NCBI RefSeq assembly: GCF_017315705.1
Contig: NZ_JAFLRF010000040.1
Location: 5,267 to 56,387, forward strand
From: Trinickia mobilis
GTDB taxonomy: Bacteria; Pseudomonadota; Gammaproteobacteria; Burkholderiales; Burkholderiaceae
Reading direction: 5' to 3'
Length of the DNA stretch: 51,121 nt
The notes beneath the pieces were generated by a model that saw only the letters and a program-made list of their open reading frames with translations, was not told where the DNA came from and made no database searches. This document shows positions 1 through 51,121 of this stretch, one piece after another (within the stretch, counting starts at the first letter, position 1; the number at the start of each line of letters is the position of its first letter). A program made the translations under genes and the position numbers.

Positions 1-292
1 ATGCCACCTCCGGTTGCGTCGTCACGATGTGCATCCCCTCGCTCACCACGGTCGTGCACGCGCGCAGCCTCTCGCCGTCCGCGGTCCAAACCCAGCAGTC
101 CTGGCAAGCGCCCATCAGGCAGAACCCCGCGCGCACCTCGCCGCCGAACTCCGACTGCCGCACATGGCCGACCGAGCACAGCATCGCGACGAGCAGCGTG
201 TCGCCTGCGAGCGCATCGATGTCCTTGCCGTCGATGCGCAGCTTCACCGTCTTGCGCCCGGTCTCGCCCAGGCGGATGAATCGTCCGCTCAT
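1..292 (-). CDS. (2Fe-2S)-binding protein, partial (cut by window edge)
   Basis: The first 97 codons of a minus-strand gene are visible; the 3' part lies outside the window. It reads as a small plant-type [2Fe-2S] domain, with cysteines at 58, 63 and 66 (C-x4-C-x2-C) and a fourth at 79. Such domains form the small subunit of opine, sarcosine or hydrogen-cyanide-synthase-like oxidases and pass electrons from an FAD subunit. The ATG at 292 lies 32 bases after the stop of the upstream FAD oxidoreductase, so both are probably in one operon. The residue pattern is seen directly; the role as an amine or opine oxidase subunit is inferred from the family and the neighbour. Confidence 0.8.
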   Translation of the reverse strand, partial: MSGRFIRLGETGRKTVKLRIDGKDIDALAGDTLLVAMLCSVGHVRQSEFGGEVRAGFCLMGACQDCWVWTADGERLRACTTVVSEGMHIVTTQPEVA

Positions 293-324
293 GCCGTCGC
301 CTCCCGCGCTCCCAATCGCTGCGT

Positions 325-1602
325 TCAATGCAGAATGTCCTGCAGCCTGTAATACGCGCCGACGAGCGGCAGAAACCACGGGCTCCCGAAGTGCCCCGGA
401 ATCGCCGGCCATTCGAGCTGCCGCCATGGGTTGCGCTGCGCGGCGCCGAACATCACGTCGGCCATCACGCGCCCCATGTGCACCGACATCTGCACGCCGT
501 GGCCGCTGTAGCCCATCGAATAGAAAAGCCCCTCGTGCTGGCCCGCGCGCGGCAGACGGTCCGCCGTCATGTCGACGAGACCGCCCCAGCAGTAATCGAG
601 GCGCACATCGGCCAGCGAGGGGAAGTAGTTCGCGAGCGCGGCGCGCAGAATCCGTCCGCTCTTTTCGTCGGAACGCGGATTCGACATCGCGAAGCGCGCG
701 CGTCCGCCGAACAGCAGCCGGTTGTCGGCGGTCGTCCGAAAGTAGTTGCCGATGTGACGCGTCGTCACGTACGCGCGGCGCTTCGGCAGCAGCGCGTCGA
801 GCTGCGCGGTCGCGAGCGGCGCGGTGGCGACGATGAAACTGCCGACCGGCGCGATGCGCCGGCGAAACCATTGCAGCGGCCCGATCTGCGACGCGCCGGT
901 CGCGACGAGCACGCGGCCCGCGCGGATCGTGCCGCGCGCGCTGACCACCTCGTAGGTTTCACCGGAAATGCGCTGCAGGCCCGTCACAGGCGCGTGTTCG
1001 AAAATCCGCGCGCCGTGCCGCGCCGCCGCCTCCGCCAGACCGACGCCGAACTTGCCCATGTGCATCTGCGCGCCGTTGCGCTGGACGAGCCCGCCGTAAA
1101 ACCTGTCCGAGCCGACTTCGTCGCGAATCCGTTCGGGCGGCACCAGCTCGACGTTCGGATCGACGTTGGCACGCAGCGACTCGTAGGTCTTCGCGAGCTT
1201 GTCGAAGTGCTGCGGTTTGGCGGCGAGCTTGATCTTGCCGCCGTGGAAGAAATCGCAATCGATCTGCTCGTCGACGACGATCGATTCGACCGTCTTCACC
1301 GCGCTCTCGTAGGCGCGATAGAACGCCTTCGCGCGTTCGGCGCCGATGCGCCCGGCGAGCGCCGCATAGTCGTGCGCGAGGCCGGTGTTGCAGTGGCCGC
1401 CGTTGCGGCCCGACGCTTCGCCGACGATGCGTCCGGCTTCGAGCACCGTCACGGGCACGCCGCGCTTCGCGAGCTCGAGCGCCGCCGACAAGCCGGTGAA
1501 CCCGCCGCCGATCACGACCACGTCGGCGGCGCCCTCGACCGGGCCAGCTTGCCCGCTGCGAAACTGCGGGGCGGTGTCGAGCCAGTAGGATTCGAGCTTC
1601 AT
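325..1602 (-). CDS. FAD-dependent amine-type oxidoreductase (DAO fold)
   Basis: A 425-residue protein of the D-amino-acid-oxidase (DAO) superfamily. The N-terminal dinucleotide-binding motif VVVIGGGFTGLSAALE starts near residue 33 and is followed by the glutate-type VLEAG end of the Rossmann fold and a GEASGRNGGHCNTG flavin stretch. Close relatives are gamma-glutamylputrescine oxidase (PuuB) and glycine/sarcosine oxidases, which oxidise an amine to an aldehyde or imine. The ATG at 1602 is preceded by a GAAGGAG ribosome site; the open frame continues 28 codons further upstream but that part is not conserved-looking. It follows the HAD gene by 28 bases and precedes the [2Fe-2S] gene. The exact substrate cannot be fixed from sequence. 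Confidence 0.85.
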   Translation of the reverse strand: MKLESYWLDTAPQFRSGQAGPVEGAADVVVIGGGFTGLSAALELAKRGVPVTVLEAGRIVGEASGRNGGHCNTGLAHDYAALAGRIGAERAKAFYRAYESAVKTVESIVVDEQIDCDFFHGGKIKLAAKPQHFDKLAKTYESLRANVDPNVELVPPERIRDEVGSDRFYGGLVQRNGAQMHMGKFGVGLAEAAARHGARIFEHAPVTGLQRISGETYEVVSARGTIRAGRVLVATGASQIGPLQWFRRRIAPVGSFIVATAPLATAQLDALLPKRRAYVTTRHIGNYFRTTADNRLLFGGRARFAMSNPRSDEKSGRILRAALANYFPSLADVRLDYCWGGLVDMTADRLPRAGQHEGLFYSMGYSGHGVQMSVHMGRVMADVMFGAAQRNPWRQLEWPAIPGHFGSPWFLPLVGAYYRLQDILH

Positions 1603-1630
1603 CGTGCTCCTTCGCGGATGGCGCGGCGGC

Positions 1631-2299
1631 TTAGAGACCGAGTACGCCGGGCAGCCCGCCGATGTCCGTGATCTCGTGATAGCCATAGTAGGACGTCGAC
1701 GGCTCGTGTCCGCGCGCGACGAACACCTTGTTCTTGATGCCGAGGTCGTGGGCCGACATGAGGTCGTAGCGCAGGCTCGACGACACGTGCAGGATGTCTT
1801 CCGGATTGCAGCCGAGGTTGTCCAGCATGTATTCGAACGCCTGGAAACGCGGCTTGTACGCCTGCGCCTGCTGTGCGGTGAAGACCTTGTGGAACGGGGC
1901 GCCGAGCTTGTCGACGTTGCTGTGGATCTGGTCGTTCGACGCGTTCGACAGGATCACGAGCGGGAATTCCTTCGCCACTTTCGAGAGCCCCGCCGGGACG
2001 TCCGCATGCGGGCCCCAGGTCGGCACGGCGTCGTAGAAGCGCTGCGCTTCGGCAGCGTCGTATGCGAGGTTCCAGCGCTTGAGCGTGCGGCGCACGGCGT
2101 TCATGACGACGTCCTGATACGGCTTCCATGCGCCGAGCACTTCGTCCAGACGGTAGCCGGCGAAATCCTTGACGAACTGTTCCATGCGCTCGGCGCCGAC
2201 GCGGTCGGCGAAGATCTCGCGCGCCATGTCGCCCATGCGGAAGCGGGTCAGCGTGCCGTAGCAGTCGAAGGTGATGTATTTGGGCTTGAAGTGCGCCAT
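1631..2299 (-). CDS. HAD superfamily hydrolase, annotated class 'haloacid dehalogenase type II'
   Basis: A 222-residue HAD hydrolase. The nucleophile motif FDCYGTL places Asp at 12 and Thr at 16. Motif II is LVILSNAS and the conserved lysine sits in AYKPRFQAF. Overall it has the size and cap of L-2-haloacid dehalogenases. Two residues typical of true dehalogenases appear changed: the Tyr six residues after the catalytic Lys is Phe, and the Asn before the last motif Asp is Leu (SSLRYD). A different substrate is therefore likely. The ATG at 2299 precedes MAHFKPKYITFD; a longer open frame reaches 2365. It is the first gene of the minus-strand run with the FAD oxidoreductase. Confidence 0.85.
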   Translation of the reverse strand: MAHFKPKYITFDCYGTLTRFRMGDMAREIFADRVGAERMEQFVKDFAGYRLDEVLGAWKPYQDVVMNAVRRTLKRWNLAYDAAEAQRFYDAVPTWGPHADVPAGLSKVAKEFPLVILSNASNDQIHSNVDKLGAPFHKVFTAQQAQAYKPRFQAFEYMLDNLGCNPEDILHVSSSLRYDLMSAHDLGIKNKVFVARGHEPSTSYYGYHEITDIGGLPGVLGL

Positions 2300-2529
2300 G
2301 TCGATGTCCTTGGTCGGGGCAAATGAGCCGCCGGCACGTTCGAAACGCCGGCTGCTGAGAAGCATTACAGCACCGCAAAAAATGTGGCTTGCCGCGTATT
2401 GGACTCGGCTGGAGAAAGATTCGGCCGTTTTTGGGGCGTCGTGCAGCAGAGAATGCGGCGGGGGGCGGGAGGAGTCGGCGCACTTGCAGCGCCGTTACTT
2501 ACGCCGCCGTTTCCGAGCGATCGCCGGCC

Positions 2530-2557
2530 TTGACATATGCCAGCATATGCATAAAAT
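2530..2557 (+). promoter_or_regulatory. vapBC promoter with overlapping inverted-repeat operator
   Basis: TTGACA at 2530-2535 and TAAAAT at 2552-2557 are separated by 16 bases, close to the sigma-70 consensus. Between them lies the inverted repeat ATATGC-ca-GCATAT (2535-2548). An operator between the -35 and -10 boxes fits the usual autorepression of VapBC complexes; binding is inferred. Confidence 0.65.
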
Positions 2558-2590
2558 AATACCCACTTTCCAGCCTTCCGGGAGCGCATC

Positions 2591-2854
2591 GTGCGAACCG
2601 TTTCTATTTTCAAGAACAACGCCAACCAGGCTATTCGCATTCCCAAGGACATGCAGTTCGAGGGCGTGACCGAACTCGAAATTCGCCGGGAAGGAGACAC
2701 TATCGTGTTGCGCCCGGTACGTCCGAACTGGTCTTCCTTTGCCGTCGAGCCGTTGGCCGACGAGGATTTTCTTGCTAAGCGTCCCCCCGTCATCGGCCCC
2801 GGTCGGTTCGATCTTTCGAGCGCCGATGACGATGGCGAGGAGTCTGACCAGTGA
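2591..2854 (+). CDS. vapB: Type II antitoxin, VapB/AbrB-like
   Basis: An 87-residue antitoxin starting with GTG at 2591. The N-terminal half (about residues 1-45) is an AbrB/SpoVT swapped-hairpin DNA-binding domain, with the typical FKNNANQAIRIPKD and LEIRREGDTIVLRP stretches. The acidic C-terminal tail is the part that normally threads into the toxin. The stop overlaps the GTG start of vapC (GTGA), so the two are translationally coupled. The sequence resembles plasmid-type mvpA/vapB antitoxins. It sits alone between metabolic genes on the other strand, suggesting insertion as a unit. Confidence 0.9.
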   Translation: MRTVSIFKNNANQAIRIPKDMQFEGVTELEIRREGDTIVLRPVRPNWSSFAVEPLADEDFLAKRPPVIGPGRFDLSSADDDGEESDQ

Positions 2855-3276
2855 CACAGCTCTACATGCTCGACACCAATATCTGTTCATTCATCATGCG
2901 TGAGCGTCCGCCTGAAGTTTTGGCGCGACTCGAGGCTTGCGTCGATGCGCAGCAGCGAATCGTCGTGTCGGCAGTCACTTACGCAGAAATGCGCTTTGGA
3001 TCCATCGGGAAGAAGGCGTCGCCGAAGCACGCGGGGCTGGTGTCGGCGTTTGTTGCGCGTCTGGACGGCGTGCTCCCTTGGGATGCTTCAGCCGTGGATG
3101 AGGCGACGCGCATACGCGTCGATCTGGCGAAGCTGGGAAACCCTATCGGCGAAAACGATTCCGCGATTGCCGGCCATGCGATTTCCGCAGGTGCAGTCTT
3201 AGTGACGAATAACGTGCGGGAATTCAAGCGCGTGCGGGGACTTCTGTTTGAAGATTGGGCAATGCCTGTCGAGTAA
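2851..3276 (+). CDS. vapC: Type II toxin, VapC PIN-domain ribonuclease
   Basis: A 141-residue PIN domain. The first acidic residue is in YMLDTNICSF (Asp 8), the second in TYAEMRF, and a third in ENDSAIAGHA. The C-terminal VTNNVREFKRV matches the enterobacterial and plasmid VapC type that cleaves initiator tRNA. It uses a GTG start at 2851 overlapping the vapB stop. Length is normal for the family and all visible active-site acids are present, so it looks functional. The tRNA target is inferred from the subfamily. Confidence 0.9.
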   Translation: MTQLYMLDTNICSFIMRERPPEVLARLEACVDAQQRIVVSAVTYAEMRFGSIGKKASPKHAGLVSAFVARLDGVLPWDASAVDEATRIRVDLAKLGNPIGENDSAIAGHAISAGAVLVTNNVREFKRVRGLLFEDWAMPVE

Positions 3277-3298
3277 TGGCGTCCACACAAGCACAACA

Positions 3299-3327
3299 AA
3301 GGCCGCGTCGAAGACCAACGCGGCCTT
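3299..3327. terminator. Intrinsic terminator hairpin between vapC and the convergent aldehyde dehydrogenase
   Basis: Ten-base stem AAGGCCGCGT / ACGCGGCCTT with a nine-base loop, 22 bases after the vapC stop. A T-rich stretch follows on the minus strand, so it may serve both convergent genes. Confidence 0.6.
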
Positions 3328-3385
3328 AAGCAATGAAGACAAATGCGCGGCCAACCCTACACCACGAGCAGGCCCCCGCTTGGCC

Positions 3386-4867
3386 TCAAGCCCCCCGATT
3401 CAAATCGATCAACACGCTCTTGAAGCGCAGATTCGCCTCGAACGCGTGACGCCCCAGGTCCTTGCCGAGCCCCGATTGCTTGTAGCCGCCGGTCGGGATG
3501 ACGAAATCGGACGTGCGTCCATAGCGATTGATCCACACCGTGCCCGCCTCGATGCTGCGCATCGCGCGCAGCGCACGGCTCAAGTCCGACGTATGGACGC
3601 CTGACGCCAACCCATATTTTTCGTGGCTCGCGAGCGCGAGCGCTTCGTCTTCGTCGTCGAAGGTCTGCACGGTCAGCACCGGGCCGAACACTTCTTCGCG
3701 CACCGCGTCCGACTCGGTCGTCACGCCGGTCAGGAGGGTCGGCGCGTAGAACGCGCCTTCGCCTTCCACGGCGATCCGGCCGCCGCCCGTCGCGATCTGC
3801 GCGCCCTGCTGCACCGTGCGCGCGACGATGTCCTCGATCCGCTGCGCCTGTCCGGGCGAGATGATCGGCGAGAGCGTCGTGCCCGGCGCCCACGTGTGCC
3901 CGGCCTTGAGCGCGTTGAACGCCGCCCCGATGCCGTCGATCAGCCGCGGCGCCGCCGAGCGCTCGACGATCAGCCTCGAACCCGCGACGCACACCTGCCC
4001 CGCGTTGCCCGTAATCGCCCCCGCGACACGGCGCGCGACGAGATCGAGGTCGGGCGCGTCGGCGAACACGATTTGCGGGCTCTTGCCGCCCAGCTCCAGC
4101 GTGCAGGGCTTCGTGCCGGTCTCGGCGCACGCGCTCATGATCGCAGCTCCGGTCTTGCTCGATCCGGTGAACGTGACCTTGGCGATCTTCGGATGACGCA
4201 CGAGCGCGTCGCCTGTCGTGCGCCCGTCGCCCTGCACGACGTTGAAGATGCCGGGCGGCACGCCCGCTTCGATCGCGAGCTCGGCAAGCCGCAGCGTCGA
4301 AAACGGCGTCAGTTCGGACGGTTTCAGCACCACCGCGTTGCCCGCAGCGAGCGCCGGCGCCACCTTCCACGACGCCATCACCAGCGGAAAATTCCACGGC
4401 GCGATCGCACCGATCACGCCGTACGGCTCGGCGACGATCATGCCCAGGTGATCGGGGCGCGTCGCCGCGACCTCGCCGCCGATCTTGTCCGCGAACTCCG
4501 AGTAGAAGCGGATGCCCTCGGCGGTGAACGGCACGTCCCATTGCGCGGCGTCGCGGATCGGGCGCGTCGAGCCGACCGCTTCCAGGCGCGCGAGCGTGTC
4601 GACGTCGGCCTCGATCAGCTCGGCCCAGCGGCGCATCACGCGGGCCCGCTCGCGCGGCGCGCGGCGCGCCCAGTCGCCGGTCTTGAACGCCAGCCACGCA
4701 TCTTCCACCGCGCGGTCGACGAGATCCGCATCGGCGATCGGCAAGTCCGCGTACACGACGCCGTCCGACGGACGCGCGACGTCGAGCGCCGCAGCGCCCG
4801 TCACATAGCGGCCCCCGATGAAGTGCGCGCTGCGCACGGCGACAAGAGCGGGATCGAAGCTGTCCAT
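3386..4867 (-). CDS. NAD(P)-dependent aldehyde dehydrogenase
   Basis: A 493-residue ALDH-superfamily enzyme. It has the PWNFPL substrate-tunnel motif, the catalytic Glu in LELGGKSP, the catalytic Cys in GNAGQVCVAGSRL and the C-terminal GGYKQSGLGKD. Similar proteins oxidise gamma-glutamyl-aminobutyraldehyde (PuuC), betaine aldehyde or other amino aldehydes. The ATG at 4867 gives MDSFDPALV; a longer frame to 4906 has no better ribosome site. Together with the nearby FAD oxidoreductase and aminotransferase it fits an amine-to-acid route. The precise aldehyde is not determined. Confidence 0.88.
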   Translation of the reverse strand: MDSFDPALVAVRSAHFIGGRYVTGAAALDVARPSDGVVYADLPIADADLVDRAVEDAWLAFKTGDWARRAPRERARVMRRWAELIEADVDTLARLEAVGSTRPIRDAAQWDVPFTAEGIRFYSEFADKIGGEVAATRPDHLGMIVAEPYGVIGAIAPWNFPLVMASWKVAPALAAGNAVVLKPSELTPFSTLRLAELAIEAGVPPGIFNVVQGDGRTTGDALVRHPKIAKVTFTGSSKTGAAIMSACAETGTKPCTLELGGKSPQIVFADAPDLDLVARRVAGAITGNAGQVCVAGSRLIVERSAAPRLIDGIGAAFNALKAGHTWAPGTTLSPIISPGQAQRIEDIVARTVQQGAQIATGGGRIAVEGEGAFYAPTLLTGVTTESDAVREEVFGPVLTVQTFDDEDEALALASHEKYGLASGVHTSDLSRALRAMRSIEAGTVWINRYGRTSDFVIPTGGYKQSGLGKDLGRHAFEANLRFKSVLIDLNRGA

Positions 4868-5124
4868 GATGTGGGTTCCGGTTCGGTTCGCTGAAAAAGG
4901 CGCCAATCATGGTACGGGCGATGCCGCAGCATTTGCTGCCGTGATGACGGGGGTCGACCGCGCGCGGCGCGCGTTGTGCCGGGCGCGCGCAGTGCGGCAT
5001 GCGGTATCGGCCGCACAATAAGATCGTCCTAGCCGCACCATTCGGCCGGTGCGACAGTACGCACGCGAAGTGAAGCACCACGGGCCGGTTCACGCGAACG
5101 ACAGGCCATCAAGAGGAGTGGAAC

Positions 5125-6000
5125 GTGACTGAACCAATTGCTCGCTCAGAAGCCGCCGCACAGGTCCGATATCGCCCGATGACGGCCGACGATCTCACTG
5201 CCGCGCACGAACTGTCGATGGCCGTCAAATGGCCGCATCGCCGCGAAGACTGGGAGTTCGCGCTGAACCTCGGCGCGGGGTTTGCCGCGGAAGACGGCGG
5301 CGGCGTCATCGGCACGGCGCTCTATTGGGAGTTCGGGGCGAGGCACGCGTCGCTCGGCATGGTGATCGTCGCGCCCGATCAGCAGGGCCGCGGCATCGGC
5401 CGCGATCTGATGACGCTCACGGTCGACGCGCTCGCCAAGCGCACAACCTTCCTGAACGCGACGCCTGCCGGCCAGCCCCTTTACGAGAAGTTCGGCTTCA
5501 AGGCGATCGGCAGCATCCATCAGCACCAGGGGACCGGCGGCGCGCACCCGCCCGTCGTCGCGCTCGCGCCCGGCGAGCGCGTCCGCCCGCTCGGCGCGCG
5601 CGACCGCGACCGGCTCGCGGCGCTGTGGAACCAGGCGGCCGGCTACGACCGCACGCCGCTCATCGATGCGTTGCTCGGCGTCGCCGAGGGTGTCGTGCTC
5701 GCGCGCGGCGGCGAGCCGATCGGCTTCGCGATGATGCGCCGCTTCGGGCGCGGCCACGTGATCGGGCCGGTCGTCGCTCCACACCCCGAAGGCGCGAAGG
5801 CGCTGATCAGCCATTGGCTCGGCGCGAACGGCGGGAAATTCACGCGCATCGACGTGACGGGCGAGAGCGGCTTGCCGGATTGGCTCGAAGCGCTGGGCTT
5901 GCCGAAGGTCGACAGCGTCGTGACGATGGCGCGCGGCGAGCCGCCCCGGATCGCCGGCAAGGCGCGCGTGTTTGCGATTACCAATCAGGCACTCGGCTGA
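5125..6000 (+). CDS. Tandem GNAT-family acetyltransferase
   Basis: A 291-residue protein with an N-terminal GNAT domain (about residues 12-140) carrying the acetyl-CoA loop PDQQGRGIGRDLM. The weaker C-terminal half (about 150-280) resembles a second GNAT fold with LARGGEPIGFAMMRRF. It starts with GTG at 5125 behind AGAGGAG. It is divergent from the aldehyde dehydrogenase across 257 bases and is followed 20 bases later by the ghrA-like gene, so the two probably share a transcript. The acetyl acceptor is unknown. Confidence 0.82.
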   Translation: MTEPIARSEAAAQVRYRPMTADDLTAAHELSMAVKWPHRREDWEFALNLGAGFAAEDGGGVIGTALYWEFGARHASLGMVIVAPDQQGRGIGRDLMTLTVDALAKRTTFLNATPAGQPLYEKFGFKAIGSIHQHQGTGGAHPPVVALAPGERVRPLGARDRDRLAALWNQAAGYDRTPLIDALLGVAEGVVLARGGEPIGFAMMRRFGRGHVIGPVVAPHPEGAKALISHWLGANGGKFTRIDVTGESGLPDWLEALGLPKVDSVVTMARGEPPRIAGKARVFAITNQALG

Positions 6001-6020
6001 TCGAGGCCCCTCGATCGCCG

Positions 6021-6980
6021 ATGTCCTGTTTCTTTGACGCCATGACGTTTGTCTACAAGGCCGATCCGGTACGCGGCGCGCAGTGGGCGCGCCTCTTTGC
6101 CGAGCAGGCGCCCGGCACGCCCTTCCACATCTGGACCGGCGACATGCCGCCGTGCGACGCGCACGACGTCCGCTATCTGGCGCTATGGCAGGTCCCGCAG
6201 ATCGATCTCGCGGCGGCGTTTCCGAACCTGGAAGTGGTGTTTTCGACGGGCGCGGGCGTCGATCAGTTCGACTTGTCGGCGATTCCGCCGCATGTGCCGG
6301 TCGTGCGGATGGTCGAGCCGGGGATCGTCGCGGGGATGGTCGAATACGTGACGCTCGCGGCGCTCGCGCTGCATCGCGGCTGGCTGACTTACGCGGCGCA
6401 GCAGCGCGAAGGGCGTTGGGAGCCGCAGCGGACTGATGTCGCCAGCGCGCGGCGAGTCGGCGTGCTCGGGCTGGGTGTGCTCGGCAAGGCGGTCCTGACG
6501 CGGCTTGCGAGCTTCGGCTTTCCATGCGCCGGATGGAGCCGGTCGCCGCACTCGCTCGACGGGATCGAGTGCTTTGCCGGCGCCGGCGCGCTGCCCGCAT
6601 TTCTTGCACGCACCGACATCCTCGTGTGCCTGCTGCCGTTGACGGACGCCACGCGCCATTTCTTGAACCGCGATCGGTTCGCGCAACTGCCGCGCGGGGC
6701 GTCGCTGATCAACGTCGGTCGCGGCGGGCATGTGCAGCAGGAGGACTTGCTAGCGGCTCTGGATAGCGGGCAGCTCGGCGCGGCGGTGCTCGATGTGGCC
6801 GATCCTGAACCGCTCGCCGCCGATCATCCGCTGTGGCGGCATCCGCGCGTGATGCTGACGCCGCATATCGCGAGCATGACGCAGCCTGAGAGCGCGGTGG
6901 AGGTCGTGCTGGACAACTTGCAGCGCCATCGCGCAGGCGAACCGCTGGTGGGGCTGGTGGACCGGTCGCGGGGGTATTGA
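6021..6980 (+). CDS. ghrA: Glyoxylate/hydroxypyruvate reductase A-like 2-hydroxyacid dehydrogenase
   Basis: A 319-residue D-isomer-specific 2-hydroxyacid dehydrogenase. It has an NAD(P)-binding GLGVLGKAV motif near residue 155, catalytic Arg in NVGRGGHV, Glu in ADPEPL and the catalytic His in TPHIASMTQP. Length and the C-terminal shape match GhrA, which reduces glyoxylate and hydroxypyruvate. ATG at 6021 (MSCFFDAM) is chosen; a second in-frame ATG at 6042 is equally possible. It follows the GNAT gene by 20 bases. Confidence 0.87.
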   Translation: MSCFFDAMTFVYKADPVRGAQWARLFAEQAPGTPFHIWTGDMPPCDAHDVRYLALWQVPQIDLAAAFPNLEVVFSTGAGVDQFDLSAIPPHVPVVRMVEPGIVAGMVEYVTLAALALHRGWLTYAAQQREGRWEPQRTDVASARRVGVLGLGVLGKAVLTRLASFGFPCAGWSRSPHSLDGIECFAGAGALPAFLARTDILVCLLPLTDATRHFLNRDRFAQLPRGASLINVGRGGHVQQEDLLAALDSGQLGAAVLDVADPEPLAADHPLWRHPRVMLTPHIASMTQPESAVEVVLDNLQRHRAGEPLVGLVDRSRGY

Positions 6981-7383
6981 AGCGACAAGGCGATCTCACT
7001 CGCTTCCCGGTGACAGTCGGCATGCTTGCCAACGCGGCGCGAAGAGGGCGATGGGAATCGAGCGAGCTTGAAAAGCCGGGAGCGGAATAGCCCGCCTCCA
7101 AGCGCACAAGTTTCGTGCTTCCAACCACGGTCAAACCGATGGACTGCGCCTCAAAGCTCGATTTTTGCGCCACCACCTGCCGCCCGCGGCACAAAATGCT
7201 GCCCTCACCGCAAAAACACAATTCCCGCGCTTAACGAAGCACCAATCCCAGCGTCTTCGTTATTTCTCTCCCGCTACCATGGGTCGCAAGCGGTCCGCGC
7301 TCTCGTGACACACGCAGCCCACGATGCGCGCACCTTCCCAGCACTTCGTGACGTGCCCCGCACGCCCTCACCGCGCCCAAATC
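6981..7383. other. Intergenic stretch, presumed leader of the aminotransferase gene
   Basis: About 400 bases without a convincing gene, hairpin or repeat. It probably holds the promoter of the aminotransferase, but no clear -35/-10 pair stands out. Open frames here lack family resemblance. Confidence 0.4.
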
Positions 7384-8763
7384 ATGCCGACCTCCGCCCT
7401 GATCGAGTCCGACCGCAAATATCTGATCCACCCGGTAGCGAGCCTGCGCGCGCACGAAGCGCGCGGCGTCACGATCCTCGAATCGGGGCGCGGCGCGTGG
7501 CTGCGCGATATCGACGGCCACGAACTGCTAGACGCGTTCTCCGGCCTCTGGTGCGTGAACACCGGCTACGGTCACGAAAGCATCGTGCGCGCCGCCACCG
7601 AACAATTGCGCCGCCTGCCCTACGCGACCGGCTACTTCCATTTCGGCAGCGAGCCGGCGATCAAGCTCGCGGAGCAACTGATCGAAAAGGCGCCGAAGTC
7701 GCTGCGGCATCTCTATTTCACGCTGGGCGGCTCGGACGCGGTCGACGCCGCGGTCCGCTACATCACGAACTACTACAACGCGACCGGCCGGCCGCAGAAG
7801 AAGCAGTTCATCGCGCTCGAGCGCGGCTATCACGGGTCGTCGTCGGTCGGCGCGGGGCTCACGGCGCTTCCCGCATTCCACCAGAACTTCGACTTGCCGC
7901 TGCCGCATCAGCATCACATTCCGTCGCCGTACGCGTATCGCAGCGAAGCGGGCAACGATCCGCTGGCGCTCATCGCGCAATCGGTCGCGGCGTTGCGCGA
8001 GAAAGTCGCGGCGCTCGATCCCGAGCGCGTGGCCGCGTTCTTCTGCGAACCGATTCAGGGCTCGGGCGGCGTGATCGTGCCGCCGAAGGGCTGGCTGAAA
8101 GCGATGCGCGAGACATGCCGCGAACTTGACATCCTCTTCGTCGCAGACGAAGTCATCACCGGCTTCGGACGCACCGGCCCGCTCTTCGCGTGCGAAGGCG
8201 AAGGCGTCGAGCCGGACCTGATGACGATCGCCAAAGGCCTCACGGCCGGCTATGCGCCGATGGGCGCGGTGCTGATGTCCGACGCGGTCTATGCAGGCAT
8301 CGCCGACGGCGCAGGCACCGGCTCCGCGGTCGGTCATGGCCAGACGTATTCGGCGCACCCCGTGAGCGCCGCGATCGGGCTCGAAGTGATGCGTCTCTAT
8401 CACGAAGGGGGGCTGCTCGCGAACGGCGTCGCGCAGGCGCCGCGCTTCGAAGCCGGCTTGCGCGAACTGCTCGCGCATCCGCTCGTCGGCGATGCGCGCA
8501 GCCGCGGTCTGCTCGGCGCGCTCGAACTGGTCGCCGACAAAACCACGAAGCGCCGCTTCGACCCGGCCTTGAACCTGAGCGAGCGGATCGCCTCGACGGC
8601 CTATCGCAACGGCGTGATCTTCCGCGCGTTCAGCGACAACATCCTCGGCTTCGCGCCCGCGCTTTGCTACACGAGCGAGGAGTTCGACGTCCTGTTCGAG
8701 CGCTTGAAGAAGACGCTCGATACCGTGCTCGACGCCCCCGACGTGCGCGCCGCGCTGGCCTGA
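7384..8763 (+). CDS. Class-III omega-aminotransferase (aspartate aminotransferase family)
   Basis: A 459-residue PLP enzyme. Asp 255 in VADEVITGFGRTG should bind the pyridine nitrogen of PLP, and Lys 284 in TIAKGLTAGYAPMG should form the Schiff base. The family covers putrescine/cadaverine-pyruvate (SpuC), beta-alanine-pyruvate and GABA transaminases. ATG at 7384 (MPTSALIESD) is chosen over an ATG 60 bases upstream because homologous sequence begins here. Downstream come an Lrp regulator and a GabD-type dehydrogenase, which would oxidise the semialdehyde product. Confidence 0.87.
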   Translation: MPTSALIESDRKYLIHPVASLRAHEARGVTILESGRGAWLRDIDGHELLDAFSGLWCVNTGYGHESIVRAATEQLRRLPYATGYFHFGSEPAIKLAEQLIEKAPKSLRHLYFTLGGSDAVDAAVRYITNYYNATGRPQKKQFIALERGYHGSSSVGAGLTALPAFHQNFDLPLPHQHHIPSPYAYRSEAGNDPLALIAQSVAALREKVAALDPERVAAFFCEPIQGSGGVIVPPKGWLKAMRETCRELDILFVADEVITGFGRTGPLFACEGEGVEPDLMTIAKGLTAGYAPMGAVLMSDAVYAGIADGAGTGSAVGHGQTYSAHPVSAAIGLEVMRLYHEGGLLANGVAQAPRFEAGLRELLAHPLVGDARSRGLLGALELVADKTTKRRFDPALNLSERIASTAYRNGVIFRAFSDNILGFAPALCYTSEEFDVLFERLKKTLDTVLDAPDVRAALA

Positions 8764-8939
8764 GCCGGCTCGGAACGGCGGCGCGGCAACGCCTTGCGCG
8801 CCGCCGTCCCGCCTCCCTAAGAGGCTTGCCGCACAACGGTTTGCGGAGGAATAATTTTGAGACGGCGCGTGCTACGATAGTTCGCTCACCACGCTTCCAT
8901 AGGTCACTACCCGCCGTGACGACGAACGCAAACGGATCG

Positions 8940-9422
8940 ATGAAGTTGGACCGGATCGACCTTCGCATCCTGTCCCAGTTGCAACGGAAGGGCCGCATTA
9001 CGAATGTCGAGCTCGCAGACGCGGTCGGCCTGTCGCCGAGCCCGTGCCTGATTCGCGTGAAGCGGCTCGAGAAGGCCGGTTACATCGCGGGCTATGGCGC
9101 GCACCTGGAGCTCAGCAAGCTCGGCGACATCCAGCTCGTCTTCACCGAGATCACGCTGCAGGACCATCGCCGCGAAGACTTCGCCAAGTTCGAGGCCGCG
9201 ATCCGCAACGTCGACGAGATCGCGGAATGCCATCTCGTGAGCGGCGGCTACGACTATCTGCTCAAGTTCGTCACGCGCAGCGTCGTGCATTACCAGAGCG
9301 TGATGGAGGGCCTGCTGGAGCGCAATATCGGCATCGAGAAGTATTTCAGCTACGTCGTCATCAAGACGCCGTTCGTGAAGAACCATTTACCGATCGAAAG
9401 GCTGTTTCCGCTGACGGAATGA
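8940..9422 (+). CDS. Lrp/AsnC-family transcriptional regulator
   Basis: A 160-residue regulator with an N-terminal winged helix-turn-helix (RIDLRILSQLQRKGRIT...VELADAVGLSPSPC, about residues 4-60) and a C-terminal RAM ligand-binding domain containing SGGYDYLLKFVT. It is of the BkdR-like branch. ATG at 8940 is preferred; an in-frame GTG at 8916 would add eight residues. It lies between the aminotransferase and the semialdehyde dehydrogenase on the same strand, so it probably senses an amino acid or amine and controls these genes. Confidence 0.88.
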   Translation: MKLDRIDLRILSQLQRKGRITNVELADAVGLSPSPCLIRVKRLEKAGYIAGYGAHLELSKLGDIQLVFTEITLQDHRREDFAKFEAAIRNVDEIAECHLVSGGYDYLLKFVTRSVVHYQSVMEGLLERNIGIEKYFSYVVIKTPFVKNHLPIERLFPLTE

Positions 9423-9557
9423 GCGCCCGAGCAGGGCATCGGAACGGCGCGCGGCCGACAGATCGATAACGGCAGTTGGGCGGTATTGCTTCTTTCGAGC
9501 GGTATCGCCGGTGTTTTACATTTCGTAATCCTTATTCTTTCAGATTCAATTCCCGCC

Positions 9558-11039
9558 ATGCCGCTCACGCTCACTCGCCCCGAACTCTCCCGCTCCCACA
9601 ACTTCATCGCCGGCGTTTGGCAAGACGCCGCCTCCGGCGCCCGTCATCCGGTCAGCGACCCTGCCACCGGCATCGAGTTCGCAAGCGTCCCCGACAGCGG
9701 CGCGGCCGACGCCCAAGCTGCCGCCGACGCCGCCCACGCCGCGTTCGACATCTGGCGCGAGCGCACCGCCCGCGAGCGGGCACAGTTTCTCAAGCGCTGG
9801 CATGCGGCCATCGTCGCCAACGGCGAGGATCTCGCGCGCATCATCTCGCGCGAGCAAGGCAAGCCGCTTGCCGAAGCGCGCGGCGAAGTCGCGTATGGCG
9901 CGTCGTACGTCGAGTGGTTCGCCGAGGAAGCGGTGCGCGCTTACGGCGACATGATCCCTGCGCTGATGCCGGCCAAGCGGATGATGGCGGTGAAGGAGCC
10001 GGTCGGCGTCGTCGCCGCGGTCACGCCGTGGAATTTCCCGCTGGCGATGATCGCGCGCAAGATCGCGCCCGCGCTCGCGGCCGGGTGCACGGTCGTCGCG
10101 AAGCCCGCGGAAGACACGCCGCTCACCGCGCTCGCGCTCGTGCGGCTCGCCGAGGAAGCCGGACTGCCTGCGGGCGTGCTCAACATCGTGACGGCCTCGC
10201 GCGACCGTGCGCCCGCCGCCGTCGCGAACTGGCTCGCCGATCCGCGCGTGCGCAAGATCACGTTCACGGGCTCGACGCCGGTCGGCAAGCATCTCGCGCG
10301 CGAATCGGCCGAGACGTTGAAGAAGCTCTCGCTGGAGTTGGGCGGCAACGCGCCGTTCATCGTGTTCGACGACGCGGACCTCGACGCGGCCGTCGCCGGT
10401 CTGATGGCGTCGAAGTTCCGCAACGGCGGGCAGACCTGCGTGTGCCCGAATCGCGTCTACGTGCAAAGCGGCGTCTATGACGCGTTTGCGCGCAAGCTCG
10501 TCGAGCGCGTGGCGGCGCTGCGCGTCGGCCCCGCGACGCGCGAAGATTCTCAGATCGGCCCGATGATCAACGCGCGCGCCGTGGACAAGATCGAGCGCCA
10601 TGTGAAGGACGCGCTCGCGCACGGCGCGACCGTGCTGACGGGCGGCCGGCGTCTGACGGGCGACGGCCTCGAGGGCACGAACTATTACGCGCCGACCGTT
10701 CTCGGCAACGCGAACCGCGACATGGCGCTGTTCCGCGAGGAAACGTTCGGCCCCGTCGCGCCGCTGTTCCGCTTCGACGACGACGCGGACGTGCTCCGCG
10801 AAGCCAACGACACCCCGTTCGGCCTCGCCGCTTATTTCTATTCGACCGACGTGCGCCGCATCTGGCGTGTCGCGTCGCGCCTGGAGAGCGGCGTGATCGG
10901 CATCAACGAAGGCGCGGTGGCGAGCGAAGCGGCGCCGTTCGGCGGAATGAAAGAATCGGGCTATGGCCGCGAAGGATCGCGCTACGGGCTCGACGACTAC
11001 CTGCACATCAAATATCTTTGCCAAGGCGGGCTGGCTTAA
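9558..11039 (+). CDS. gabD: Succinate-semialdehyde dehydrogenase (GabD type)
   Basis: A 493-residue aldehyde dehydrogenase with the GabD signature: TPWNFPLAM, catalytic Glu 260 in SLELGGNAPF, and catalytic Cys 294 in GGQTCVCPNR, whose second Cys is typical of GabD. The C-terminus carries GGMKESGYGREGS. It converts succinic semialdehyde, or a close omega-oxo acid, to the acid. ATG at 9558. It is 32 bases upstream of the desuccinylase-like gene, likely one operon. It is only distantly related to the aldehyde dehydrogenase at 3386-4867. Confidence 0.86.
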   Translation: MPLTLTRPELSRSHNFIAGVWQDAASGARHPVSDPATGIEFASVPDSGAADAQAAADAAHAAFDIWRERTARERAQFLKRWHAAIVANGEDLARIISREQGKPLAEARGEVAYGASYVEWFAEEAVRAYGDMIPALMPAKRMMAVKEPVGVVAAVTPWNFPLAMIARKIAPALAAGCTVVAKPAEDTPLTALALVRLAEEAGLPAGVLNIVTASRDRAPAAVANWLADPRVRKITFTGSTPVGKHLARESAETLKKLSLELGGNAPFIVFDDADLDAAVAGLMASKFRNGGQTCVCPNRVYVQSGVYDAFARKLVERVAALRVGPATREDSQIGPMINARAVDKIERHVKDALAHGATVLTGGRRLTGDGLEGTNYYAPTVLGNANRDMALFREETFGPVAPLFRFDDDADVLREANDTPFGLAAYFYSTDVRRIWRVASRLESGVIGINEGAVASEAAPFGGMKESGYGREGSRYGLDDYLHIKYLCQGGLA

Positions 11040-11071
11040 AGCCGCTTTGTCTTCGTTGAAAGGACACCGAT

Positions 11072-12058
11072 ATGACGACCGATTCCACGCCGCGCGATCA
11101 CGCCGGCGCCTACCCCGTCGACCTCGAATTTCCCGACCTCAGCGCCTATGCGGCAGGCAACACCGGCATTCCGTACGTCTACACCTGCGACAGCGGCGCG
11201 TTGGGACCGCATGTGATGATCAACGCGCTCACGCACGGCAACGAAGTGTGCGGCGCGATCGCGGTCAAGGCGCTGCTCGATCTCGGCGTGCGTCCGCGGC
11301 GCGGCAGGCTCACGCTCTCGTTTGCGAACATCGACGCCTACCGCACGTTCGATCGCAGGGCGCCCGATGCGTCGCGCTATGTCGATCAGGACTTCAATCG
11401 CGTGTGGACTTCGGAAAAGCTCGACGACGCAAGCGCCAATTCGGTCGAACTGCGGCGCGCGCGGGCGTTGCGCCCTGTCGTCGATACCGTCGATGCGCTG
11501 CTCGACTTGCATTCGATGCATGAGAAGAGCGCGCCGCTGATCGTCTCCGGGCCGCTCGACAAAGGCATCGCGCTCGCCCGCGCGCTCGGTGCGCCCGCGA
11601 CCGTGATCAGCGACGAAGGCCATCCCGAAGGCCGGCGCATGCGCGACTACGCGGACTTCGGCGATCCGCAAAGCCCGCGCAATGCGCTGCTGGTCGAGTG
11701 CGGGCAGCATTGGGAGCCGTCGGCGGTGACGGTGGCGAAGGATTGTACGGCGCGGTTTCTGGTGTTGTCGGGGGTGGTCGACGAAGCGGATTTGCCTGCG
11801 GATTGGTTTGTGCCGAAGCCGGAAACGATGCGGGTGATTCGCGTGACGGAGCCGGTCGTCGCCAAGAGCATGGATTTTCGCTTCGCGGGTGCCTATACGG
11901 GGCTGGAGACGTTCGAAAAGGCGGGGACGGTGATTGGGTGGAGCGACGGCGAGCCCGTCGTCACGCCGTATGACAACTGCGTGCTCGTGATGCCGTCGTT
12001 GAGGCAGTTGCGCCCGGGGGTGACGGTGGTGCGGTTGGGGAGGTTGCTGGGGAGCTGA
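11072..12058 (+). CDS. Succinylglutamate desuccinylase/aspartoacylase-family zinc hydrolase
   Basis: A 328-residue M14-like zinc hydrolase. The first metal motif is THGNEVCG (His and Glu), the third ligand lies in DLHSMHE, and the catalytic Glu is in VECGQHWEP. The C-terminal part is the usual beta-rich domain. Family members cleave N-acyl amino acids such as N-succinylglutamate or N-acetylaspartate. ATG at 11072 follows AAAGGACACCGAT. As the last gene after gabD it may release an amino acid from an acylated intermediate; the substrate is unknown. Confidence 0.8.
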   Translation: MTTDSTPRDHAGAYPVDLEFPDLSAYAAGNTGIPYVYTCDSGALGPHVMINALTHGNEVCGAIAVKALLDLGVRPRRGRLTLSFANIDAYRTFDRRAPDASRYVDQDFNRVWTSEKLDDASANSVELRRARALRPVVDTVDALLDLHSMHEKSAPLIVSGPLDKGIALARALGAPATVISDEGHPEGRRMRDYADFGDPQSPRNALLVECGQHWEPSAVTVAKDCTARFLVLSGVVDEADLPADWFVPKPETMRVIRVTEPVVAKSMDFRFAGAYTGLETFEKAGTVIGWSDGEPVVTPYDNCVLVMPSLRQLRPGVTVVRLGRLLGS

Positions 12059-12060
12059 GT

Positions 12061-12252
12061 GCGTTCACGCGCGCCGAGAGCAGCGATCTGGACATCCTCA
12101 TTGACCCGGCACCGGAAACAACCCTGTTCGACATCGGGGCGATCCGTCACGAACTGCACAAATTGCTTGGCGTGTCGGTAGACGTGTTGCCCCCCAATGC
12201 GCTGCCGGACACGTTCCGGGCCACGGTGCTAGCCGAGGCTCGTCCCGTATGA
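12061..12252 (+). pseudogene. 5'-truncated MntA-type nucleotidyltransferase antitoxin remnant
   Basis: Sixty-three codons in one frame match the C-terminal half of MNT-domain antitoxins of the MntA/HepT system: SDLDILIDPAPETTLFDIG, then a KLLGVSVDVLPP stretch and an AEARPV end. The GSxxxG part of the nucleotidyltransferase active site and any start codon are missing. The fragment begins directly at the stop of the desuccinylase gene. Its TGA overlaps the ATG of the hepT fragment (ATGA), as in intact pairs. Not functional as it stands. Confidence 0.75.
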
Positions 12253-12317
12253 ACGGCAACCCGCAGCGCTTGGCTGACTACCTGGCGCACATCCTTGAAG
12301 CTATTGAACGTATCGAT
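12249..12317 (+). pseudogene. 3'-truncated HepT toxin remnant (first 23 codons)
   Basis: MNGNPQRLADYLAHILEAIE begins a HepT/DUF86 protein in the expected overlap with mntA. After about 23 codons the resemblance stops at the junction with the minus-strand hydantoinase-like fragment. The RX4HXY ribonuclease motif of HepT is absent. Confidence 0.7.
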
Positions 12318-12582
12318 CTCCGTCGTTCGCCACGATGCGCTGATCGAGCGCATCGAAAATCCGGTGCTTGATGAAGTACCGCCACTGCACCGGCACGCCG
12401 GCCAAAATGCGCGTGAGCGCGACGTAACGCTCGCGCGTCCATTTCGCTTCGAATGCGCCGCGGTAGGGGCCGAAGTCGAACGAAGGCGTGTGGCCGACAC
12501 GCGCTCGGCCTCGCGCTCGATAGGCAGCCCATAACCGCCCGCCCCGGCGCCCTCCAAGCGAATCACATCGCACGGCTTGACG
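12298..12582 (-). pseudogene. Hydantoinase B/oxoprolinase-like C-terminal remnant in two frames
   Basis: Reading leftwards from the ATPase stop, VKPCDVIRLEGAGAGGYG is the conserved near-C-terminal glycine motif of N-methylhydantoinase B/HyuB. Around 12480 the frame changes and a well-formed stretch with FEAKWTRERYVALT and VQWRYFIKHRIFDAL continues to a stop at 12298. The first part is recognised with good confidence; whether the second part belongs to the same gene is uncertain. The start and most of the gene are gone. It shares a breakpoint with the HepT fragment, so this is a deletion or rearrangement scar. Confidence 0.6.
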
Positions 12583-14457
12583 TCACACCACCGTCCGTTC
12601 GTGCGCCGACGGCACCTGCTGCAGCGCGACGAGATCGGCCTCCGAGCGATGGCAGAGCACTTCGGCGCCGTTCGACAAGTGCCGCTTCGCGGGTGCCGTC
12701 GTGTTGCAAAGACCGTCGACTCGCAACGGGCAGCGGCCGAGGAACGTGCAAAGCTCCGCGTGATCCGCCTTGCTGCCGATCGGCGGCAGCGCTCCGTGGC
12801 AGCGCTCGGTCGCCTCGTCGAGCCAGCCCGTGCGCAGCTCCGGCGCCGACGAGATCAAGAGGTCCGCGTACGGATGGAACGGCGGTGCGCAGAGCGCCGT
12901 GCGGTCGCCCGCCTCGACGCGATGGCCCGCGTACAGCACGACGATGTCGTCGCTGATCGCGCGCATCTTGCCGATGTCGTGCGTGATGAAGAGGTACGAC
13001 ACGCCGAGCTTCTGCTGCAGATCGGCGAGCAGATCGAGAATCGCCGCGCCGACCACCGTATCGAGCGCCGAGGTCACCTCGTCGCAAAGAATCAGGTCGG
13101 GCTCGGCGGCGAGCGCACGCGCGAGGTTGATCCGCTGCTTCTGGCCGCCCGACAGCTCGCCCGAACGGCGCGACGCGAGCGCCGCAGGCAGCCGCACGAG
13201 ATCGAGCAGTTCGGCCACGCGGCGTCGCGCCTTGTCGCCCTTCACCCCGTGATAGAACGCGAGCGGCCGCGACAGAATCTGCTCGACCGTATGCACCGGG
13301 TTCAGCGCGGTGTCGGCGTTCTGGAACACGATCTGGATGCGCCGGAATTGCTCCTTCGTGCGCTGTCCGAGCCGCGCGGGCATCGCTTCGCCGTCCAGCA
13401 GCAACTGGCCGCCCGCCACCGGCACGAGCCCCGCGATCACTTTCGCGAGCGTCGTCTTGCCGGAGCCCGATTCGCCGATCACGCCGACCGTCTTGCCGTG
13501 CGGGATCACGAGATCGACGTCGTCGAGAATGCGCGCGGCGGGCAGCCCCTTCGCGTCGGTCTTGCCGTAGCCCGCAACGAGGCGCTTCACTTCGAGCAGC
13601 GGGCGCTGCTTCGCAGCCGCATCGGCGGTGACGGCGGATGCCGCCGGCCCCCGCGCACCGCGCAGTGCCGGCGTCACCGCGGCGATCAGGCTTTGCGTGT
13701 AGGGATGCTCGGGCGCATGGAGGATCTGCCCGGTGCTGCCCGCTTCGCGAATCCGGCCATCGCTCAACACCACGATGCGGTCGGCCATCTGCGCGACCAC
13801 CGCCAGATCGTGCGACACGTAGACCGCCGTCGTGCCCAGTTCTTTCACGACGCGCTTGAACGCCTGCAGCACGTCGATCTGCGTGGTGACGTCGAGCGCG
13901 GTGGTCGGCTCGTCGAGAATCACGAGTTCAGGATCGGTGATCAGCGCCATCGCGGCCAGCAGGCGCTGCAACTGACCGCCCGACACCTGGTGCGGATAGC
14001 GCTTGCCGATCTTCTCCGGCTCCGGCAGCGCGAGGGCGCGGAACAGCTCGACCGCCTTCGCCTGCGCAGCGGTCTTCGTCAGCGTGCCGTGAATCAGCGC
14101 GCTTTCGATCACCTGATCCATGATCGAGCGCGCCGGGTTGAACGCCGCCGCCGCGCTCTGCGCGATGTACGCGACCTTGCGGCCGCGCAGCGAGGCGAGC
14201 TGCGCGGGCGAAAGCGAACGCACGTCGGAGTCGCCGACGCGGATCGAGCCGCCCGCGATGCGGCAGCCGCGCCGCGCGTGCCCCATCAGCGAAAGCGCGA
14301 TCGTCGTCTTGCCCGAGCCCGATTCGCCGATCAGCGCGAGCACTTCGCCGCGCGCGACGGTGAAATCGATGTCGTACACGATCGTCGTCTCGGGGCGGCC
14401 CTCGCTGCTTCCCACCACGCGCAGCCCGCGGACTTCGACGAGGTTGCTTGAATTCAT
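12583..14457 (-). CDS. ABC transporter, double ATP-binding protein (DppD-DppF type)
   Basis: A 624-residue protein with two ABC ATPase domains. The first has Walker A GESGSGKTT (residues 44-52), signature VSGGQLQRLL and Walker B ELVILDEPTTALD. The second repeats these as GESGSGKTT, LSGGQKQRIN and DLILCDEVTSALD (Asp-Glu-Val instead of Asp-Glu-Pro). Oligopeptide-binding-type C-terminal extensions follow each domain, the last with a cysteine-containing CTFLGRCPLR. ATG at 14457. It overlaps or abuts the permease gene, whose stop is at 14459-14461. It energises uptake of a peptide-like solute. Confidence 0.92.
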   Translation of the reverse strand: MNSSNLVEVRGLRVVGSSEGRPETTIVYDIDFTVARGEVLALIGESGSGKTTIALSLMGHARRGCRIAGGSIRVGDSDVRSLSPAQLASLRGRKVAYIAQSAAAAFNPARSIMDQVIESALIHGTLTKTAAQAKAVELFRALALPEPEKIGKRYPHQVSGGQLQRLLAAMALITDPELVILDEPTTALDVTTQIDVLQAFKRVVKELGTTAVYVSHDLAVVAQMADRIVVLSDGRIREAGSTGQILHAPEHPYTQSLIAAVTPALRGARGPAASAVTADAAAKQRPLLEVKRLVAGYGKTDAKGLPAARILDDVDLVIPHGKTVGVIGESGSGKTTLAKVIAGLVPVAGGQLLLDGEAMPARLGQRTKEQFRRIQIVFQNADTALNPVHTVEQILSRPLAFYHGVKGDKARRRVAELLDLVRLPAALASRRSGELSGGQKQRINLARALAAEPDLILCDEVTSALDTVVGAAILDLLADLQQKLGVSYLFITHDIGKMRAISDDIVVLYAGHRVEAGDRTALCAPPFHPYADLLISSAPELRTGWLDEATERCHGALPPIGSKADHAELCTFLGRCPLRVDGLCNTTAPAKRHLSNGAEVLCHRSEADLVALQQVPSAHERTVV

Positions 14458-14458
14458 C

Positions 14459-15307
14459 TCAAACCTCCGCCACGCGACGCACGCGCAGGCGCTTGCCGCC
14501 ACGCAGGCCGTCGATCAGCAGATTGACGCCGACCGTCAGGATCGCAATCGCGATGGCCGGCATCAGCACGACGGGCGCGCCGTCGCCGAGCCCGGCGATG
14601 TTCTCGCGCACGAGCGAGCCGAGGTCCGCATACGGCGGCTGCACGCCGAGGCCGAGGAAGCTCAGGCTGGAGAGCAGCAGCACGACGAACACGAAGCGCA
14701 GGCCGAGATCGGCGAGCATCGGATGCAGCATGTTCGGGAGGATCTCGACGCAGCAGATGTAGATCGCGCTCTCGCCGCGCACCTTCGCGACCTGCACGTA
14801 TTCGAGCTGGCTGATGTTCACCGCCAGCGAACGCGCGATGCGGTACGCGCCGGGCGTGTAGCTGATGCCGGCGGTCAGCACCAGAAGCGTCAGCGACGAG
14901 CCGAACGCGGCCACGATCATCAGCGCGAACATCTTGGTCGGGATCGAGCTGACGGCGTCGAGCACGCGGCTCATCGTCTCGTCGACCGCGCGCCCCGCGA
15001 CCGCGGAGAGCAGGCCGAGGCCCGTGCCGGCCACCGCGGCGAACAGCGCCGCGGTGAGCGCGAGCAGCACCGTCAAGCGCGTGCCGTACATGATGCGGCT
15101 CAGCATGTCGCGGCCGAGATAGTCGGAGCCGAGCGGCAGCTTCGCGGAGAACGGGGCGAACACGTCGGGCGTGACGATCTCGCCGACCGCATGCGGCGCA
15201 AGCCACGGGCCGAACACCGCGACGAACAACGCGGCGGCGACCATCGCAAGGCCGATCCAGCCGCTCGCCGACAGCGACGGCGCACGCCGTGGGGGTTGTC
15301 GTCTCAT
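14459..15307 (-). CDS. ABC transporter permease, DppC/OppC type
   Basis: A 282-residue inner-membrane permease. An N-terminal helix (GLAMVAAALFVAVFG) is followed by the periplasmic LGSDYLGRDMLSRIMYGTR stretch typical of DppC. The EAA-type loop (AKVRGESAIYICCVEILPN) contacts the ATPase. About six membrane segments. Its ATG at 15307 overlaps the stop of the upstream permease by four bases. It pairs with the DppB-like permease to form the channel. Confidence 0.92.
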   Translation of the reverse strand: MRRQPPRRAPSLSASGWIGLAMVAAALFVAVFGPWLAPHAVGEIVTPDVFAPFSAKLPLGSDYLGRDMLSRIMYGTRLTVLLALTAALFAAVAGTGLGLLSAVAGRAVDETMSRVLDAVSSIPTKMFALMIVAAFGSSLTLLVLTAGISYTPGAYRIARSLAVNISQLEYVQVAKVRGESAIYICCVEILPNMLHPMLADLGLRFVFVVLLLSSLSFLGLGVQPPYADLGSLVRENIAGLGDGAPVVLMPAIAIAILTVGVNLLIDGLRGGKRLRVRRVAEV

Positions 15308-16257
15308 GTCCGCAGCCTCGGGTTGGAGATGATCGCGCACAGGTCCGCGAGCAGCACGAGGATCAGATAGCCGAGGCAGAACAGCAGCGTGCACGCCTGC
15401 ACGAGCGGCAGGTCGCGGTTGCTGACCGCGTCGACCATGAGCCGCGCGAGCCCCGGATAGTTGTAGATCGTCTCGACGATGATCACGCCGCCGAGCAGGT
15501 ACGACAGGCTCAGCGCCACGGCATTGGCGATCGGGCCGATCGCGTTCGGCAGCGCGTGCAGCAGCACGACGCGCGCGGGGCTTGCGCCCTTGAGCACCGC
15601 CATCTCGACATACGACGACCCGAGTTGCTCGATCACGGCGGCACGCGTCATCCGGGCCATCTGCGCGATGATCACGCAGCACAGCGTGATCACCGGCATC
15701 GCATAGGCGCGCATGAAGTGATCGAAGCTGTCGATTTCGCCGCCGTACGAGAGCGCCGAGAGCCAGTGCAGCTTCACCGCGAAGATCAGCACCGCGAACG
15801 TCGCGACCAGGAACTCGGGCGTCGCGACCAGCGAGAGCGTGCCGAGGCTCACGATCCGGTCGAGCACCGAGCCGCGCTTGACCGCCGCGAGGATGCCGAG
15901 CGAGATCGCGACCGGCACCGACACGAGCGTCGTGATCGCCGCGAGCGACAGCGATTTCGGCAAGCGCCCGGCGATCAATTCGCTCACCGGCATGTCGTTC
16001 GACAGCGACTGCCCGAAGTTGCCGTGCGCGAGGCCGATGAGCCAGTGCACATAGCGCAGGTACGCGGGCTGGTCGAGGCCGAACTGCAGTCGCAGCGCGG
16101 CGAGCGTTTCCGGCGTCGCGGCCTGGCCGAGCGCCTGTTGCGCGGCGTCGCCCGGCAGCAGGTTGGTGATCGTGAAGATGATCATCGACACGATCAGCAA
16201 CGTCAGCAGCGTGAGCAGAAATCGCCGCGCAATCAGCGCGGCTATCGTGGCGTTCAT
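15304..16257 (-). CDS. ABC transporter permease, DppB/OppB type
   Basis: A 317-residue permease. The N-terminal helix RRFLLTLLTLLIVSMIIF is followed by LLPGDAAQQ and a periplasmic region typical of DppB. The EAA-type loop reads VLKGASPARVVLLHALPNA. It starts with ATG at 16257 after a TTAGGAG site and overlaps the next permease by four bases. Upstream, 29 bases separate it from the binding-protein gene. Confidence 0.92.
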   Translation of the reverse strand: MNATIAALIARRFLLTLLTLLIVSMIIFTITNLLPGDAAQQALGQAATPETLAALRLQFGLDQPAYLRYVHWLIGLAHGNFGQSLSNDMPVSELIAGRLPKSLSLAAITTLVSVPVAISLGILAAVKRGSVLDRIVSLGTLSLVATPEFLVATFAVLIFAVKLHWLSALSYGGEIDSFDHFMRAYAMPVITLCCVIIAQMARMTRAAVIEQLGSSYVEMAVLKGASPARVVLLHALPNAIGPIANAVALSLSYLLGGVIIVETIYNYPGLARLMVDAVSNRDLPLVQACTLLFCLGYLILVLLADLCAIISNPRLRT

Positions 16258-16286
16258 CGCACGGGACTCCTAAGACTAAGACTAGT

Positions 16287-17858
16287 TCACGCTTCCCACC
16301 AGACGTGCTCCGCAAACGAAAAGCCCATCATGCCGCCGGTCGGAATCGAGCCGAGGCCCTTCAGGTGCTTGTCGTAGCCGTCGAGCAGGCTGATGAACGC
16401 CGGGATGCCGATGCCGCCTTCGTTGCTGACGAGCACCTGCATGTCCGCGTACATCTGCTTGCGCTTGGCGTCGTCGGTTTCGGCGCGCGCGGCGAGCAGC
16501 AACTGGTCGAACTTCGGGTTCCTCCATCCCGACTCGTTCCACGGCGCGTCGGATTTGAAGAACTGCGTGAACAGCACGTCGGCGCTCGGACGCGGGTTGA
16601 TGCTGCCGAAGCCGAGCGGATGCTTCATCCAGTGGTTCGACCAGTAGCCGTCGGGCGGCACGCGGTTCACCTGAATATTCGCGCCGATTTTCTGGCCCGA
16701 CAACTGCAGCATCTCGGCCATCTCGATCGAACCGTTCGCGTCGGACGTCGCGTAGATCGGCGGCAGCGTGATGCCGAGCGCACCCGCCTTCTGCAGCAGG
16801 AACTTCGCCTTGTCCGGATCGTACGGGCGCTGCGGCAGGCCCGCGAAGTAGTAGCGGTGTCCCGGCGGAATCGGCTGGTCGTTGCCGATCGCCGCGAAGC
16901 CGCGGAACACGGCCGAGCGGATCTGCTCGCGGTCGAACAGGTACTTCATGCCCATCACGAAGTCCGGGTTGCCGGTGAGCGAGTTGTCGCGGCGCATGAT
17001 GAGGTCGGTGTAGAGGCCCGACTTCGTCTCCTGGATCGCGTAGCCCGGCGTCGAGTTCACGCGCTGTGTCGCGCGCGGATCGACCGCGCTGATCAGGTGC
17101 ACGTCGCCCGAGAGCAGCGCATTGACGCGCGCCGCGTCGTCGCCGATGCCGATCAGCTCGACCTGGTCGAGATACGGCTTGCCCGGGCGCCAGTAGTTGT
17201 CGTTGCGCACGCCGATCGTCGTCACGCCGGGCTTGAACGTCTTGAGCTTGTACGGGCCCGTGCCGACCGCCGTCGTGAAATCGGCCGTGCCGTCCTTGAC
17301 GATCACGAGCTGCGGCGTCGCGAGAATCGCGGGCAGGTCGGCGTTCGGCGACGTGAGCGTGATCGTCACTTCGTCCGGGCCGGTCGGCTTGATGTCGGCG
17401 AACTGGTCGGCCACCGACTTCAGCTTCGACGCCGTCGCCGGGTTCTTGTGGCGCATCAGCGAGTAGGCGACGTCGGCCGGCGTCAGCGACTTGCCGTCAT
17501 GGAACGTGACGCCCTTCCTGAGCTTGATGACCCACGTCTTCGCGTCGGCCGACGTAAACGTTTCGGCGAGCGCGGGCTGCGGCGTCAGGCTGCCGTCGAA
17601 CTGCGCGAGGCCGCTGTAGAACATGAAGAAGCGGATGTAGTCGGCGCCCGTCGAGCCCTTGGCCGGGTCGAGCGTATCGGCGGTCGAGCTCGATTCGTAG
17701 GCGACGCGGATCTTGCCGCCTTTCTTCGGCGTATCGGCGAGCGCGCGCTGCGCCACGCCCATGAGACCGCCGCCCGTGGCCAGCATGCCTCCCGCCGCCA
17801 GTACACGCATCATGTCGCGGCGGCTGAAACCACCGTGTTTGATTTCGTCGTCGTTCAT
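16287..17858 (-). CDS. ABC transporter substrate-binding protein, oligopeptide/dipeptide type, Tat-exported
   Basis: A 523-residue SBP_bac_5 family protein. The N-terminus has a twin-arginine signal (GGFSRRDMMRVLAAGG), then a hydrophobic stretch and ALADTPKKGG at the likely cleavage site. The mature part has the family features DTLDPAKGSTGADY and VTFHDGKSLTPADVAYS. ATG at 17858 follows AAGGAGCAGTTCC. It is the first gene of the four-gene importer operon. The solute could be a di- or oligopeptide, glutathione or another peptide-like compound; the hydantoinase remnant at the operon end hints at an amino-acid derivative. Confidence 0.9.
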   Translation of the reverse strand: MNDDEIKHGGFSRRDMMRVLAAGGMLATGGGLMGVAQRALADTPKKGGKIRVAYESSSTADTLDPAKGSTGADYIRFFMFYSGLAQFDGSLTPQPALAETFTSADAKTWVIKLRKGVTFHDGKSLTPADVAYSLMRHKNPATASKLKSVADQFADIKPTGPDEVTITLTSPNADLPAILATPQLVIVKDGTADFTTAVGTGPYKLKTFKPGVTTIGVRNDNYWRPGKPYLDQVELIGIGDDAARVNALLSGDVHLISAVDPRATQRVNSTPGYAIQETKSGLYTDLIMRRDNSLTGNPDFVMGMKYLFDREQIRSAVFRGFAAIGNDQPIPPGHRYYFAGLPQRPYDPDKAKFLLQKAGALGITLPPIYATSDANGSIEMAEMLQLSGQKIGANIQVNRVPPDGYWSNHWMKHPLGFGSINPRPSADVLFTQFFKSDAPWNESGWRNPKFDQLLLAARAETDDAKRKQMYADMQVLVSNEGGIGIPAFISLLDGYDKHLKGLGSIPTGGMMGFSFAEHVWWEA

Positions 17859-18106
17859 GGAACTGCTCCTTGTACCCGGGGAAGGGTGAACACAGATTGT
17901 TTCGAGCATCCTTTTCGTATCGCTTGGCACACGGGTCCCGCACATCGCCCCGCCATGGACAACGCCCGGGAGCCGCGTGTTGATTGAAATTTAAGCACCG
18001 CAAAATTGTCGGAATGTCCCGATTCGGGGTCTTGCGCGATCGAAACGCGTCGTTTTGGTGGCGCTGCACAGCACGAATTGCTGTCGCGGTTCCTGGAGGG
18101 CGTGGG

Positions 18107-19030
18107 CTAAGGGATTGCCCGGATGCGCGCGATGCCCAGTTGCGCGAATTCCTCGCCCACGAAGTCGACGCAAGCGCGCACCTTCGCCGACGACGCCAGC
18201 CGCGACGGATACACCGCCCAGATATCGGCGGGCTGCGTCACGTCGGGCAGCACCTGCTTGAGCGCGCCGCTTTCCAAGTGCTCGCGCACGTCCCAGATCG
18301 AACGCAGCACGATGCCGCGCCCGGCGAGCGCCCAGTCGACCGCCACCTCGCCGTGATTCGTCGACAGCGGGCCGGTGACCTTGATCGTCACAGGCTCGCC
18401 GCGCACGGCGAGCCGCCAGACGCCGAGCGATTGATCGCGCTCCTTGATGGCGATGCAGTGATGAGAGGCGAGGTCCGCCAGATGCTTCGGCGTGCCGTGC
18501 CGTTCCAGATAAGCAGGCGCGGCGCACAGCACGCGATGATTCGGCGCAAGATGTTTGGCGATCAGATGCGGGGCGATCTCGTCGCCGATGCGGATGTCGA
18601 GATCGAAGCCTTCGCCGGCCACGTCGATCAGCCGGTCGAACAGATCGAGCCGCACGCGCAGTTGCGGATGACGCTGCGACAGGCGTTCGAGGATCGGCGC
18701 GACGACTTTGCGGCCGAAGCCGAGACTGCTGGAAACGCGCAGCGTGCCGCGCGGCACCTGGCGCGTCGCGGAGACGTCTTCGACGAGCTGGTCGACGTCG
18801 TCGAGAATCTTTTCGGCCCACGCGTAGACGCGCTCGCCCGCCTCGGTGATCGCGACGCGGCGCGTCGAGCGGTGCAGCAAGCGCGTGCCGAGCTGCGCTT
18901 CCAGCATGCCGACGCGCTTGCTGACATACGCGGGCGACACGGCCAGCAACTCCGCCGCCGCGCTGAAGCTCGCGTTGCGCACCACGACGCAGAACACGCG
19001 GACGTCGTCGAGGTTGAGCGATTTATTCAC
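18107..19030 (-). CDS. LysR-family regulator, DmlR-like
   Basis: A 307-residue LysR protein. The winged helix-turn-helix (LDDVRVFCVVVRNASFSAAA...VSKRVGMLE) spans residues 6-65, followed by a periplasmic-binding-like effector domain. It starts with GTG at 19030. It is divergent from the tartrate/D-malate dehydrogenase across 90 bases, the arrangement of dmlR-dmlA in which DmlR activates D-malate use. It also lies just upstream of the ABC operon, in the same direction, but a 248-base gap argues against a shared unit. Confidence 0.88.
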   Translation of the reverse strand: MNKSLNLDDVRVFCVVVRNASFSAAAELLAVSPAYVSKRVGMLEAQLGTRLLHRSTRRVAITEAGERVYAWAEKILDDVDQLVEDVSATRQVPRGTLRVSSSLGFGRKVVAPILERLSQRHPQLRVRLDLFDRLIDVAGEGFDLDIRIGDEIAPHLIAKHLAPNHRVLCAAPAYLERHGTPKHLADLASHHCIAIKERDQSLGVWRLAVRGEPVTIKVTGPLSTNHGEVAVDWALAGRGIVLRSIWDVREHLESGALKQVLPDVTQPADIWAVYPSRLASSAKVRACVDFVGEEFAQLGIARIRAIP

Positions 19031-19120
19031 GATTCGTGCAGAGTGGCTTAACCGAAAGCACGATTTTAGGCGAAACAAAAGGGAATAGAATCGCTCGCAT
19101 TCCCTGGAGGAGGACTCGAC

Positions 19121-20212
19121 ATGCCCCAAAAAACTTATCGGATCGCCGTGATTCCCGGCGACGGGATCGGCGTCGAAGTGATGCCCGAAGCGCTGCGCGC
19201 GCTCGACGCGGTGAGCAAGCGCTTCGCTATCGGCTTCGACTTCCAGCACATCGAATGGGCGAGCTGCGACTACTACCTGAAGCACCGCAAGATGATGCCG
19301 GACGACTGGAAAGCGCAGTTGAAGGGCGCCGACGCGATCCTGTTCGGCGCGGTCGGCTGGCCGGCCAGCGTGCCCGACCACATCTCGCTGTGGGGGTCGC
19401 TGCTCAAATTCCGCCGCGAGTTCGATCAGTACATCAACCTGCGTCCGGCGCGCCTCTTCGAGGGCGTGCCCTGCCCGCTCGCGAACCGCAAAGCGGGCGA
19501 CATCGATTTCATGATCGTGCGCGAGAACACCGAGGGCGAGTATTCGCCGGTGGGCGGCGTGATGTACGAAGGCACCGAGCGCGAAGTGGTGATGCAGCAA
19601 TCGATCTTCTCGCGCTTCGGCACCGAGCGCGTGCTGAAGTTCGCGTTCGATCTCGCGCAGCGCCGCGAAAAGAAGATCACGGTCGCGACGAAGAGCAACG
19701 GCATCGCGATCAGCATGCCGTGGTGGGACGCGCGCGCGGCGGAAGTGGCCGCGCAGTATCCCGACGTCGCGTGGGACAAGCAGCACATCGATATCCTCTG
19801 CGCGCGCTTCGTGATGAACCCCGAGCGCTTCGACGTGGTGGTCGCGTCGAACCTGTTCGGCGACATCCTTTCCGATCTGGGGCCGGCATGTACCGGCACG
19901 ATCGGTTTGGCGCCGTCGGGCAACCTGAATCCGGAGCGCAAGTTTCCGTCGCTGTTCGAGCCCGTGCATGGGTCCGCGCCCGATATCGCGGGGAAGAACA
20001 TCGCGAATCCGGTGGCGATGATCTGGTCGGCGGCGATGATGGTCGATTTTCTCGGCGGCAACGTCGCCGGGCCGGAGCGCGCCGCGCACGATGCGATCGT
20101 CGCAGCGATCGAGGACGTGCTCAAGCAAGGCCCGCATACCGGGGATCTCGGCGGGAAGGCGAGCACGACGGAGGTGGGGCAGGCGATCAGCGAGCGGTTG
20201 CAAAACGCGTAG
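19121..20212 (+). CDS. ttuC: Tartrate dehydrogenase / D-malate dehydrogenase (decarboxylating)
   Basis: A 363-residue member of the isocitrate/isopropylmalate dehydrogenase family. It has IPGDGIGVEVMPEA at the N-terminus, the substrate Arg region LRPARLFEG, IVRENTEGEYS, the catalytic Lys in TKSNGI and the metal Asp region LFGDILSDLG. The pattern matches TtuC/DmlA rather than LeuB. It oxidises D-malate or tartrate with NAD, giving pyruvate or oxaloglycolate. It starts at ATG 19121 after a strong GGAGGAGG. Regulation by the divergent LysR is likely. Confidence 0.9.
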   Translation: MPQKTYRIAVIPGDGIGVEVMPEALRALDAVSKRFAIGFDFQHIEWASCDYYLKHRKMMPDDWKAQLKGADAILFGAVGWPASVPDHISLWGSLLKFRREFDQYINLRPARLFEGVPCPLANRKAGDIDFMIVRENTEGEYSPVGGVMYEGTEREVVMQQSIFSRFGTERVLKFAFDLAQRREKKITVATKSNGIAISMPWWDARAAEVAAQYPDVAWDKQHIDILCARFVMNPERFDVVVASNLFGDILSDLGPACTGTIGLAPSGNLNPERKFPSLFEPVHGSAPDIAGKNIANPVAMIWSAAMMVDFLGGNVAGPERAAHDAIVAAIEDVLKQGPHTGDLGGKASTTEVGQAISERLQNA

Positions 20213-20300
20213 CGGGGTTGGCAACCGGGTTGAGCGGGGTCACTCTACGACAAAAAACCGCGCTGCCTCCCGGCGCGCCTCCCTATGGAGACCGCCGCCG

Positions 20301-20742
20301 ATGAATTCCGTGTTGTTGCGCAACGGCGCCCTGCTCGACCCGACCCAGCCCGAGCTGCTGTCCGGCCACGACGTGCTGATCGAAGGCAAGGTCGTGCGCG
20401 AGGAGTTGCAGATGGGCGCCGACCAGATCAAGATCATGGCCTCAGGCGGCGTCTCCTCGCCGACCGATCCGATCGGCGCATGGGGCTACTCGGAAGACGA
20501 GATCCGCGCGATCGTCGAGGAAACGCGCGCACGCAACACCTACGTGCTCGCGCACGCCTACACCGCCGAATCGATCGCACGCGCAGTGCGCTGCGGCGTG
20601 CGGTGCGGAGGCGATCGCCGACGTGCTCGTCGTCGACGGCAATCCGCTCAAGTCGGTCCACTGCCTGCTCGGCCAGGGCGGCCACATTCCGCTCGTGATG
20701 AAGGACGGCCACATTCACTTCAACGAGCTGGAAACCGCTTGA
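20301..20742 (+). pseudogene. Amidohydrolase (Xaa-Pro dipeptidase/imidazolonepropionase-like) pseudogene
   Basis: Three pieces of a metal-dependent amidohydrolase are seen. The start MNSVLLRNGALLDPTQPELL and following strand covers about 30 residues. A middle block has MGADQIKIMASGGVSSP and AHAYTAESIARAVRCGV. The end, in another frame, has ADVLVVDGNPLKSV and VMKDGHIHFNE. The metal-binding HxH region, some 150 residues, and a second internal block of about 100 residues are missing. A frame change occurs at about 20605. It cannot give an active enzyme. Confidence 0.8.
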
Positions 20743-20877
20743 AAGCGCACTTCAGCGCAGGCGCGCTGCTATAGTTTCAACCTGTTCGGCATGCAGTCCC
20801 AATGAAAGCGCACCGCTGCGCTGGCCGCCCGTTTCACGGCAACCGTGCCACGGGCTCACCCTTTCGTGCCACACACC

Positions 20878-22065
20878 ATGCTTAGCCCTGTCGGCCTGAT
20901 TGCCATCGCGATCCTCTCCTGCGTGATCAGCATGGCGGTCTTCGGTTCACTGCTGAAAGCCGGCATCCCAGGGCTGGCCCGCTGGTTTTCCGCTTACGGG
21001 CTCGTCACCATCGCGCTCGTCGTTCTCGAATTGCGCGGCCACGAGCCGGAGAGTTTTGCCGTCATCGGTGCAAGCACGTTGCTCGTGATCGGTGCGATGC
21101 TGATGCTGCAAGGCTGCCGCCAGTTCTTCGGCCGGGAGCCTGCGCACTGGCCGGAATCGGCCGGGGTTTGCGCGCTGCTCGTCGGCCTCGTCTATTGGAC
21201 CTTCGCGGCGCCGAACCTCAGCGCGCGCGTGACCATGATGTCGCTGTATTTCGCGTACGCGCGCTTTGCGATCGCCTGGATGGCTTATCGGTTCCGGCCG
21301 CTGCATCGCCCCAAATACGGCTACCTGTTCGTCGCCATTACCGCGCTGGCGGGCGCGATCTTTCACCTGGCCCGCGGGCTCGTGTCCGTCTTCGGGCTGA
21401 CGCATCAATCGGTGTTTCTCGAACCCTCGCCGTTGAACATCGCGTTCCTCGCGCTCGGCATCCTGACGTTGCCGTTCCTGTCGATCGGCATGGTCATGCT
21501 CGCTCACGACCGCCTCGCCGAGCGCATGGAGCGCCTCGCGACCATCGACGAGCTGACCGGCGCGCTCGTGCGCCGCGCCTTCATCGCGCGTGTCGAAACG
21601 CTGCTCGCGGCGGCACGCGCGGCGAAACGGAAGTTGTCGATCGCGATTCTCGACATCGACCACTTCAAGGCCGTCAACGACCAGCACGGGCACGCGGTCG
21701 GCGACCAGACCCTCGCGCACTTCGTCTCCGTGTTGTCGCAAGGCCTGCGGCGCACCGACTTCATCGGACGACTCGGCGGCGAGGAGTTCGCGGTGCTGTT
21801 CGTGTCGACCGGCAAGGCCGAAGCGGCCAAGCTCGTCGACCACTTGCGATCCGCCGTTGCGGCATCCCCGACGCCCGCCGGCTGCGGCGCCATCGCGTGC
21901 TCGTTCAGCGCGGGCGTGGACGAGTTCGGCGACGGCGACACCATGACGGCCGTCATGGCCAGGGCCGACGCCGCGCTTTACGCGGCCAAGGCCATGGGCA
22001 GGAATTGCGTGGTGGTGGCGCCGTCGCCCGAGGGACTGAGCGTAGAGTGTGTGGGGGCAGACTGA
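20878..22065 (+). CDS. Membrane-bound GGDEF diguanylate cyclase
   Basis: A 395-residue protein. The N-terminal 215 residues hold about six hydrophobic membrane segments (a MASE-like sensor). The C-terminal GGDEF domain has the active-site GGEEF at 300-304 and an intact inhibitory I-site RRTD at 291-294, exactly five residues before it. It should make cyclic di-GMP under product feedback. ATG at 20878 (MLSPVGLIAI) fits a membrane start. Its TGA overlaps the next ATG (TGATG), so it is translationally coupled to a DOPA-dioxygenase-like gene. Confidence 0.9.
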   Translation: MLSPVGLIAIAILSCVISMAVFGSLLKAGIPGLARWFSAYGLVTIALVVLELRGHEPESFAVIGASTLLVIGAMLMLQGCRQFFGREPAHWPESAGVCALLVGLVYWTFAAPNLSARVTMMSLYFAYARFAIAWMAYRFRPLHRPKYGYLFVAITALAGAIFHLARGLVSVFGLTHQSVFLEPSPLNIAFLALGILTLPFLSIGMVMLAHDRLAERMERLATIDELTGALVRRAFIARVETLLAAARAAKRKLSIAILDIDHFKAVNDQHGHAVGDQTLAHFVSVLSQGLRRTDFIGRLGGEEFAVLFVSTGKAEAAKLVDHLRSAVAASPTPAGCGAIACSFSAGVDEFGDGDTMTAVMARADAALYAAKAMGRNCVVVAPSPEGLSVECVGAD

Positions 22066-22448
22066 TGAACTTCGACGAGCTTCGGGAACCGGCTATGACT
22101 TACCTCGACACCACTGAAATCGCGGACTGGCACGCGCATGTGTACTTCGATGCCGCGAGCCGCGACGCCGCCTGGACGTTTCGCGAGGCGATCGAAACGC
22201 GCTTCGGCGGCGTGCTGAAACTGGGCCGCTTTCATGAGCGCCTGGTGGGACCGCATCCGCAATGGTCGTATCAGCTTGCGTTCGACAACGCGCACTTCGC
22301 CGCGATCTTCGCGTGGCTCTCGCTCAATCACGGCGAGCTCGACGTGTTCGTTCATCCCAACACGGGTGATTCGTTGCGCGATCATCGAGATTCGGCTGCG
22401 TGGATCGGCCGCTCGCATGTGCTGGTGTTGTCGGCATTGGGCGGCTAG
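22065..22448 (+). CDS. DOPA 4,5-dioxygenase family protein
   Basis: A 127-residue protein of the DOPA_dioxygen family. Conserved histidines are seen in DWHAHVYFD, HERLVGPHPQWSYQL and LNHGELDVFVHPNTGD, which would bind iron and substrate. Fungal and plant relatives cleave L-DOPA by extradiol 4,5-fission, and bacterial members act on catechols. The ATG at 22065 overlaps the stop of the GGDEF gene; an alternative start is ATG 22095 (MTYLDTTEI). An AAHS aromatic-acid transporter follows, consistent with work on an aromatic compound. Confidence 0.85.
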   Translation: MNFDELREPAMTYLDTTEIADWHAHVYFDAASRDAAWTFREAIETRFGGVLKLGRFHERLVGPHPQWSYQLAFDNAHFAAIFAWLSLNHGELDVFVHPNTGDSLRDHRDSAAWIGRSHVLVLSALGG

Positions 22449-22500
22449 CTGGAACCAGCCTTCAATCGCTTCTATTCGCCGGCACGCAGAGGAGACACCG

Positions 22501-23859
22501 ATGAGCCGCGATTCCGCCGTCAACGTACAAGCCTTCGTCAACGAGCATCCGTTCTCCGGATTTCAGTGGCTCATCTTCGCCATGTGCGCGGTGGTGGTCC
22601 TGCTCGACGGTTTCGACACCGCGGCGATCGGCTTCATCGCGCCCTCGCTCATCACCGAATGGGGGATCGGCAAGCCCGCGCTCGCGCCGGTGTTGAGCGC
22701 CGCGCTGTTCGGCCTCGCGTGCGGCGCGTTGATCTCCGGGCCGCTCTCGGACCGGCTCGGCCGGCGCTCGCTCTTGACCGGCTCCGTCCTGCTCTTCGGG
22801 CTCGCGTGTCTTGCATCCGCATTTTCATCGAGCATCGGGCAGCTGACGGCGCTGCGCTTCGTCACCGGCGTCGGCCTCGGCGCCGCGATGCCGAACGCGG
22901 TGACGATGATGGGCGAGTTCTGCCCGGACCGCCGGCGCGCGACGATGGTCAACCTGATGTTCTGCGGCTTTCCGCTCGGCGCCGCGTTCGGCGGCTTCTT
23001 CGCGGCGTGGCTGATTCCGCATTTCGGCTGGCGCAGCGTGCTGCTCATCGGCGGCGCCACGCCAATCGTGCTGGCGATCGTGCTGTTCTTGAAGATGCCG
23101 GAATCGGTGCGCTACATGGTCGCCAGCCAGCACCCCGCCGAGCGCATTCGCGCCGCGCTCGCGCGCATCTCCGGCGACGCGGCACAGGCCGTCTCGTTCG
23201 TCATGACCGAGACCGCGCCGCAAACCGGCGGCAAGGGTGCGGGCGTGGTGCTGTCGCGCGCGTACGTCGTCGGCTCGGTGATGCTGTGGATCGCGTACTT
23301 CATGGGCCTCGTGATCTTCTACGCGTCGATCAACTGGATGCCGATCCTGCTGAAAGAAGTGGGCCTGAGCCCGCAGCGCGCGACGCTGATCTCGGCGCTC
23401 TTTCCTTTGGGCGGCGTGGGCGCCGTCGTGAGCGGCGTGCTGATGGACCGCTTCAACGCGAACCGGATCATCGCGGCGTGCTACGCGCTGACCGCCGTCA
23501 GCGTCTATTTCATCGGGCAGGCGGTGGGCAATATCGGCGCGCTCATGTTCGTGGTGTTCGTCGCGGGGGTGCTGATGAATACGGCGCAATCGTCGCTGCC
23601 CGCGCTCGCCGCCGCCTTCTACCCGACCCAAGGGCGCGGCACCGGCGTCGCCTGGATGCTCGGCGTCGGCCGCTTCGGCGGGATTGCGGGGTCGTTTCTT
23701 GTCGCGGAACTCACGCGGCGGCACTTCACGTTCGCGGGCATCTTTGCGACGGTCGCCGTGGCGGGTGCGATCGCGTGCGTGGCGCTGCTGATCAAGCAGA
23801 TGGCGCGGCCTGAGGCGGCAGGAGCGCCGGCGCTCAAGGCAGATTCGTTCGGACACTGA
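22501..23859 (+). CDS. MFS transporter, aromatic acid:H+ symporter (AAHS) family
   Basis: A 452-residue 12-helix carrier. The LLDGFDTAAIGFIAPSL motif in helix 1 and DRLGRR in the 2-3 loop are hallmarks of AAHS permeases such as PcaK and BenK. The 8-9 loop has LMDRFNANR. ATG at 22501 follows GAGGAGACACCG, 52 bases after the DOPA-dioxygenase-like gene. It is a close paralogue of the transporter at 43996-45357. It likely imports an aromatic acid. Confidence 0.92.
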   Translation: MSRDSAVNVQAFVNEHPFSGFQWLIFAMCAVVVLLDGFDTAAIGFIAPSLITEWGIGKPALAPVLSAALFGLACGALISGPLSDRLGRRSLLTGSVLLFGLACLASAFSSSIGQLTALRFVTGVGLGAAMPNAVTMMGEFCPDRRRATMVNLMFCGFPLGAAFGGFFAAWLIPHFGWRSVLLIGGATPIVLAIVLFLKMPESVRYMVASQHPAERIRAALARISGDAAQAVSFVMTETAPQTGGKGAGVVLSRAYVVGSVMLWIAYFMGLVIFYASINWMPILLKEVGLSPQRATLISALFPLGGVGAVVSGVLMDRFNANRIIAACYALTAVSVYFIGQAVGNIGALMFVVFVAGVLMNTAQSSLPALAAAFYPTQGRGTGVAWMLGVGRFGGIAGSFLVAELTRRHFTFAGIFATVAVAGAIACVALLIKQMARPEAAGAPALKADSFGH

Positions 23860-23960
23860 GCGCCGGCGAATCGCTGCGGCCATCCACGCCCGGCGTGGCT
23901 CAAAACGTGGCGCCACCGCTCCGCATGGAACATGCCTTGCACGGGACCCGACAAAAAAAA

Positions 23961-23984
23961 GCCCTGTTCCGCGGGGAACAGGGC
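23961..23984 (-). terminator. Intrinsic terminator, best for minus-strand transcripts
   Basis: Perfect ten-base stem GCCCTGTTCC / GGAACAGGGC with loop GCGG. It is preceded by eight A on the plus strand, which read as a U-tract for transcripts coming from the right (DUF3562 gene side). It may also stop the plus-strand transporter transcript. Confidence 0.7.
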
Positions 23985-24140
23985 TCGTGTGGATGAGCAA
24001 TATCGAGCAGGCGCGTAGATGCTTGCCGACTTTTTCTCATCACAGGTGCAGCTCTTATTTGCATGGACTGCCTGCTGCTTCAATTGGCCCGCGCCTACTC
24101 CTCGTTGCTAACCCCTATTGCATTTCAAATCGTGCCGCCT

Positions 24141-24173
24141 TCGCTGCTTGTTGCTGCTTGTTGCTGCTTGTTG
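24141..24173. repeat. Tandem 10-base repeat (3 copies)
   Basis: Three consecutive copies of TTGCTGCTTG (the first with one mismatch) followed by TTG. Confidence 0.75.
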
Positions 24174-24434
24174 CCGATACCGCCCGACCTCCGACTGCGC
24201 GGTGCTGCTCCTGCGTGCACTTCAAATACCGTTGCTTCGATAACATCCTGCGCCGACTACAGCTGCTTGAACCGCTATCACTGGTACGGCTAAAACCAAC
24301 GCGGGGGGAAGACCGCGCCGATGGACTCAACAACTCGCTCCATGGAAACCAGTGTAGAGGGTGAAGCCCCAAAGCGATTGGGCGATTCGAGGGCGATTTA
24401 CATAGCAGTTTGCCGAATTGCCGCTGCATGTCGC

Positions 24435-24629
24435 TCAATGCCGCTGCAGCCGTTCGCGGACGCGTTTTGCAGCCAGCAGCGGGAGGTAGTCGAAGATGTT
24501 TGCGCTGCGGCGATACTCGTCGAGCGTTTCCGCGTACAGATTGGAGACGGTCTCTTCGTCGGTATGCGTCGACTCGGCAATCTCTCTCACGATGTCGTGA
24601 GGGTCGGGGGTTTTAATCGCGGGCTTCAT
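24435..24629 (-). CDS. DUF3562 small protein
   Basis: A 64-residue acidic-to-basic protein whose core (IVREIAESTHTDEETV then NLYAETLDEY and LLAAKRVRERL) matches DUF3562, a Burkholderiaceae small-protein family of unknown function with a predicted helical, DNA-binding-like shape. ATG at 24629 follows GGGAGGCACC. The leader contains four G5 tracts. A paralogue lies at 49057-49254. Confidence 0.8.
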   Translation of the reverse strand: MKPAIKTPDPHDIVREIAESTHTDEETVSNLYAETLDEYRRSANIFDYLPLLAAKRVRERLQRH

Positions 24630-24641
24630 GGTGCCTCCCGT

Positions 24642-24670
24642 CCCCCAATCCCCCAATCCCCCAATCCCCC
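24642..24670 (-). repeat. Four G5 tracts with 3-base spacers (G-quadruplex-type) in the DUF3562 leader
   Basis: On the minus strand the unit GGGGGATT occurs in four perfect copies (final copy without ATT). It lies 13-41 bases upstream of the DUF3562 start codon and just 5' of its ribosome site. Four five-base G tracts with three-base loops are an ideal intramolecular G-quadruplex. Folding is inferred, not shown. Confidence 0.8.
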
Positions 24671-24696
24671 AAGGGGACTTCCTGCGGGGCGGGGGA

Positions 24697-24728
24697 CTTC
24701 CTTGGGGCGCCGGGCCGCCCCAAGGAAG
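24697..24728. repeat. GC-rich palindromic element (REP-like)
   Basis: Thirteen-base perfect stem CTTCCTTGGGGCG / CGCCCCAAGGAAG around CCGGGC, followed at 24735-24749 by a second small palindrome GCCCCCTCGGGGGGC. Such CCTTGGGG-type palindromes recur between genes in Burkholderiales, as I recall. Copies elsewhere in this window were not seen. Confidence 0.6.
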
Positions 24729-24835
24729 GCATCCGCCCCCTCGGGGGGCAGCGAACGTGTCGATCCGGAGTAGCGCTTTAGCGCGTACTCCGGTCCCATG
24801 CAAAGCAAGTGAGCGTGGGGCTGGTAGTTCATGAT

Positions 24836-24866
24836 GCCTCCGGTCAGCCTATCGATAACCGGAGGC
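24836..24866. repeat. Inverted repeat, 9-base stem
   Basis: GCCTCCGGT and ACCGGAGGC flank a 13-base loop containing ATCGAT. It lies between the phosphatase terminator region and the DUF3562 leader. It may be an attenuating hairpin or part of the palindromic element cluster. Confidence 0.5.
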
Positions 24867-24883
24867 GAGCATCGAACGTTCCC

Positions 24884-24917
24884 GGGCAGCGCCAGGCCCG
24901 GGGGCGTGGCGCTGCCC
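24884..24917 (-). terminator. Hairpin downstream of the arsenate-reductase-like gene
   Basis: Eleven-base stem GGGCAGCGCCA / TGGCGCTGCCC with a 12-base loop, starting 14 bases after the stop of the minus-strand phosphatase gene. No U-tract follows, so termination is likely but not certain. Confidence 0.45.
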
Positions 24918-24931
24918 CGCACGCCCGGCGC

Positions 24932-25438
24932 CTACACTTGCAGTAGCGCTTCGCCCTCGGGAACGACGCGGCTCGGAACCTGACGCGGCGCGTGCAATGT
25001 GCACTGCGGCAACGCAATCAGCACGCTGATGCGCCGTAGAATCTGCCAGAAGACGCTCTCGAACGAGCGCGCTCTCTCGCGCTGGCTCATGCCGTCTGCG
25101 AGCGGGTCCGCGAAGCTCCACTCGTAGAACTCGGGCTCACCGGGAAAGCGCGGCGCGTGATATTCGGCAACGGAACTGTCCAGGGCGATGACGAGGTCCA
25201 TCCTGGGCGCCCATTCGCCCGTAAACTCCAGCCAGCTCTTGGGACCGAGCCGCTCCAGGTCGGAAATGCCGGGCCGCAACTGCTTGATCGCCAGCGGATG
25301 CACGCGTGCGGCCGGATCAGACCCCGCGCTGAACGCCTCGAATCGGCCGCCAGCCAGCTCGCGCAGCAAGGCCTCGGCCATGATGCTGCGTGCCGCGTTC
25401 TCTCTGCAGAGAAACAGCACATTATGTTTCTTGGTCAC
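24932..25438 (-). CDS. Low-molecular-weight phosphotyrosine phosphatase / thioredoxin-type arsenate reductase family
   Basis: A 168-residue protein with the P-loop CRENAARS (C-x5-R) near the N-terminus and the acid DP motif FADPLADG. These are the hallmarks of LMW-PTPase folds, including arsenate reductase ArsC. The family either dephosphorylates tyrosine residues or reduces arsenate to arsenite. The GTG at 25438 begins VTKKHNVLFLC. No arsR, arsB or acr3 gene accompanies it, so the arsenic role is unproven. The C-terminus is somewhat longer than in typical ArsC. Confidence 0.8.
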   Translation of the reverse strand: MTKKHNVLFLCRENAARSIMAEALLRELAGGRFEAFSAGSDPAARVHPLAIKQLRPGISDLERLGPKSWLEFTGEWAPRMDLVIALDSSVAEYHAPRFPGEPEFYEWSFADPLADGMSQRERARSFESVFWQILRRISVLIALPQCTLHAPRQVPSRVVPEGEALLQV

Positions 25439-25705
25439 TGCTTCGCCCCGTCGTACCTATTTTTGTACATGTCATCTTGCCGAGCCAGTTTTGCAAGCCC
25501 GTGACAGTGTTACAAGCATGGCGTCGAGTGCCAACGCTCGCAAACACCTAATCAGCCCCCCCCTTCTCATGCCGAGGCGCGGATTCTACGCGAGCGCGGA
25601 ATCGTCAGACGGAATCGCCGTGTGGCCCGAAGTTTGACCTCCCTTGGGGACAAGCGGAAAACGCTGCGTCCACCGGCCGCCAAAAGTGCCGCCTCTAAAA
25701 TCGTA

Positions 25706-25724
25706 TATACTGTTTTTACTGTTT
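25706..25724 (+). promoter_or_regulatory. -10-like box and direct repeat upstream of the Lys/Ala-rich gene
   Basis: TATACT at 25706-25711 resembles a -10 box. TACTGTTT occurs twice (25708-25715 and 25717-25724) with a nine-base period, overlapping it. The arrangement suits an operator, perhaps for autoregulation by the next gene. Confidence 0.45.
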
Positions 25725-25737
25725 CCAAGGAATCGAC

Positions 25738-26181
25738 ATGAACACACCCGTCCTCAAAGAGCCCACCAAAAAGAAGTTCCACTTCCCCAAGAGCGCCGAG
25801 CAACCCGCAGCCGAAGCCAAAGCCGACAAGCAGCCGGCCAAGGCACGCAAGACAGCGGCGCCGAAGAAAGCCGCTGCAAAGACGGCTGAAGCACGCAAGG
25901 CCAAGAAGGCGGATGCCGCTGCGGCACCGGCCGCAACCGAAGAGAAAGCGCGCCGCGCCAAGAAAGAGAAGGTCGTGCGCGACAGCTTCACGATGCCCAA
26001 GTCGGACTACGCAAAGATCGAAGAACTCAAGAAGCGCTGCGTCGCGGCAGGCATTTCGGTGAAGAAGAGCGAGTTGCTGCGCGCGGGGCTGCAGATGCTC
26101 GCGTTTGCGCCGGATAAGCGTCTGGTGGCGGCAGTCTCCGCCTTGGAACCGGTGAAGACCGGCCGCCCCGCGAAGTCGTAA
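25738..26181 (+). CDS. Lys/Ala-rich protein with C-terminal ribbon-helix-helix-like domain
   Basis: A 147-residue protein. Residues 10-75 are a disordered, histone-H1-like tail of Ala, Lys and Glu. Residues 80-147 form a compact domain (RDSFTMPKSDYAKIEELK, then VKKSELLRAGLQML) that resembles ribbon-helix-helix DNA-binding proteins of Burkholderia. It may bind DNA non-specifically through the tail and specifically through the end domain. ATG at 25738 follows AAGGAATCGAC. It stands alone. The function is unknown. Confidence 0.75.
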   Translation: MNTPVLKEPTKKKFHFPKSAEQPAAEAKADKQPAKARKTAAPKKAAAKTAEARKAKKADAAAAPAATEEKARRAKKEKVVRDSFTMPKSDYAKIEELKKRCVAAGISVKKSELLRAGLQMLAFAPDKRLVAAVSALEPVKTGRPAKS

Positions 26182-26242
26182 TTCACGACAGGGGTGCGCC
26201 GTTTTTGTGCGCGCCCTGCCAATGGAGGACACCATCAGTTTC

Positions 26243-26272
26243 GGTTAACCGCCGCCTGAAGTTTTGGTTAAC
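26243..26272. repeat. Paired GGTTAAC motifs
   Basis: Palindrome GGTTAACC at 26243-26250 and GGTTAAC at 26266-26272, 23 bases apart (about two helix turns), in the 240-base gap before the DUF429-like fragment. Possibly an operator. Confidence 0.35.
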
Positions 26273-26422
26273 TTTGCAAAAACACCAACAAATCAACGTA
26301 AAATCAATAACTTGTGGTTCTGACCTATCGGACTCAAGCCTTAGCCCGGCGGGGCCGCAGTTGAAAGCCCCGATTCCACAAGGGATGGTTGACCAGACAG
26401 CGGTCATCAGAAACAGCGAGAT

Positions 26423-26726
26423 ATGTCAGCTGCTTTTCATCGCTATGTTGGAATTGACTACTCGGGAGCCCGAACTCCGACCGATGGCCTGAAGGGACTG
26501 CGGGTGTACGTCGCACAGACCCCAGGCGAGCAGCCGGAGGAGGTGCTTCCCCCGCCCAGTCCACGCAAATACTGGAGCCGGCGCGGCGTAGCCGTCTGGC
26601 TCGCAGACCTGCTGAAAGAGGACGTCCCGACCATCGTCGGCATCGACCACGGCTTTTCTTTCCCGCTTCGCTACTTCGAAGTCCATCAGCTCGTAACGAA
26701 CTGGTATGCGTGGGGGCCGTCGATGC
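26423..26726 (+). pseudogene. Truncated DUF429-like (RNase H fold) gene
   Basis: About 95 N-terminal residues of a DUF429-like protein are recognisable. VGIDYSGARTP and IVGIDHGFSFPLRYFEVHQL carry the acidic residues of an RNase-H-like fold. After about codon 95 the frame runs into sequence antisense to the next GNAT gene and makes no sense. The usual two-thirds C-terminal part is absent, so the gene was cut when the neighbouring segment joined. ATG at 26423. Confidence 0.65.
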
Positions 26727-26738
26727 CCCCGAGGGCGG

Positions 26739-27350
26739 TCAGACCGAATCACGGTCTGGGTCGCGCCAAAGGCTCCAGACCGTTGGTCCGCCGCGCAGCC
26801 GGGACTCGACAAGTTCGGAGAAGCCGAACCGGGCGTAAAACGACAAGTTGCCGGGTTCGGCGGTCTCCAGATACGCCGCAACATCTTCTTGGTCACACAC
26901 GCGAAGTCCGACGCGTAAGAGCTCGCTTCCAAGTCCCCGATGTTGGCTAGCAGGGTCGACCCCGAGCACGCCCAGATACCAGAACGGCTTGCCCGCGGGA
27001 TGCATGCTATCCAGATGGTCCAATACGCGGGTTGCCGCTGCGAAACCGGTGGCGCCCGTGGCCCATAACATTCGTGGCAGCAACCGAAGGTGCTGTGCCC
27101 ACGTTAGCGGATACCGGCCTGGCGGTAGCCACAGCGCTGCCGCACTACGCGCGTCATTGACCAACACCCGTCCACCTCGCGCAAAGACACGCAGATAGAG
27201 TCGGTAAACGGATATCAGACGACGTCTTCTCACCGCGTCGTCCGGAAAGACGTAACGGGCGAGCGGGTCCTGTTCGAATGCGCGTGCAAGCATGCCTGCT
27301 AGCTCCAGCTCATATGTTGCGAGATTGGCGTTTTCAATTCTTTGTGTCAT
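26739..27350 (-). CDS. GNAT-family N-acetyltransferase
   Basis: A 203-residue GNAT protein. The acetyl-CoA loop DPASQHRGLGSELL lies near residue 133, followed by LETAEPGNLSFYARFGF. The N-terminal LARAFEQDPLARYVFPD resembles a branch of GNATs that includes puromycin- and aminoglycoside-type acetyltransferases and many orphans. ATG at 27350. Its 3' end abuts the truncated DUF429-like gene. Substrate unknown. Confidence 0.82.
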   Translation of the reverse strand: MTQRIENANLATYELELAGMLARAFEQDPLARYVFPDDAVRRRRLISVYRLYLRVFARGGRVLVNDARSAAALWLPPGRYPLTWAQHLRLLPRMLWATGATGFAAATRVLDHLDSMHPAGKPFWYLGVLGVDPASQHRGLGSELLRVGLRVCDQEDVAAYLETAEPGNLSFYARFGFSELVESRLRGGPTVWSLWRDPDRDSV

Positions 27351-27541
27351 TCGTGTAGGCGCGACTCATGAGGCTTCGGTACATGACGTTCAAGCGACGT
27401 ACAACCCATATGCGAGGGCGCCCGAGCCCTGGTGTTCTCCCGAAAGACCGCGCGAAGTGCGAGTGGCCGACAACGACGACCAATAGTCGCCGAAAGAGGT
27501 ATGTCGATGGTCCAGGGCCGCTCCGATAAAACAGCCGGCCC

Positions 27542-28357
27542 TTATGCCTTGAGTGCGGAGGCCAAGACGCAGGGCATGGGAATCCGCAGTTCTCCTGCAT
27601 CGTTCCGGTACGCCTCTGCGTCGTACGCGACGGCCTGTTCAATGGATGCCAGCGCGGCTGGAGTCTGGGCGTTTAGCATTGCGGCAATTCGGACGCCACC
27701 GCGCATGACCGCGTGAAACGGTGTATCCGGCGCACGAAGCACAAGCGTTTGGTCAACCTCCCGCACCACCGGTTGCACGAACCCGGCATCAAGCAACGCG
27801 CGCCTCGACTCCTCCCAATCACTGAACCGAAAGAAGGGCGGTCCCGGCGGCAAGGGCACGTCGGTCGTCCCGTGCTCATCGATTGCCTTTAACACCATAG
27901 CGAAGCCGACTGCCTTGTCCGGCGTTGCCGAGACCGTAAAGGCAATTCTGCCGCCAGGTTGCAGAACACGGAATGCCTCCGCGAGTGCACGCTCAGGATG
28001 CGGAAAATGCTGCATCCCAAAGCTGATTCCCACTGCGTCGAAGCTGTCGTCGGGAAAGGGCAAATCCTCGGCATCGCCGATGCGAAACTCAAGTTCCGGA
28101 AAGACGCGTCTCGCCTTATCGACCATCGCTGCCGAGAAATCCACGCCGGTGACGTCTGCGCCACGTCGGGCGGCTGCGGCAGCGAGGTAGCCAGGCCCCG
28201 ATGCGATGTCGAGAAAACGCGCGCCCCGACCAATCCCGAGCGCGTCGAGCATGGCCGGATTCGACTGCGTGGTCAAATCACCGAAGTATGTGTGATAGGG
28301 CTGCGCGACCCTCTCCCAACCTTGGTGCTCGAGTGTGCTGAAGTCGACCTGTCCCAT
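27542..28357 (-). CDS. Class I SAM-dependent methyltransferase
   Basis: A 271-residue Methyltransf_11-type enzyme. Motif I is FLDIASGPGYLAAAAA, the acidic motif II end is VTGVDFSAAM, and GDAEDLPFPDDSFDAV and VLQPGGRIAF follow, the standard UbiE/SAM-binding layout. ATG at 28357 lies behind a GGAGGCAAGG site; the open frame extends another 47 codons upstream. The methyl acceptor is unknown. The gap of 191 bases to the GNAT gene leaves co-transcription open. Confidence 0.85.
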   Translation of the reverse strand: MGQVDFSTLEHQGWERVAQPYHTYFGDLTTQSNPAMLDALGIGRGARFLDIASGPGYLAAAAARRGADVTGVDFSAAMVDKARRVFPELEFRIGDAEDLPFPDDSFDAVGISFGMQHFPHPERALAEAFRVLQPGGRIAFTVSATPDKAVGFAMVLKAIDEHGTTDVPLPPGPPFFRFSDWEESRRALLDAGFVQPVVREVDQTLVLRAPDTPFHAVMRGGVRIAAMLNAQTPAALASIEQAVAYDAEAYRNDAGELRIPMPCVLASALKA

Positions 28358-28727
28358 CCTTGCCTCCCACTCGTTCGACGCCTTGCGTTCCGGGGCGCCG
28401 GCCACCGTGTGCCCCTGTGAGACGCGCATGTCCGCCCGGCGGGGAATCAACCAGGTCGGCCACTCAGGGCCAAATAATTCTGTGGCGCAGCGCACCAATA
28501 ATCGTGGTCAAGAGCCGCCGCACACGCGCTTTTGCGCTAGGCTTGTTTGTGTTGCTATCTTGCTGAAGCATACGCCGCTGCCGGTTTTCGGCGCTATAGT
28601 TAAAGCGGTTTCTGAAGGTCTCGATGCGGCGCGGGGAAATGGCTTCGAACATCGAAGGCGACCGGTTCATGTTTTAGCGGCATCTGGCGAATGGGCTGCG
28701 AAACTACCGGTGCATGGGGAGCAGCAG
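28358..28727. other. Divergent intergenic region
   Basis: About 370 bases between the minus-strand methyltransferase and the plus-strand small gene. Open frames here are extensions without family resemblance. No hairpin or clear promoter was seen. Confidence 0.35.
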
Positions 28728-28982
28728 ATGAAAGACATGAAGGCGCAGTCACTGCGATGCCAAGTCGAAAAATGGCTCGCCCCTACCACGCCTGTGCATG
28801 TAACCGAGTTTGGACGCACCTGCTCGGGCCGAGGGCGCTACGTGTGCGTAGAGACTTGGCAACCGACGGGTTTGCACGCGCTGTTTTTCTTCCAACACGA
28901 CGACGGCTACTGGCACGTATTTCCGCCCGCGGCTGATTCCGCGCAACTGCGCGCGCGGCGCACGGGCACGCACGTCAATTAA
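28728..28982 (+). CDS. Small conserved hypothetical protein, paralogue 1
   Basis: An 84-residue protein with the core LRCQVEKWLAP, PVHVTEFGRT, RYVCVETW and LFFFQHDDGYWHVFPPA. The same pattern occurs in the 80-residue minus-strand gene at 34280-34522. It has no signal peptide or membrane helix and looks like a small beta-rich cytoplasmic protein. ATG at 28728 is chosen; a second is at 28737. It forms the left border of the H-NS/NHEJ block. Function unknown. Confidence 0.7.
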   Translation: MKDMKAQSLRCQVEKWLAPTTPVHVTEFGRTCSGRGRYVCVETWQPTGLHALFFFQHDDGYWHVFPPAADSAQLRARRTGTHVN

Positions 28983-28999
28983 GTCGGCTCAGTCCGAAG

Positions 29000-29451
29000 C
29001 TAGCCTGTCGCCTCAATCGTCGCTTTTCTGGCTGACCCACGTCTCGCGCGACGCGCGGGCTTCGTCTCCGCGCCCTTGCCAGCCGTAGTTTTCTCTGAAG
29101 CTGTGCCATTGCCGGCAGCCTTTCTGCTGGTGTGCTTGACCGGCGCTGCGCCGGCTGAACTTGCTATCAAGAGGCTGGTGCGGTCCTTCACGGCCTTAAT
29201 CCAGGCGGGCGCCCGGCCATGTCCCGTCCGTTCAGCGCCCGTCTTAGGGTCGCGATATTTGGTACGCCGACGAACCCTCTCTTTACCTGAGCACGCCTGC
29301 GGCGCCCGAAAATGTCTTGTTCCGTGAGTCCGTATTCGGCGACTTTCGCGCGAATTTCGTCAATGACCGCATGAACTTCGAGCGCCTTTGCTTCCTCTGC
29401 TTGACGGGCAAGGTCGGCCAATAGAGCCTTGAGTTCGTGATACGTTGCCAT
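29000..29451 (-). pseudogene. H-NS-family nucleoid protein, frameshifted
   Basis: The N-terminal oligomerisation part (MATYHELKALLADLARQ... QDIFGRRRRAQVKRGFVGVP) is in one frame from ATG 29451. The DNA-binding part (KYRDPKTGAERTGHGRAPAW, then IKAVKDRTSLL) and a Lys/Ala-rich tail follow in another frame to a stop at 29000. The frame changes between 29255 and 29265, where one base appears missing before the KYRDP codons. In the AT-hook-like core the usual TGRGRAP reads TGHGRAP. Joined, the protein would be about 150 residues, normal for Burkholderia H-NS. No classical slippery heptamer is seen, so mutation or sequencing error is more likely than programmed shifting. Confidence 0.75.
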
Positions 29452-29840
29452 TTAGCGCCTCCTCTTCGTCTTCAACGGTCTCGTTCATAGAATAGTGCGA
29501 CGGTGGATGACTGCAATGTGTGCAGGTTGACGAAGAGCGTCTCCGGCCAATGAAAGACTTCAATGCTCTCCCCCTTGCCAGCGTGTCGTTAGCTGCCGTC
29601 AAAAAAAAGGACGAGGCGTACGGCGTACCGGCCCTAACGTCGCCCCGGTCCCCCCTGTAGGAGGTGCCGATGCTGCCGTCAATGTGACCTAGCACCATGA
29701 ACGTTTAACCAGACTTCCATTCGGCCACACTTGGTAGGTCGCGTCGTACGCGAAGCCGGAGTCAGAACAAGCAATTCGATTGGACCATTCGGATTCCATG
29801 CCGGCCCTGCCTGAAGAGCAGTTGGCCCTAAACTGAACCC
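29452..29840. other. Intergenic region upstream of ligD
   Basis: About 390 bases between the H-NS-like gene and ligD. It contains an A8 run and small open frames with no family I can name. It presumably carries the divergent promoters of both. Confidence 0.35.
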
Positions 29841-32354
29841 ATGCCCTCCATTCCTCCTGACCGAACACGTTCGCCGCTGTCCCACTACCGGAAGAAACGT
29901 GATTTCGACGTCACGCCGGAGCCCGCGCCGTCGGCTGCGAGCCCGTTAGCTGACGACCAGCGATTGGCCTTTGTTATCCAAAAGCACTGGTCTGGCCGAC
30001 TGCACTATGACTTTCGACTCGAACTCGACGGCGTGTTGATGTCCTGGGCCGTTCCGAAGGGTCCCTGCTACGACCCGAAGGAAAAGAGGATGGCGATTCA
30101 CGTCGAGGACCATCCGGTCGACTACGCGAGCTTCGAAGGCACTATCCCCCCCAAGCAGTATGGCGCCGGCAGCGTGCTCGTGTGGGACCGCGGAACCTGG
30201 GACCCGGTTGGCGACCCGCGCGAAGGCATGAAAGGCGGCAAGCTTGTTTTTCGCCTTCATGGTGAAAAGCTCGCCGGCATGTGGGAGCTGGTGCGCATCG
30301 CAAAGCCGGACGACAAGCAAGACCCGTGGATGCTCTTCAAGAAACGCGACGAGTGGGCGCAACCGCTTGCGCAATACGATGTCATCAAGGCGCTCCCTGA
30401 CAGCGTGGTCGCGAGGCCGCTCGGGCTTGTGGAAGAGCGCGAACCCAAGTCGGCCCGGCACGTGCGCGGAGCCGATTTGGAAATAGACCTCTCTGCCGCG
30501 GTGCCGGCTCCGCTTCCCGCGAAACTCGAGCCGCAACTCGCGACCCTCGCCCGCTTCCTGCCGACGGGAGGTGAATGGATAACCGAGGCCAAGCTTGATG
30601 GGTACCGCATGCTCGCGCGTGTCGACAAGGGGCGTGTGCGACTCTTTACGAGCGGGCGGCACGATTGGACAAAGAAGCTGGCAGGTCTCGCCGCAGAGGT
30701 CGAGCGGCTCCCCGTCTCCAGCGCGTGGCTCGATGGCGAAATCGTCGTACTCAAAGATGGCATTCCCGATTTCGCCGCGCTGCAGGATGCGATGGAGAAC
30801 GCTTCCAACGGGAACATCGTCTACTTCCTGTTTGACGTGGTGTACCTGGATGGAAAGGACCTACGGGGTGTGCCACTGTGGGCGAGGCGCGCGCTGCTCG
30901 CGCAGCTTCTGAAAAATGCGGGCGAACGGATTCGCTTCAGCCAGGATTTTGAGGCGCCACCGGCCCAGGTATTCGAAGCTGCCTCGGGGCTGGGTCTTGA
31001 AGGCTTGATGCTCAAACGGCGCGATGCGCCGTATGTCTCAGGGAGGTCGCAGACGTGGCTGAAGGCAAAATGCCGGTTGCGACAGGAGCTTGTCATTTGT
31101 GGTTTTACCAATCGCAGCGGCACGGCTGGGGAGATTGGCAGCTTGCTGCTCGGGTATTACGTGGATGGCAAGCTCTACGACGCCGGCAGCGTCGGCACGG
31201 GCTGGGATGCCCGGACTGCGCGGGACCTGTGGAACCGTTTCACCCCGCTCGAAGTGGATTCCGCGCCATTTGACGTCCCCGCTGCAAAGTCACCTCGGTC
31301 GTCCAGTCGGGCCGCTGGCAGCGAGCGCTGGGTCCAGCCGATATTGGTCGCGGAGGTTGAGTTCGCCGAGTGGACCCCCGACGGTCTCGTGCGGCAGGCC
31401 TCCTTCAAAGGATTGCGCGTCGACAAGTCTCCCGGCGACATCACCCGCGAAGCCACCACGACGTCAGCGTCCATGCCTGCGCCACAAGTCAAGGTCACCC
31501 ACCCGGACAGAGTGATTGACCAAACGACCGGCATCACCAAGCTTGACCTGTTCCGCTATTACGAGAGCGTGGCGCAGTGGCTGTTGCCCCACTTGAAGGA
31601 CCGTCCACTAGCGATGCTGCGCGCGCCCGCCGGCGTCAGCGAGGAAATGTTCTTCCAGAAGCATGCGGAGACGACAAGGATGCCAGGTCTGAAGGAACAC
31701 GACCCGAATCGGTGGCCTGGGCACCGGCCCTTGCTGACAGTCGACACGCCTGACGCGCTCATGTCGGCGGCACAGATGAATGTTGTCGAGTTTCACACGT
31801 GGAACTCAACAGTGCTGACGCTCGATAGGCCCGACCGGGTCATCTTCGACCTGGACCCCGGCGAAGGACTCAAGTGGGGGCAGATTCAGGAAGCGGCGCT
31901 CCTAGTGCACACGCTCCTGTCCGAGCTGGGGCTCAAGGCATGGCTCAAAACAACTGGTGGCAAGGGATTGCACATCGTCGTGCCGATGGTACCGAAGCAT
32001 GACTACGACACGGTAAAGGGGTTCTCGCGCGCATTCGTCCGACATCTCGCCAAGTTCATTCCCGAACGATTTTCGGCAACCTCAGGGCCCATAAATCGAG
32101 TCGGCAAGGTCTATGTCGACTACCTGCGCAACGGAATGGGCCAGACAACTGTCGCCGCCTTTTCGGCCCGGGCTCGGCCGGGCATGGGGGTCTCAATGCC
32201 GGTGTCCTGGGAGCAGCTTTCCGCACTGAAGAGTGGCGCGCAGTGGACCGTGTTGACGGCGCGCGAGTACCTGAGCTTCCAGACCCAAGACCCGTGGGCT
32301 GATTACTGGTCAACGAGGCAGTCGTTGGCATCAGCAATGAAGCGTCTACAATGA
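29841..32354 (+). CDS. ligD: Multifunctional ATP-dependent DNA ligase LigD
   Basis: An 837-residue NHEJ ligase with all three domains in the order phosphoesterase-ligase-polymerase. The 3'-phosphoesterase domain (about 15-180) has the His/Asp-rich HYDFRLELDGVL and AIHVEDHPVDYASFEG. The ligase domain (about 225-530) has the nucleotidyl-lysine K251 in TEAKLDGYR. The primase-polymerase domain (about 550-830) has the metal Asp pair D670/D672 in IFDLDPGEG and the TTGGKGLHIVVP motif. It trims, fills in and seals double-strand breaks with Ku. It is 126 bases upstream of ku. All key residues are present. Confidence 0.95.
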   Translation: MPSIPPDRTRSPLSHYRKKRDFDVTPEPAPSAASPLADDQRLAFVIQKHWSGRLHYDFRLELDGVLMSWAVPKGPCYDPKEKRMAIHVEDHPVDYASFEGTIPPKQYGAGSVLVWDRGTWDPVGDPREGMKGGKLVFRLHGEKLAGMWELVRIAKPDDKQDPWMLFKKRDEWAQPLAQYDVIKALPDSVVARPLGLVEEREPKSARHVRGADLEIDLSAAVPAPLPAKLEPQLATLARFLPTGGEWITEAKLDGYRMLARVDKGRVRLFTSGRHDWTKKLAGLAAEVERLPVSSAWLDGEIVVLKDGIPDFAALQDAMENASNGNIVYFLFDVVYLDGKDLRGVPLWARRALLAQLLKNAGERIRFSQDFEAPPAQVFEAASGLGLEGLMLKRRDAPYVSGRSQTWLKAKCRLRQELVICGFTNRSGTAGEIGSLLLGYYVDGKLYDAGSVGTGWDARTARDLWNRFTPLEVDSAPFDVPAAKSPRSSSRAAGSERWVQPILVAEVEFAEWTPDGLVRQASFKGLRVDKSPGDITREATTTSASMPAPQVKVTHPDRVIDQTTGITKLDLFRYYESVAQWLLPHLKDRPLAMLRAPAGVSEEMFFQKHAETTRMPGLKEHDPNRWPGHRPLLTVDTPDALMSAAQMNVVEFHTWNSTVLTLDRPDRVIFDLDPGEGLKWGQIQEAALLVHTLLSELGLKAWLKTTGGKGLHIVVPMVPKHDYDTVKGFSRAFVRHLAKFIPERFSATSGPINRVGKVYVDYLRNGMGQTTVAAFSARARPGMGVSMPVSWEQLSALKSGAQWTVLTAREYLSFQTQDPWADYWSTRQSLASAMKRLQ

Positions 32355-32480
32355 TTCGACTGGTGGCCAGCGCAGGAATGTGGGACGTTCCGAGTGCCAG
32401 CTGGAGACCCGGAGCCCCGATGGGGGCACATGCATTGCTTGGCGGGCTAGGGAAAACCGGCCCTCCGCGAGGAGAAGTTC

Positions 32481-33401
32481 ATGCCCGCTCGTTCCATCGC
32501 CTCGTTATCCCTGTCCTTTGGGCTCGTTTCCATCCCTGTCAAGCTCTATCCTGCGACGGAAAGTGCGTCCGACGTCAAATTCAACCTGCTTGCTCCCGAT
32601 GGCTCCCGCGTGAAACAGCAGTACATCTCGGAGTCGACGGGCGCGGTTGTCGAACGCTCTTCGATGAAGAAGGGCTATGAGTTTGAGAAGGACAAATACG
32701 TCGTATTCACCGGCGACGAACTCAAGGCGCTCGAGGAAGCCGCGAGTCACGTCGTCGAGATACTGGCCTTCATACCGGAGAAAGCGATTGACCCGGTCTA
32801 CTACGACAAGGCGTATTACATCGCACCCGACAAACGAGGCGGAAAGCCATACGGCTTGCTCCAGCAGGCGCTGGCCGAGAGCGGTCGATGCGCATTGGCC
32901 AAGTGGGCTTTCAAGGGCAAGACCCGAATCGTTCAGGTGCGGCCGAACGAAGACGGGCTGGTTTTTCAACAGTTGCTCTTTGCGGACGAGGTGCGGTCAC
33001 TGAAGGACTTGAGCGTCGAACACGTTCAAGTGACGGATGCTGAACTAAAGCTGGCGTTGCAAATCATCGAGCAGGGTGCCGAGGATAGCTACGACCCGTC
33101 GGCTTACGAGGACGAAGAGAAAAAGCGCATCCTTGCGGCCATCGACAGAAAGATTGAAGGCAAGGAGGTCGTCTCGGCCGAGTCTGAAGAGGTGGCGTCA
33201 AGCGGCGAGGTTATCGACCTCATGGAGGCATTGCGTGCCAGTCTTAAGGGAGGCGCCAAGGCGAAAGCCACGGCCGCGCCCAAGCGAGAGAGCGCGGAGC
33301 CGGTCGTAGAAATTTCTGCAGCCCCCAAAGCGCGGAAGCCCGCGGCCCGCGCGCCAAAGGTATCCACCGAGACCACAGCAAGGGCCCGGGCGCGCAAGTG
33401 A
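32481..33401 (+). CDS. ku: Non-homologous end-joining protein Ku
   Basis: A 306-residue bacterial Ku. The core beta-barrel starts ARSIASLSLSFGLVSIPVKL and ends near residue 255. It is followed by a Lys/Ala-rich, basic C-terminal tail that in bacterial Ku proteins helps bind and thread on DNA and recruit LigD. ATG at 32481 follows GAGGAGAAGTTC. Its TGA overlaps the GTG of the MerR-TPR gene (GTGA). Confidence 0.95.
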   Translation: MPARSIASLSLSFGLVSIPVKLYPATESASDVKFNLLAPDGSRVKQQYISESTGAVVERSSMKKGYEFEKDKYVVFTGDELKALEEAASHVVEILAFIPEKAIDPVYYDKAYYIAPDKRGGKPYGLLQQALAESGRCALAKWAFKGKTRIVQVRPNEDGLVFQQLLFADEVRSLKDLSVEHVQVTDAELKLALQIIEQGAEDSYDPSAYEDEEKKRILAAIDRKIEGKEVVSAESEEVASSGEVIDLMEALRASLKGGAKAKATAAPKRESAEPVVEISAAPKARKPAARAPKVSTETTARARARK

Positions 33402-34237
33402 CGCCACCAAACACCGCGCACGACGTTACGCTACCCAAGCTGCAGGCGATGCTGGGCGTGTCCCGGCGCGTTGTCTCGGGTCTGGTTGCGGCGGGGTTCG
33501 TGACGCCGTCGCGCGGGCCGCGCAACGAACTCCGATTCACCTTTCAGGATGTCGTTCTGCTGCGAACCGCATTGCAGTTACGTTCCGCGAAAATACCTCC
33601 GCGCAAAATTGTCCAAGCCCTCTCGCGATTGCGGGACGAGCTGCCGGACGAATTACCACTCTCAGGTATTCGCGTCACAGCCGTCGGGAACGATGTCGTC
33701 GTGAAGACCGGCCCGTCGCAGTGGGACGCTGCCACGGGGCAGTTCCTGCTTGACTTCGAGGTTGCGGAAATCAAGGGAAATGTCGCTGTCCTCGACACAT
33801 CGCCATGGCGGAAAGATGCCGCTATCCAAGCTGAGGAATGGTACGACCTTGGAGAGCAGTTGAGGAAGTCCGACGTGAAAGGCGCGGAGCGGGCATACAG
33901 ACAAGCAGTAGAGTTCTCGCCCGAGCCGTTCTACGCCGCCTACGTTGATTTAGGCGCTTTACTGTGTGAAGACGAGAAGCGTTGCGAGGACGCGCTGCGT
34001 GTGTTCGACGATGCGCTGTCCCATTTTCCGGAAGACGCAGTGCTGCATTTCAACCGAGCTGTCGCGCTCGAGGGACTGGGTCGAATCGACGAAGCGGAGC
34101 GCAGCTACGAACGGTGTCTCGAACTCAATCCTGCCTACGCTGACGCACATCACAACTTGGCGATACTTTTTGAGACGCGCGGCGACAAGCAAGGCCTGGT
34201 GCGCCATCTGAGTGCTTACCGCCGGCTGACGACCTGA
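33398..34237 (+). CDS. MerR-like DNA-binding and TPR repeat protein coupled to ku
   Basis: A 279-residue two-part protein. Residues 8-75 form a MerR-type winged helix (LQAMLGVSRRVVSGLVAAGFV...ELRFTFQDVVLLRTA). A linker follows, and residues 145-270 contain about three TPR repeats (EEWYDLGEQLRKSD, AYVDLGALLCEDEKR, LHFNRAVALEGLGR, AHHNLAILFETRGD). It starts at GTG 33398, overlapping the ku stop. The coupling suggests it works with or controls the NHEJ system. The exact role is unknown. Confidence 0.85.
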   Translation: MTPPNTAHDVTLPKLQAMLGVSRRVVSGLVAAGFVTPSRGPRNELRFTFQDVVLLRTALQLRSAKIPPRKIVQALSRLRDELPDELPLSGIRVTAVGNDVVVKTGPSQWDAATGQFLLDFEVAEIKGNVAVLDTSPWRKDAAIQAEEWYDLGEQLRKSDVKGAERAYRQAVEFSPEPFYAAYVDLGALLCEDEKRCEDALRVFDDALSHFPEDAVLHFNRAVALEGLGRIDEAERSYERCLELNPAYADAHHNLAILFETRGDKQGLVRHLSAYRRLTT

Positions 34238-34279
34238 GTGACAGGCATCGCTGAGGTTGTCGAGCCTGGAAACATGTTT

Positions 34280-34522
34280 CTACGCGACCCGGCGTTCTGC
34301 GGTCAACTTCCGACTGCCGGCGGCAGGGGTAAACACCCACCACGTGCCGTCACGGTGACGAAAGAAGAACAGTACGCGCATGCCACTCTGTGATGATGTC
34401 TCGACGCAGACATATCGTGTTCCGCCCCAACGCGTCCGGCCGAATTCGGTCACGTGAACGGGTGCTGCGGGAGCGGGCACGAGCCATTTTTCGACCTGGC
34501 AGCGAAGCGACCTGTCACACAT
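34280..34522 (-). CDS. Small conserved hypothetical protein, paralogue 2
   Basis: An 80-residue protein clearly related to the gene at 28728-28982. Shared blocks are SLRCQVEKWL, PVHVTEFGRT, RYVCVET and LFFF-H-DG-W-VF-PAA. It lies 42 bases after the MerR-TPR gene, on the opposite strand. ATG at 34522 (MCDRSLRCQ). It marks the right border of the H-NS/NHEJ block. Function unknown. Confidence 0.7.
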   Translation of the reverse strand: MCDRSLRCQVEKWLVPAPAAPVHVTEFGRTRWGGTRYVCVETSSQSGMRVLFFFRHRDGTWWVFTPAAGSRKLTAERRVA

Positions 34523-35021
34523 AGTCTTCACGTTCCGCTCCAGCAAATCTAGCAACGACACCCATAGGGCATCGTGCGGGCTGTGAGTGGGCTCAACAGC
34601 ATCGCTCGATAGAAGCGAGTGTAGCGTTGGGGAAAGTGATGTGATTCGGCGAATCGAAGCCGACTTGCGGTGCGGTTCGACGAATGGCATTCGGCCCGCC
34701 GCTCGCACCAGGCGCGGAATTGCACGCGGTATGAAGCGCGTGCCTGGCCGCGGGCGAGTCCCAAACCTACAGATAGTGTTCGCCTGCGTGGTAGCAGGAG
34801 CAACTGCCAGCCGCAGCCTGCCTAGCACTCGCGCCATCTCATTTCGCTATCTTGGAAGGTAATTTTGGGCCTGGCTGCCGGCGAACGGGCCCTTTCGGCA
34901 GTCGATGGCCGTCCGTCCTCGGCTGTCCACGAATCGAACGTGGACATTGCTTGTCGTTCAGAAGGATGTTGCATGCTTTTCACCGCAGCGTGGCGTTTTG
35001 TTGTGCCATCATCGAGACACT
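34523..35021. other. Intergenic region with an inverted repeat before the nitroreductase
   Basis: About 500 bases without a convincing gene. The only clear structure is the inverted repeat at 34924-34946. Confidence 0.4.
34924..34946. promoter_or_regulatory. Perfect 8-base inverted repeat, candidate operator of the nitroreductase gene
   Basis: TGTCCACG and CGTGGACA flank AATCGAA, 75 bases upstream of the nitroreductase start. The dyad and spacing fit a dimeric regulator site; no U-tract follows, so a terminator is less likely. Confidence 0.45.
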
Positions 35022-35747
35022 ATGTACACAGATATCCTTGAAGCCGTGGAGACCGGCTCCCAATCGCATCTGGATGCTTGTATTGTCGATGCCGTGATTC
35101 GTTCGCGGCGGGCGATTCGTGCTTTCCGACCTGATGCAGTCTCGAAGGACGACATCGTTGAGATACTGGATGTCGCGCGCACTGCACCGAGCAATTCCAA
35201 CACTCAGCCGTGGAACGTGCACGTGCTCCATGGCCGGGCGAAACGGGAACTCAGTGAAGCTTTGGGGCAGGCACACGTCGCAGATGACTGCCCGCCGTTG
35301 CAGCACATGCCGAACCCTTTGCCCGAGGTTTGCAGGCCATGGCAAGAGGATTTCGGCGCCCGTTACTACGGAGCGCTCGGAATCGACAAAGCGGACGTTG
35401 CATCCCGAGTTCGCGCAGCAGGACGTAATTTCGACTTTTTCGGCGCGCCCGTAGGATTGATTTTCACAATCGACACGCGGCTCAAGAAATACAGTTGGCT
35501 CGACTGCGGAATCTTCCTCCAAACGCTGATGTTGGCGGCGCGCGCTCGAGGGCTCGATACCTGCGCGCAGGTTTCGTTCGCGCGATACCAGACAGTCATC
35601 GCGCAAAAGCTGAAGCTGGAACCCAGCTTCGATGTCGTATGTGGAATGTCGTTGGGCTATGCGGACGAGAACTCGGCGGTCAACAAGCTTGGTATCCCAC
35701 GCGCGACGGTGGAACAATTTGCAACTTTCCTTGGGTTCGACGGATAG
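35022..35747 (+). CDS. Nitroreductase-family FMN oxidoreductase
   Basis: A 241-residue nitroreductase. The FMN phosphate-binding IRSRRAIRAFRPDAVS, the SNTQPWNVHVLHG segment and the C-terminal GMSLGYADENSAVNKLG are typical of the NfnB/PnbA branch. Such enzymes reduce aromatic nitro groups to hydroxylamines or amines with NAD(P)H. ATG at 35022 (MYTDILEAVE) is chosen; the frame opens 39 codons earlier. The DUF4863 gene 10 kb away belongs to the lyase family that acts on 4-hydroxylaminobenzoate, the product of PnbA, so a shared substrate is possible. The intervening regulator and gap make this tentative. Confidence 0.85.
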   Translation: MYTDILEAVETGSQSHLDACIVDAVIRSRRAIRAFRPDAVSKDDIVEILDVARTAPSNSNTQPWNVHVLHGRAKRELSEALGQAHVADDCPPLQHMPNPLPEVCRPWQEDFGARYYGALGIDKADVASRVRAAGRNFDFFGAPVGLIFTIDTRLKKYSWLDCGIFLQTLMLAARARGLDTCAQVSFARYQTVIAQKLKLEPSFDVVCGMSLGYADENSAVNKLGIPRATVEQFATFLGFDG

Positions 35748-36409
35748 CCGGATTGCAGATACTGCGCAGTTGGTTGCAAGGCGGCAGAGAAGCAGTAGTA
35801 CGGCTAGGGGACGCAGCGCCCGAATTTTTGCTGACGATTGCGGCCGGAAAGCTGCGTCTTTGTCCGCATCACAAACGCTTCGCCCCTAAAGCCGCCGCTG
35901 AGGCGCCCCCAGATTCGTGGGTGCGTATGTTGGCCAAGGTGGCGTGGATTCGCCGGGGATTCGGCTTGGGCGAATGGTCCGCTGGTTCGATTGCCACGTC
36001 GACCAACCGCGCCGTTGACTAACCTGAGCGGAAGTGTCTCCGATAGGCGAGCCTTATATGCTCTCCGCGGGTCCGAGTCCGGGTCCGGGTCCGATAGTTC
36101 CCGATACATCCCGAGGCATGGCAGGGCACCGAAGGTGCGTACCGGTGCATGCTCGACGGTCTTGCGCTCCTGTTTGATGCGCCGACGGCCGCCAATCTGG
36201 CGGCTGCACGCGAAGCGGTCGACGAGGCTGTGAGCGTCGTTCGTGAAGCATCGCAAACCAAGCGTGCATCGCCGGATGCGCGCGCCCAGTTCTAGCGCAT
36301 TTCTGGCTATCTCCACTTCATCCGCGTTACGTTGGCCGAATTGCCCTCCCCATCGAACGCCGACGCGCATGACTGGCTGCAGGCCTTTCTTGCCCGGTGC
36401 TGACTGCTG
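35748..36409. other. Gene-poor stretch with a possible decayed coding fragment
   Basis: About 660 bases. Between about 36147 and 36405 the plus strand shows coding-like pieces: LDGLALLFDAPTAANLAAAR up to a TAG near 36296, then an LHFIRVTLAELP piece to a stop near 36405. I cannot name the family. The rest shows nothing recognisable apart from the GGTCCG repeat. Confidence 0.35.
36070..36093. repeat. Four tandem GGTCCG-type hexamers
   Basis: Four consecutive six-base units, three GGTCCG and one AGTCCG. Confidence 0.65.
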
Positions 36410-37141
36410 CTACAGGACCGCTTCGGCAACGAGCTGCAGTGCCGGAGCGAGCTTCATGCAAAGCTCCGGGCGCTCAAGCGCGTAGGTGAGGTTCCTCTGG
36501 GCAATCTGCACGTGTTCCGAGGCGAGTGCCTGAGCCCGGGCGCCTTCGCCTCGCTCCATTGCCTGAACGAGGCTGTGATGCTGCTGGTGTGCCATGAAAA
36601 GCCACTGGCGGCCCTCATCGATGGCGGACTGCATCGGCAGCATCGCGCTGGCTGCGGCGAACGGCAGCCGGTTGTTCATTTCGATGGCGCGGATGAGTGC
36701 CGCGTTGCCGGAGCCTTCAACGATAAGCTGATGGAGCCGGTTGTTCATCTCGGTGTACACCGCGTAGTCGTCGAGCGTCAGCTCGGACTTGGCGAGCAAC
36801 CGGTCGCCTGTACGCAGGCATTCGTTCAACGCGTTGGACAGCTGTCGCGGCACGCCATGTTCGGCAACCAGCCGGGCCGCCATGCCCTCGAGGTGTCCGC
36901 GCACGGCGATGGCGTCCGAGATTTCCGTGGCCGTGATGCGTCGCATGACATATCCGCCCGCCGGAGAGGGTTCCACCAGCCCCTCCTGCTCAAGGGTGGT
37001 GAGCGCGAGTCGAACCGGTGTGCGCGACGCCTGCAGCCGCTCGGCAAGGGCCACCTCGGCGAGGCGCTCTCCGGGCGCGAATTCGCCCTTGAGAATCAGG
37101 TCGCGCAAATAGACCAGTACGCGCTCTTGCTGGGACTCCAT
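36410..37141 (-). CDS. GntR-family (FCD subfamily) regulator, VanR-like
   Basis: A 243-residue regulator with an N-terminal GntR winged helix (LRDLILKGEFAPGERLAEV...RTPVRLALTTLEQEGLV, residues 10-70) and a C-terminal all-helical FCD effector domain. FCD metal-site residues appear in LDDYAVYTEMNNRLHQL and HQQHHSLVQAM. ATG at 37141. It is divergent from the Rieske oxygenase operon across 392 bases that contain several ATGCATAC-type sites. It most likely represses that operon until an aromatic ligand is present. Confidence 0.88.
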   Translation of the reverse strand: MESQQERVLVYLRDLILKGEFAPGERLAEVALAERLQASRTPVRLALTTLEQEGLVEPSPAGGYVMRRITATEISDAIAVRGHLEGMAARLVAEHGVPRQLSNALNECLRTGDRLLAKSELTLDDYAVYTEMNNRLHQLIVEGSGNAALIRAIEMNNRLPFAAASAMLPMQSAIDEGRQWLFMAHQQHHSLVQAMERGEGARAQALASEHVQIAQRNLTYALERPELCMKLAPALQLVAEAVL

Positions 37142-37533
37142 TCTCTTCTCCAGTGGCCCGAATCAGGGCCAGACAATCATCGCAGACGCGCTGCATTCAG
37201 CATGTACCGCATTGTAGACGATGGTCGCAGCGATTGCCGTCAAATGGTTATTGGTGTCAGAGCTTAAGTTCAACGATGTATGCAACAGCACTCGTCTGCG
37301 GTACAAATGCCGGTATCAGGGAAAATCCTGGTAATGCTGAATAAATTATTAAAAATCAAATACTTATGTATACTCAATCGGCCTATGCAGAAGCCGATGC
37401 GCGCGATTGTCTAGCGTCTAATGCATGCATAAATTGAATCAGTGAATTCTTACGCGTATGCTTCGTGCTCACCATGTGATTTGTTGCATACATTGACTCG
37501 AGTGATGCATACCATTCCCGCCGGAGAAAAGCC
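37142..37533. other. Divergent control region of the GntR gene and the oxygenase operon
   Basis: 392 bases, AT-rich in the middle. A TATACT box lies at 37369-37374 without a good -35 box. The GntR-type sites are listed separately. Confidence 0.5.
37277..37512. promoter_or_regulatory. Cluster of candidate GntR operators (TGTATGCAA / ATGCATAC type)
   Basis: Four related motifs: TGTATGCAAC at 37277-37286, the palindrome ATGCATGCAT at 37421-37430, GTTGCATACA at 37483-37492 (exact reverse complement of the first) and GATGCATAC at 37504-37512. The last two lie 22-51 bases before the oxygenase start. FCD-type GntR proteins typically bind short palindromes of this kind. Binding is inferred. Confidence 0.55.
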
Positions 37534-38850
37534 ATGATGAGTTCCCAGCAAAACGACCTGATAACGCGCGTCGGCAAGGGCACGCCCGCCGGCGAGCTGT
37601 TGCGCAACTATTGGCAGCCTGTGGCGCTGGTCGACGAACTGCCCGCCGAGCGTCCGGTCCGGGCCGTGCGTCTGATGGGCCAGGATTTCGTTGTATTCAA
37701 GGACGAGCAGGGCCGCTACGGCATGCTGGACCGTGACTGCCCGCACCGCGGCGCCGACCTCGCGGCAGGACGCCTCGAGGCGGGCGGTCTGCGCTGTGCG
37801 TTCCACGGGTGGCTCTTCGATGTCAACGGCAACTGCCTGTCGACGCCGGGAGAACCTGCCGGCAGCACGCTGTGCAAGAAGGTCGGTCAGAGCGCGTATC
37901 CCGTCGTGGAGCGCAGCGGCATCCTGTTCGCCTGCATCGGCAACGGTGAACCGCCGGCTTTCCCGAATTTCGACTGCTTTGCCGCGCCGGGCGACTACAC
38001 GTTTGCCTTCAAGGGCCTCTTTGAATGCAACTGGCTCCAAGCGCTCGAAGTCGGCATCGACCCGGCTCACGCATCGTTCCTGCACCGCTTCTTCGAAGAC
38101 GAAGACGTGAGCCAGAGCTACGGCAAGCAGTTCCGTGGCGCGTCAGCGGACTCAGACATGCCGATTACGAAGGTGCTGCGCGAATATGAATCGCCCGAGA
38201 TTCTCGTCAGCCCTGCCGATTACGGCCTGCGCCTCATTGCCAAACGGCCGCTTAACGACGAGCAGACGCACGTTCGTGTGACCAACGTCGTGTTCCCGCA
38301 GGCCTTCGTGATTCCGATGAGCTCGGAGATGACCATCACGCAATGGCACGTACCTGTCGATGACGAGAATTGCTACTGGTATGCCATCTTCACGAGCTTT
38401 GGCGCGCCGACCAACAAGCAGCAGATGCGCGAGCAGCGGCTCGAACTGTATGAGCTGCCCGACTACACGTCGCGCAAGAACAAACGCAACGACTACGGCT
38501 TCAACCTGCAGGAGCAGTTGACCGAGACGTACACGGGCATGGGCTTTGACATCAACGTTCACGACCAATGGGCCGTCGAATCGCAGGGTATTATTCAGGA
38601 CCGCACGCGCGAGCACCTGGGCACCACCGACAAGGGCATCACCGCGTACCGCCGTCTGCTGGTCGATGCGATTGAGAAGACGCAAGCGGGCGAAAAGACG
38701 TTGATGATGATTGACGAGCAGCAGGCGGCCCACCTTACCGGCCCTGCGTCCATCGACGGCATCGGCCCGGCGGACCGCTGGGATGAGTATTGGAAGGAGG
38801 CGGACATCAACCGCCGCACGGCCGCCCCGTGGCCGGCACCGAAGGCTTGA
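37534..38850 (+). CDS. Rieske non-heme iron oxygenase, alpha subunit
   Basis: A 438-residue aromatic-ring-hydroxylating oxygenase of the LigX/phthalate-4,5-dioxygenase/VanA type. The Rieske [2Fe-2S] ligands are C69, H71, C88 and H91 (CPHRG ... CAFHGW). The mononuclear iron site is D176-x2-H179-x4-H184 in GIDPAHASFLH. ATG at 37534 follows GGAGAAAAGCC. No beta subunit is encoded, which is normal for this branch. Its redox partners, a ferredoxin and a ferredoxin reductase, follow in the same operon. It should hydroxylate an aromatic, possibly a gamma-glutamylated amine. Confidence 0.92.
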   Translation: MMSSQQNDLITRVGKGTPAGELLRNYWQPVALVDELPAERPVRAVRLMGQDFVVFKDEQGRYGMLDRDCPHRGADLAAGRLEAGGLRCAFHGWLFDVNGNCLSTPGEPAGSTLCKKVGQSAYPVVERSGILFACIGNGEPPAFPNFDCFAAPGDYTFAFKGLFECNWLQALEVGIDPAHASFLHRFFEDEDVSQSYGKQFRGASADSDMPITKVLREYESPEILVSPADYGLRLIAKRPLNDEQTHVRVTNVVFPQAFVIPMSSEMTITQWHVPVDDENCYWYAIFTSFGAPTNKQQMREQRLELYELPDYTSRKNKRNDYGFNLQEQLTETYTGMGFDINVHDQWAVESQGIIQDRTREHLGTTDKGITAYRRLLVDAIEKTQAGEKTLMMIDEQQAAHLTGPASIDGIGPADRWDEYWKEADINRRTAAPWPAPKA

Positions 38851-38908
38851 GGACCTCCCCGCAACCTGAATGGAGCGCGCGGCTGTCCTGTCGCCGCGCG
38901 AATCAAAG

Positions 38909-40345
38909 ATGTCTTTCGTAGAATCACATGGCTTGTGGACAGACGCTCAGCACGTTGCGTACAAAGCGCTGCTGGAGCGCCTGCAAAAGAGTGATGTCCG
39001 GGTGGTGCGTTTTTCGTTTCCCGACCAGCATGGACTTCTGCGCGGCAAGACCCTCGTCGTCGACGAGGCTATCAAGGCATTCAAAAGTGGCGTGACGCTC
39101 ACGACCACGCTCCTCGCCAAAGATACCTCACACCGTACGGTGTTCCCGGTGTTCACTGCCGGCGGCGGCTTCGACATGCCTGAAATGCAGGGCGCGTGCG
39201 ACACGCTGATGGTCGCCGACCCCGAGACGTTCCGCATCCTGCCCTGGGCGCCGCATACCGGCTGGGTGCTGTGCGACGCCTACTTCGCCAATGGCAGGCC
39301 GGTGCCGTTTGGCACCCGGCATCTCTTCAAACGCGCGCTCGGCCAGCTGTCCGGTCATGGGTACGAGTTCGTGTCCGGCCTTGAAGTCGAGTTTCACGTC
39401 TTCAAGGTGACCAACCCGAACATGAAGCCCGAGCACTCAGGGCAGCCCGGTACACCACCCGATGTCGAACTGCTCTCGCATGGTTACCAGTATCTGACGG
39501 AGTTGCGTTACGACGCTGTCGACGACGTGATGGAACTGCTCCGCTGCAACATCGATGGGCTCGGGCTGCCGGTACGCTCGCTCGAGATCGAGTATGGTCC
39601 GAGCCAGTTCGAGTTCACGTTTGCCCCCACGAACGGCATTCGCGGCGCCGACGACATGATTCTGTTTCGCAGCGCGGTCAAGCAGATTTGCCAGCGCAAC
39701 GGCTATCACGCGACTTTCATGTGCCGGCCGCGGATTCCGAATGTGGTGTCGAGCGGATGGCATCTGCATCAGTCGCTCGTGCATGCCGCGGACGGGAAGA
39801 ACGTGTTCATGCCGACCTGTGCCGATGAACCGCTTTCGTCGATCGGCCAGAAATATCTGGCGGGGCTTCTCGCGCATGCCCAGGGCGCGACGGCCTTGTC
39901 GACGCCGACCATCAACGGTTACCGGCGCTACCGGCCGTATTCGAATGCACCGGACCGCGCCATCTGGGGACGCGACAACCGTGGCGTGATGCTGCGCGTG
40001 CTGAGTGGCCCGAATGACCCGGCAAGCCGTGTCGAAAACCGCGTCGGCGAGCCGACGGCTAACCCGTATCTTTACTTCGGCTCGCAGGTGCTCTCTGGCA
40101 TGGATGGCCTGCGACGCAATCTCGAGTTGCCGCCCTCGGCGGACACGCCTTATGAAACGCAGGCCGACTCGCTGCCTCGCACGCTTGGCGATGCAATCGA
40201 CGCGCTGCGTGCCGATGAATGTCTACGCGAAGGTTTCGGCAATGCATTCGTCGACTACTTCTGCAAGCTCAAGGAAGCCGAGCTCAACCGCTTCAACCTG
40301 GAAGTCACCGAGTGGGAACACCGGGAGTATTTCGAAACGTTCTGA
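38909..40345 (+). CDS. Glutamine-synthetase-like gamma-glutamyl ligase
   Basis: A 478-residue member of the glutamine synthetase superfamily. It has the N-terminal beta-grasp (VRVVRFSFPDQHGLLRGKTL), the Glu-rich metal site (GLEVEFHVF, LEIEYGPSQFEF), WHLHQSL and SGPNDPASRVENR. It belongs to the GSIII/GlnA-related group that includes AtdA1/TdnQ of aniline and IpuC of isopropylamine degradation, which join L-glutamate to an amine with ATP. ATG at 38909 (MSFVESHGL) is preferred; a possible start 39 bases upstream has no better site. It lies directly after the Rieske gene. The amine substrate is not known. Confidence 0.87.
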   Translation: MSFVESHGLWTDAQHVAYKALLERLQKSDVRVVRFSFPDQHGLLRGKTLVVDEAIKAFKSGVTLTTTLLAKDTSHRTVFPVFTAGGGFDMPEMQGACDTLMVADPETFRILPWAPHTGWVLCDAYFANGRPVPFGTRHLFKRALGQLSGHGYEFVSGLEVEFHVFKVTNPNMKPEHSGQPGTPPDVELLSHGYQYLTELRYDAVDDVMELLRCNIDGLGLPVRSLEIEYGPSQFEFTFAPTNGIRGADDMILFRSAVKQICQRNGYHATFMCRPRIPNVVSSGWHLHQSLVHAADGKNVFMPTCADEPLSSIGQKYLAGLLAHAQGATALSTPTINGYRRYRPYSNAPDRAIWGRDNRGVMLRVLSGPNDPASRVENRVGEPTANPYLYFGSQVLSGMDGLRRNLELPPSADTPYETQADSLPRTLGDAIDALRADECLREGFGNAFVDYFCKLKEAELNRFNLEVTEWEHREYFETF

Positions 40346-40374
40346 CGGTGTTCCCATCGTAAAGGAGAGATGCC

Positions 40375-40698
40375 ATGCCTATCGTCACTTACATTCTGCG
40401 CGACGGTGAGCGCCGGGAAATCGGGGTGCCCGCTGGCACCAGCGTGATGGAAGCCGCCATTCGCAACAATGTGCGCGGCATCGATGCCGAGTGCGGTGGT
40501 TGCCTGTCGTGCGCAACGTGCCATGTCTATGTCGACGCGTCGTCGACAGCGGAGCTGCCGTCGCCAGACGAGTCCGAACTGGAACTGCTCGAGGGCGTAG
40601 CCGCCGAGCGCCGTCCCGAGAGCCGGCTGAGCTGCCAGCTCGTCATGACACCCGCCATGAGCGGACTGGTCGTGCAGATTGTCCAGAAGCAGGGGTGA
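40375..40698 (+). CDS. [2Fe-2S] ferredoxin, putidaredoxin/adrenodoxin type
   Basis: A 107-residue ferredoxin. Cluster ligands C40, C46, C49 and C87 fit C-x5-C-x2-C...C; an additional Cys at 43 sits inside the loop (CGGCLSCATC). This type feeds electrons to P450s and to some Rieske oxygenases. ATG at 40375 follows AAAGGAGAG. Four bases separate it from the reductase gene. It is the electron carrier for the oxygenase two genes upstream. Confidence 0.92.
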   Translation: MPIVTYILRDGERREIGVPAGTSVMEAAIRNNVRGIDAECGGCLSCATCHVYVDASSTAELPSPDESELELLEGVAAERRPESRLSCQLVMTPAMSGLVVQIVQKQG

Positions 40699-40702
40699 CC
40701 TC

Positions 40703-41959
40703 ATGAAACAGACGCTTGTGATTGTTGGGGCATCCTATGCGGGCATGCAGCTTGCCGCGTCCGCAAGGGAATTCGGTTTCGACGGGCATATCGTGCTGCT
40801 AGGCGATGAGCCCCACGCGCCGTATCACCGTCCACCGCTGTCAAAAGGCTTTCTGACTGGCAGTTATACGGAGGACCGTCTGCTCCTGCGGTCGCAGGCG
40901 TTCCTGGAAGAGGAAAAGATTCAGTGGATGCCATCTACATGCGCCACCTGCATCGACCGCGAACGCAAAGAAGTCGAACTGCATGACGGTGCCCGAATCG
41001 CGTACGACCATCTTGCGCTGACGACCGGTGCGCGTGTGCGCAAGCTCGACTGCCCAGGCGCGACGCGCGAGGCGGTGCACTACCTGCGTGACCTGCGCGA
41101 CGCGCGACGGCTGGCTGAAGCGGTACGTACCGCACGGCGTGCCGTCGTCATCGGTGGCGGCTACATCGGCCTTGAAGCAGCAGCCTCGCTGCGTCAACAG
41201 GGACTCGAAGTGACCGTCGTCGAAACAGAGCCACGTTTGCTGGCACGGGTCGCTTCGCCTTGGCTGTCTGAATTCATGCTGCGCGCCCACACGGAGCATG
41301 GCGTTGCGTTCAAGTTTGGTCGCAAGGTGGTGGCCTTGCACAACACGGTCAATGTCGTCTCGGTCGAACTCGAGGATGGCTCGCGACTGATGTGCGACCT
41401 CATCGTGGTCGGTATCGGCGTCGTTCCCAACACGGAACTGGCCGCAGATAGCGGGTTGAAGGTGGTGGGGGGCATTGCTGTCGACTCCTTCGCGCGCACC
41501 AGCGACCCGTCGATTGTGGCCGCGGGCGACTGCGTCTCGTTTGTGCCGCATTGGGCGCCCGCCGGCACGCCTGCCTGCCGTATCGAGTCAGTGCAAAACG
41601 CGAACGATATGGCAAAAACCGCTGCGGCTTCCATCGTCGGCCGGACGGAACCCTACCGTGCGCTGCCGTGGTTCTGGTCGGACCAATACGACCTGAAACT
41701 GCAAATGGCAGGAGTGCACACCGGGTTCACGGAGTTCGTACTGCGCGGCGCGGTCGAAGACCGCAAGTTCTCGCTCTTTTACTTCCGTGGCGTGAAGCTC
41801 ATCGCGGTCGACAGCATCAACAGGCCACAGGACCACATGCTCGCGCGCAAGCTGCTGACAAATGGCGCGCAGCCGACACCGCAGCAGGTCAGCGACCCCG
41901 ACTTCGACCTGAAGGCGCTGGCGAACCAGCCGGCTCTCGTTGCACAGGGAGTCGCGTAA
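40703..41959 (+). CDS. FAD-dependent ferredoxin reductase
   Basis: A 418-residue putidaredoxin-reductase-type flavoprotein. FAD-binding LVIVGASYAGMQLA is at the N-terminus, the NAD-binding VVIGGGYIGLEAAASL is near residue 150, and VAAGDCVSF is the second FAD motif. The C-terminal domain is complete. ATG at 40703 follows AGGGGTGACC. Its TAA overlaps the ATG of the amidotransferase gene (TAATG). It completes the three-component electron chain NAD(P)H, reductase, ferredoxin, Rieske oxygenase. Confidence 0.92.
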   Translation: MKQTLVIVGASYAGMQLAASAREFGFDGHIVLLGDEPHAPYHRPPLSKGFLTGSYTEDRLLLRSQAFLEEEKIQWMPSTCATCIDRERKEVELHDGARIAYDHLALTTGARVRKLDCPGATREAVHYLRDLRDARRLAEAVRTARRAVVIGGGYIGLEAAASLRQQGLEVTVVETEPRLLARVASPWLSEFMLRAHTEHGVAFKFGRKVVALHNTVNVVSVELEDGSRLMCDLIVVGIGVVPNTELAADSGLKVVGGIAVDSFARTSDPSIVAAGDCVSFVPHWAPAGTPACRIESVQNANDMAKTAAASIVGRTEPYRALPWFWSDQYDLKLQMAGVHTGFTEFVLRGAVEDRKFSLFYFRGVKLIAVDSINRPQDHMLARKLLTNGAQPTPQQVSDPDFDLKALANQPALVAQGVA

Positions 41960-42738
41960 TGAGTTCGGGTGAAATCCGCCGCCCACTCGTCGGCCTTGTC
42001 TGTGACCGCTTCTTTGTGGGCGAACACGACCTGCACAGCGCAAAGCACAGCTACATCCGGGCATTGATGTCCTGCTCGCGCGTGAGTCCCGTTCTGATTC
42101 CAGCTACGCAGGACATCGAGACCATCGAAGACTATCTCGACGGCGTGAGCGGTTTGCTGTTTCCAGGTGGCGCTTCGAATGTCGAAGCCCGACGTTACGG
42201 TGGAATCTCGGATATCGACATGCTGGTTGACCCCGACCGCGACCACGTCGCGCTGGAACTGATGCGGGGCGCTGCCGCGCGCGGCATGCCGTTTCTGGCA
42301 ATCTGCCGTGGTTTCCAGGAAATGAATGTGGCCTTTGGCGGCACGCTCCATACCGACATTCATGCGGCGGGGCGCGCCGCTGAACACCTTGAAGACCCCA
42401 ACGAGGATTTGTCCACCCGCTACCGGTACAAGCACGACATTGACCTCACTGCCGGTGGCTGGCTCGCCGCACTCACGGGCGAGCAGCGCGTGCGCGTGAA
42501 TTCGCTTCACCGGCAGGGCGTTGCCGTACTGGCGCCGCCACTCGCTGTTGAGGCATGCGCGCCGGACGGATTGATTGAGGCTTATCGACTCGACGGCAAC
42601 GACTTTGCACTGGGTGTGCAGTGGCACCCGGAAGTCACCGTGGAGAGTGATGGGACGTCGCGCTCGCTCTTTGAGGCATTCGGGATGAGTTGCCGCCGTT
42701 ATGCCGCGCAACAGGCCGTTGTTCGCAACAAGGGTTAG
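41959..42738 (+). CDS. Class-I glutamine amidotransferase-like gamma-glutamyl hydrolase (PuuD/AtdA2-like)
   Basis: A 259-residue Peptidase_C26 protein. Nucleophile C116 is in FLAICRGFQEMN and the His223/Glu225 pair is in VQWHPEV. The FPGGASNVEARRYGG and NSLHRQGV segments match PuuD, which hydrolyses gamma-glutamyl-GABA. In aniline clusters the matching gene (AtdA2/TdnT) accompanies the glutamine-synthetase-like ligase. It starts at ATG 41959, overlapping the reductase stop. It would remove or balance the gamma-glutamyl group. Confidence 0.9.
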   Translation: MSSGEIRRPLVGLVCDRFFVGEHDLHSAKHSYIRALMSCSRVSPVLIPATQDIETIEDYLDGVSGLLFPGGASNVEARRYGGISDIDMLVDPDRDHVALELMRGAAARGMPFLAICRGFQEMNVAFGGTLHTDIHAAGRAAEHLEDPNEDLSTRYRYKHDIDLTAGGWLAALTGEQRVRVNSLHRQGVAVLAPPLAVEACAPDGLIEAYRLDGNDFALGVQWHPEVTVESDGTSRSLFEAFGMSCRRYAAQQAVVRNKG

Positions 42739-42742
42739 AACC

Positions 42743-43717
42743 ATGTCAGCAGAACGCATCGACCTCAACCTGCTTCGCGTGTTCGACGCAGTATTCGAAG
42801 ACCGCAACCTTGCATTGGCGGGCAAGCGCCTGCATCTCAGTCAATCGGCTATCAGCCATGCGCTTACGCGCCTGCGGCAAGTGCTCGGCGACGACCTCTT
42901 TGTGCGCACGGCCAGGGGGATGGAGCCGACCATGCGCGCGCATGGCATGGCAGCGCCGGTGCGCGGCGCGCTTCAGCAAATCAAGGCCGCGCTCGGTGTG
43001 GATGCGTTCGACCCTAGCGGTGCACAACGCAAATTCGTTGTTGCCGCGAACGACTGCATAACGTCCCTGCTGCTCGGACGACTCAGCCAGCGACTGAGCG
43101 CGGAAGCGCCGCTGGTGGACCTGGTCATCCGGCCCTCGACGCGGCTCGACCTTGCGGGGCAAATAGACGTCGGGCGCATCGATATCGCGGTCGGCATATT
43201 CGCAGACGTCCCGTCACGCTTCAGGTCGATGAAGGTCTGGGAGCAGACCGATGTGCTGCTCCTGCATCGTGAACATCCCATTGCCGACCGGCCTCTGACC
43301 CGCGAGGACCTGCTGTCCTATCCGCTTGTTGCTATCTCGCAGGGTGGTGAGGAGGACGGGGCGGTGGGCGGCTTTATCGTTGAACGCGGTCTCGCGAGGC
43401 AATCGGAGATGTTCAATCGCGACGCGCTCAACGTCGCATTTGCCGACAAGAGTGGGGCACCACGCATGCGCATGTCGGTTGCACATTCCCTGGCGATACC
43501 CGCGCTGCTTCGGCACAGCAACATGCTCGCGCTGGTTCCCTCATCGCTTGGCCGCGAACTGGAGCGGCACGGTGAACTGAAAATGCGCGCGACGCCCTAT
43601 GACTGTCCGAACGTACCAGTGCGTGTTGTCTGGCATGAGCGCAACGACGCAGACCCAGCGTTGCAATGGCTCAGGCATCAGCTTACCGATGTGGCGCGGC
43701 AGGTCCGCACCTGCTGA
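42743..43717 (+). CDS. LysR-family transcriptional regulator
   Basis: A 324-residue LysR protein of the NodD/LinR/DntR-like branch. The helix-turn-helix (LNLLRVFDAVFEDRNLALAGKR... LSQSAISHALTRLRQ) spans residues 8-65, followed by the ligand-binding domain with a GRIDIAVGIF stretch. ATG at 42743, four bases after the amidotransferase stop. As the last gene of the operon it may activate the operon or the downstream transporter. The window thus has two regulators for one pathway (GntR and LysR). Confidence 0.9.
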   Translation: MSAERIDLNLLRVFDAVFEDRNLALAGKRLHLSQSAISHALTRLRQVLGDDLFVRTARGMEPTMRAHGMAAPVRGALQQIKAALGVDAFDPSGAQRKFVVAANDCITSLLLGRLSQRLSAEAPLVDLVIRPSTRLDLAGQIDVGRIDIAVGIFADVPSRFRSMKVWEQTDVLLLHREHPIADRPLTREDLLSYPLVAISQGGEEDGAVGGFIVERGLARQSEMFNRDALNVAFADKSGAPRMRMSVAHSLAIPALLRHSNMLALVPSSLGRELERHGELKMRATPYDCPNVPVRVVWHERNDADPALQWLRHQLTDVARQVRTC

Positions 43718-43995
43718 TTCACGCTGTTCAAGATTGTTATGCGAAGAATTCACTCTGCCCTTGTCTCTGAGAGAAGTCGCATCAACGTCGTCAAATAGTC
43801 GGCAAACATAGGGGCTTCTTGATGCAAAACCGGCACATCGCGCGAGCGTGCGAGTGGCGTGATTCTTTGTCGCCAGTCAGGTGTCCACGCTTTGCCGGGT
43901 TGTTGCCCGAAATTGACGCTCTTAAGCTTGGCCGCCGGTGAAATCTGGCATTCAGGCCGTATCGGATTCACTTCAATCCAATAAGTGAGGATGCA

Positions 43996-45357
43996 ATGGA
44001 AGAGACCAGGACTGTCGATGTACAAACGCTCATCAACGAGCACCCCTTCTCGGGATATCAGTGGCTGGTGTTCGCAATGTGTTTCATCATCGTACTGATG
44101 GACGGCTTCGATACGGCCGCTATTGGCTTCATCGCACCTTCATTGTTGTCGGAATGGAACCTCAGCAAAGCCGCACTGGCACCGGTGTTGAGTGCCGCGC
44201 TTTTCGGCCTCGCGTGCGGTGCGCTGATTTCAGGTCCGATATCGGACCGTTGGGGGCGACGGCTCGTTCTGACCGGCTCGGTACTGCTGTTCAGTCTGGC
44301 GTGTATTGGTTCGGGCTATGCGTCGAATCTGACGGAGCTGACTATGCCGCGCTTTATCACGGGCGTAGGTCTGGGCGCGGCGATGCCCAATGCGGTGACG
44401 CTCATGAGCGAATTCTGCCCGGACAAGCGCCGCTCGACTATCGTCAACCTGATGTTCTGCGGCTTTCCGCTGGGTGCGGCATTCGGTGGCTTCCTTGCGG
44501 CGTGGATGATTCCGCAGTTCGGCTGGCGTAGCGTTCTGCATTTCGGCGGCGCCCTGCCCCTTCTCCTCACCGTGATGCTCGCAATCATGCTGCCTGAGTC
44601 GATTCGCTACATGGTTGCCAAGCAGCAGCCGGTCGAAAAGATTCGCAAGGTTTTGGTTCGTATCAACGATAGCGCCTGGTCTGCGCAGGCGTTCGTCATG
44701 CAGGAAGCCGTGGTGCGTGCGCCCGTTAGTGGCGGCATTCGCATTGTGCTGTCGCGCTCGTACATCCTCGGGTCAGTGCTGTTGTGGCTGTGCTACTTCA
44801 TGGGCCTTGTCATCTTCTACGGCCTCGTGAACTGGATGCCTGTGCTGTTCAAGGAGGCCGGCATGAGCCCTCAGCGCGCAGCAATGATTTCCGCGCTGTT
44901 CCCGTTAGGTGGTGCAGGTACCGTGCTGTGCGGCATGCTGATGGACCGATTCAATCCGAACCGCGTGGTCGCCGCAGCGTATGCGCTTGGCGCGCTCAGC
45001 GTCTTTGCAATCGGCCAGTCAATTGGCAACATCGGCCTGCTGGTGTGCGCGGTCTTTGTCGCCGGCGTGCTCGTCAACACGGCGCAGGCCTCGATGCCGT
45101 CGCTCGCCGCAGCGTACTATCCGACGGCGGGGCGCGGCACAGGCGTGGCATGGATGTTAGGCGTAGGCCGCTTTGGCGGCATTGCCGGTTCGTTTCTCGT
45201 CGCTGAGCTCTCCCGGCAACAGGTCAGCCTGCCGGGCATCTTCACAGTCGTGGCAATCGCAGGGAGCATATCGTGCGTGGCGCTGCTGCTCAAGCAGGCG
45301 ACCAGCTCGCACGCGGTCGTTGCAGACGTGCCGGATGGAGAGTCGCTCGCACACTAG
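43996..45357 (+). CDS. MFS transporter, aromatic acid:H+ symporter (AAHS) family, second copy
   Basis: A 453-residue 12-helix permease. LMDGFDTAAIGFIAPSLL and DRWGRRLVL mark the AAHS family. It is very similar throughout to the protein at 22501-23859. ATG at 43996 follows AGTGAGGATGCA. A 278-base gap separates it from the LysR gene, so it may have its own promoter. It likely imports the acid substrate of the oxygenase pathway. Confidence 0.92.
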   Translation: MEETRTVDVQTLINEHPFSGYQWLVFAMCFIIVLMDGFDTAAIGFIAPSLLSEWNLSKAALAPVLSAALFGLACGALISGPISDRWGRRLVLTGSVLLFSLACIGSGYASNLTELTMPRFITGVGLGAAMPNAVTLMSEFCPDKRRSTIVNLMFCGFPLGAAFGGFLAAWMIPQFGWRSVLHFGGALPLLLTVMLAIMLPESIRYMVAKQQPVEKIRKVLVRINDSAWSAQAFVMQEAVVRAPVSGGIRIVLSRSYILGSVLLWLCYFMGLVIFYGLVNWMPVLFKEAGMSPQRAAMISALFPLGGAGTVLCGMLMDRFNPNRVVAAAYALGALSVFAIGQSIGNIGLLVCAVFVAGVLVNTAQASMPSLAAAYYPTAGRGTGVAWMLGVGRFGGIAGSFLVAELSRQQVSLPGIFTVVAIAGSISCVALLLKQATSSHAVVADVPDGESLAH

Positions 45358-45377
45358 GTGAGCTTCTGAGGGGGCCT

Positions 45378-45397
45378 CTCAGCGGGGCCCCGCTGAG
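45378..45397 (+). terminator. 20-base perfect palindrome after the AAHS transporter
   Basis: CTCAGCGGGG followed directly by CCCCGCTGAG, 21 bases after the transporter stop. It can form a GC-rich hairpin that probably ends the transcript, although no U-tract follows. Confidence 0.45.
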
Positions 45398-45440
45398 CCG
45401 ATTGGCTACACCGGCTAAGGACAATTGCAAGGAGAGCCCC

Positions 45441-45593
45441 GTGACCGAAGCAAGCGCACCTCAATGGAACCTGCCTCAATCCTGGCAATAGAAAAAGTTT
45501 CACCACCTGCACCGCTTCATCGTCGTGCAGGCTGCGGCGATGACTGCCGTCGAAGGTCGCTACTTGGAAGGCGAAGCCCGACGTGCTGCATAA
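45441..45593 (+). pseudogene. Short frame with strong ribosome site, interrupted by an in-frame TAG
   Basis: AAGGAGAGCCCC precedes a GTG at 45441. Sixteen codons (TEASAPQWNLPQSWQ after the start) lead to a TAG at 45489-45491. The same frame then continues for 33 codons (FHHLHRFIVVQAAAM...) to TAA at 45591. It could be a decayed small gene or a 16-residue leader peptide. The family is not recognised. Confidence 0.35.
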
Positions 45594-45610
45594 GTTCAGA
45601 AAAGACAAAG

Positions 45611-45632
45611 CCCCTGAGCGTTGCGTCAGGGG
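45611..45632 (-). terminator. Intrinsic terminator of the DUF4863 gene
   Basis: Stem CCCCTGA / TCAGGGG with an eight-base loop, followed on the minus strand by a T-rich CTTTGTCTTTT tract, 59 bases after the DUF4863 stop. Confidence 0.7.
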
Positions 45633-45690
45633 ATTAGGACACGCACACTTCGACCTGCATGCTCATCCCGTCACTTAACCGACTATGCTC

Positions 45691-46242
45691 TCAGTGCTGC
45701 GGCGGCGTAACGTCGTACGCAATCCGTCCGGCGGGCAGGAAGAACAGTGCGATAACAGCACCGCCCTTGGCTTCAGGGTAGTGGTGGCTTCCCGGCGCCG
45801 GCGCCGTCCAGCCGCCATAGCACCAGCCGCTCGGACCTGCGAGCGCAGCGCCTTCATTGAGCGGCACAACCATGTTGAACTCACCATACGGGTGCGAATG
45901 GTAGTCACCGCGAAAGCTGCCTTCTAGGTTGTTCTGGGTGTTTCCCGTGCTGTCCATCAACACCGCAGTGATGCTGAAGAAAAACGTCTGTGCGCAGGGC
46001 ACAACCAGTCGCGCGCGGCGATAGCGCGGACCGGCGATTTCGACATCGGCGGCCCAGCCTTCTTTCACGCCGATGGTAATCAGTCGCGACACGTCCTTGT
46101 ACAGCTCACTTTCAACGCCGTACTTCGCATTCAGCCATTGCTCGACTTCAGCGCTCGTGGTCATATCCTTGACCTCTTCCAGAAAGAGAATGCAAAGGGC
46201 GACGAGTTCGTCTTTGGCGCTTGCGAATGGGGTCTCAGACAT
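45691..46242 (-). CDS. DUF4863 cupin, 4-hydroxylaminobenzoate lyase (PnbB) family
   Basis: A 183-residue protein. The C-terminal half is a cupin: HSHPYGE gives ligands H115, H117 and E121, and GSHHYPE supplies H153 or H154. As I recall, DUF4863 contains PnbB, which turns 4-hydroxylaminobenzoate into protocatechuate and ammonia. ATG at 46242 follows a strong AAGGAGGAAACCGG. It is convergent with the AAHS transporter and ends in its own terminator. A lyase role with a hydroxylamino- or amino-aromatic intermediate is plausible, but the substrate here is inferred. Confidence 0.8.
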   Translation of the reverse strand: MSETPFASAKDELVALCILFLEEVKDMTTSAEVEQWLNAKYGVESELYKDVSRLITIGVKEGWAADVEIAGPRYRRARLVVPCAQTFFFSITAVLMDSTGNTQNNLEGSFRGDYHSHPYGEFNMVVPLNEGAALAGPSGWCYGGWTAPAPGSHHYPEAKGGAVIALFFLPAGRIAYDVTPPQH

Positions 46243-46588
46243 TCCGGTTTCCTCCTTGGATTGCGCATCCTGCACATCCGACATATGGAGCGTGGCGCTC
46301 ACGTATTGGCGATGGATCAAAAATGCCGGACGCGCTACCGCGTAGTGTGACGATGCCACAAGCTCGCGACCTATAGAAGGGAAACCGTTGCAACACAATA
46401 ATGCACGGCGTGCACAATACTGGCACTCCTGTTGAACACGGCGAAACGGGGGCCTTCGCGCAGCTCCATGGCACGGCGTAGAGGCTGTTCACGCAGCACG
46501 ATTTGGGTGCCTGTGAGACCATTCCGCTTCATCTTCGTATCGACTGCCGCACACCGCCTCATGTGCGTACGTATTTTCCTCGAGCCTC
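46243..46588. other. Divergent intergenic region with a small palindrome
   Basis: About 345 bases between the DUF4863 gene and the methyltransferase-like gene. TGCAC-ggc-GTGCA at 46402-46414 is a candidate regulator site. Nothing else is clear. Confidence 0.45.
46402..46414. promoter_or_regulatory. Palindrome TGCAC-N3-GTGCA, candidate operator
   Basis: Perfect five-base dyad about 160 bases upstream of the DUF4863 start and 175 upstream of the divergent gene. Confidence 0.35.
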
Positions 46589-47197
46589 ATGCAACTGATT
46601 GACCCCAGCCTCTGGCGATTTCTTCCCCTCGTTCACGCAGTCGTATTCGGTTCAACAGCCGTCGTCGGCCGCATCCTGATTGCGAAAAACAGACGACACA
46701 ATGCTGTGTCCTTTTCTCGGGGCGACTCGGCGCGGGACTTCGTCGCCCGATGGTTCTACCTTTGGCTTCCCGTCATCGATGGGCTATTTCTGGCGGTCTA
46801 TGGATTCACGGGGGAGCGCGGGCAGCCAGTGCTGAACCTTGCTGGCCTCGAGTGGGTTCGATTGGTGGGCGTCGCGTGCCTCATCATCTCCCTGATTTGG
46901 GTCGTTGCCTCTCAGGCATCGATGGGTGCCGCCTGGCGAATGGGCGTGGACGCGGACACTCAGACTGAACTCGTCACGTCCGGTCCCTTTGCACTGTCAC
47001 GCAATCCTGTCTATCTTGGTATCAGAGGCACGATGCTTGGCCAGCTGCTCGTCGTCGGGACGTGGCCCGTTCTCGCCATCTGGCTGATGTCGGAACTGCT
47101 GGTCCAGATTCAGGTGCGTTTCGAGGAAGCGCACATGGTGAGGTTGCATGCGCAACGTTATGCCAAGTATTGCGCGCGTGTGCGTCGCTGGCTGTGA
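46589..47197 (+). CDS. Isoprenylcysteine carboxyl methyltransferase-like membrane protein
   Basis: A 202-residue integral membrane protein with about five hydrophobic helices. The C-terminal catalytic-like region (LVTSGPFALSRNPVYLG ... FEEAHMVRLHAQRYAKY) is the ICMT/PEMT signature, with the conserved RNP-Y motif and a late E-E. Bacterial members methylate lipids or small molecules, mostly unknown. ATG at 46589. Confidence 0.82.
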   Translation: MQLIDPSLWRFLPLVHAVVFGSTAVVGRILIAKNRRHNAVSFSRGDSARDFVARWFYLWLPVIDGLFLAVYGFTGERGQPVLNLAGLEWVRLVGVACLIISLIWVVASQASMGAAWRMGVDADTQTELVTSGPFALSRNPVYLGIRGTMLGQLLVVGTWPVLAIWLMSELLVQIQVRFEEAHMVRLHAQRYAKYCARVRRWL

Positions 47198-47511
47198 GAA
47201 CCAATTCTGTTCAAGATTGAATTGAATACATTTCAGCGGCACTCCCGGACGCTGCGCTGAACGTCAAAGACAAGCCCCTGCAGTAGATTCTTCCTCCATA
47301 AATACCAGACATGGAATGTCGTACGTGTCTTGGGCGAAAATCCGGGCAACTCAATCTTCTTCCGCTTCTTGCTCAACCTCAGGGTGCTTTGTCGCCTTGA
47401 GGTTTTCCCTGTTGTTGCTTTTTCTGTCCAACTCTAAGCTCGCCGCCATAGATTCACGCAGGTCGGTTGTATTCGTAGTGCGAAATAATGAATCGTGTTC
47501 AAGGAGACTTC
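47198..47511. other. Leader region of the porin gene
   Basis: About 310 bases without a gene. It probably carries the porin promoter; no clear box was picked out. Confidence 0.35.
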
Positions 47512-48642
47512 ATGAAATACGGCAGGATTGCGGCTGTGGCGGCAGGGATGTTCAGTGCCGCGGCATTTGCTCAAAGCAGCGTCACGCTTTATGGAATCAT
47601 GGACACGGGAGTTGAGTACGTGACCCATGCGAACGCCGCCGGGGACCACTTGATTCGTATGCCCGGTATCACGGGAGAATTGCCTTCGCGCTGGGGCATG
47701 CGCGGCTCTGAAGACCTCGGCAGTGGACTCAAGGCAACGTTCATCCTGGAAAGCGGATTCAACGTGCGTGGCGGCGACTCCGGGCAGGGCGGACGGCTTT
47801 TCGGCCGACAGGCGCTGGTCGGGCTTGAAGGGCCCTGGGGGGCGTTGACCCTTGGCCGCCAGTACACGATGACGTATTGGGCCCTGTCCGATGCCGACAT
47901 TCTCGGACCGGACATCTATGGCATCGGGTCGCTGGATGCCTTCGTGCCGAACGCGCGTAGTGACAACACCGTTGCCTACAAAGGCAAGTTCCACGGCTTT
48001 ACGGTCGGCGCGACATACTCGTTCGGACGGGATAGCGCGGGCACCGGCAATTCGCCGGGTCAGGGCACCTGCGCCGGACAGGTTCCCGGGGATGCAAGCC
48101 AGTGTCGTGAATGGAGCGCGATGCTCAAGTACGACAGCACGTACTTCGGGGTGGCCACGGCTTACGACGAGCAACGCGGCGGCACCAACGCAGCGGCGAA
48201 CTTCTTCGACGGCATCGCGCCGTTCCCGATTACGTCCAGCAGCGACAGGGATGCCCGCCTGCAGGCAAACGGCTACGTCAACTTCGCTGGCGTCAAGGTC
48301 GGTGGCGGATGGATTGGACGCCGCGTCGAGTCGAACGGCCCCGGTGGCAGCGTTCGCTCCAATCTCTTCTACCTCGGCGCGCAATACTACATCACGCCTG
48401 CCTTCGCCATCGACGGCGAAGCGTACCGCGTCGTCGTCCAGCAGCAGGACGCGCGCGCGACGATGGCTAGCCTGCGCGCGACGTACTTCCTCTCCAAGCG
48501 CACGGCCGTCTACGGCAACGTCGCGTATCTCTGGAACAGTGACCACGCTCACTACTCGGTCAGTGCGGGCGGTGGCGGTACTGCGCCGGCCCCAGGCGTG
48601 GGGCAGCTCGGCGCGATTGTGGGTATCCGGCACGCGTTCTGA
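47512..48642 (+). CDS. Outer-membrane porin, Gram-negative OmpC/Burkholderia type
   Basis: A 376-residue porin. The signal peptide MKYGRIAAVAAGMFSAAAFA is cleaved before QSSVTLYGIMDTG, the standard mature start of Burkholderiales porins. WGMRGSEDLGSGLKA and the LGRQYTM turn follow, with the C-terminal GIRHAF ending in Phe for outer-membrane assembly. ATG at 47512 follows AAGGAGACTTC. It lies near the aromatic operon and may admit its substrate, but co-regulation is not shown. Confidence 0.93.
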   Translation: MKYGRIAAVAAGMFSAAAFAQSSVTLYGIMDTGVEYVTHANAAGDHLIRMPGITGELPSRWGMRGSEDLGSGLKATFILESGFNVRGGDSGQGGRLFGRQALVGLEGPWGALTLGRQYTMTYWALSDADILGPDIYGIGSLDAFVPNARSDNTVAYKGKFHGFTVGATYSFGRDSAGTGNSPGQGTCAGQVPGDASQCREWSAMLKYDSTYFGVATAYDEQRGGTNAAANFFDGIAPFPITSSSDRDARLQANGYVNFAGVKVGGGWIGRRVESNGPGGSVRSNLFYLGAQYYITPAFAIDGEAYRVVVQQQDARATMASLRATYFLSKRTAVYGNVAYLWNSDHAHYSVSAGGGGTAPAPGVGQLGAIVGIRHAF

Positions 48643-49056
48643 CCTGGCGCACTCGACACCCTGTATCGGGCATAGCGAGTCTTCCGGTGCCACGGCCCTC
48701 TATGCCCATTTTGCTTGAACGCCCGAGCAAACCCTCTCCAATGCAACGACTCAAAGTCGCCTTACCCGACGGTCCATCGAGGCGTAGTCACGTTCGCTGC
48801 CAGACAGACGGGTGATGGAACTTGCTTGCGATGCCCCACGACTGCAGGCGGTCAATGTGGCAGGCAGCCTAGACCAGCCGGTGCGCGTCGCAGTTCAGGG
48901 CGGCAGCAATGACCCACCCAACGCTGGCTCGCGTCCGCCGAGCTGAACGTCGAGCGCAAGGGCAGTAGGCGTTGTAGACCGCGACAAGGAGGCTTCGCCG
49001 ACCCCATACCCGTGCGTATTAACGATTCGCGTCGTGACGAATTTTGTGGCGGTTGT
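48643..49056. other. Gene-free stretch
   Basis: About 410 bases after the porin. Open frames show no family resemblance, and no clear hairpin or repeat was seen. Confidence 0.35.
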
Positions 49057-49254
49057 TTAATGCTTGTCTTGCGGACGACCGCGAAGATTTTCACGAACGC
49101 GTTTGGCTACCAGGAGAGTCAGGTAGTCCAGGATTCGCGCACCGTCGCTGTACTCGGCCCACGTCTGCGCATACAGCTTCGATACGGTCTCTGTAGGTGT
49201 ATTGGTCTCAGAGGCGATAGCCTTGACGACATCGTCAAAATTGAGCTGGGCCAT
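49057..49254 (-). CDS. DUF3562 small protein, second copy
   Basis: A 65-residue protein (MAQLNFDDVVKAIASETNTP, then VSKLYAQTWAEY and LLVAKRVRENLRG) paralogous to the gene at 24435-24629. ATG at 49254 follows CCAGGAGCGCATT. No G-tract leader here. Function unknown. Confidence 0.8.
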   Translation of the reverse strand: MAQLNFDDVVKAIASETNTPTETVSKLYAQTWAEYSDGARILDYLTLLVAKRVRENLRGRPQDKH

Positions 49255-49430
49255 AATGCGCTCCTGGCGTTCGAAGAGAGGGGGCGGGCGCCTGCGGGAA
49301 GTCGATTAGACGATGTTGCCGACCTGCATGCAAATTGAATCGACCTATCGCTAAGACGAGTCAGTGGTGTTCGTTTTGTCTGCACAGATTCTGTCGTGTA
49401 TCCGACCTGCCAATGCATTCGGGAAAACGC

Positions 49431-49459
49431 TTGACAACAGGATATACGGTTTATATCGT
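49431..49459 (+). promoter_or_regulatory. Candidate promoter of the XRE-like small gene
   Basis: TTGACA at 49431-49436 with AT-rich TTATAT/TATCGT at 49451-49459 as possible -10 elements. The stretch contains near-repeats of TATACGGTTTATA and TATCGTTTATC that may be regulator sites. Confidence 0.45.
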
Positions 49460-49479
49460 TTATCAACCAAGAGATGACC

Positions 49480-49641
49480 ATGAGCGAACCCAGCATCGGG
49501 GTGGCCAGGTTGCTCGGCGTACCGGAAGGTGACGTGACTCTTTGGCGCGCCGGAGTTACCGTTCCGAAGAGTACGGATTGTGAGCGCCTTTCTGAACTTC
49601 TCGACGTGGACGTCGCGTGGCTATGCGCAAGCGAAGCGTAG
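49480..49641 (+). CDS. 53-residue XRE-like helix-turn-helix protein
   Basis: A very small protein, MSEPSIGVARLLGVPEGDVT then LWRAGVTVPKSTDC and LSELLDVDVAWLCASEA. It reads as the core of an XRE/Cro-type helix-turn-helix without the first and last helices. ATG at 49480 with AAGAG six bases upstream; ATG 49474 is an alternative. It has its own promoter-like sequence. It may be a mini-regulator or a gene shortened at both ends. Confidence 0.6.
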   Translation: MSEPSIGVARLLGVPEGDVTLWRAGVTVPKSTDCERLSELLDVDVAWLCASEA

Positions 49642-49701
49642 GCCACAGTATGTCATGGCAGTTCTCATCGGACGCGAGCTCGCAAGCGGTTCGGCTTGTC
49701 G

Positions 49702-49946
49702 CTACTTATCGGCGCGTCCGCTTGGGTCGCGTGTCGGGCCCCTGCCATTGACCGGCATCACGGTCGAAATGGCATGTTTGAAAACAAGTTGCACGCTTGG
49801 ACCAGCTCCAGCAGAACTGCAAACTGGTCAAAGCCGGCCAGTTGACCGCTCAGTCTGATGCCGTTCACAAGGAACACGTTTAGGATGGTCTTGTCCGTTA
49901 CGCGCGCCTGCAGAAAGTCGTCTTGTACGCACGGGCGTGCGGTCAT
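49702..49946 (-). pseudogene. hfq: Hfq-like RNA chaperone, frameshifted
   Basis: From ATG 49946 the frame gives VQDDFLQARV and VFLVNGIRLSGQLAGFDQF, the Sm1 motif of Hfq. After LLE the frame breaks. In a second frame VQLVFKHAISTVMPVNGRG, the Sm2 motif with the diagnostic KHAIST, continues to a stop at 49702. The change lies just after the LLE codons, near 49815-49825: two extra bases or one missing base. Joined length is about 81 residues, normal for Hfq. It is divergent from the housekeeping type, suggesting an accessory copy. Confidence 0.75.
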
Positions 49947-50023
49947 GTTCTGAGGTCAAAGCGATAGGTCCTTCGATTGTACCGACGATTACTGAAGCTG
50001 CCCGCCAGTGCGGAGGAAGTGTG

Positions 50024-50233
50024 TTACTGCGACGCTAGGGCGTCGAGGCGTGCTTCCGCAATCTCGCCCGGGTGTTGGTAGTCGTACGCGTCGAACAACT
50101 GTGAGCATAGCTCAGCAAGTGAAGCAAGGCCCACGGCTTGGTCTGCGTGCTCGACCTCTCCTGCGTTGAGTACGTCATCGAGAACCGGAGCGAGACGGCG
50201 CAGTCGCACGAAAGTGGCGGCGTCAAGTTTCAT
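50024..50233 (-). CDS. Small hypothetical protein
   Basis: A 69-residue, leucine-rich, predicted helical protein (MKLDAATFVRLRRLAPVLDD ... LAELCSQLFDAYDYQHPGE). ATG at 50233 has a strong AGGAGGTCC site, supporting it as a real gene. I do not recognise the family. An 11-base G run (minus strand) lies about 100 bases upstream. Confidence 0.6.
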   Translation of the reverse strand: MKLDAATFVRLRRLAPVLDDVLNAGEVEHADQAVGLASLAELCSQLFDAYDYQHPGEIAEARLDALASQ

Positions 50234-50331
50234 GTTGGACCTCCTGTGGCCAGACGGTGGAGCGCACCCCGAATCGACCACCCCCAAGGCGATGCTTACC
50301 GTTCGTTTGCTTGGCTCGCGCTTCATGATGT

Positions 50332-50342
50332 CCCCCCCCCCC
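50332..50342. repeat. Homopolymer run of 11 C
   Basis: Eleven consecutive C, G11 on the minus strand, about 100 bases upstream of the small gene at 50024-50233. Confidence 0.9.
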
Positions 50343-50450
50343 AGATTGCGAACATGAGACGCGGAGCCGGCCGGGGGCCGGCGCCGCGATAGTCTGCAAG
50401 ACTATGTCCCAATCCTGGCCTTTCAAGCTTGACGCAACGCTGACCAACAC

Positions 50451-50491
50451 GTTACAGATTTGTAATCTACGCCTGATTGCGAATCTGTAAC
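50451..50491. promoter_or_regulatory. Inverted repeat with a TTACA-N6-TGTAA-type box
   Basis: GTTACAGATT (50451-50460) and AATCTGTAAC (50482-50491) form a ten-base perfect dyad. Within it TTACAGATTTGTAATC (50452-50467) resembles response-regulator boxes of the CopR/CzcR/QseB type. Binding is inferred. Confidence 0.5.
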
Positions 50492-50620
50492 TCCACGGTC
50501 ACTCCGTCGATACGACGCGCGGTCAAGGCTGACACCGTTGTCAACCTTGTGCGCAAACTTCTTGACGCCGTGCGGAAGCAATAGCGCACCGCCCCACTGA
50601 ACGCCCCCCCCAACAAACGA

Positions 50621-50857
50621 CTATTGACGCGGTGGCGGTGGAAGCGGCGGAAGTGGCGGAACCGCTGGAGGCGGCGGCCGATGCGGAGGCGACCGATGGC
50701 GATAGCGCCGTGGTGGGGGCAGCGGCCTGCACCTGCGAACAAGGTGACCGTGCACCCAGACACGCCGGCATTCCATGCGCTGACGCGCGACGGCCTCAAC
50801 AGGCAAGACGAAGACCGTGGTTGCGACCAGTAATGCGGCCAGTATGCCTTTGTGCAT
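50621..50857 (-). CDS. Small exported proline-rich protein
   Basis: A 78-residue precursor. The signal peptide MHKGILAALLVATTVFVLPV ends at AVA before RQRMECRRVWVHG. The mature part has two cysteines (ECRR ... RRCRPL) and a tail of Pro-rich repeats (PPPRRYRHRSPPHRPPPP). Similar tiny periplasmic proteins with a VWVxGH-RRC core occur widely in Burkholderia with unknown function. ATG at 50857 follows CGGAGATTT. Confidence 0.7.
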   Translation of the reverse strand: MHKGILAALLVATTVFVLPVEAVARQRMECRRVWVHGHLVRRCRPLPPPRRYRHRSPPHRPPPPAVPPLPPLPPPPRQ

Positions 50858-51121
50858 AAATCTCCGATTGAGCAACTGAGAAGTGCGCCGGTTGTAAGAG
50901 GTACGTCCTAATAGACGCCTTTTCACTGAGCAACTGTTCCGCGTGCATATGAAGACCGCCTGTCGATACCAACAGTTCCTGTGCAACCGGCTCGGAGCTG
51001 TTCCACATATTCAACCGGACGGGAGGCTAATTGGACTCGTCATTGGTAAGCGCGAATTTAAGCGCACATAGATTGTCGATGGTCGAGAGCGCAGCATGTG
51101 TGTCCACAGTTTTTTCTGCGG

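Follow-up and report, generated by a model that had tools for sequence, protein, structure and literature searches.

Gene content and putative regulatory motif of the locus

The window, the whole 51,121-nt stretch of Trinickia mobilis contig NZ_JAFLRF010000040.1 that was analysed (positions 5,267-56,387, forward strand), carries closely packed genes for a Rieske oxygenase, a glutamine synthetase (GS)-like ligase, a ferredoxin, a reductase and an amidotransferase at 37534-42738 (Table 1). All are intact open reading frames, and together with their Pfam domains they confirm the gene set (ligase, amidotransferase, alpha-only Rieske oxygenase, ferredoxin and reductase) given in a preliminary description of this DNA. 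A divergent GntR gene stands in front of the Rieske operon, and genes for a LysR regulator, an aromatic-acid importer and a PF16155 protein lie downstream. From the Rieske gene to the LysR gene, the gaps calculated from the coordinates are 19 or 58, 29, 4, -1 and 4 nt. The nitroreductase gene falls beyond the range (36410..46242) covered by the preliminary description. A generic promoter scan returned one site, versus 2.6 in shuffled sequences, and a terminator scan 10 versus 8.8.

Table 1. Features of the Trinickia mobilis locus, in window coordinates
Feature	Position	Strand	Basis or remark
Nitroreductase (PF00881)	34905..35747	+	Possible PnbA-type partner; start may instead be at 35022
GntR/FCD regulator	36410..37141	-	Pfam; divergent from operon
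TGYATRCA site 1, putative GntR operator	37277..37284		Motif scan
TGYATRCA site 2, putative GntR operator	37422..37429		Motif scan
TGYATRCA site 3, putative GntR operator	37485..37492		Motif scan
SadA-type Rieske oxygenase, alpha subunit only	37534..38850	+	PF00355 and LigXa_C PF19301
SadB-type gamma-glutamyl ligase (GS-like)	38909..40345	+	Gln-synt_C PF00120; in-frame ATG at 38870 a possible alternative start
[2Fe-2S] ferredoxin	40375..40698	+	Fer2 PF00111
FAD-dependent ferredoxin reductase	40703..41959	+	Pyr_redox_2 and Reductase_C
Peptidase C26 (PuuD-like) protein, probably gamma-glutamyl hydrolase	41959..42738	+	Peptidase_C26
LysR regulator	42743..43717	+	43-73% related to LysR near stand-alone PnbB genes
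MFS importer, aromatic acid:H+ symporter-like	43996..45357	+	Pfam MFS
PnbB-type protein, long type	45691..46242	-	PF16155

Homologs of the GntR regulator (55-71% identity) adjoin the Rieske-ligase pair in other betaproteobacterial loci. The motif TGYATRCA was derived from 11 aligned intergenic regions, those of the window and of ten Paraburkholderia/Caballeronia-type loci, so that an independent test comes only from other loci. Across the whole window its frequency is not above chance (four sites versus 2.0 expected; 16 of 100 shuffles had at least four), so its weight comes only from the position of the sites and their conservation in other loci. Three of the four sites fall in the 392-nt intergenic region before the Rieske gene, and none precedes the importer, nitroreductase or PnbB gene of the window. 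The neighbourhood survey mixes named loci with other genomes, some of them identical, and L060 and L152 are one plasmid; the motif was checked in its 34 named loci with a GntR gene beside the pair, taken as 25 plus nine. A new observation here is that the window shares TGYATRCA before the Rieske gene with a Hydrogenophaga MAG, which has four sites. Cupriavidus-type loci have the motif before gntR and, in some cases, before the hydrolase-importer operon or a nitroreductase gene. Against the motif, no site was found in L097 or L087 or near the genes of L084, and L102, L107 and L121 have one site each. L036 has none before its GATase gene.

The ligase, its Rieske partner and the probable hydrolase

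Against NpaA1 the ligase scored 440 bits, with the next solved structure at 176 bits. In a tree that left out 25 of 105 rows (near-copies of Burkholderiaceae and L137, L139, L141, L120, L122, L124 and L127), it stands apart from the three other GS paralogs of the genome and from the atd-type clade, and groups with the ligases of the sulfanilate degrader SA1 and the Hydrogenophaga MAG. This score and placement support the gamma-glutamylation of an aromatic amine proposed in the preliminary description. The clustering with GlnA or PuuA that the description had set against its own reading was not found, and both identities are rejected on scores far under the cut-offs, that of ammonia-assimilating GlnA (TIGR00653, 222.6 versus 429.15 bits) and that of PuuA (NF045547, 226.2 versus 650 bits).

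Lys71 of the ligase occupies the tunnel position of NpaA1 F75, in a pocket assigned by docking and mutants and including a loop contributed by the adjacent subunit. Counted with kinship ignored, Lys is found at this position in all 74 Sad-type, nine alphaproteobacterial edge and three actinobacterial rows (86/86). It is absent from all 17 rows outside the Rieske-linked ligases, with F or V in the five atd-type rows (NpaA1 counted twice) and F or M in the 12 others. This lysine, reported here for the first time in Rieske-linked ligases, would suit an acidic amine. Tyr195 lies at the NpaA1 V201 position, where the aniline enzyme AtdA1 has tyrosine too.

A Rieske gene of the window's type lies within 4.5 kb of the ligase in 56 of the 57 rows of its clade (the window and 55 others). 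The pairing is thus not chance. The exception is L086, where the contig ends 2.65 kb upstream of the ligase. Co-inheritance of the two genes over 84 loci gave r 0.92, a value that none of 500 permutations reached.

The oxygenase belongs to the phthalate branch and has no adjoining beta gene, as described earlier. Its R248 aligns with the carboxylate-binding R244 of PDO-KF1 and is conserved in 84 of 84 rows (kinship ignored; L111, one row of fewer than 300 residues, omitted). An AlphaFold model of the Rieske protein, built on 12 aligned rows, reached a mean pLDDT of 43.3 and was discarded as poor. The amidotransferase had been called PuuD/AtdA2-like. Its match to the C26 (PuuD-like) family holds, with a score of 170.7 bits against the PuuD equivalog model NF008471, below the cut-off of 266. 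Orthology to AtdA2 is rejected, as identity is 24-29% to the two atd-type amidotransferases that align over more than 100 residues. The importer scored 407.1 bits against TIGR00895 (AAHS), slightly below the cut-off of 418.55.

The ligase family resemblance and the PuuD-like hydrolase would also fit an aniline or aliphatic amine pathway of the atd, ipu or puu type, but this is highly improbable given the carboxylate-type oxygenase and the operon without a beta subunit gene; its aniline and polyamine forms were rejected on the separate ligase clade and the Lys at an aromatic tunnel position. An acidic substrate, suspected earlier from the importer, is supported by Lys71 and by the motif before the hydrolase-importer pair in some Cupriavidus-type loci.

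Linkage to pnb-like genes

The protein previously described as a DUF4863 cupin is assigned by Pfam to PF16155 (194.1 bits; cut-off 26.9), named PnbB, the '4-hydroxylaminobenzoate lyase' family, and its predicted PnbB function is that family label. PF16155 also includes a short type that shares 30-34% identity with the protein of the window. In other genomes, homologs of the nitroreductase (41-94%) lie close to this kind of cluster or next to PnbB; the nitroreductase gene adjoins the PF16155 gene in relatives and lies about 10 kb from it in the window.

Lys71 and R248 indicate only that the substrate likely carries an acid group. The same chemistry could act on a different amino-aromatic acid, such as 3-aminobenzoate, anthranilate, aminosalicylate or an amino-hydroxybenzoate; a 2-hydroxylaminobenzoate mutase is among the PF16155 homologs (PMC6449761). 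We consider this unlikely, because the single characterised system found in the family uses a para-substituted amine and the linked lyase is named by Pfam for the para isomer.

A PnbB-type gene lies within 15 kb of the ligase in 21 of 26 same-family genomes having the ligase, a count that excludes two of the 28 ligase-positive genomes, G392 (50% identical) and G036 (45%), with no such Rieske gene within 4.5 kb. Long-type PnbB, for which a listed match had to span 480 nt or more and score 190 bits or more, is present in 23 of the 26 versus 13 of 372 in the comparison (Fisher test, kinship ignored); by this definition the neighbour in G242 (182 bits, 432 nt) was counted absent. A parsimony count for PnbB presence (nine changes) was not used because contig ends distort it. 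Rhodococcus ruber carries pnbB, nitroreductase, importer, Rieske, ligase, reductase and amidotransferase genes on a single strand, and this string and the linkage in same-family genomes are observed here for the first time; Methylobacterium nodulans was counted beside it in support. Most loci outside Burkholderiaceae have no pnb genes in the flanks compared, which counts against 4-aminobenzoate as substrate, and several have branched-chain-type ABC transporter genes in their place.

In the Cupriavidus-type loci L059, L061 and L154, a co-directional nitroreductase gene lies immediately upstream of the Rieske gene, with TGYATRCA sites before it. Together with the pnb linkage, this would fit an operon that mainly salvages 4-aminobenzoate from 4-nitrobenzoate reduction and does not serve growth on aminobenzoate. 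Such a role seems rather doubtful, since many loci have the pair without nitroreductase or PnbB in the flanks compared, the operon has a regulator of its own, and the importer of some Cupriavidus-type loci stands under the same motif.

Predicted pathway and comparison with known systems

We favour, with a probability of about 0.6, a Sad-type operon that turns 4-aminobenzoate into protocatechuate by way of a gamma-glutamyl conjugate and has a 4-nitrobenzoate module next to it. The genes, their order, families and conservation, the motif and the linkage are observed, whereas the substrate, ring positions, order of steps, hydrolase role, GntR binding and pnb-like functions are inferred; the preliminary description had said the same of substrate and step order. 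The MFS importer would take up 4-aminobenzoate, and the ligase would join it to glutamate with ATP, forming gamma-glutamyl-4-aminobenzoate. Electrons would pass from NAD(P)H via the reductase and the ferredoxin to the alpha-only Rieske oxygenase, which would dioxygenate the conjugate at the 3,4 positions, the nitrogen being lost with the glutamyl group to give protocatechuate. The PuuD-like hydrolase may clear excess conjugate, and the TGYATRCA sites in front of the Rieske gene are presumably where GntR acts. The nitroreductase, PnbB-type lyase and LysR that adjoin the operon would constitute the 4-nitrobenzoate module, reaching protocatechuate via 4-hydroxylaminobenzoate, so that nitro-, hydroxylamino- and aminobenzoate would converge. 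A pcaH gene with a neighbouring pcaG-like gene elsewhere in the same genome counts for the 4-aminobenzoate reading. Against it counts that the characterised relatives act on 4-aminobenzenesulfonate. We found no assay of the Sad-type family on 4-aminobenzoate in the literature consulted, and passages from two transcriptome studies of P. phymatum (PMC5789663, PMC5748707) contain nothing linkable to the cluster.

More tentatively, at somewhat less than even odds, Sad-type operons may represent the widespread aerobic route for 4-aminobenzoate in Pseudomonadota and some Actinomycetota. Sulfanilate degradation would then be a side activity or a recent recruitment, with pocket changes in SA1, and Burkholderiaceae, Methylobacterium and Rhodococcus would separately have joined pnb genes to the operon, so that nitro-, hydroxylamino- and aminobenzoate are all channelled into protocatechuate. 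Because folate is made from 4-aminobenzoate, the degradation of this compound in soil has wider interest. The Hydrogenophaga sad operon has been argued (PMC5632844) to need a natural substrate similar to sulfanilate, and growth on 4-aminobenzoate has been reported without identified genes (PMC6460240); the cluster family could be one answer to both. The proposal is now testable, since it names a substrate and comes with a diagnostic lysine, a regulator and its putative operator, and a number of genomes.

Of the earlier interpretation, gamma-glutamylation, the phthalate-branch oxygenase and the acidic substrate are supported, but the combination is not undescribed. The sad operon for 4-aminobenzenesulfonate (sulfanilate) in Hydrogenophaga intermedia PBC, with a counterpart on plasmid pSA3 of N. 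resinovorum SA1, likewise has genes for a Rieske-type dioxygenase, a GS-like ligase and a ferredoxin together (PMC5632844). The window shares the Rieske alpha gene immediately followed by the ligase gene, then separate ferredoxin and reductase genes, and its order of GntR (-), Rieske, ligase, ferredoxin and reductase recurs in the Hydrogenophaga MAG. The ligase and Rieske protein are 59% and 68% identical to those of the SA1 plasmid (PBC is likened by its published description). A true sad operon with sulfanilate as substrate is nevertheless improbable. The 4-sulfocatechol genes that sulfanilate also requires, conserved among the Hydrogenophaga compared in PMC5632844 only in H. intermedia, were not recognised among the annotated window genes; SA1 deviates in the ligase pocket, being the sole Sad-type row of 74 without His at window position 75, with Asn at 77; and the pnb linkage points to benzoates. 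Whereas sad encodes a 4-aminobenzenesulfonate 3,4-dioxygenase, the substrate predicted for the window is a carboxylate, and the window has in addition the PuuD-like hydrolase, the aromatic-acid importer and the pnb module.

The atdA, tdn, dca and npa systems likewise combine a GS-like ligase giving a gamma-glutamyl conjugate, an amidotransferase and a Rieske oxygenase. Their oxygenase, in contrast, has two subunits (with a beta gene in L147-L149), no separate ferredoxin gene is annotated in L147 or L149, and their ligases are 43-49% identical to the window's and belong to a different clade, with F or V rather than K in the tunnel. An atd-type aniline dioxygenase is rejected here, as the operon has no beta gene and its ligase falls outside the AtdA1/NpaA1 clade. 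The pnbA-pnbB pathway for 4-nitrobenzoate has the nitroreductase, PF16155 lyase and LysR in common with the window but is not known to include a ligase or Rieske step, to which the module is physically joined here. The phthalate and isophthalate dioxygenases of C. testosteroni KF1 are likewise alpha-only and share the carboxylate-binding arginine; unlike the predicted pathway, they act on free dicarboxylates and involve no ligase.

Genes of the operon and its surroundings

In the window, which is 51 kb of one contig in an 8.0 Mb assembly with Paraburkholderia as its closest named relatives, the operon genes and the flanking GntR/FCD, LysR, MFS and PF16155 genes are all intact ORFs. The gene list of the preliminary description was correct. 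Two of its labels change: the supposed cupin belongs to the family that Pfam names PnbB (PF16155, "4-hydroxylaminobenzoate lyase"), and the amidotransferase belongs to the C26 (PuuD-like) type rather than the AtdA2 type.

Features of the operon region (window positions)
Feature	Position	Strand	Remark
Nitroreductase gene	34905-35747
GntR/FCD gene	36410-37141		divergent from operon
Rieske oxygenase, GS-like ligase, [2Fe-2S] ferredoxin, ferredoxin reductase and Peptidase C26 amidotransferase (GATase) genes	37534-42738	+
LysR gene			starts 4 nt after amidotransferase gene
MFS importer	43996-45357
PF16155 gene	45691-46242	-

Elsewhere in the window, an 837-aa ORF followed by Ku (PF02735) occupies 29841-33401; the ORF resembles LigD-type ATP-dependent DNA ligases and would form a bacterial end-joining pair with Ku. 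Genes encoding a 2-hydroxyacid dehydrogenase, a class III aminotransferase, an aldehyde dehydrogenase and an AstE/AspA-like protein stand in a row at 5229-12058; they probably form an operon for the catabolism of amines or amino acids.

The ligase and its amine pocket

Among solved structures, the ligase matches the 1-naphthylamine-glutamylating enzyme NpaA1 (PMC11335346) with 440 bits, against 176 bits for the runner-up. Entry 8wwu was taken as NpaA1 because its aligned sequence agrees almost letter for letter with the annotated gene. The ligase falls outside GlnA (model score 222.6, cut-off 429.15 bits) and PuuA (226.2, cut-off 650 bits), and the three other PF00120 proteins of the four in the T. 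mobilis genome are distant in the ligase tree. In this tree, built by a quick method from 80 of the 105 rows, the window ligase belongs to a clade of 57 rows (support 91) that also includes the ligases of N. resinovorum SA1 and a Hydrogenophaga MAG; support for the deep branches is moderate, and the branches of several rows are long. A separate 13-row clade (99) holds three ligases with annotated two-subunit dioxygenases. The distribution is patchy (E <= 1e-100), with matches in 28 of 398 same-family genomes and one of three genomes of the genus.

Seven ligase relatives (L135-L141; six records titled Actinomycetota, one Hyphomicrobium) lack a Rieske gene, and each has the same conserved ~341-aa gene at or near the ligase end, presumably for a nitrilase-family protein. 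This pairing would be another use of glutamyl-amine ligases.

Docking puts the amine of NpaA1 close to loop V68-M81, which the adjacent subunit contributes; F75, F86 and W235 are at the neck of the tunnel (PMC11335346). In an alignment of 103 rows (NpaA1 entered twice), the F75 position, Lys71 in the window, is Lys in all 74 Sad-type rows, all nine alphaproteobacterial edge rows and all three actinobacterial rows. It is F or V in 5/5 aniline-type (atd-type) rows, and all 12 others have F or M. The Rieske gene of the window type accompanies 85 of the 86 Lys rows and none among the 16 different proteins that lack Lys. The positive charge of Lys, where aniline enzymes carry an aromatic residue, suits an acid-bearing ring. 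All 103 rows keep E232 and E234 of the amine site, and the V201 position is Tyr or Phe in 73/74 Sad-type rows (Tyr in AtdA1; PMC11335346). The S79 position (window 75) is His in 73 of the 74, the sulfanilate degrader SA1 being the exception, and SA1 alone has Asn at the M81 position (window 77). These changes, seen in one sequence, might be a mark of sulfonate use; the Hydrogenophaga MAG ligase has none of them.

Partner genes and a shared motif

The window oxygenase has Rieske and LigXa_C domains, and the solved structures closest to it are those of enzymes of the phthalate and isophthalate types, described as alpha-only (PMC12445078). R248, which aligns with the substrate-binding R244 of PDO-KF1 (PMC12445078), is conserved in 84/84 Rieske rows; other enzymes of the phthalate branch also have this arginine, so it marks the branch and not a single substrate. 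K213 aligns with PDO-KF1 R207 (K in 54, Q in 16 and R in 11 of 84 rows), an assignment that hinges on a gap. Rieske and ligase pairwise identities correlate (r 0.92, 84 loci), a Rieske gene of the window type lies <=4.5 kb from the ligase in 56 of 57 ligase-clade rows, and each of the 13 plasmid records that match the Rieske protein at E <= 1e-120 is also among the ligase matches. In Nitratireductor OM-1 (L150), the Rieske protein is 71% identical and the ligase only 50%, on opposite strands.

PF16155 is present in 151 of 398 family genomes. In its tree (41 proteins), 33 rows form a long type (99), apart from seven rows of a short type that are 30-34% identical to the window PnbB; a PF16155 gene has been located among benzoate (box) genes (PMC6449761). 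At 14 long-type loci with no ligase on the stretch, a LysR 43-73% identical to that of the window occurs in 13, and 11 of these have a nitroreductase close by as well. This arrangement is that of pnb genes. Long-type PnbB occurs in 23 of 26 genomes with a Sad-type ligase versus 13 of 372 others (Fisher 4e-25, kinship ignored), and in 21 of the 26 it lies <=15 kb from the ligase on the same contig. Within the compared stretches, PnbB at least 50% identical was found in 28 of 102 ligase loci (window counted), supplied by four lineages: Paraburkholderia/Caballeronia type, Cupriavidus type, Methylobacterium nodulans and Rhodococcus ruber. R. ruber has on one strand pnbB, nitroreductase, importer (preceded by an extra 117-aa ORF), Rieske, ligase, a Fer2-domain reductase and an amidotransferase of class I; thus, the electron chain and amidotransferase vary between lineages while Rieske and ligase are constant.

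A palindrome, TGYATRCA, was derived from an alignment of 11 intergenic regions. Each of the 34 named loci with GntR next to the Rieske-ligase pair has one or more sites within 450 nt ahead of the Rieske gene; together these 34 x 450 nt contain 91 sites, against 18 in the remaining ~692 kb. In 18 of 23 Paraburkholderia/Caballeronia-type loci, three sites stand upstream of the Rieske start, at -235 to -267, at -109 to -113 and at -46 to -49; the Hydrogenophaga MAG has four. Among the 11 Cupriavidus-type loci examined (two named, nine from genomes of one genus; L060 and L152 represent a single plasmid), a site stands 53-63 nt before gntR in all and sites precede the Rieske gene in eight; in L059, L061 and L154 a same-strand nitroreductase precedes the Rieske gene, and the sites stand before it instead. 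In C. pinatubonensis (L060/L152), the detached GATase-importer pair also has sites 84-165 nt ahead of it, and three other loci (L034, L038, L039) have sites within the divergent Rieske-GATase region; none was found before the GATase gene of L036. These positions tie the hydrolase, the importer and, in certain strains, a nitroreductase to the pathway. In the window, sites lie before the Rieske gene only, bar one at 49325. We infer that GntR binds this putative operator.

Substrate and comparison with known Sad-type systems

In aniline-type systems the ligase makes a gamma-glutamyl amide, and the dioxygenase is inactive on the free amine (PMC11335346). By analogy, 4-aminobenzoate would be converted to gamma-glutamyl-4-aminobenzoate and then to protocatechuate. 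The amidotransferase of the aniline-type systems is reported to hydrolyse excess conjugate, a result attributed to Takeo et al. 2013. The genome encodes a protocatechuate 3,4-dioxygenase beta subunit (356.2 bits, cut-off 296.4) with an adjoining pcaG-like gene, so protocatechuate could be consumed. An acidic amine is well supported, and very probable, as the substrate class; that it would be 4-aminobenzoate in particular has a probability of about 0.6. The present evidence names the likeliest natural substrate of the Sad-type system. Our literature search, with subscription journals mostly out of reach, found no paper assigning this family to 4-aminobenzoate; a report of growth of Alcaligenes aquatilis on this acid identifies no genes for it (PMC6460240).

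Dihydropteroate synthase has 4-aminobenzoate as its natural substrate. On pSA3, the plasmid of SA1 (L142/L178), its gene folP lies at record 275767-276597, ~10 kb from the ligase gene, a neighbourhood that may be meaningful.

The sad operon, discovered through transposon mutagenesis, comprises sadA (4-aminobenzenesulfonate 3,4-dioxygenase), sadB (glutamine synthetase) and sadC (ferredoxin) (PMC5632844; the reference entry for the primary paper is Gan et al. 2012, Microbiology 158:1933), and its original substrate was, according to the authors, probably a natural compound resembling 4-aminobenzenesulfonate (PMC5632844). One region of pSA3 holds Rieske, ligase, ferredoxin, reductase, glutaminase and maleylacetate reductase genes. 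Since both already unite Rieske, ligase and ferredoxin as in the window, the combination itself is not new, contrary to the earlier suggestion that it was not a described pathway. The window operon is a real, coherent Sad-type system with additions, and its architecture is already known.
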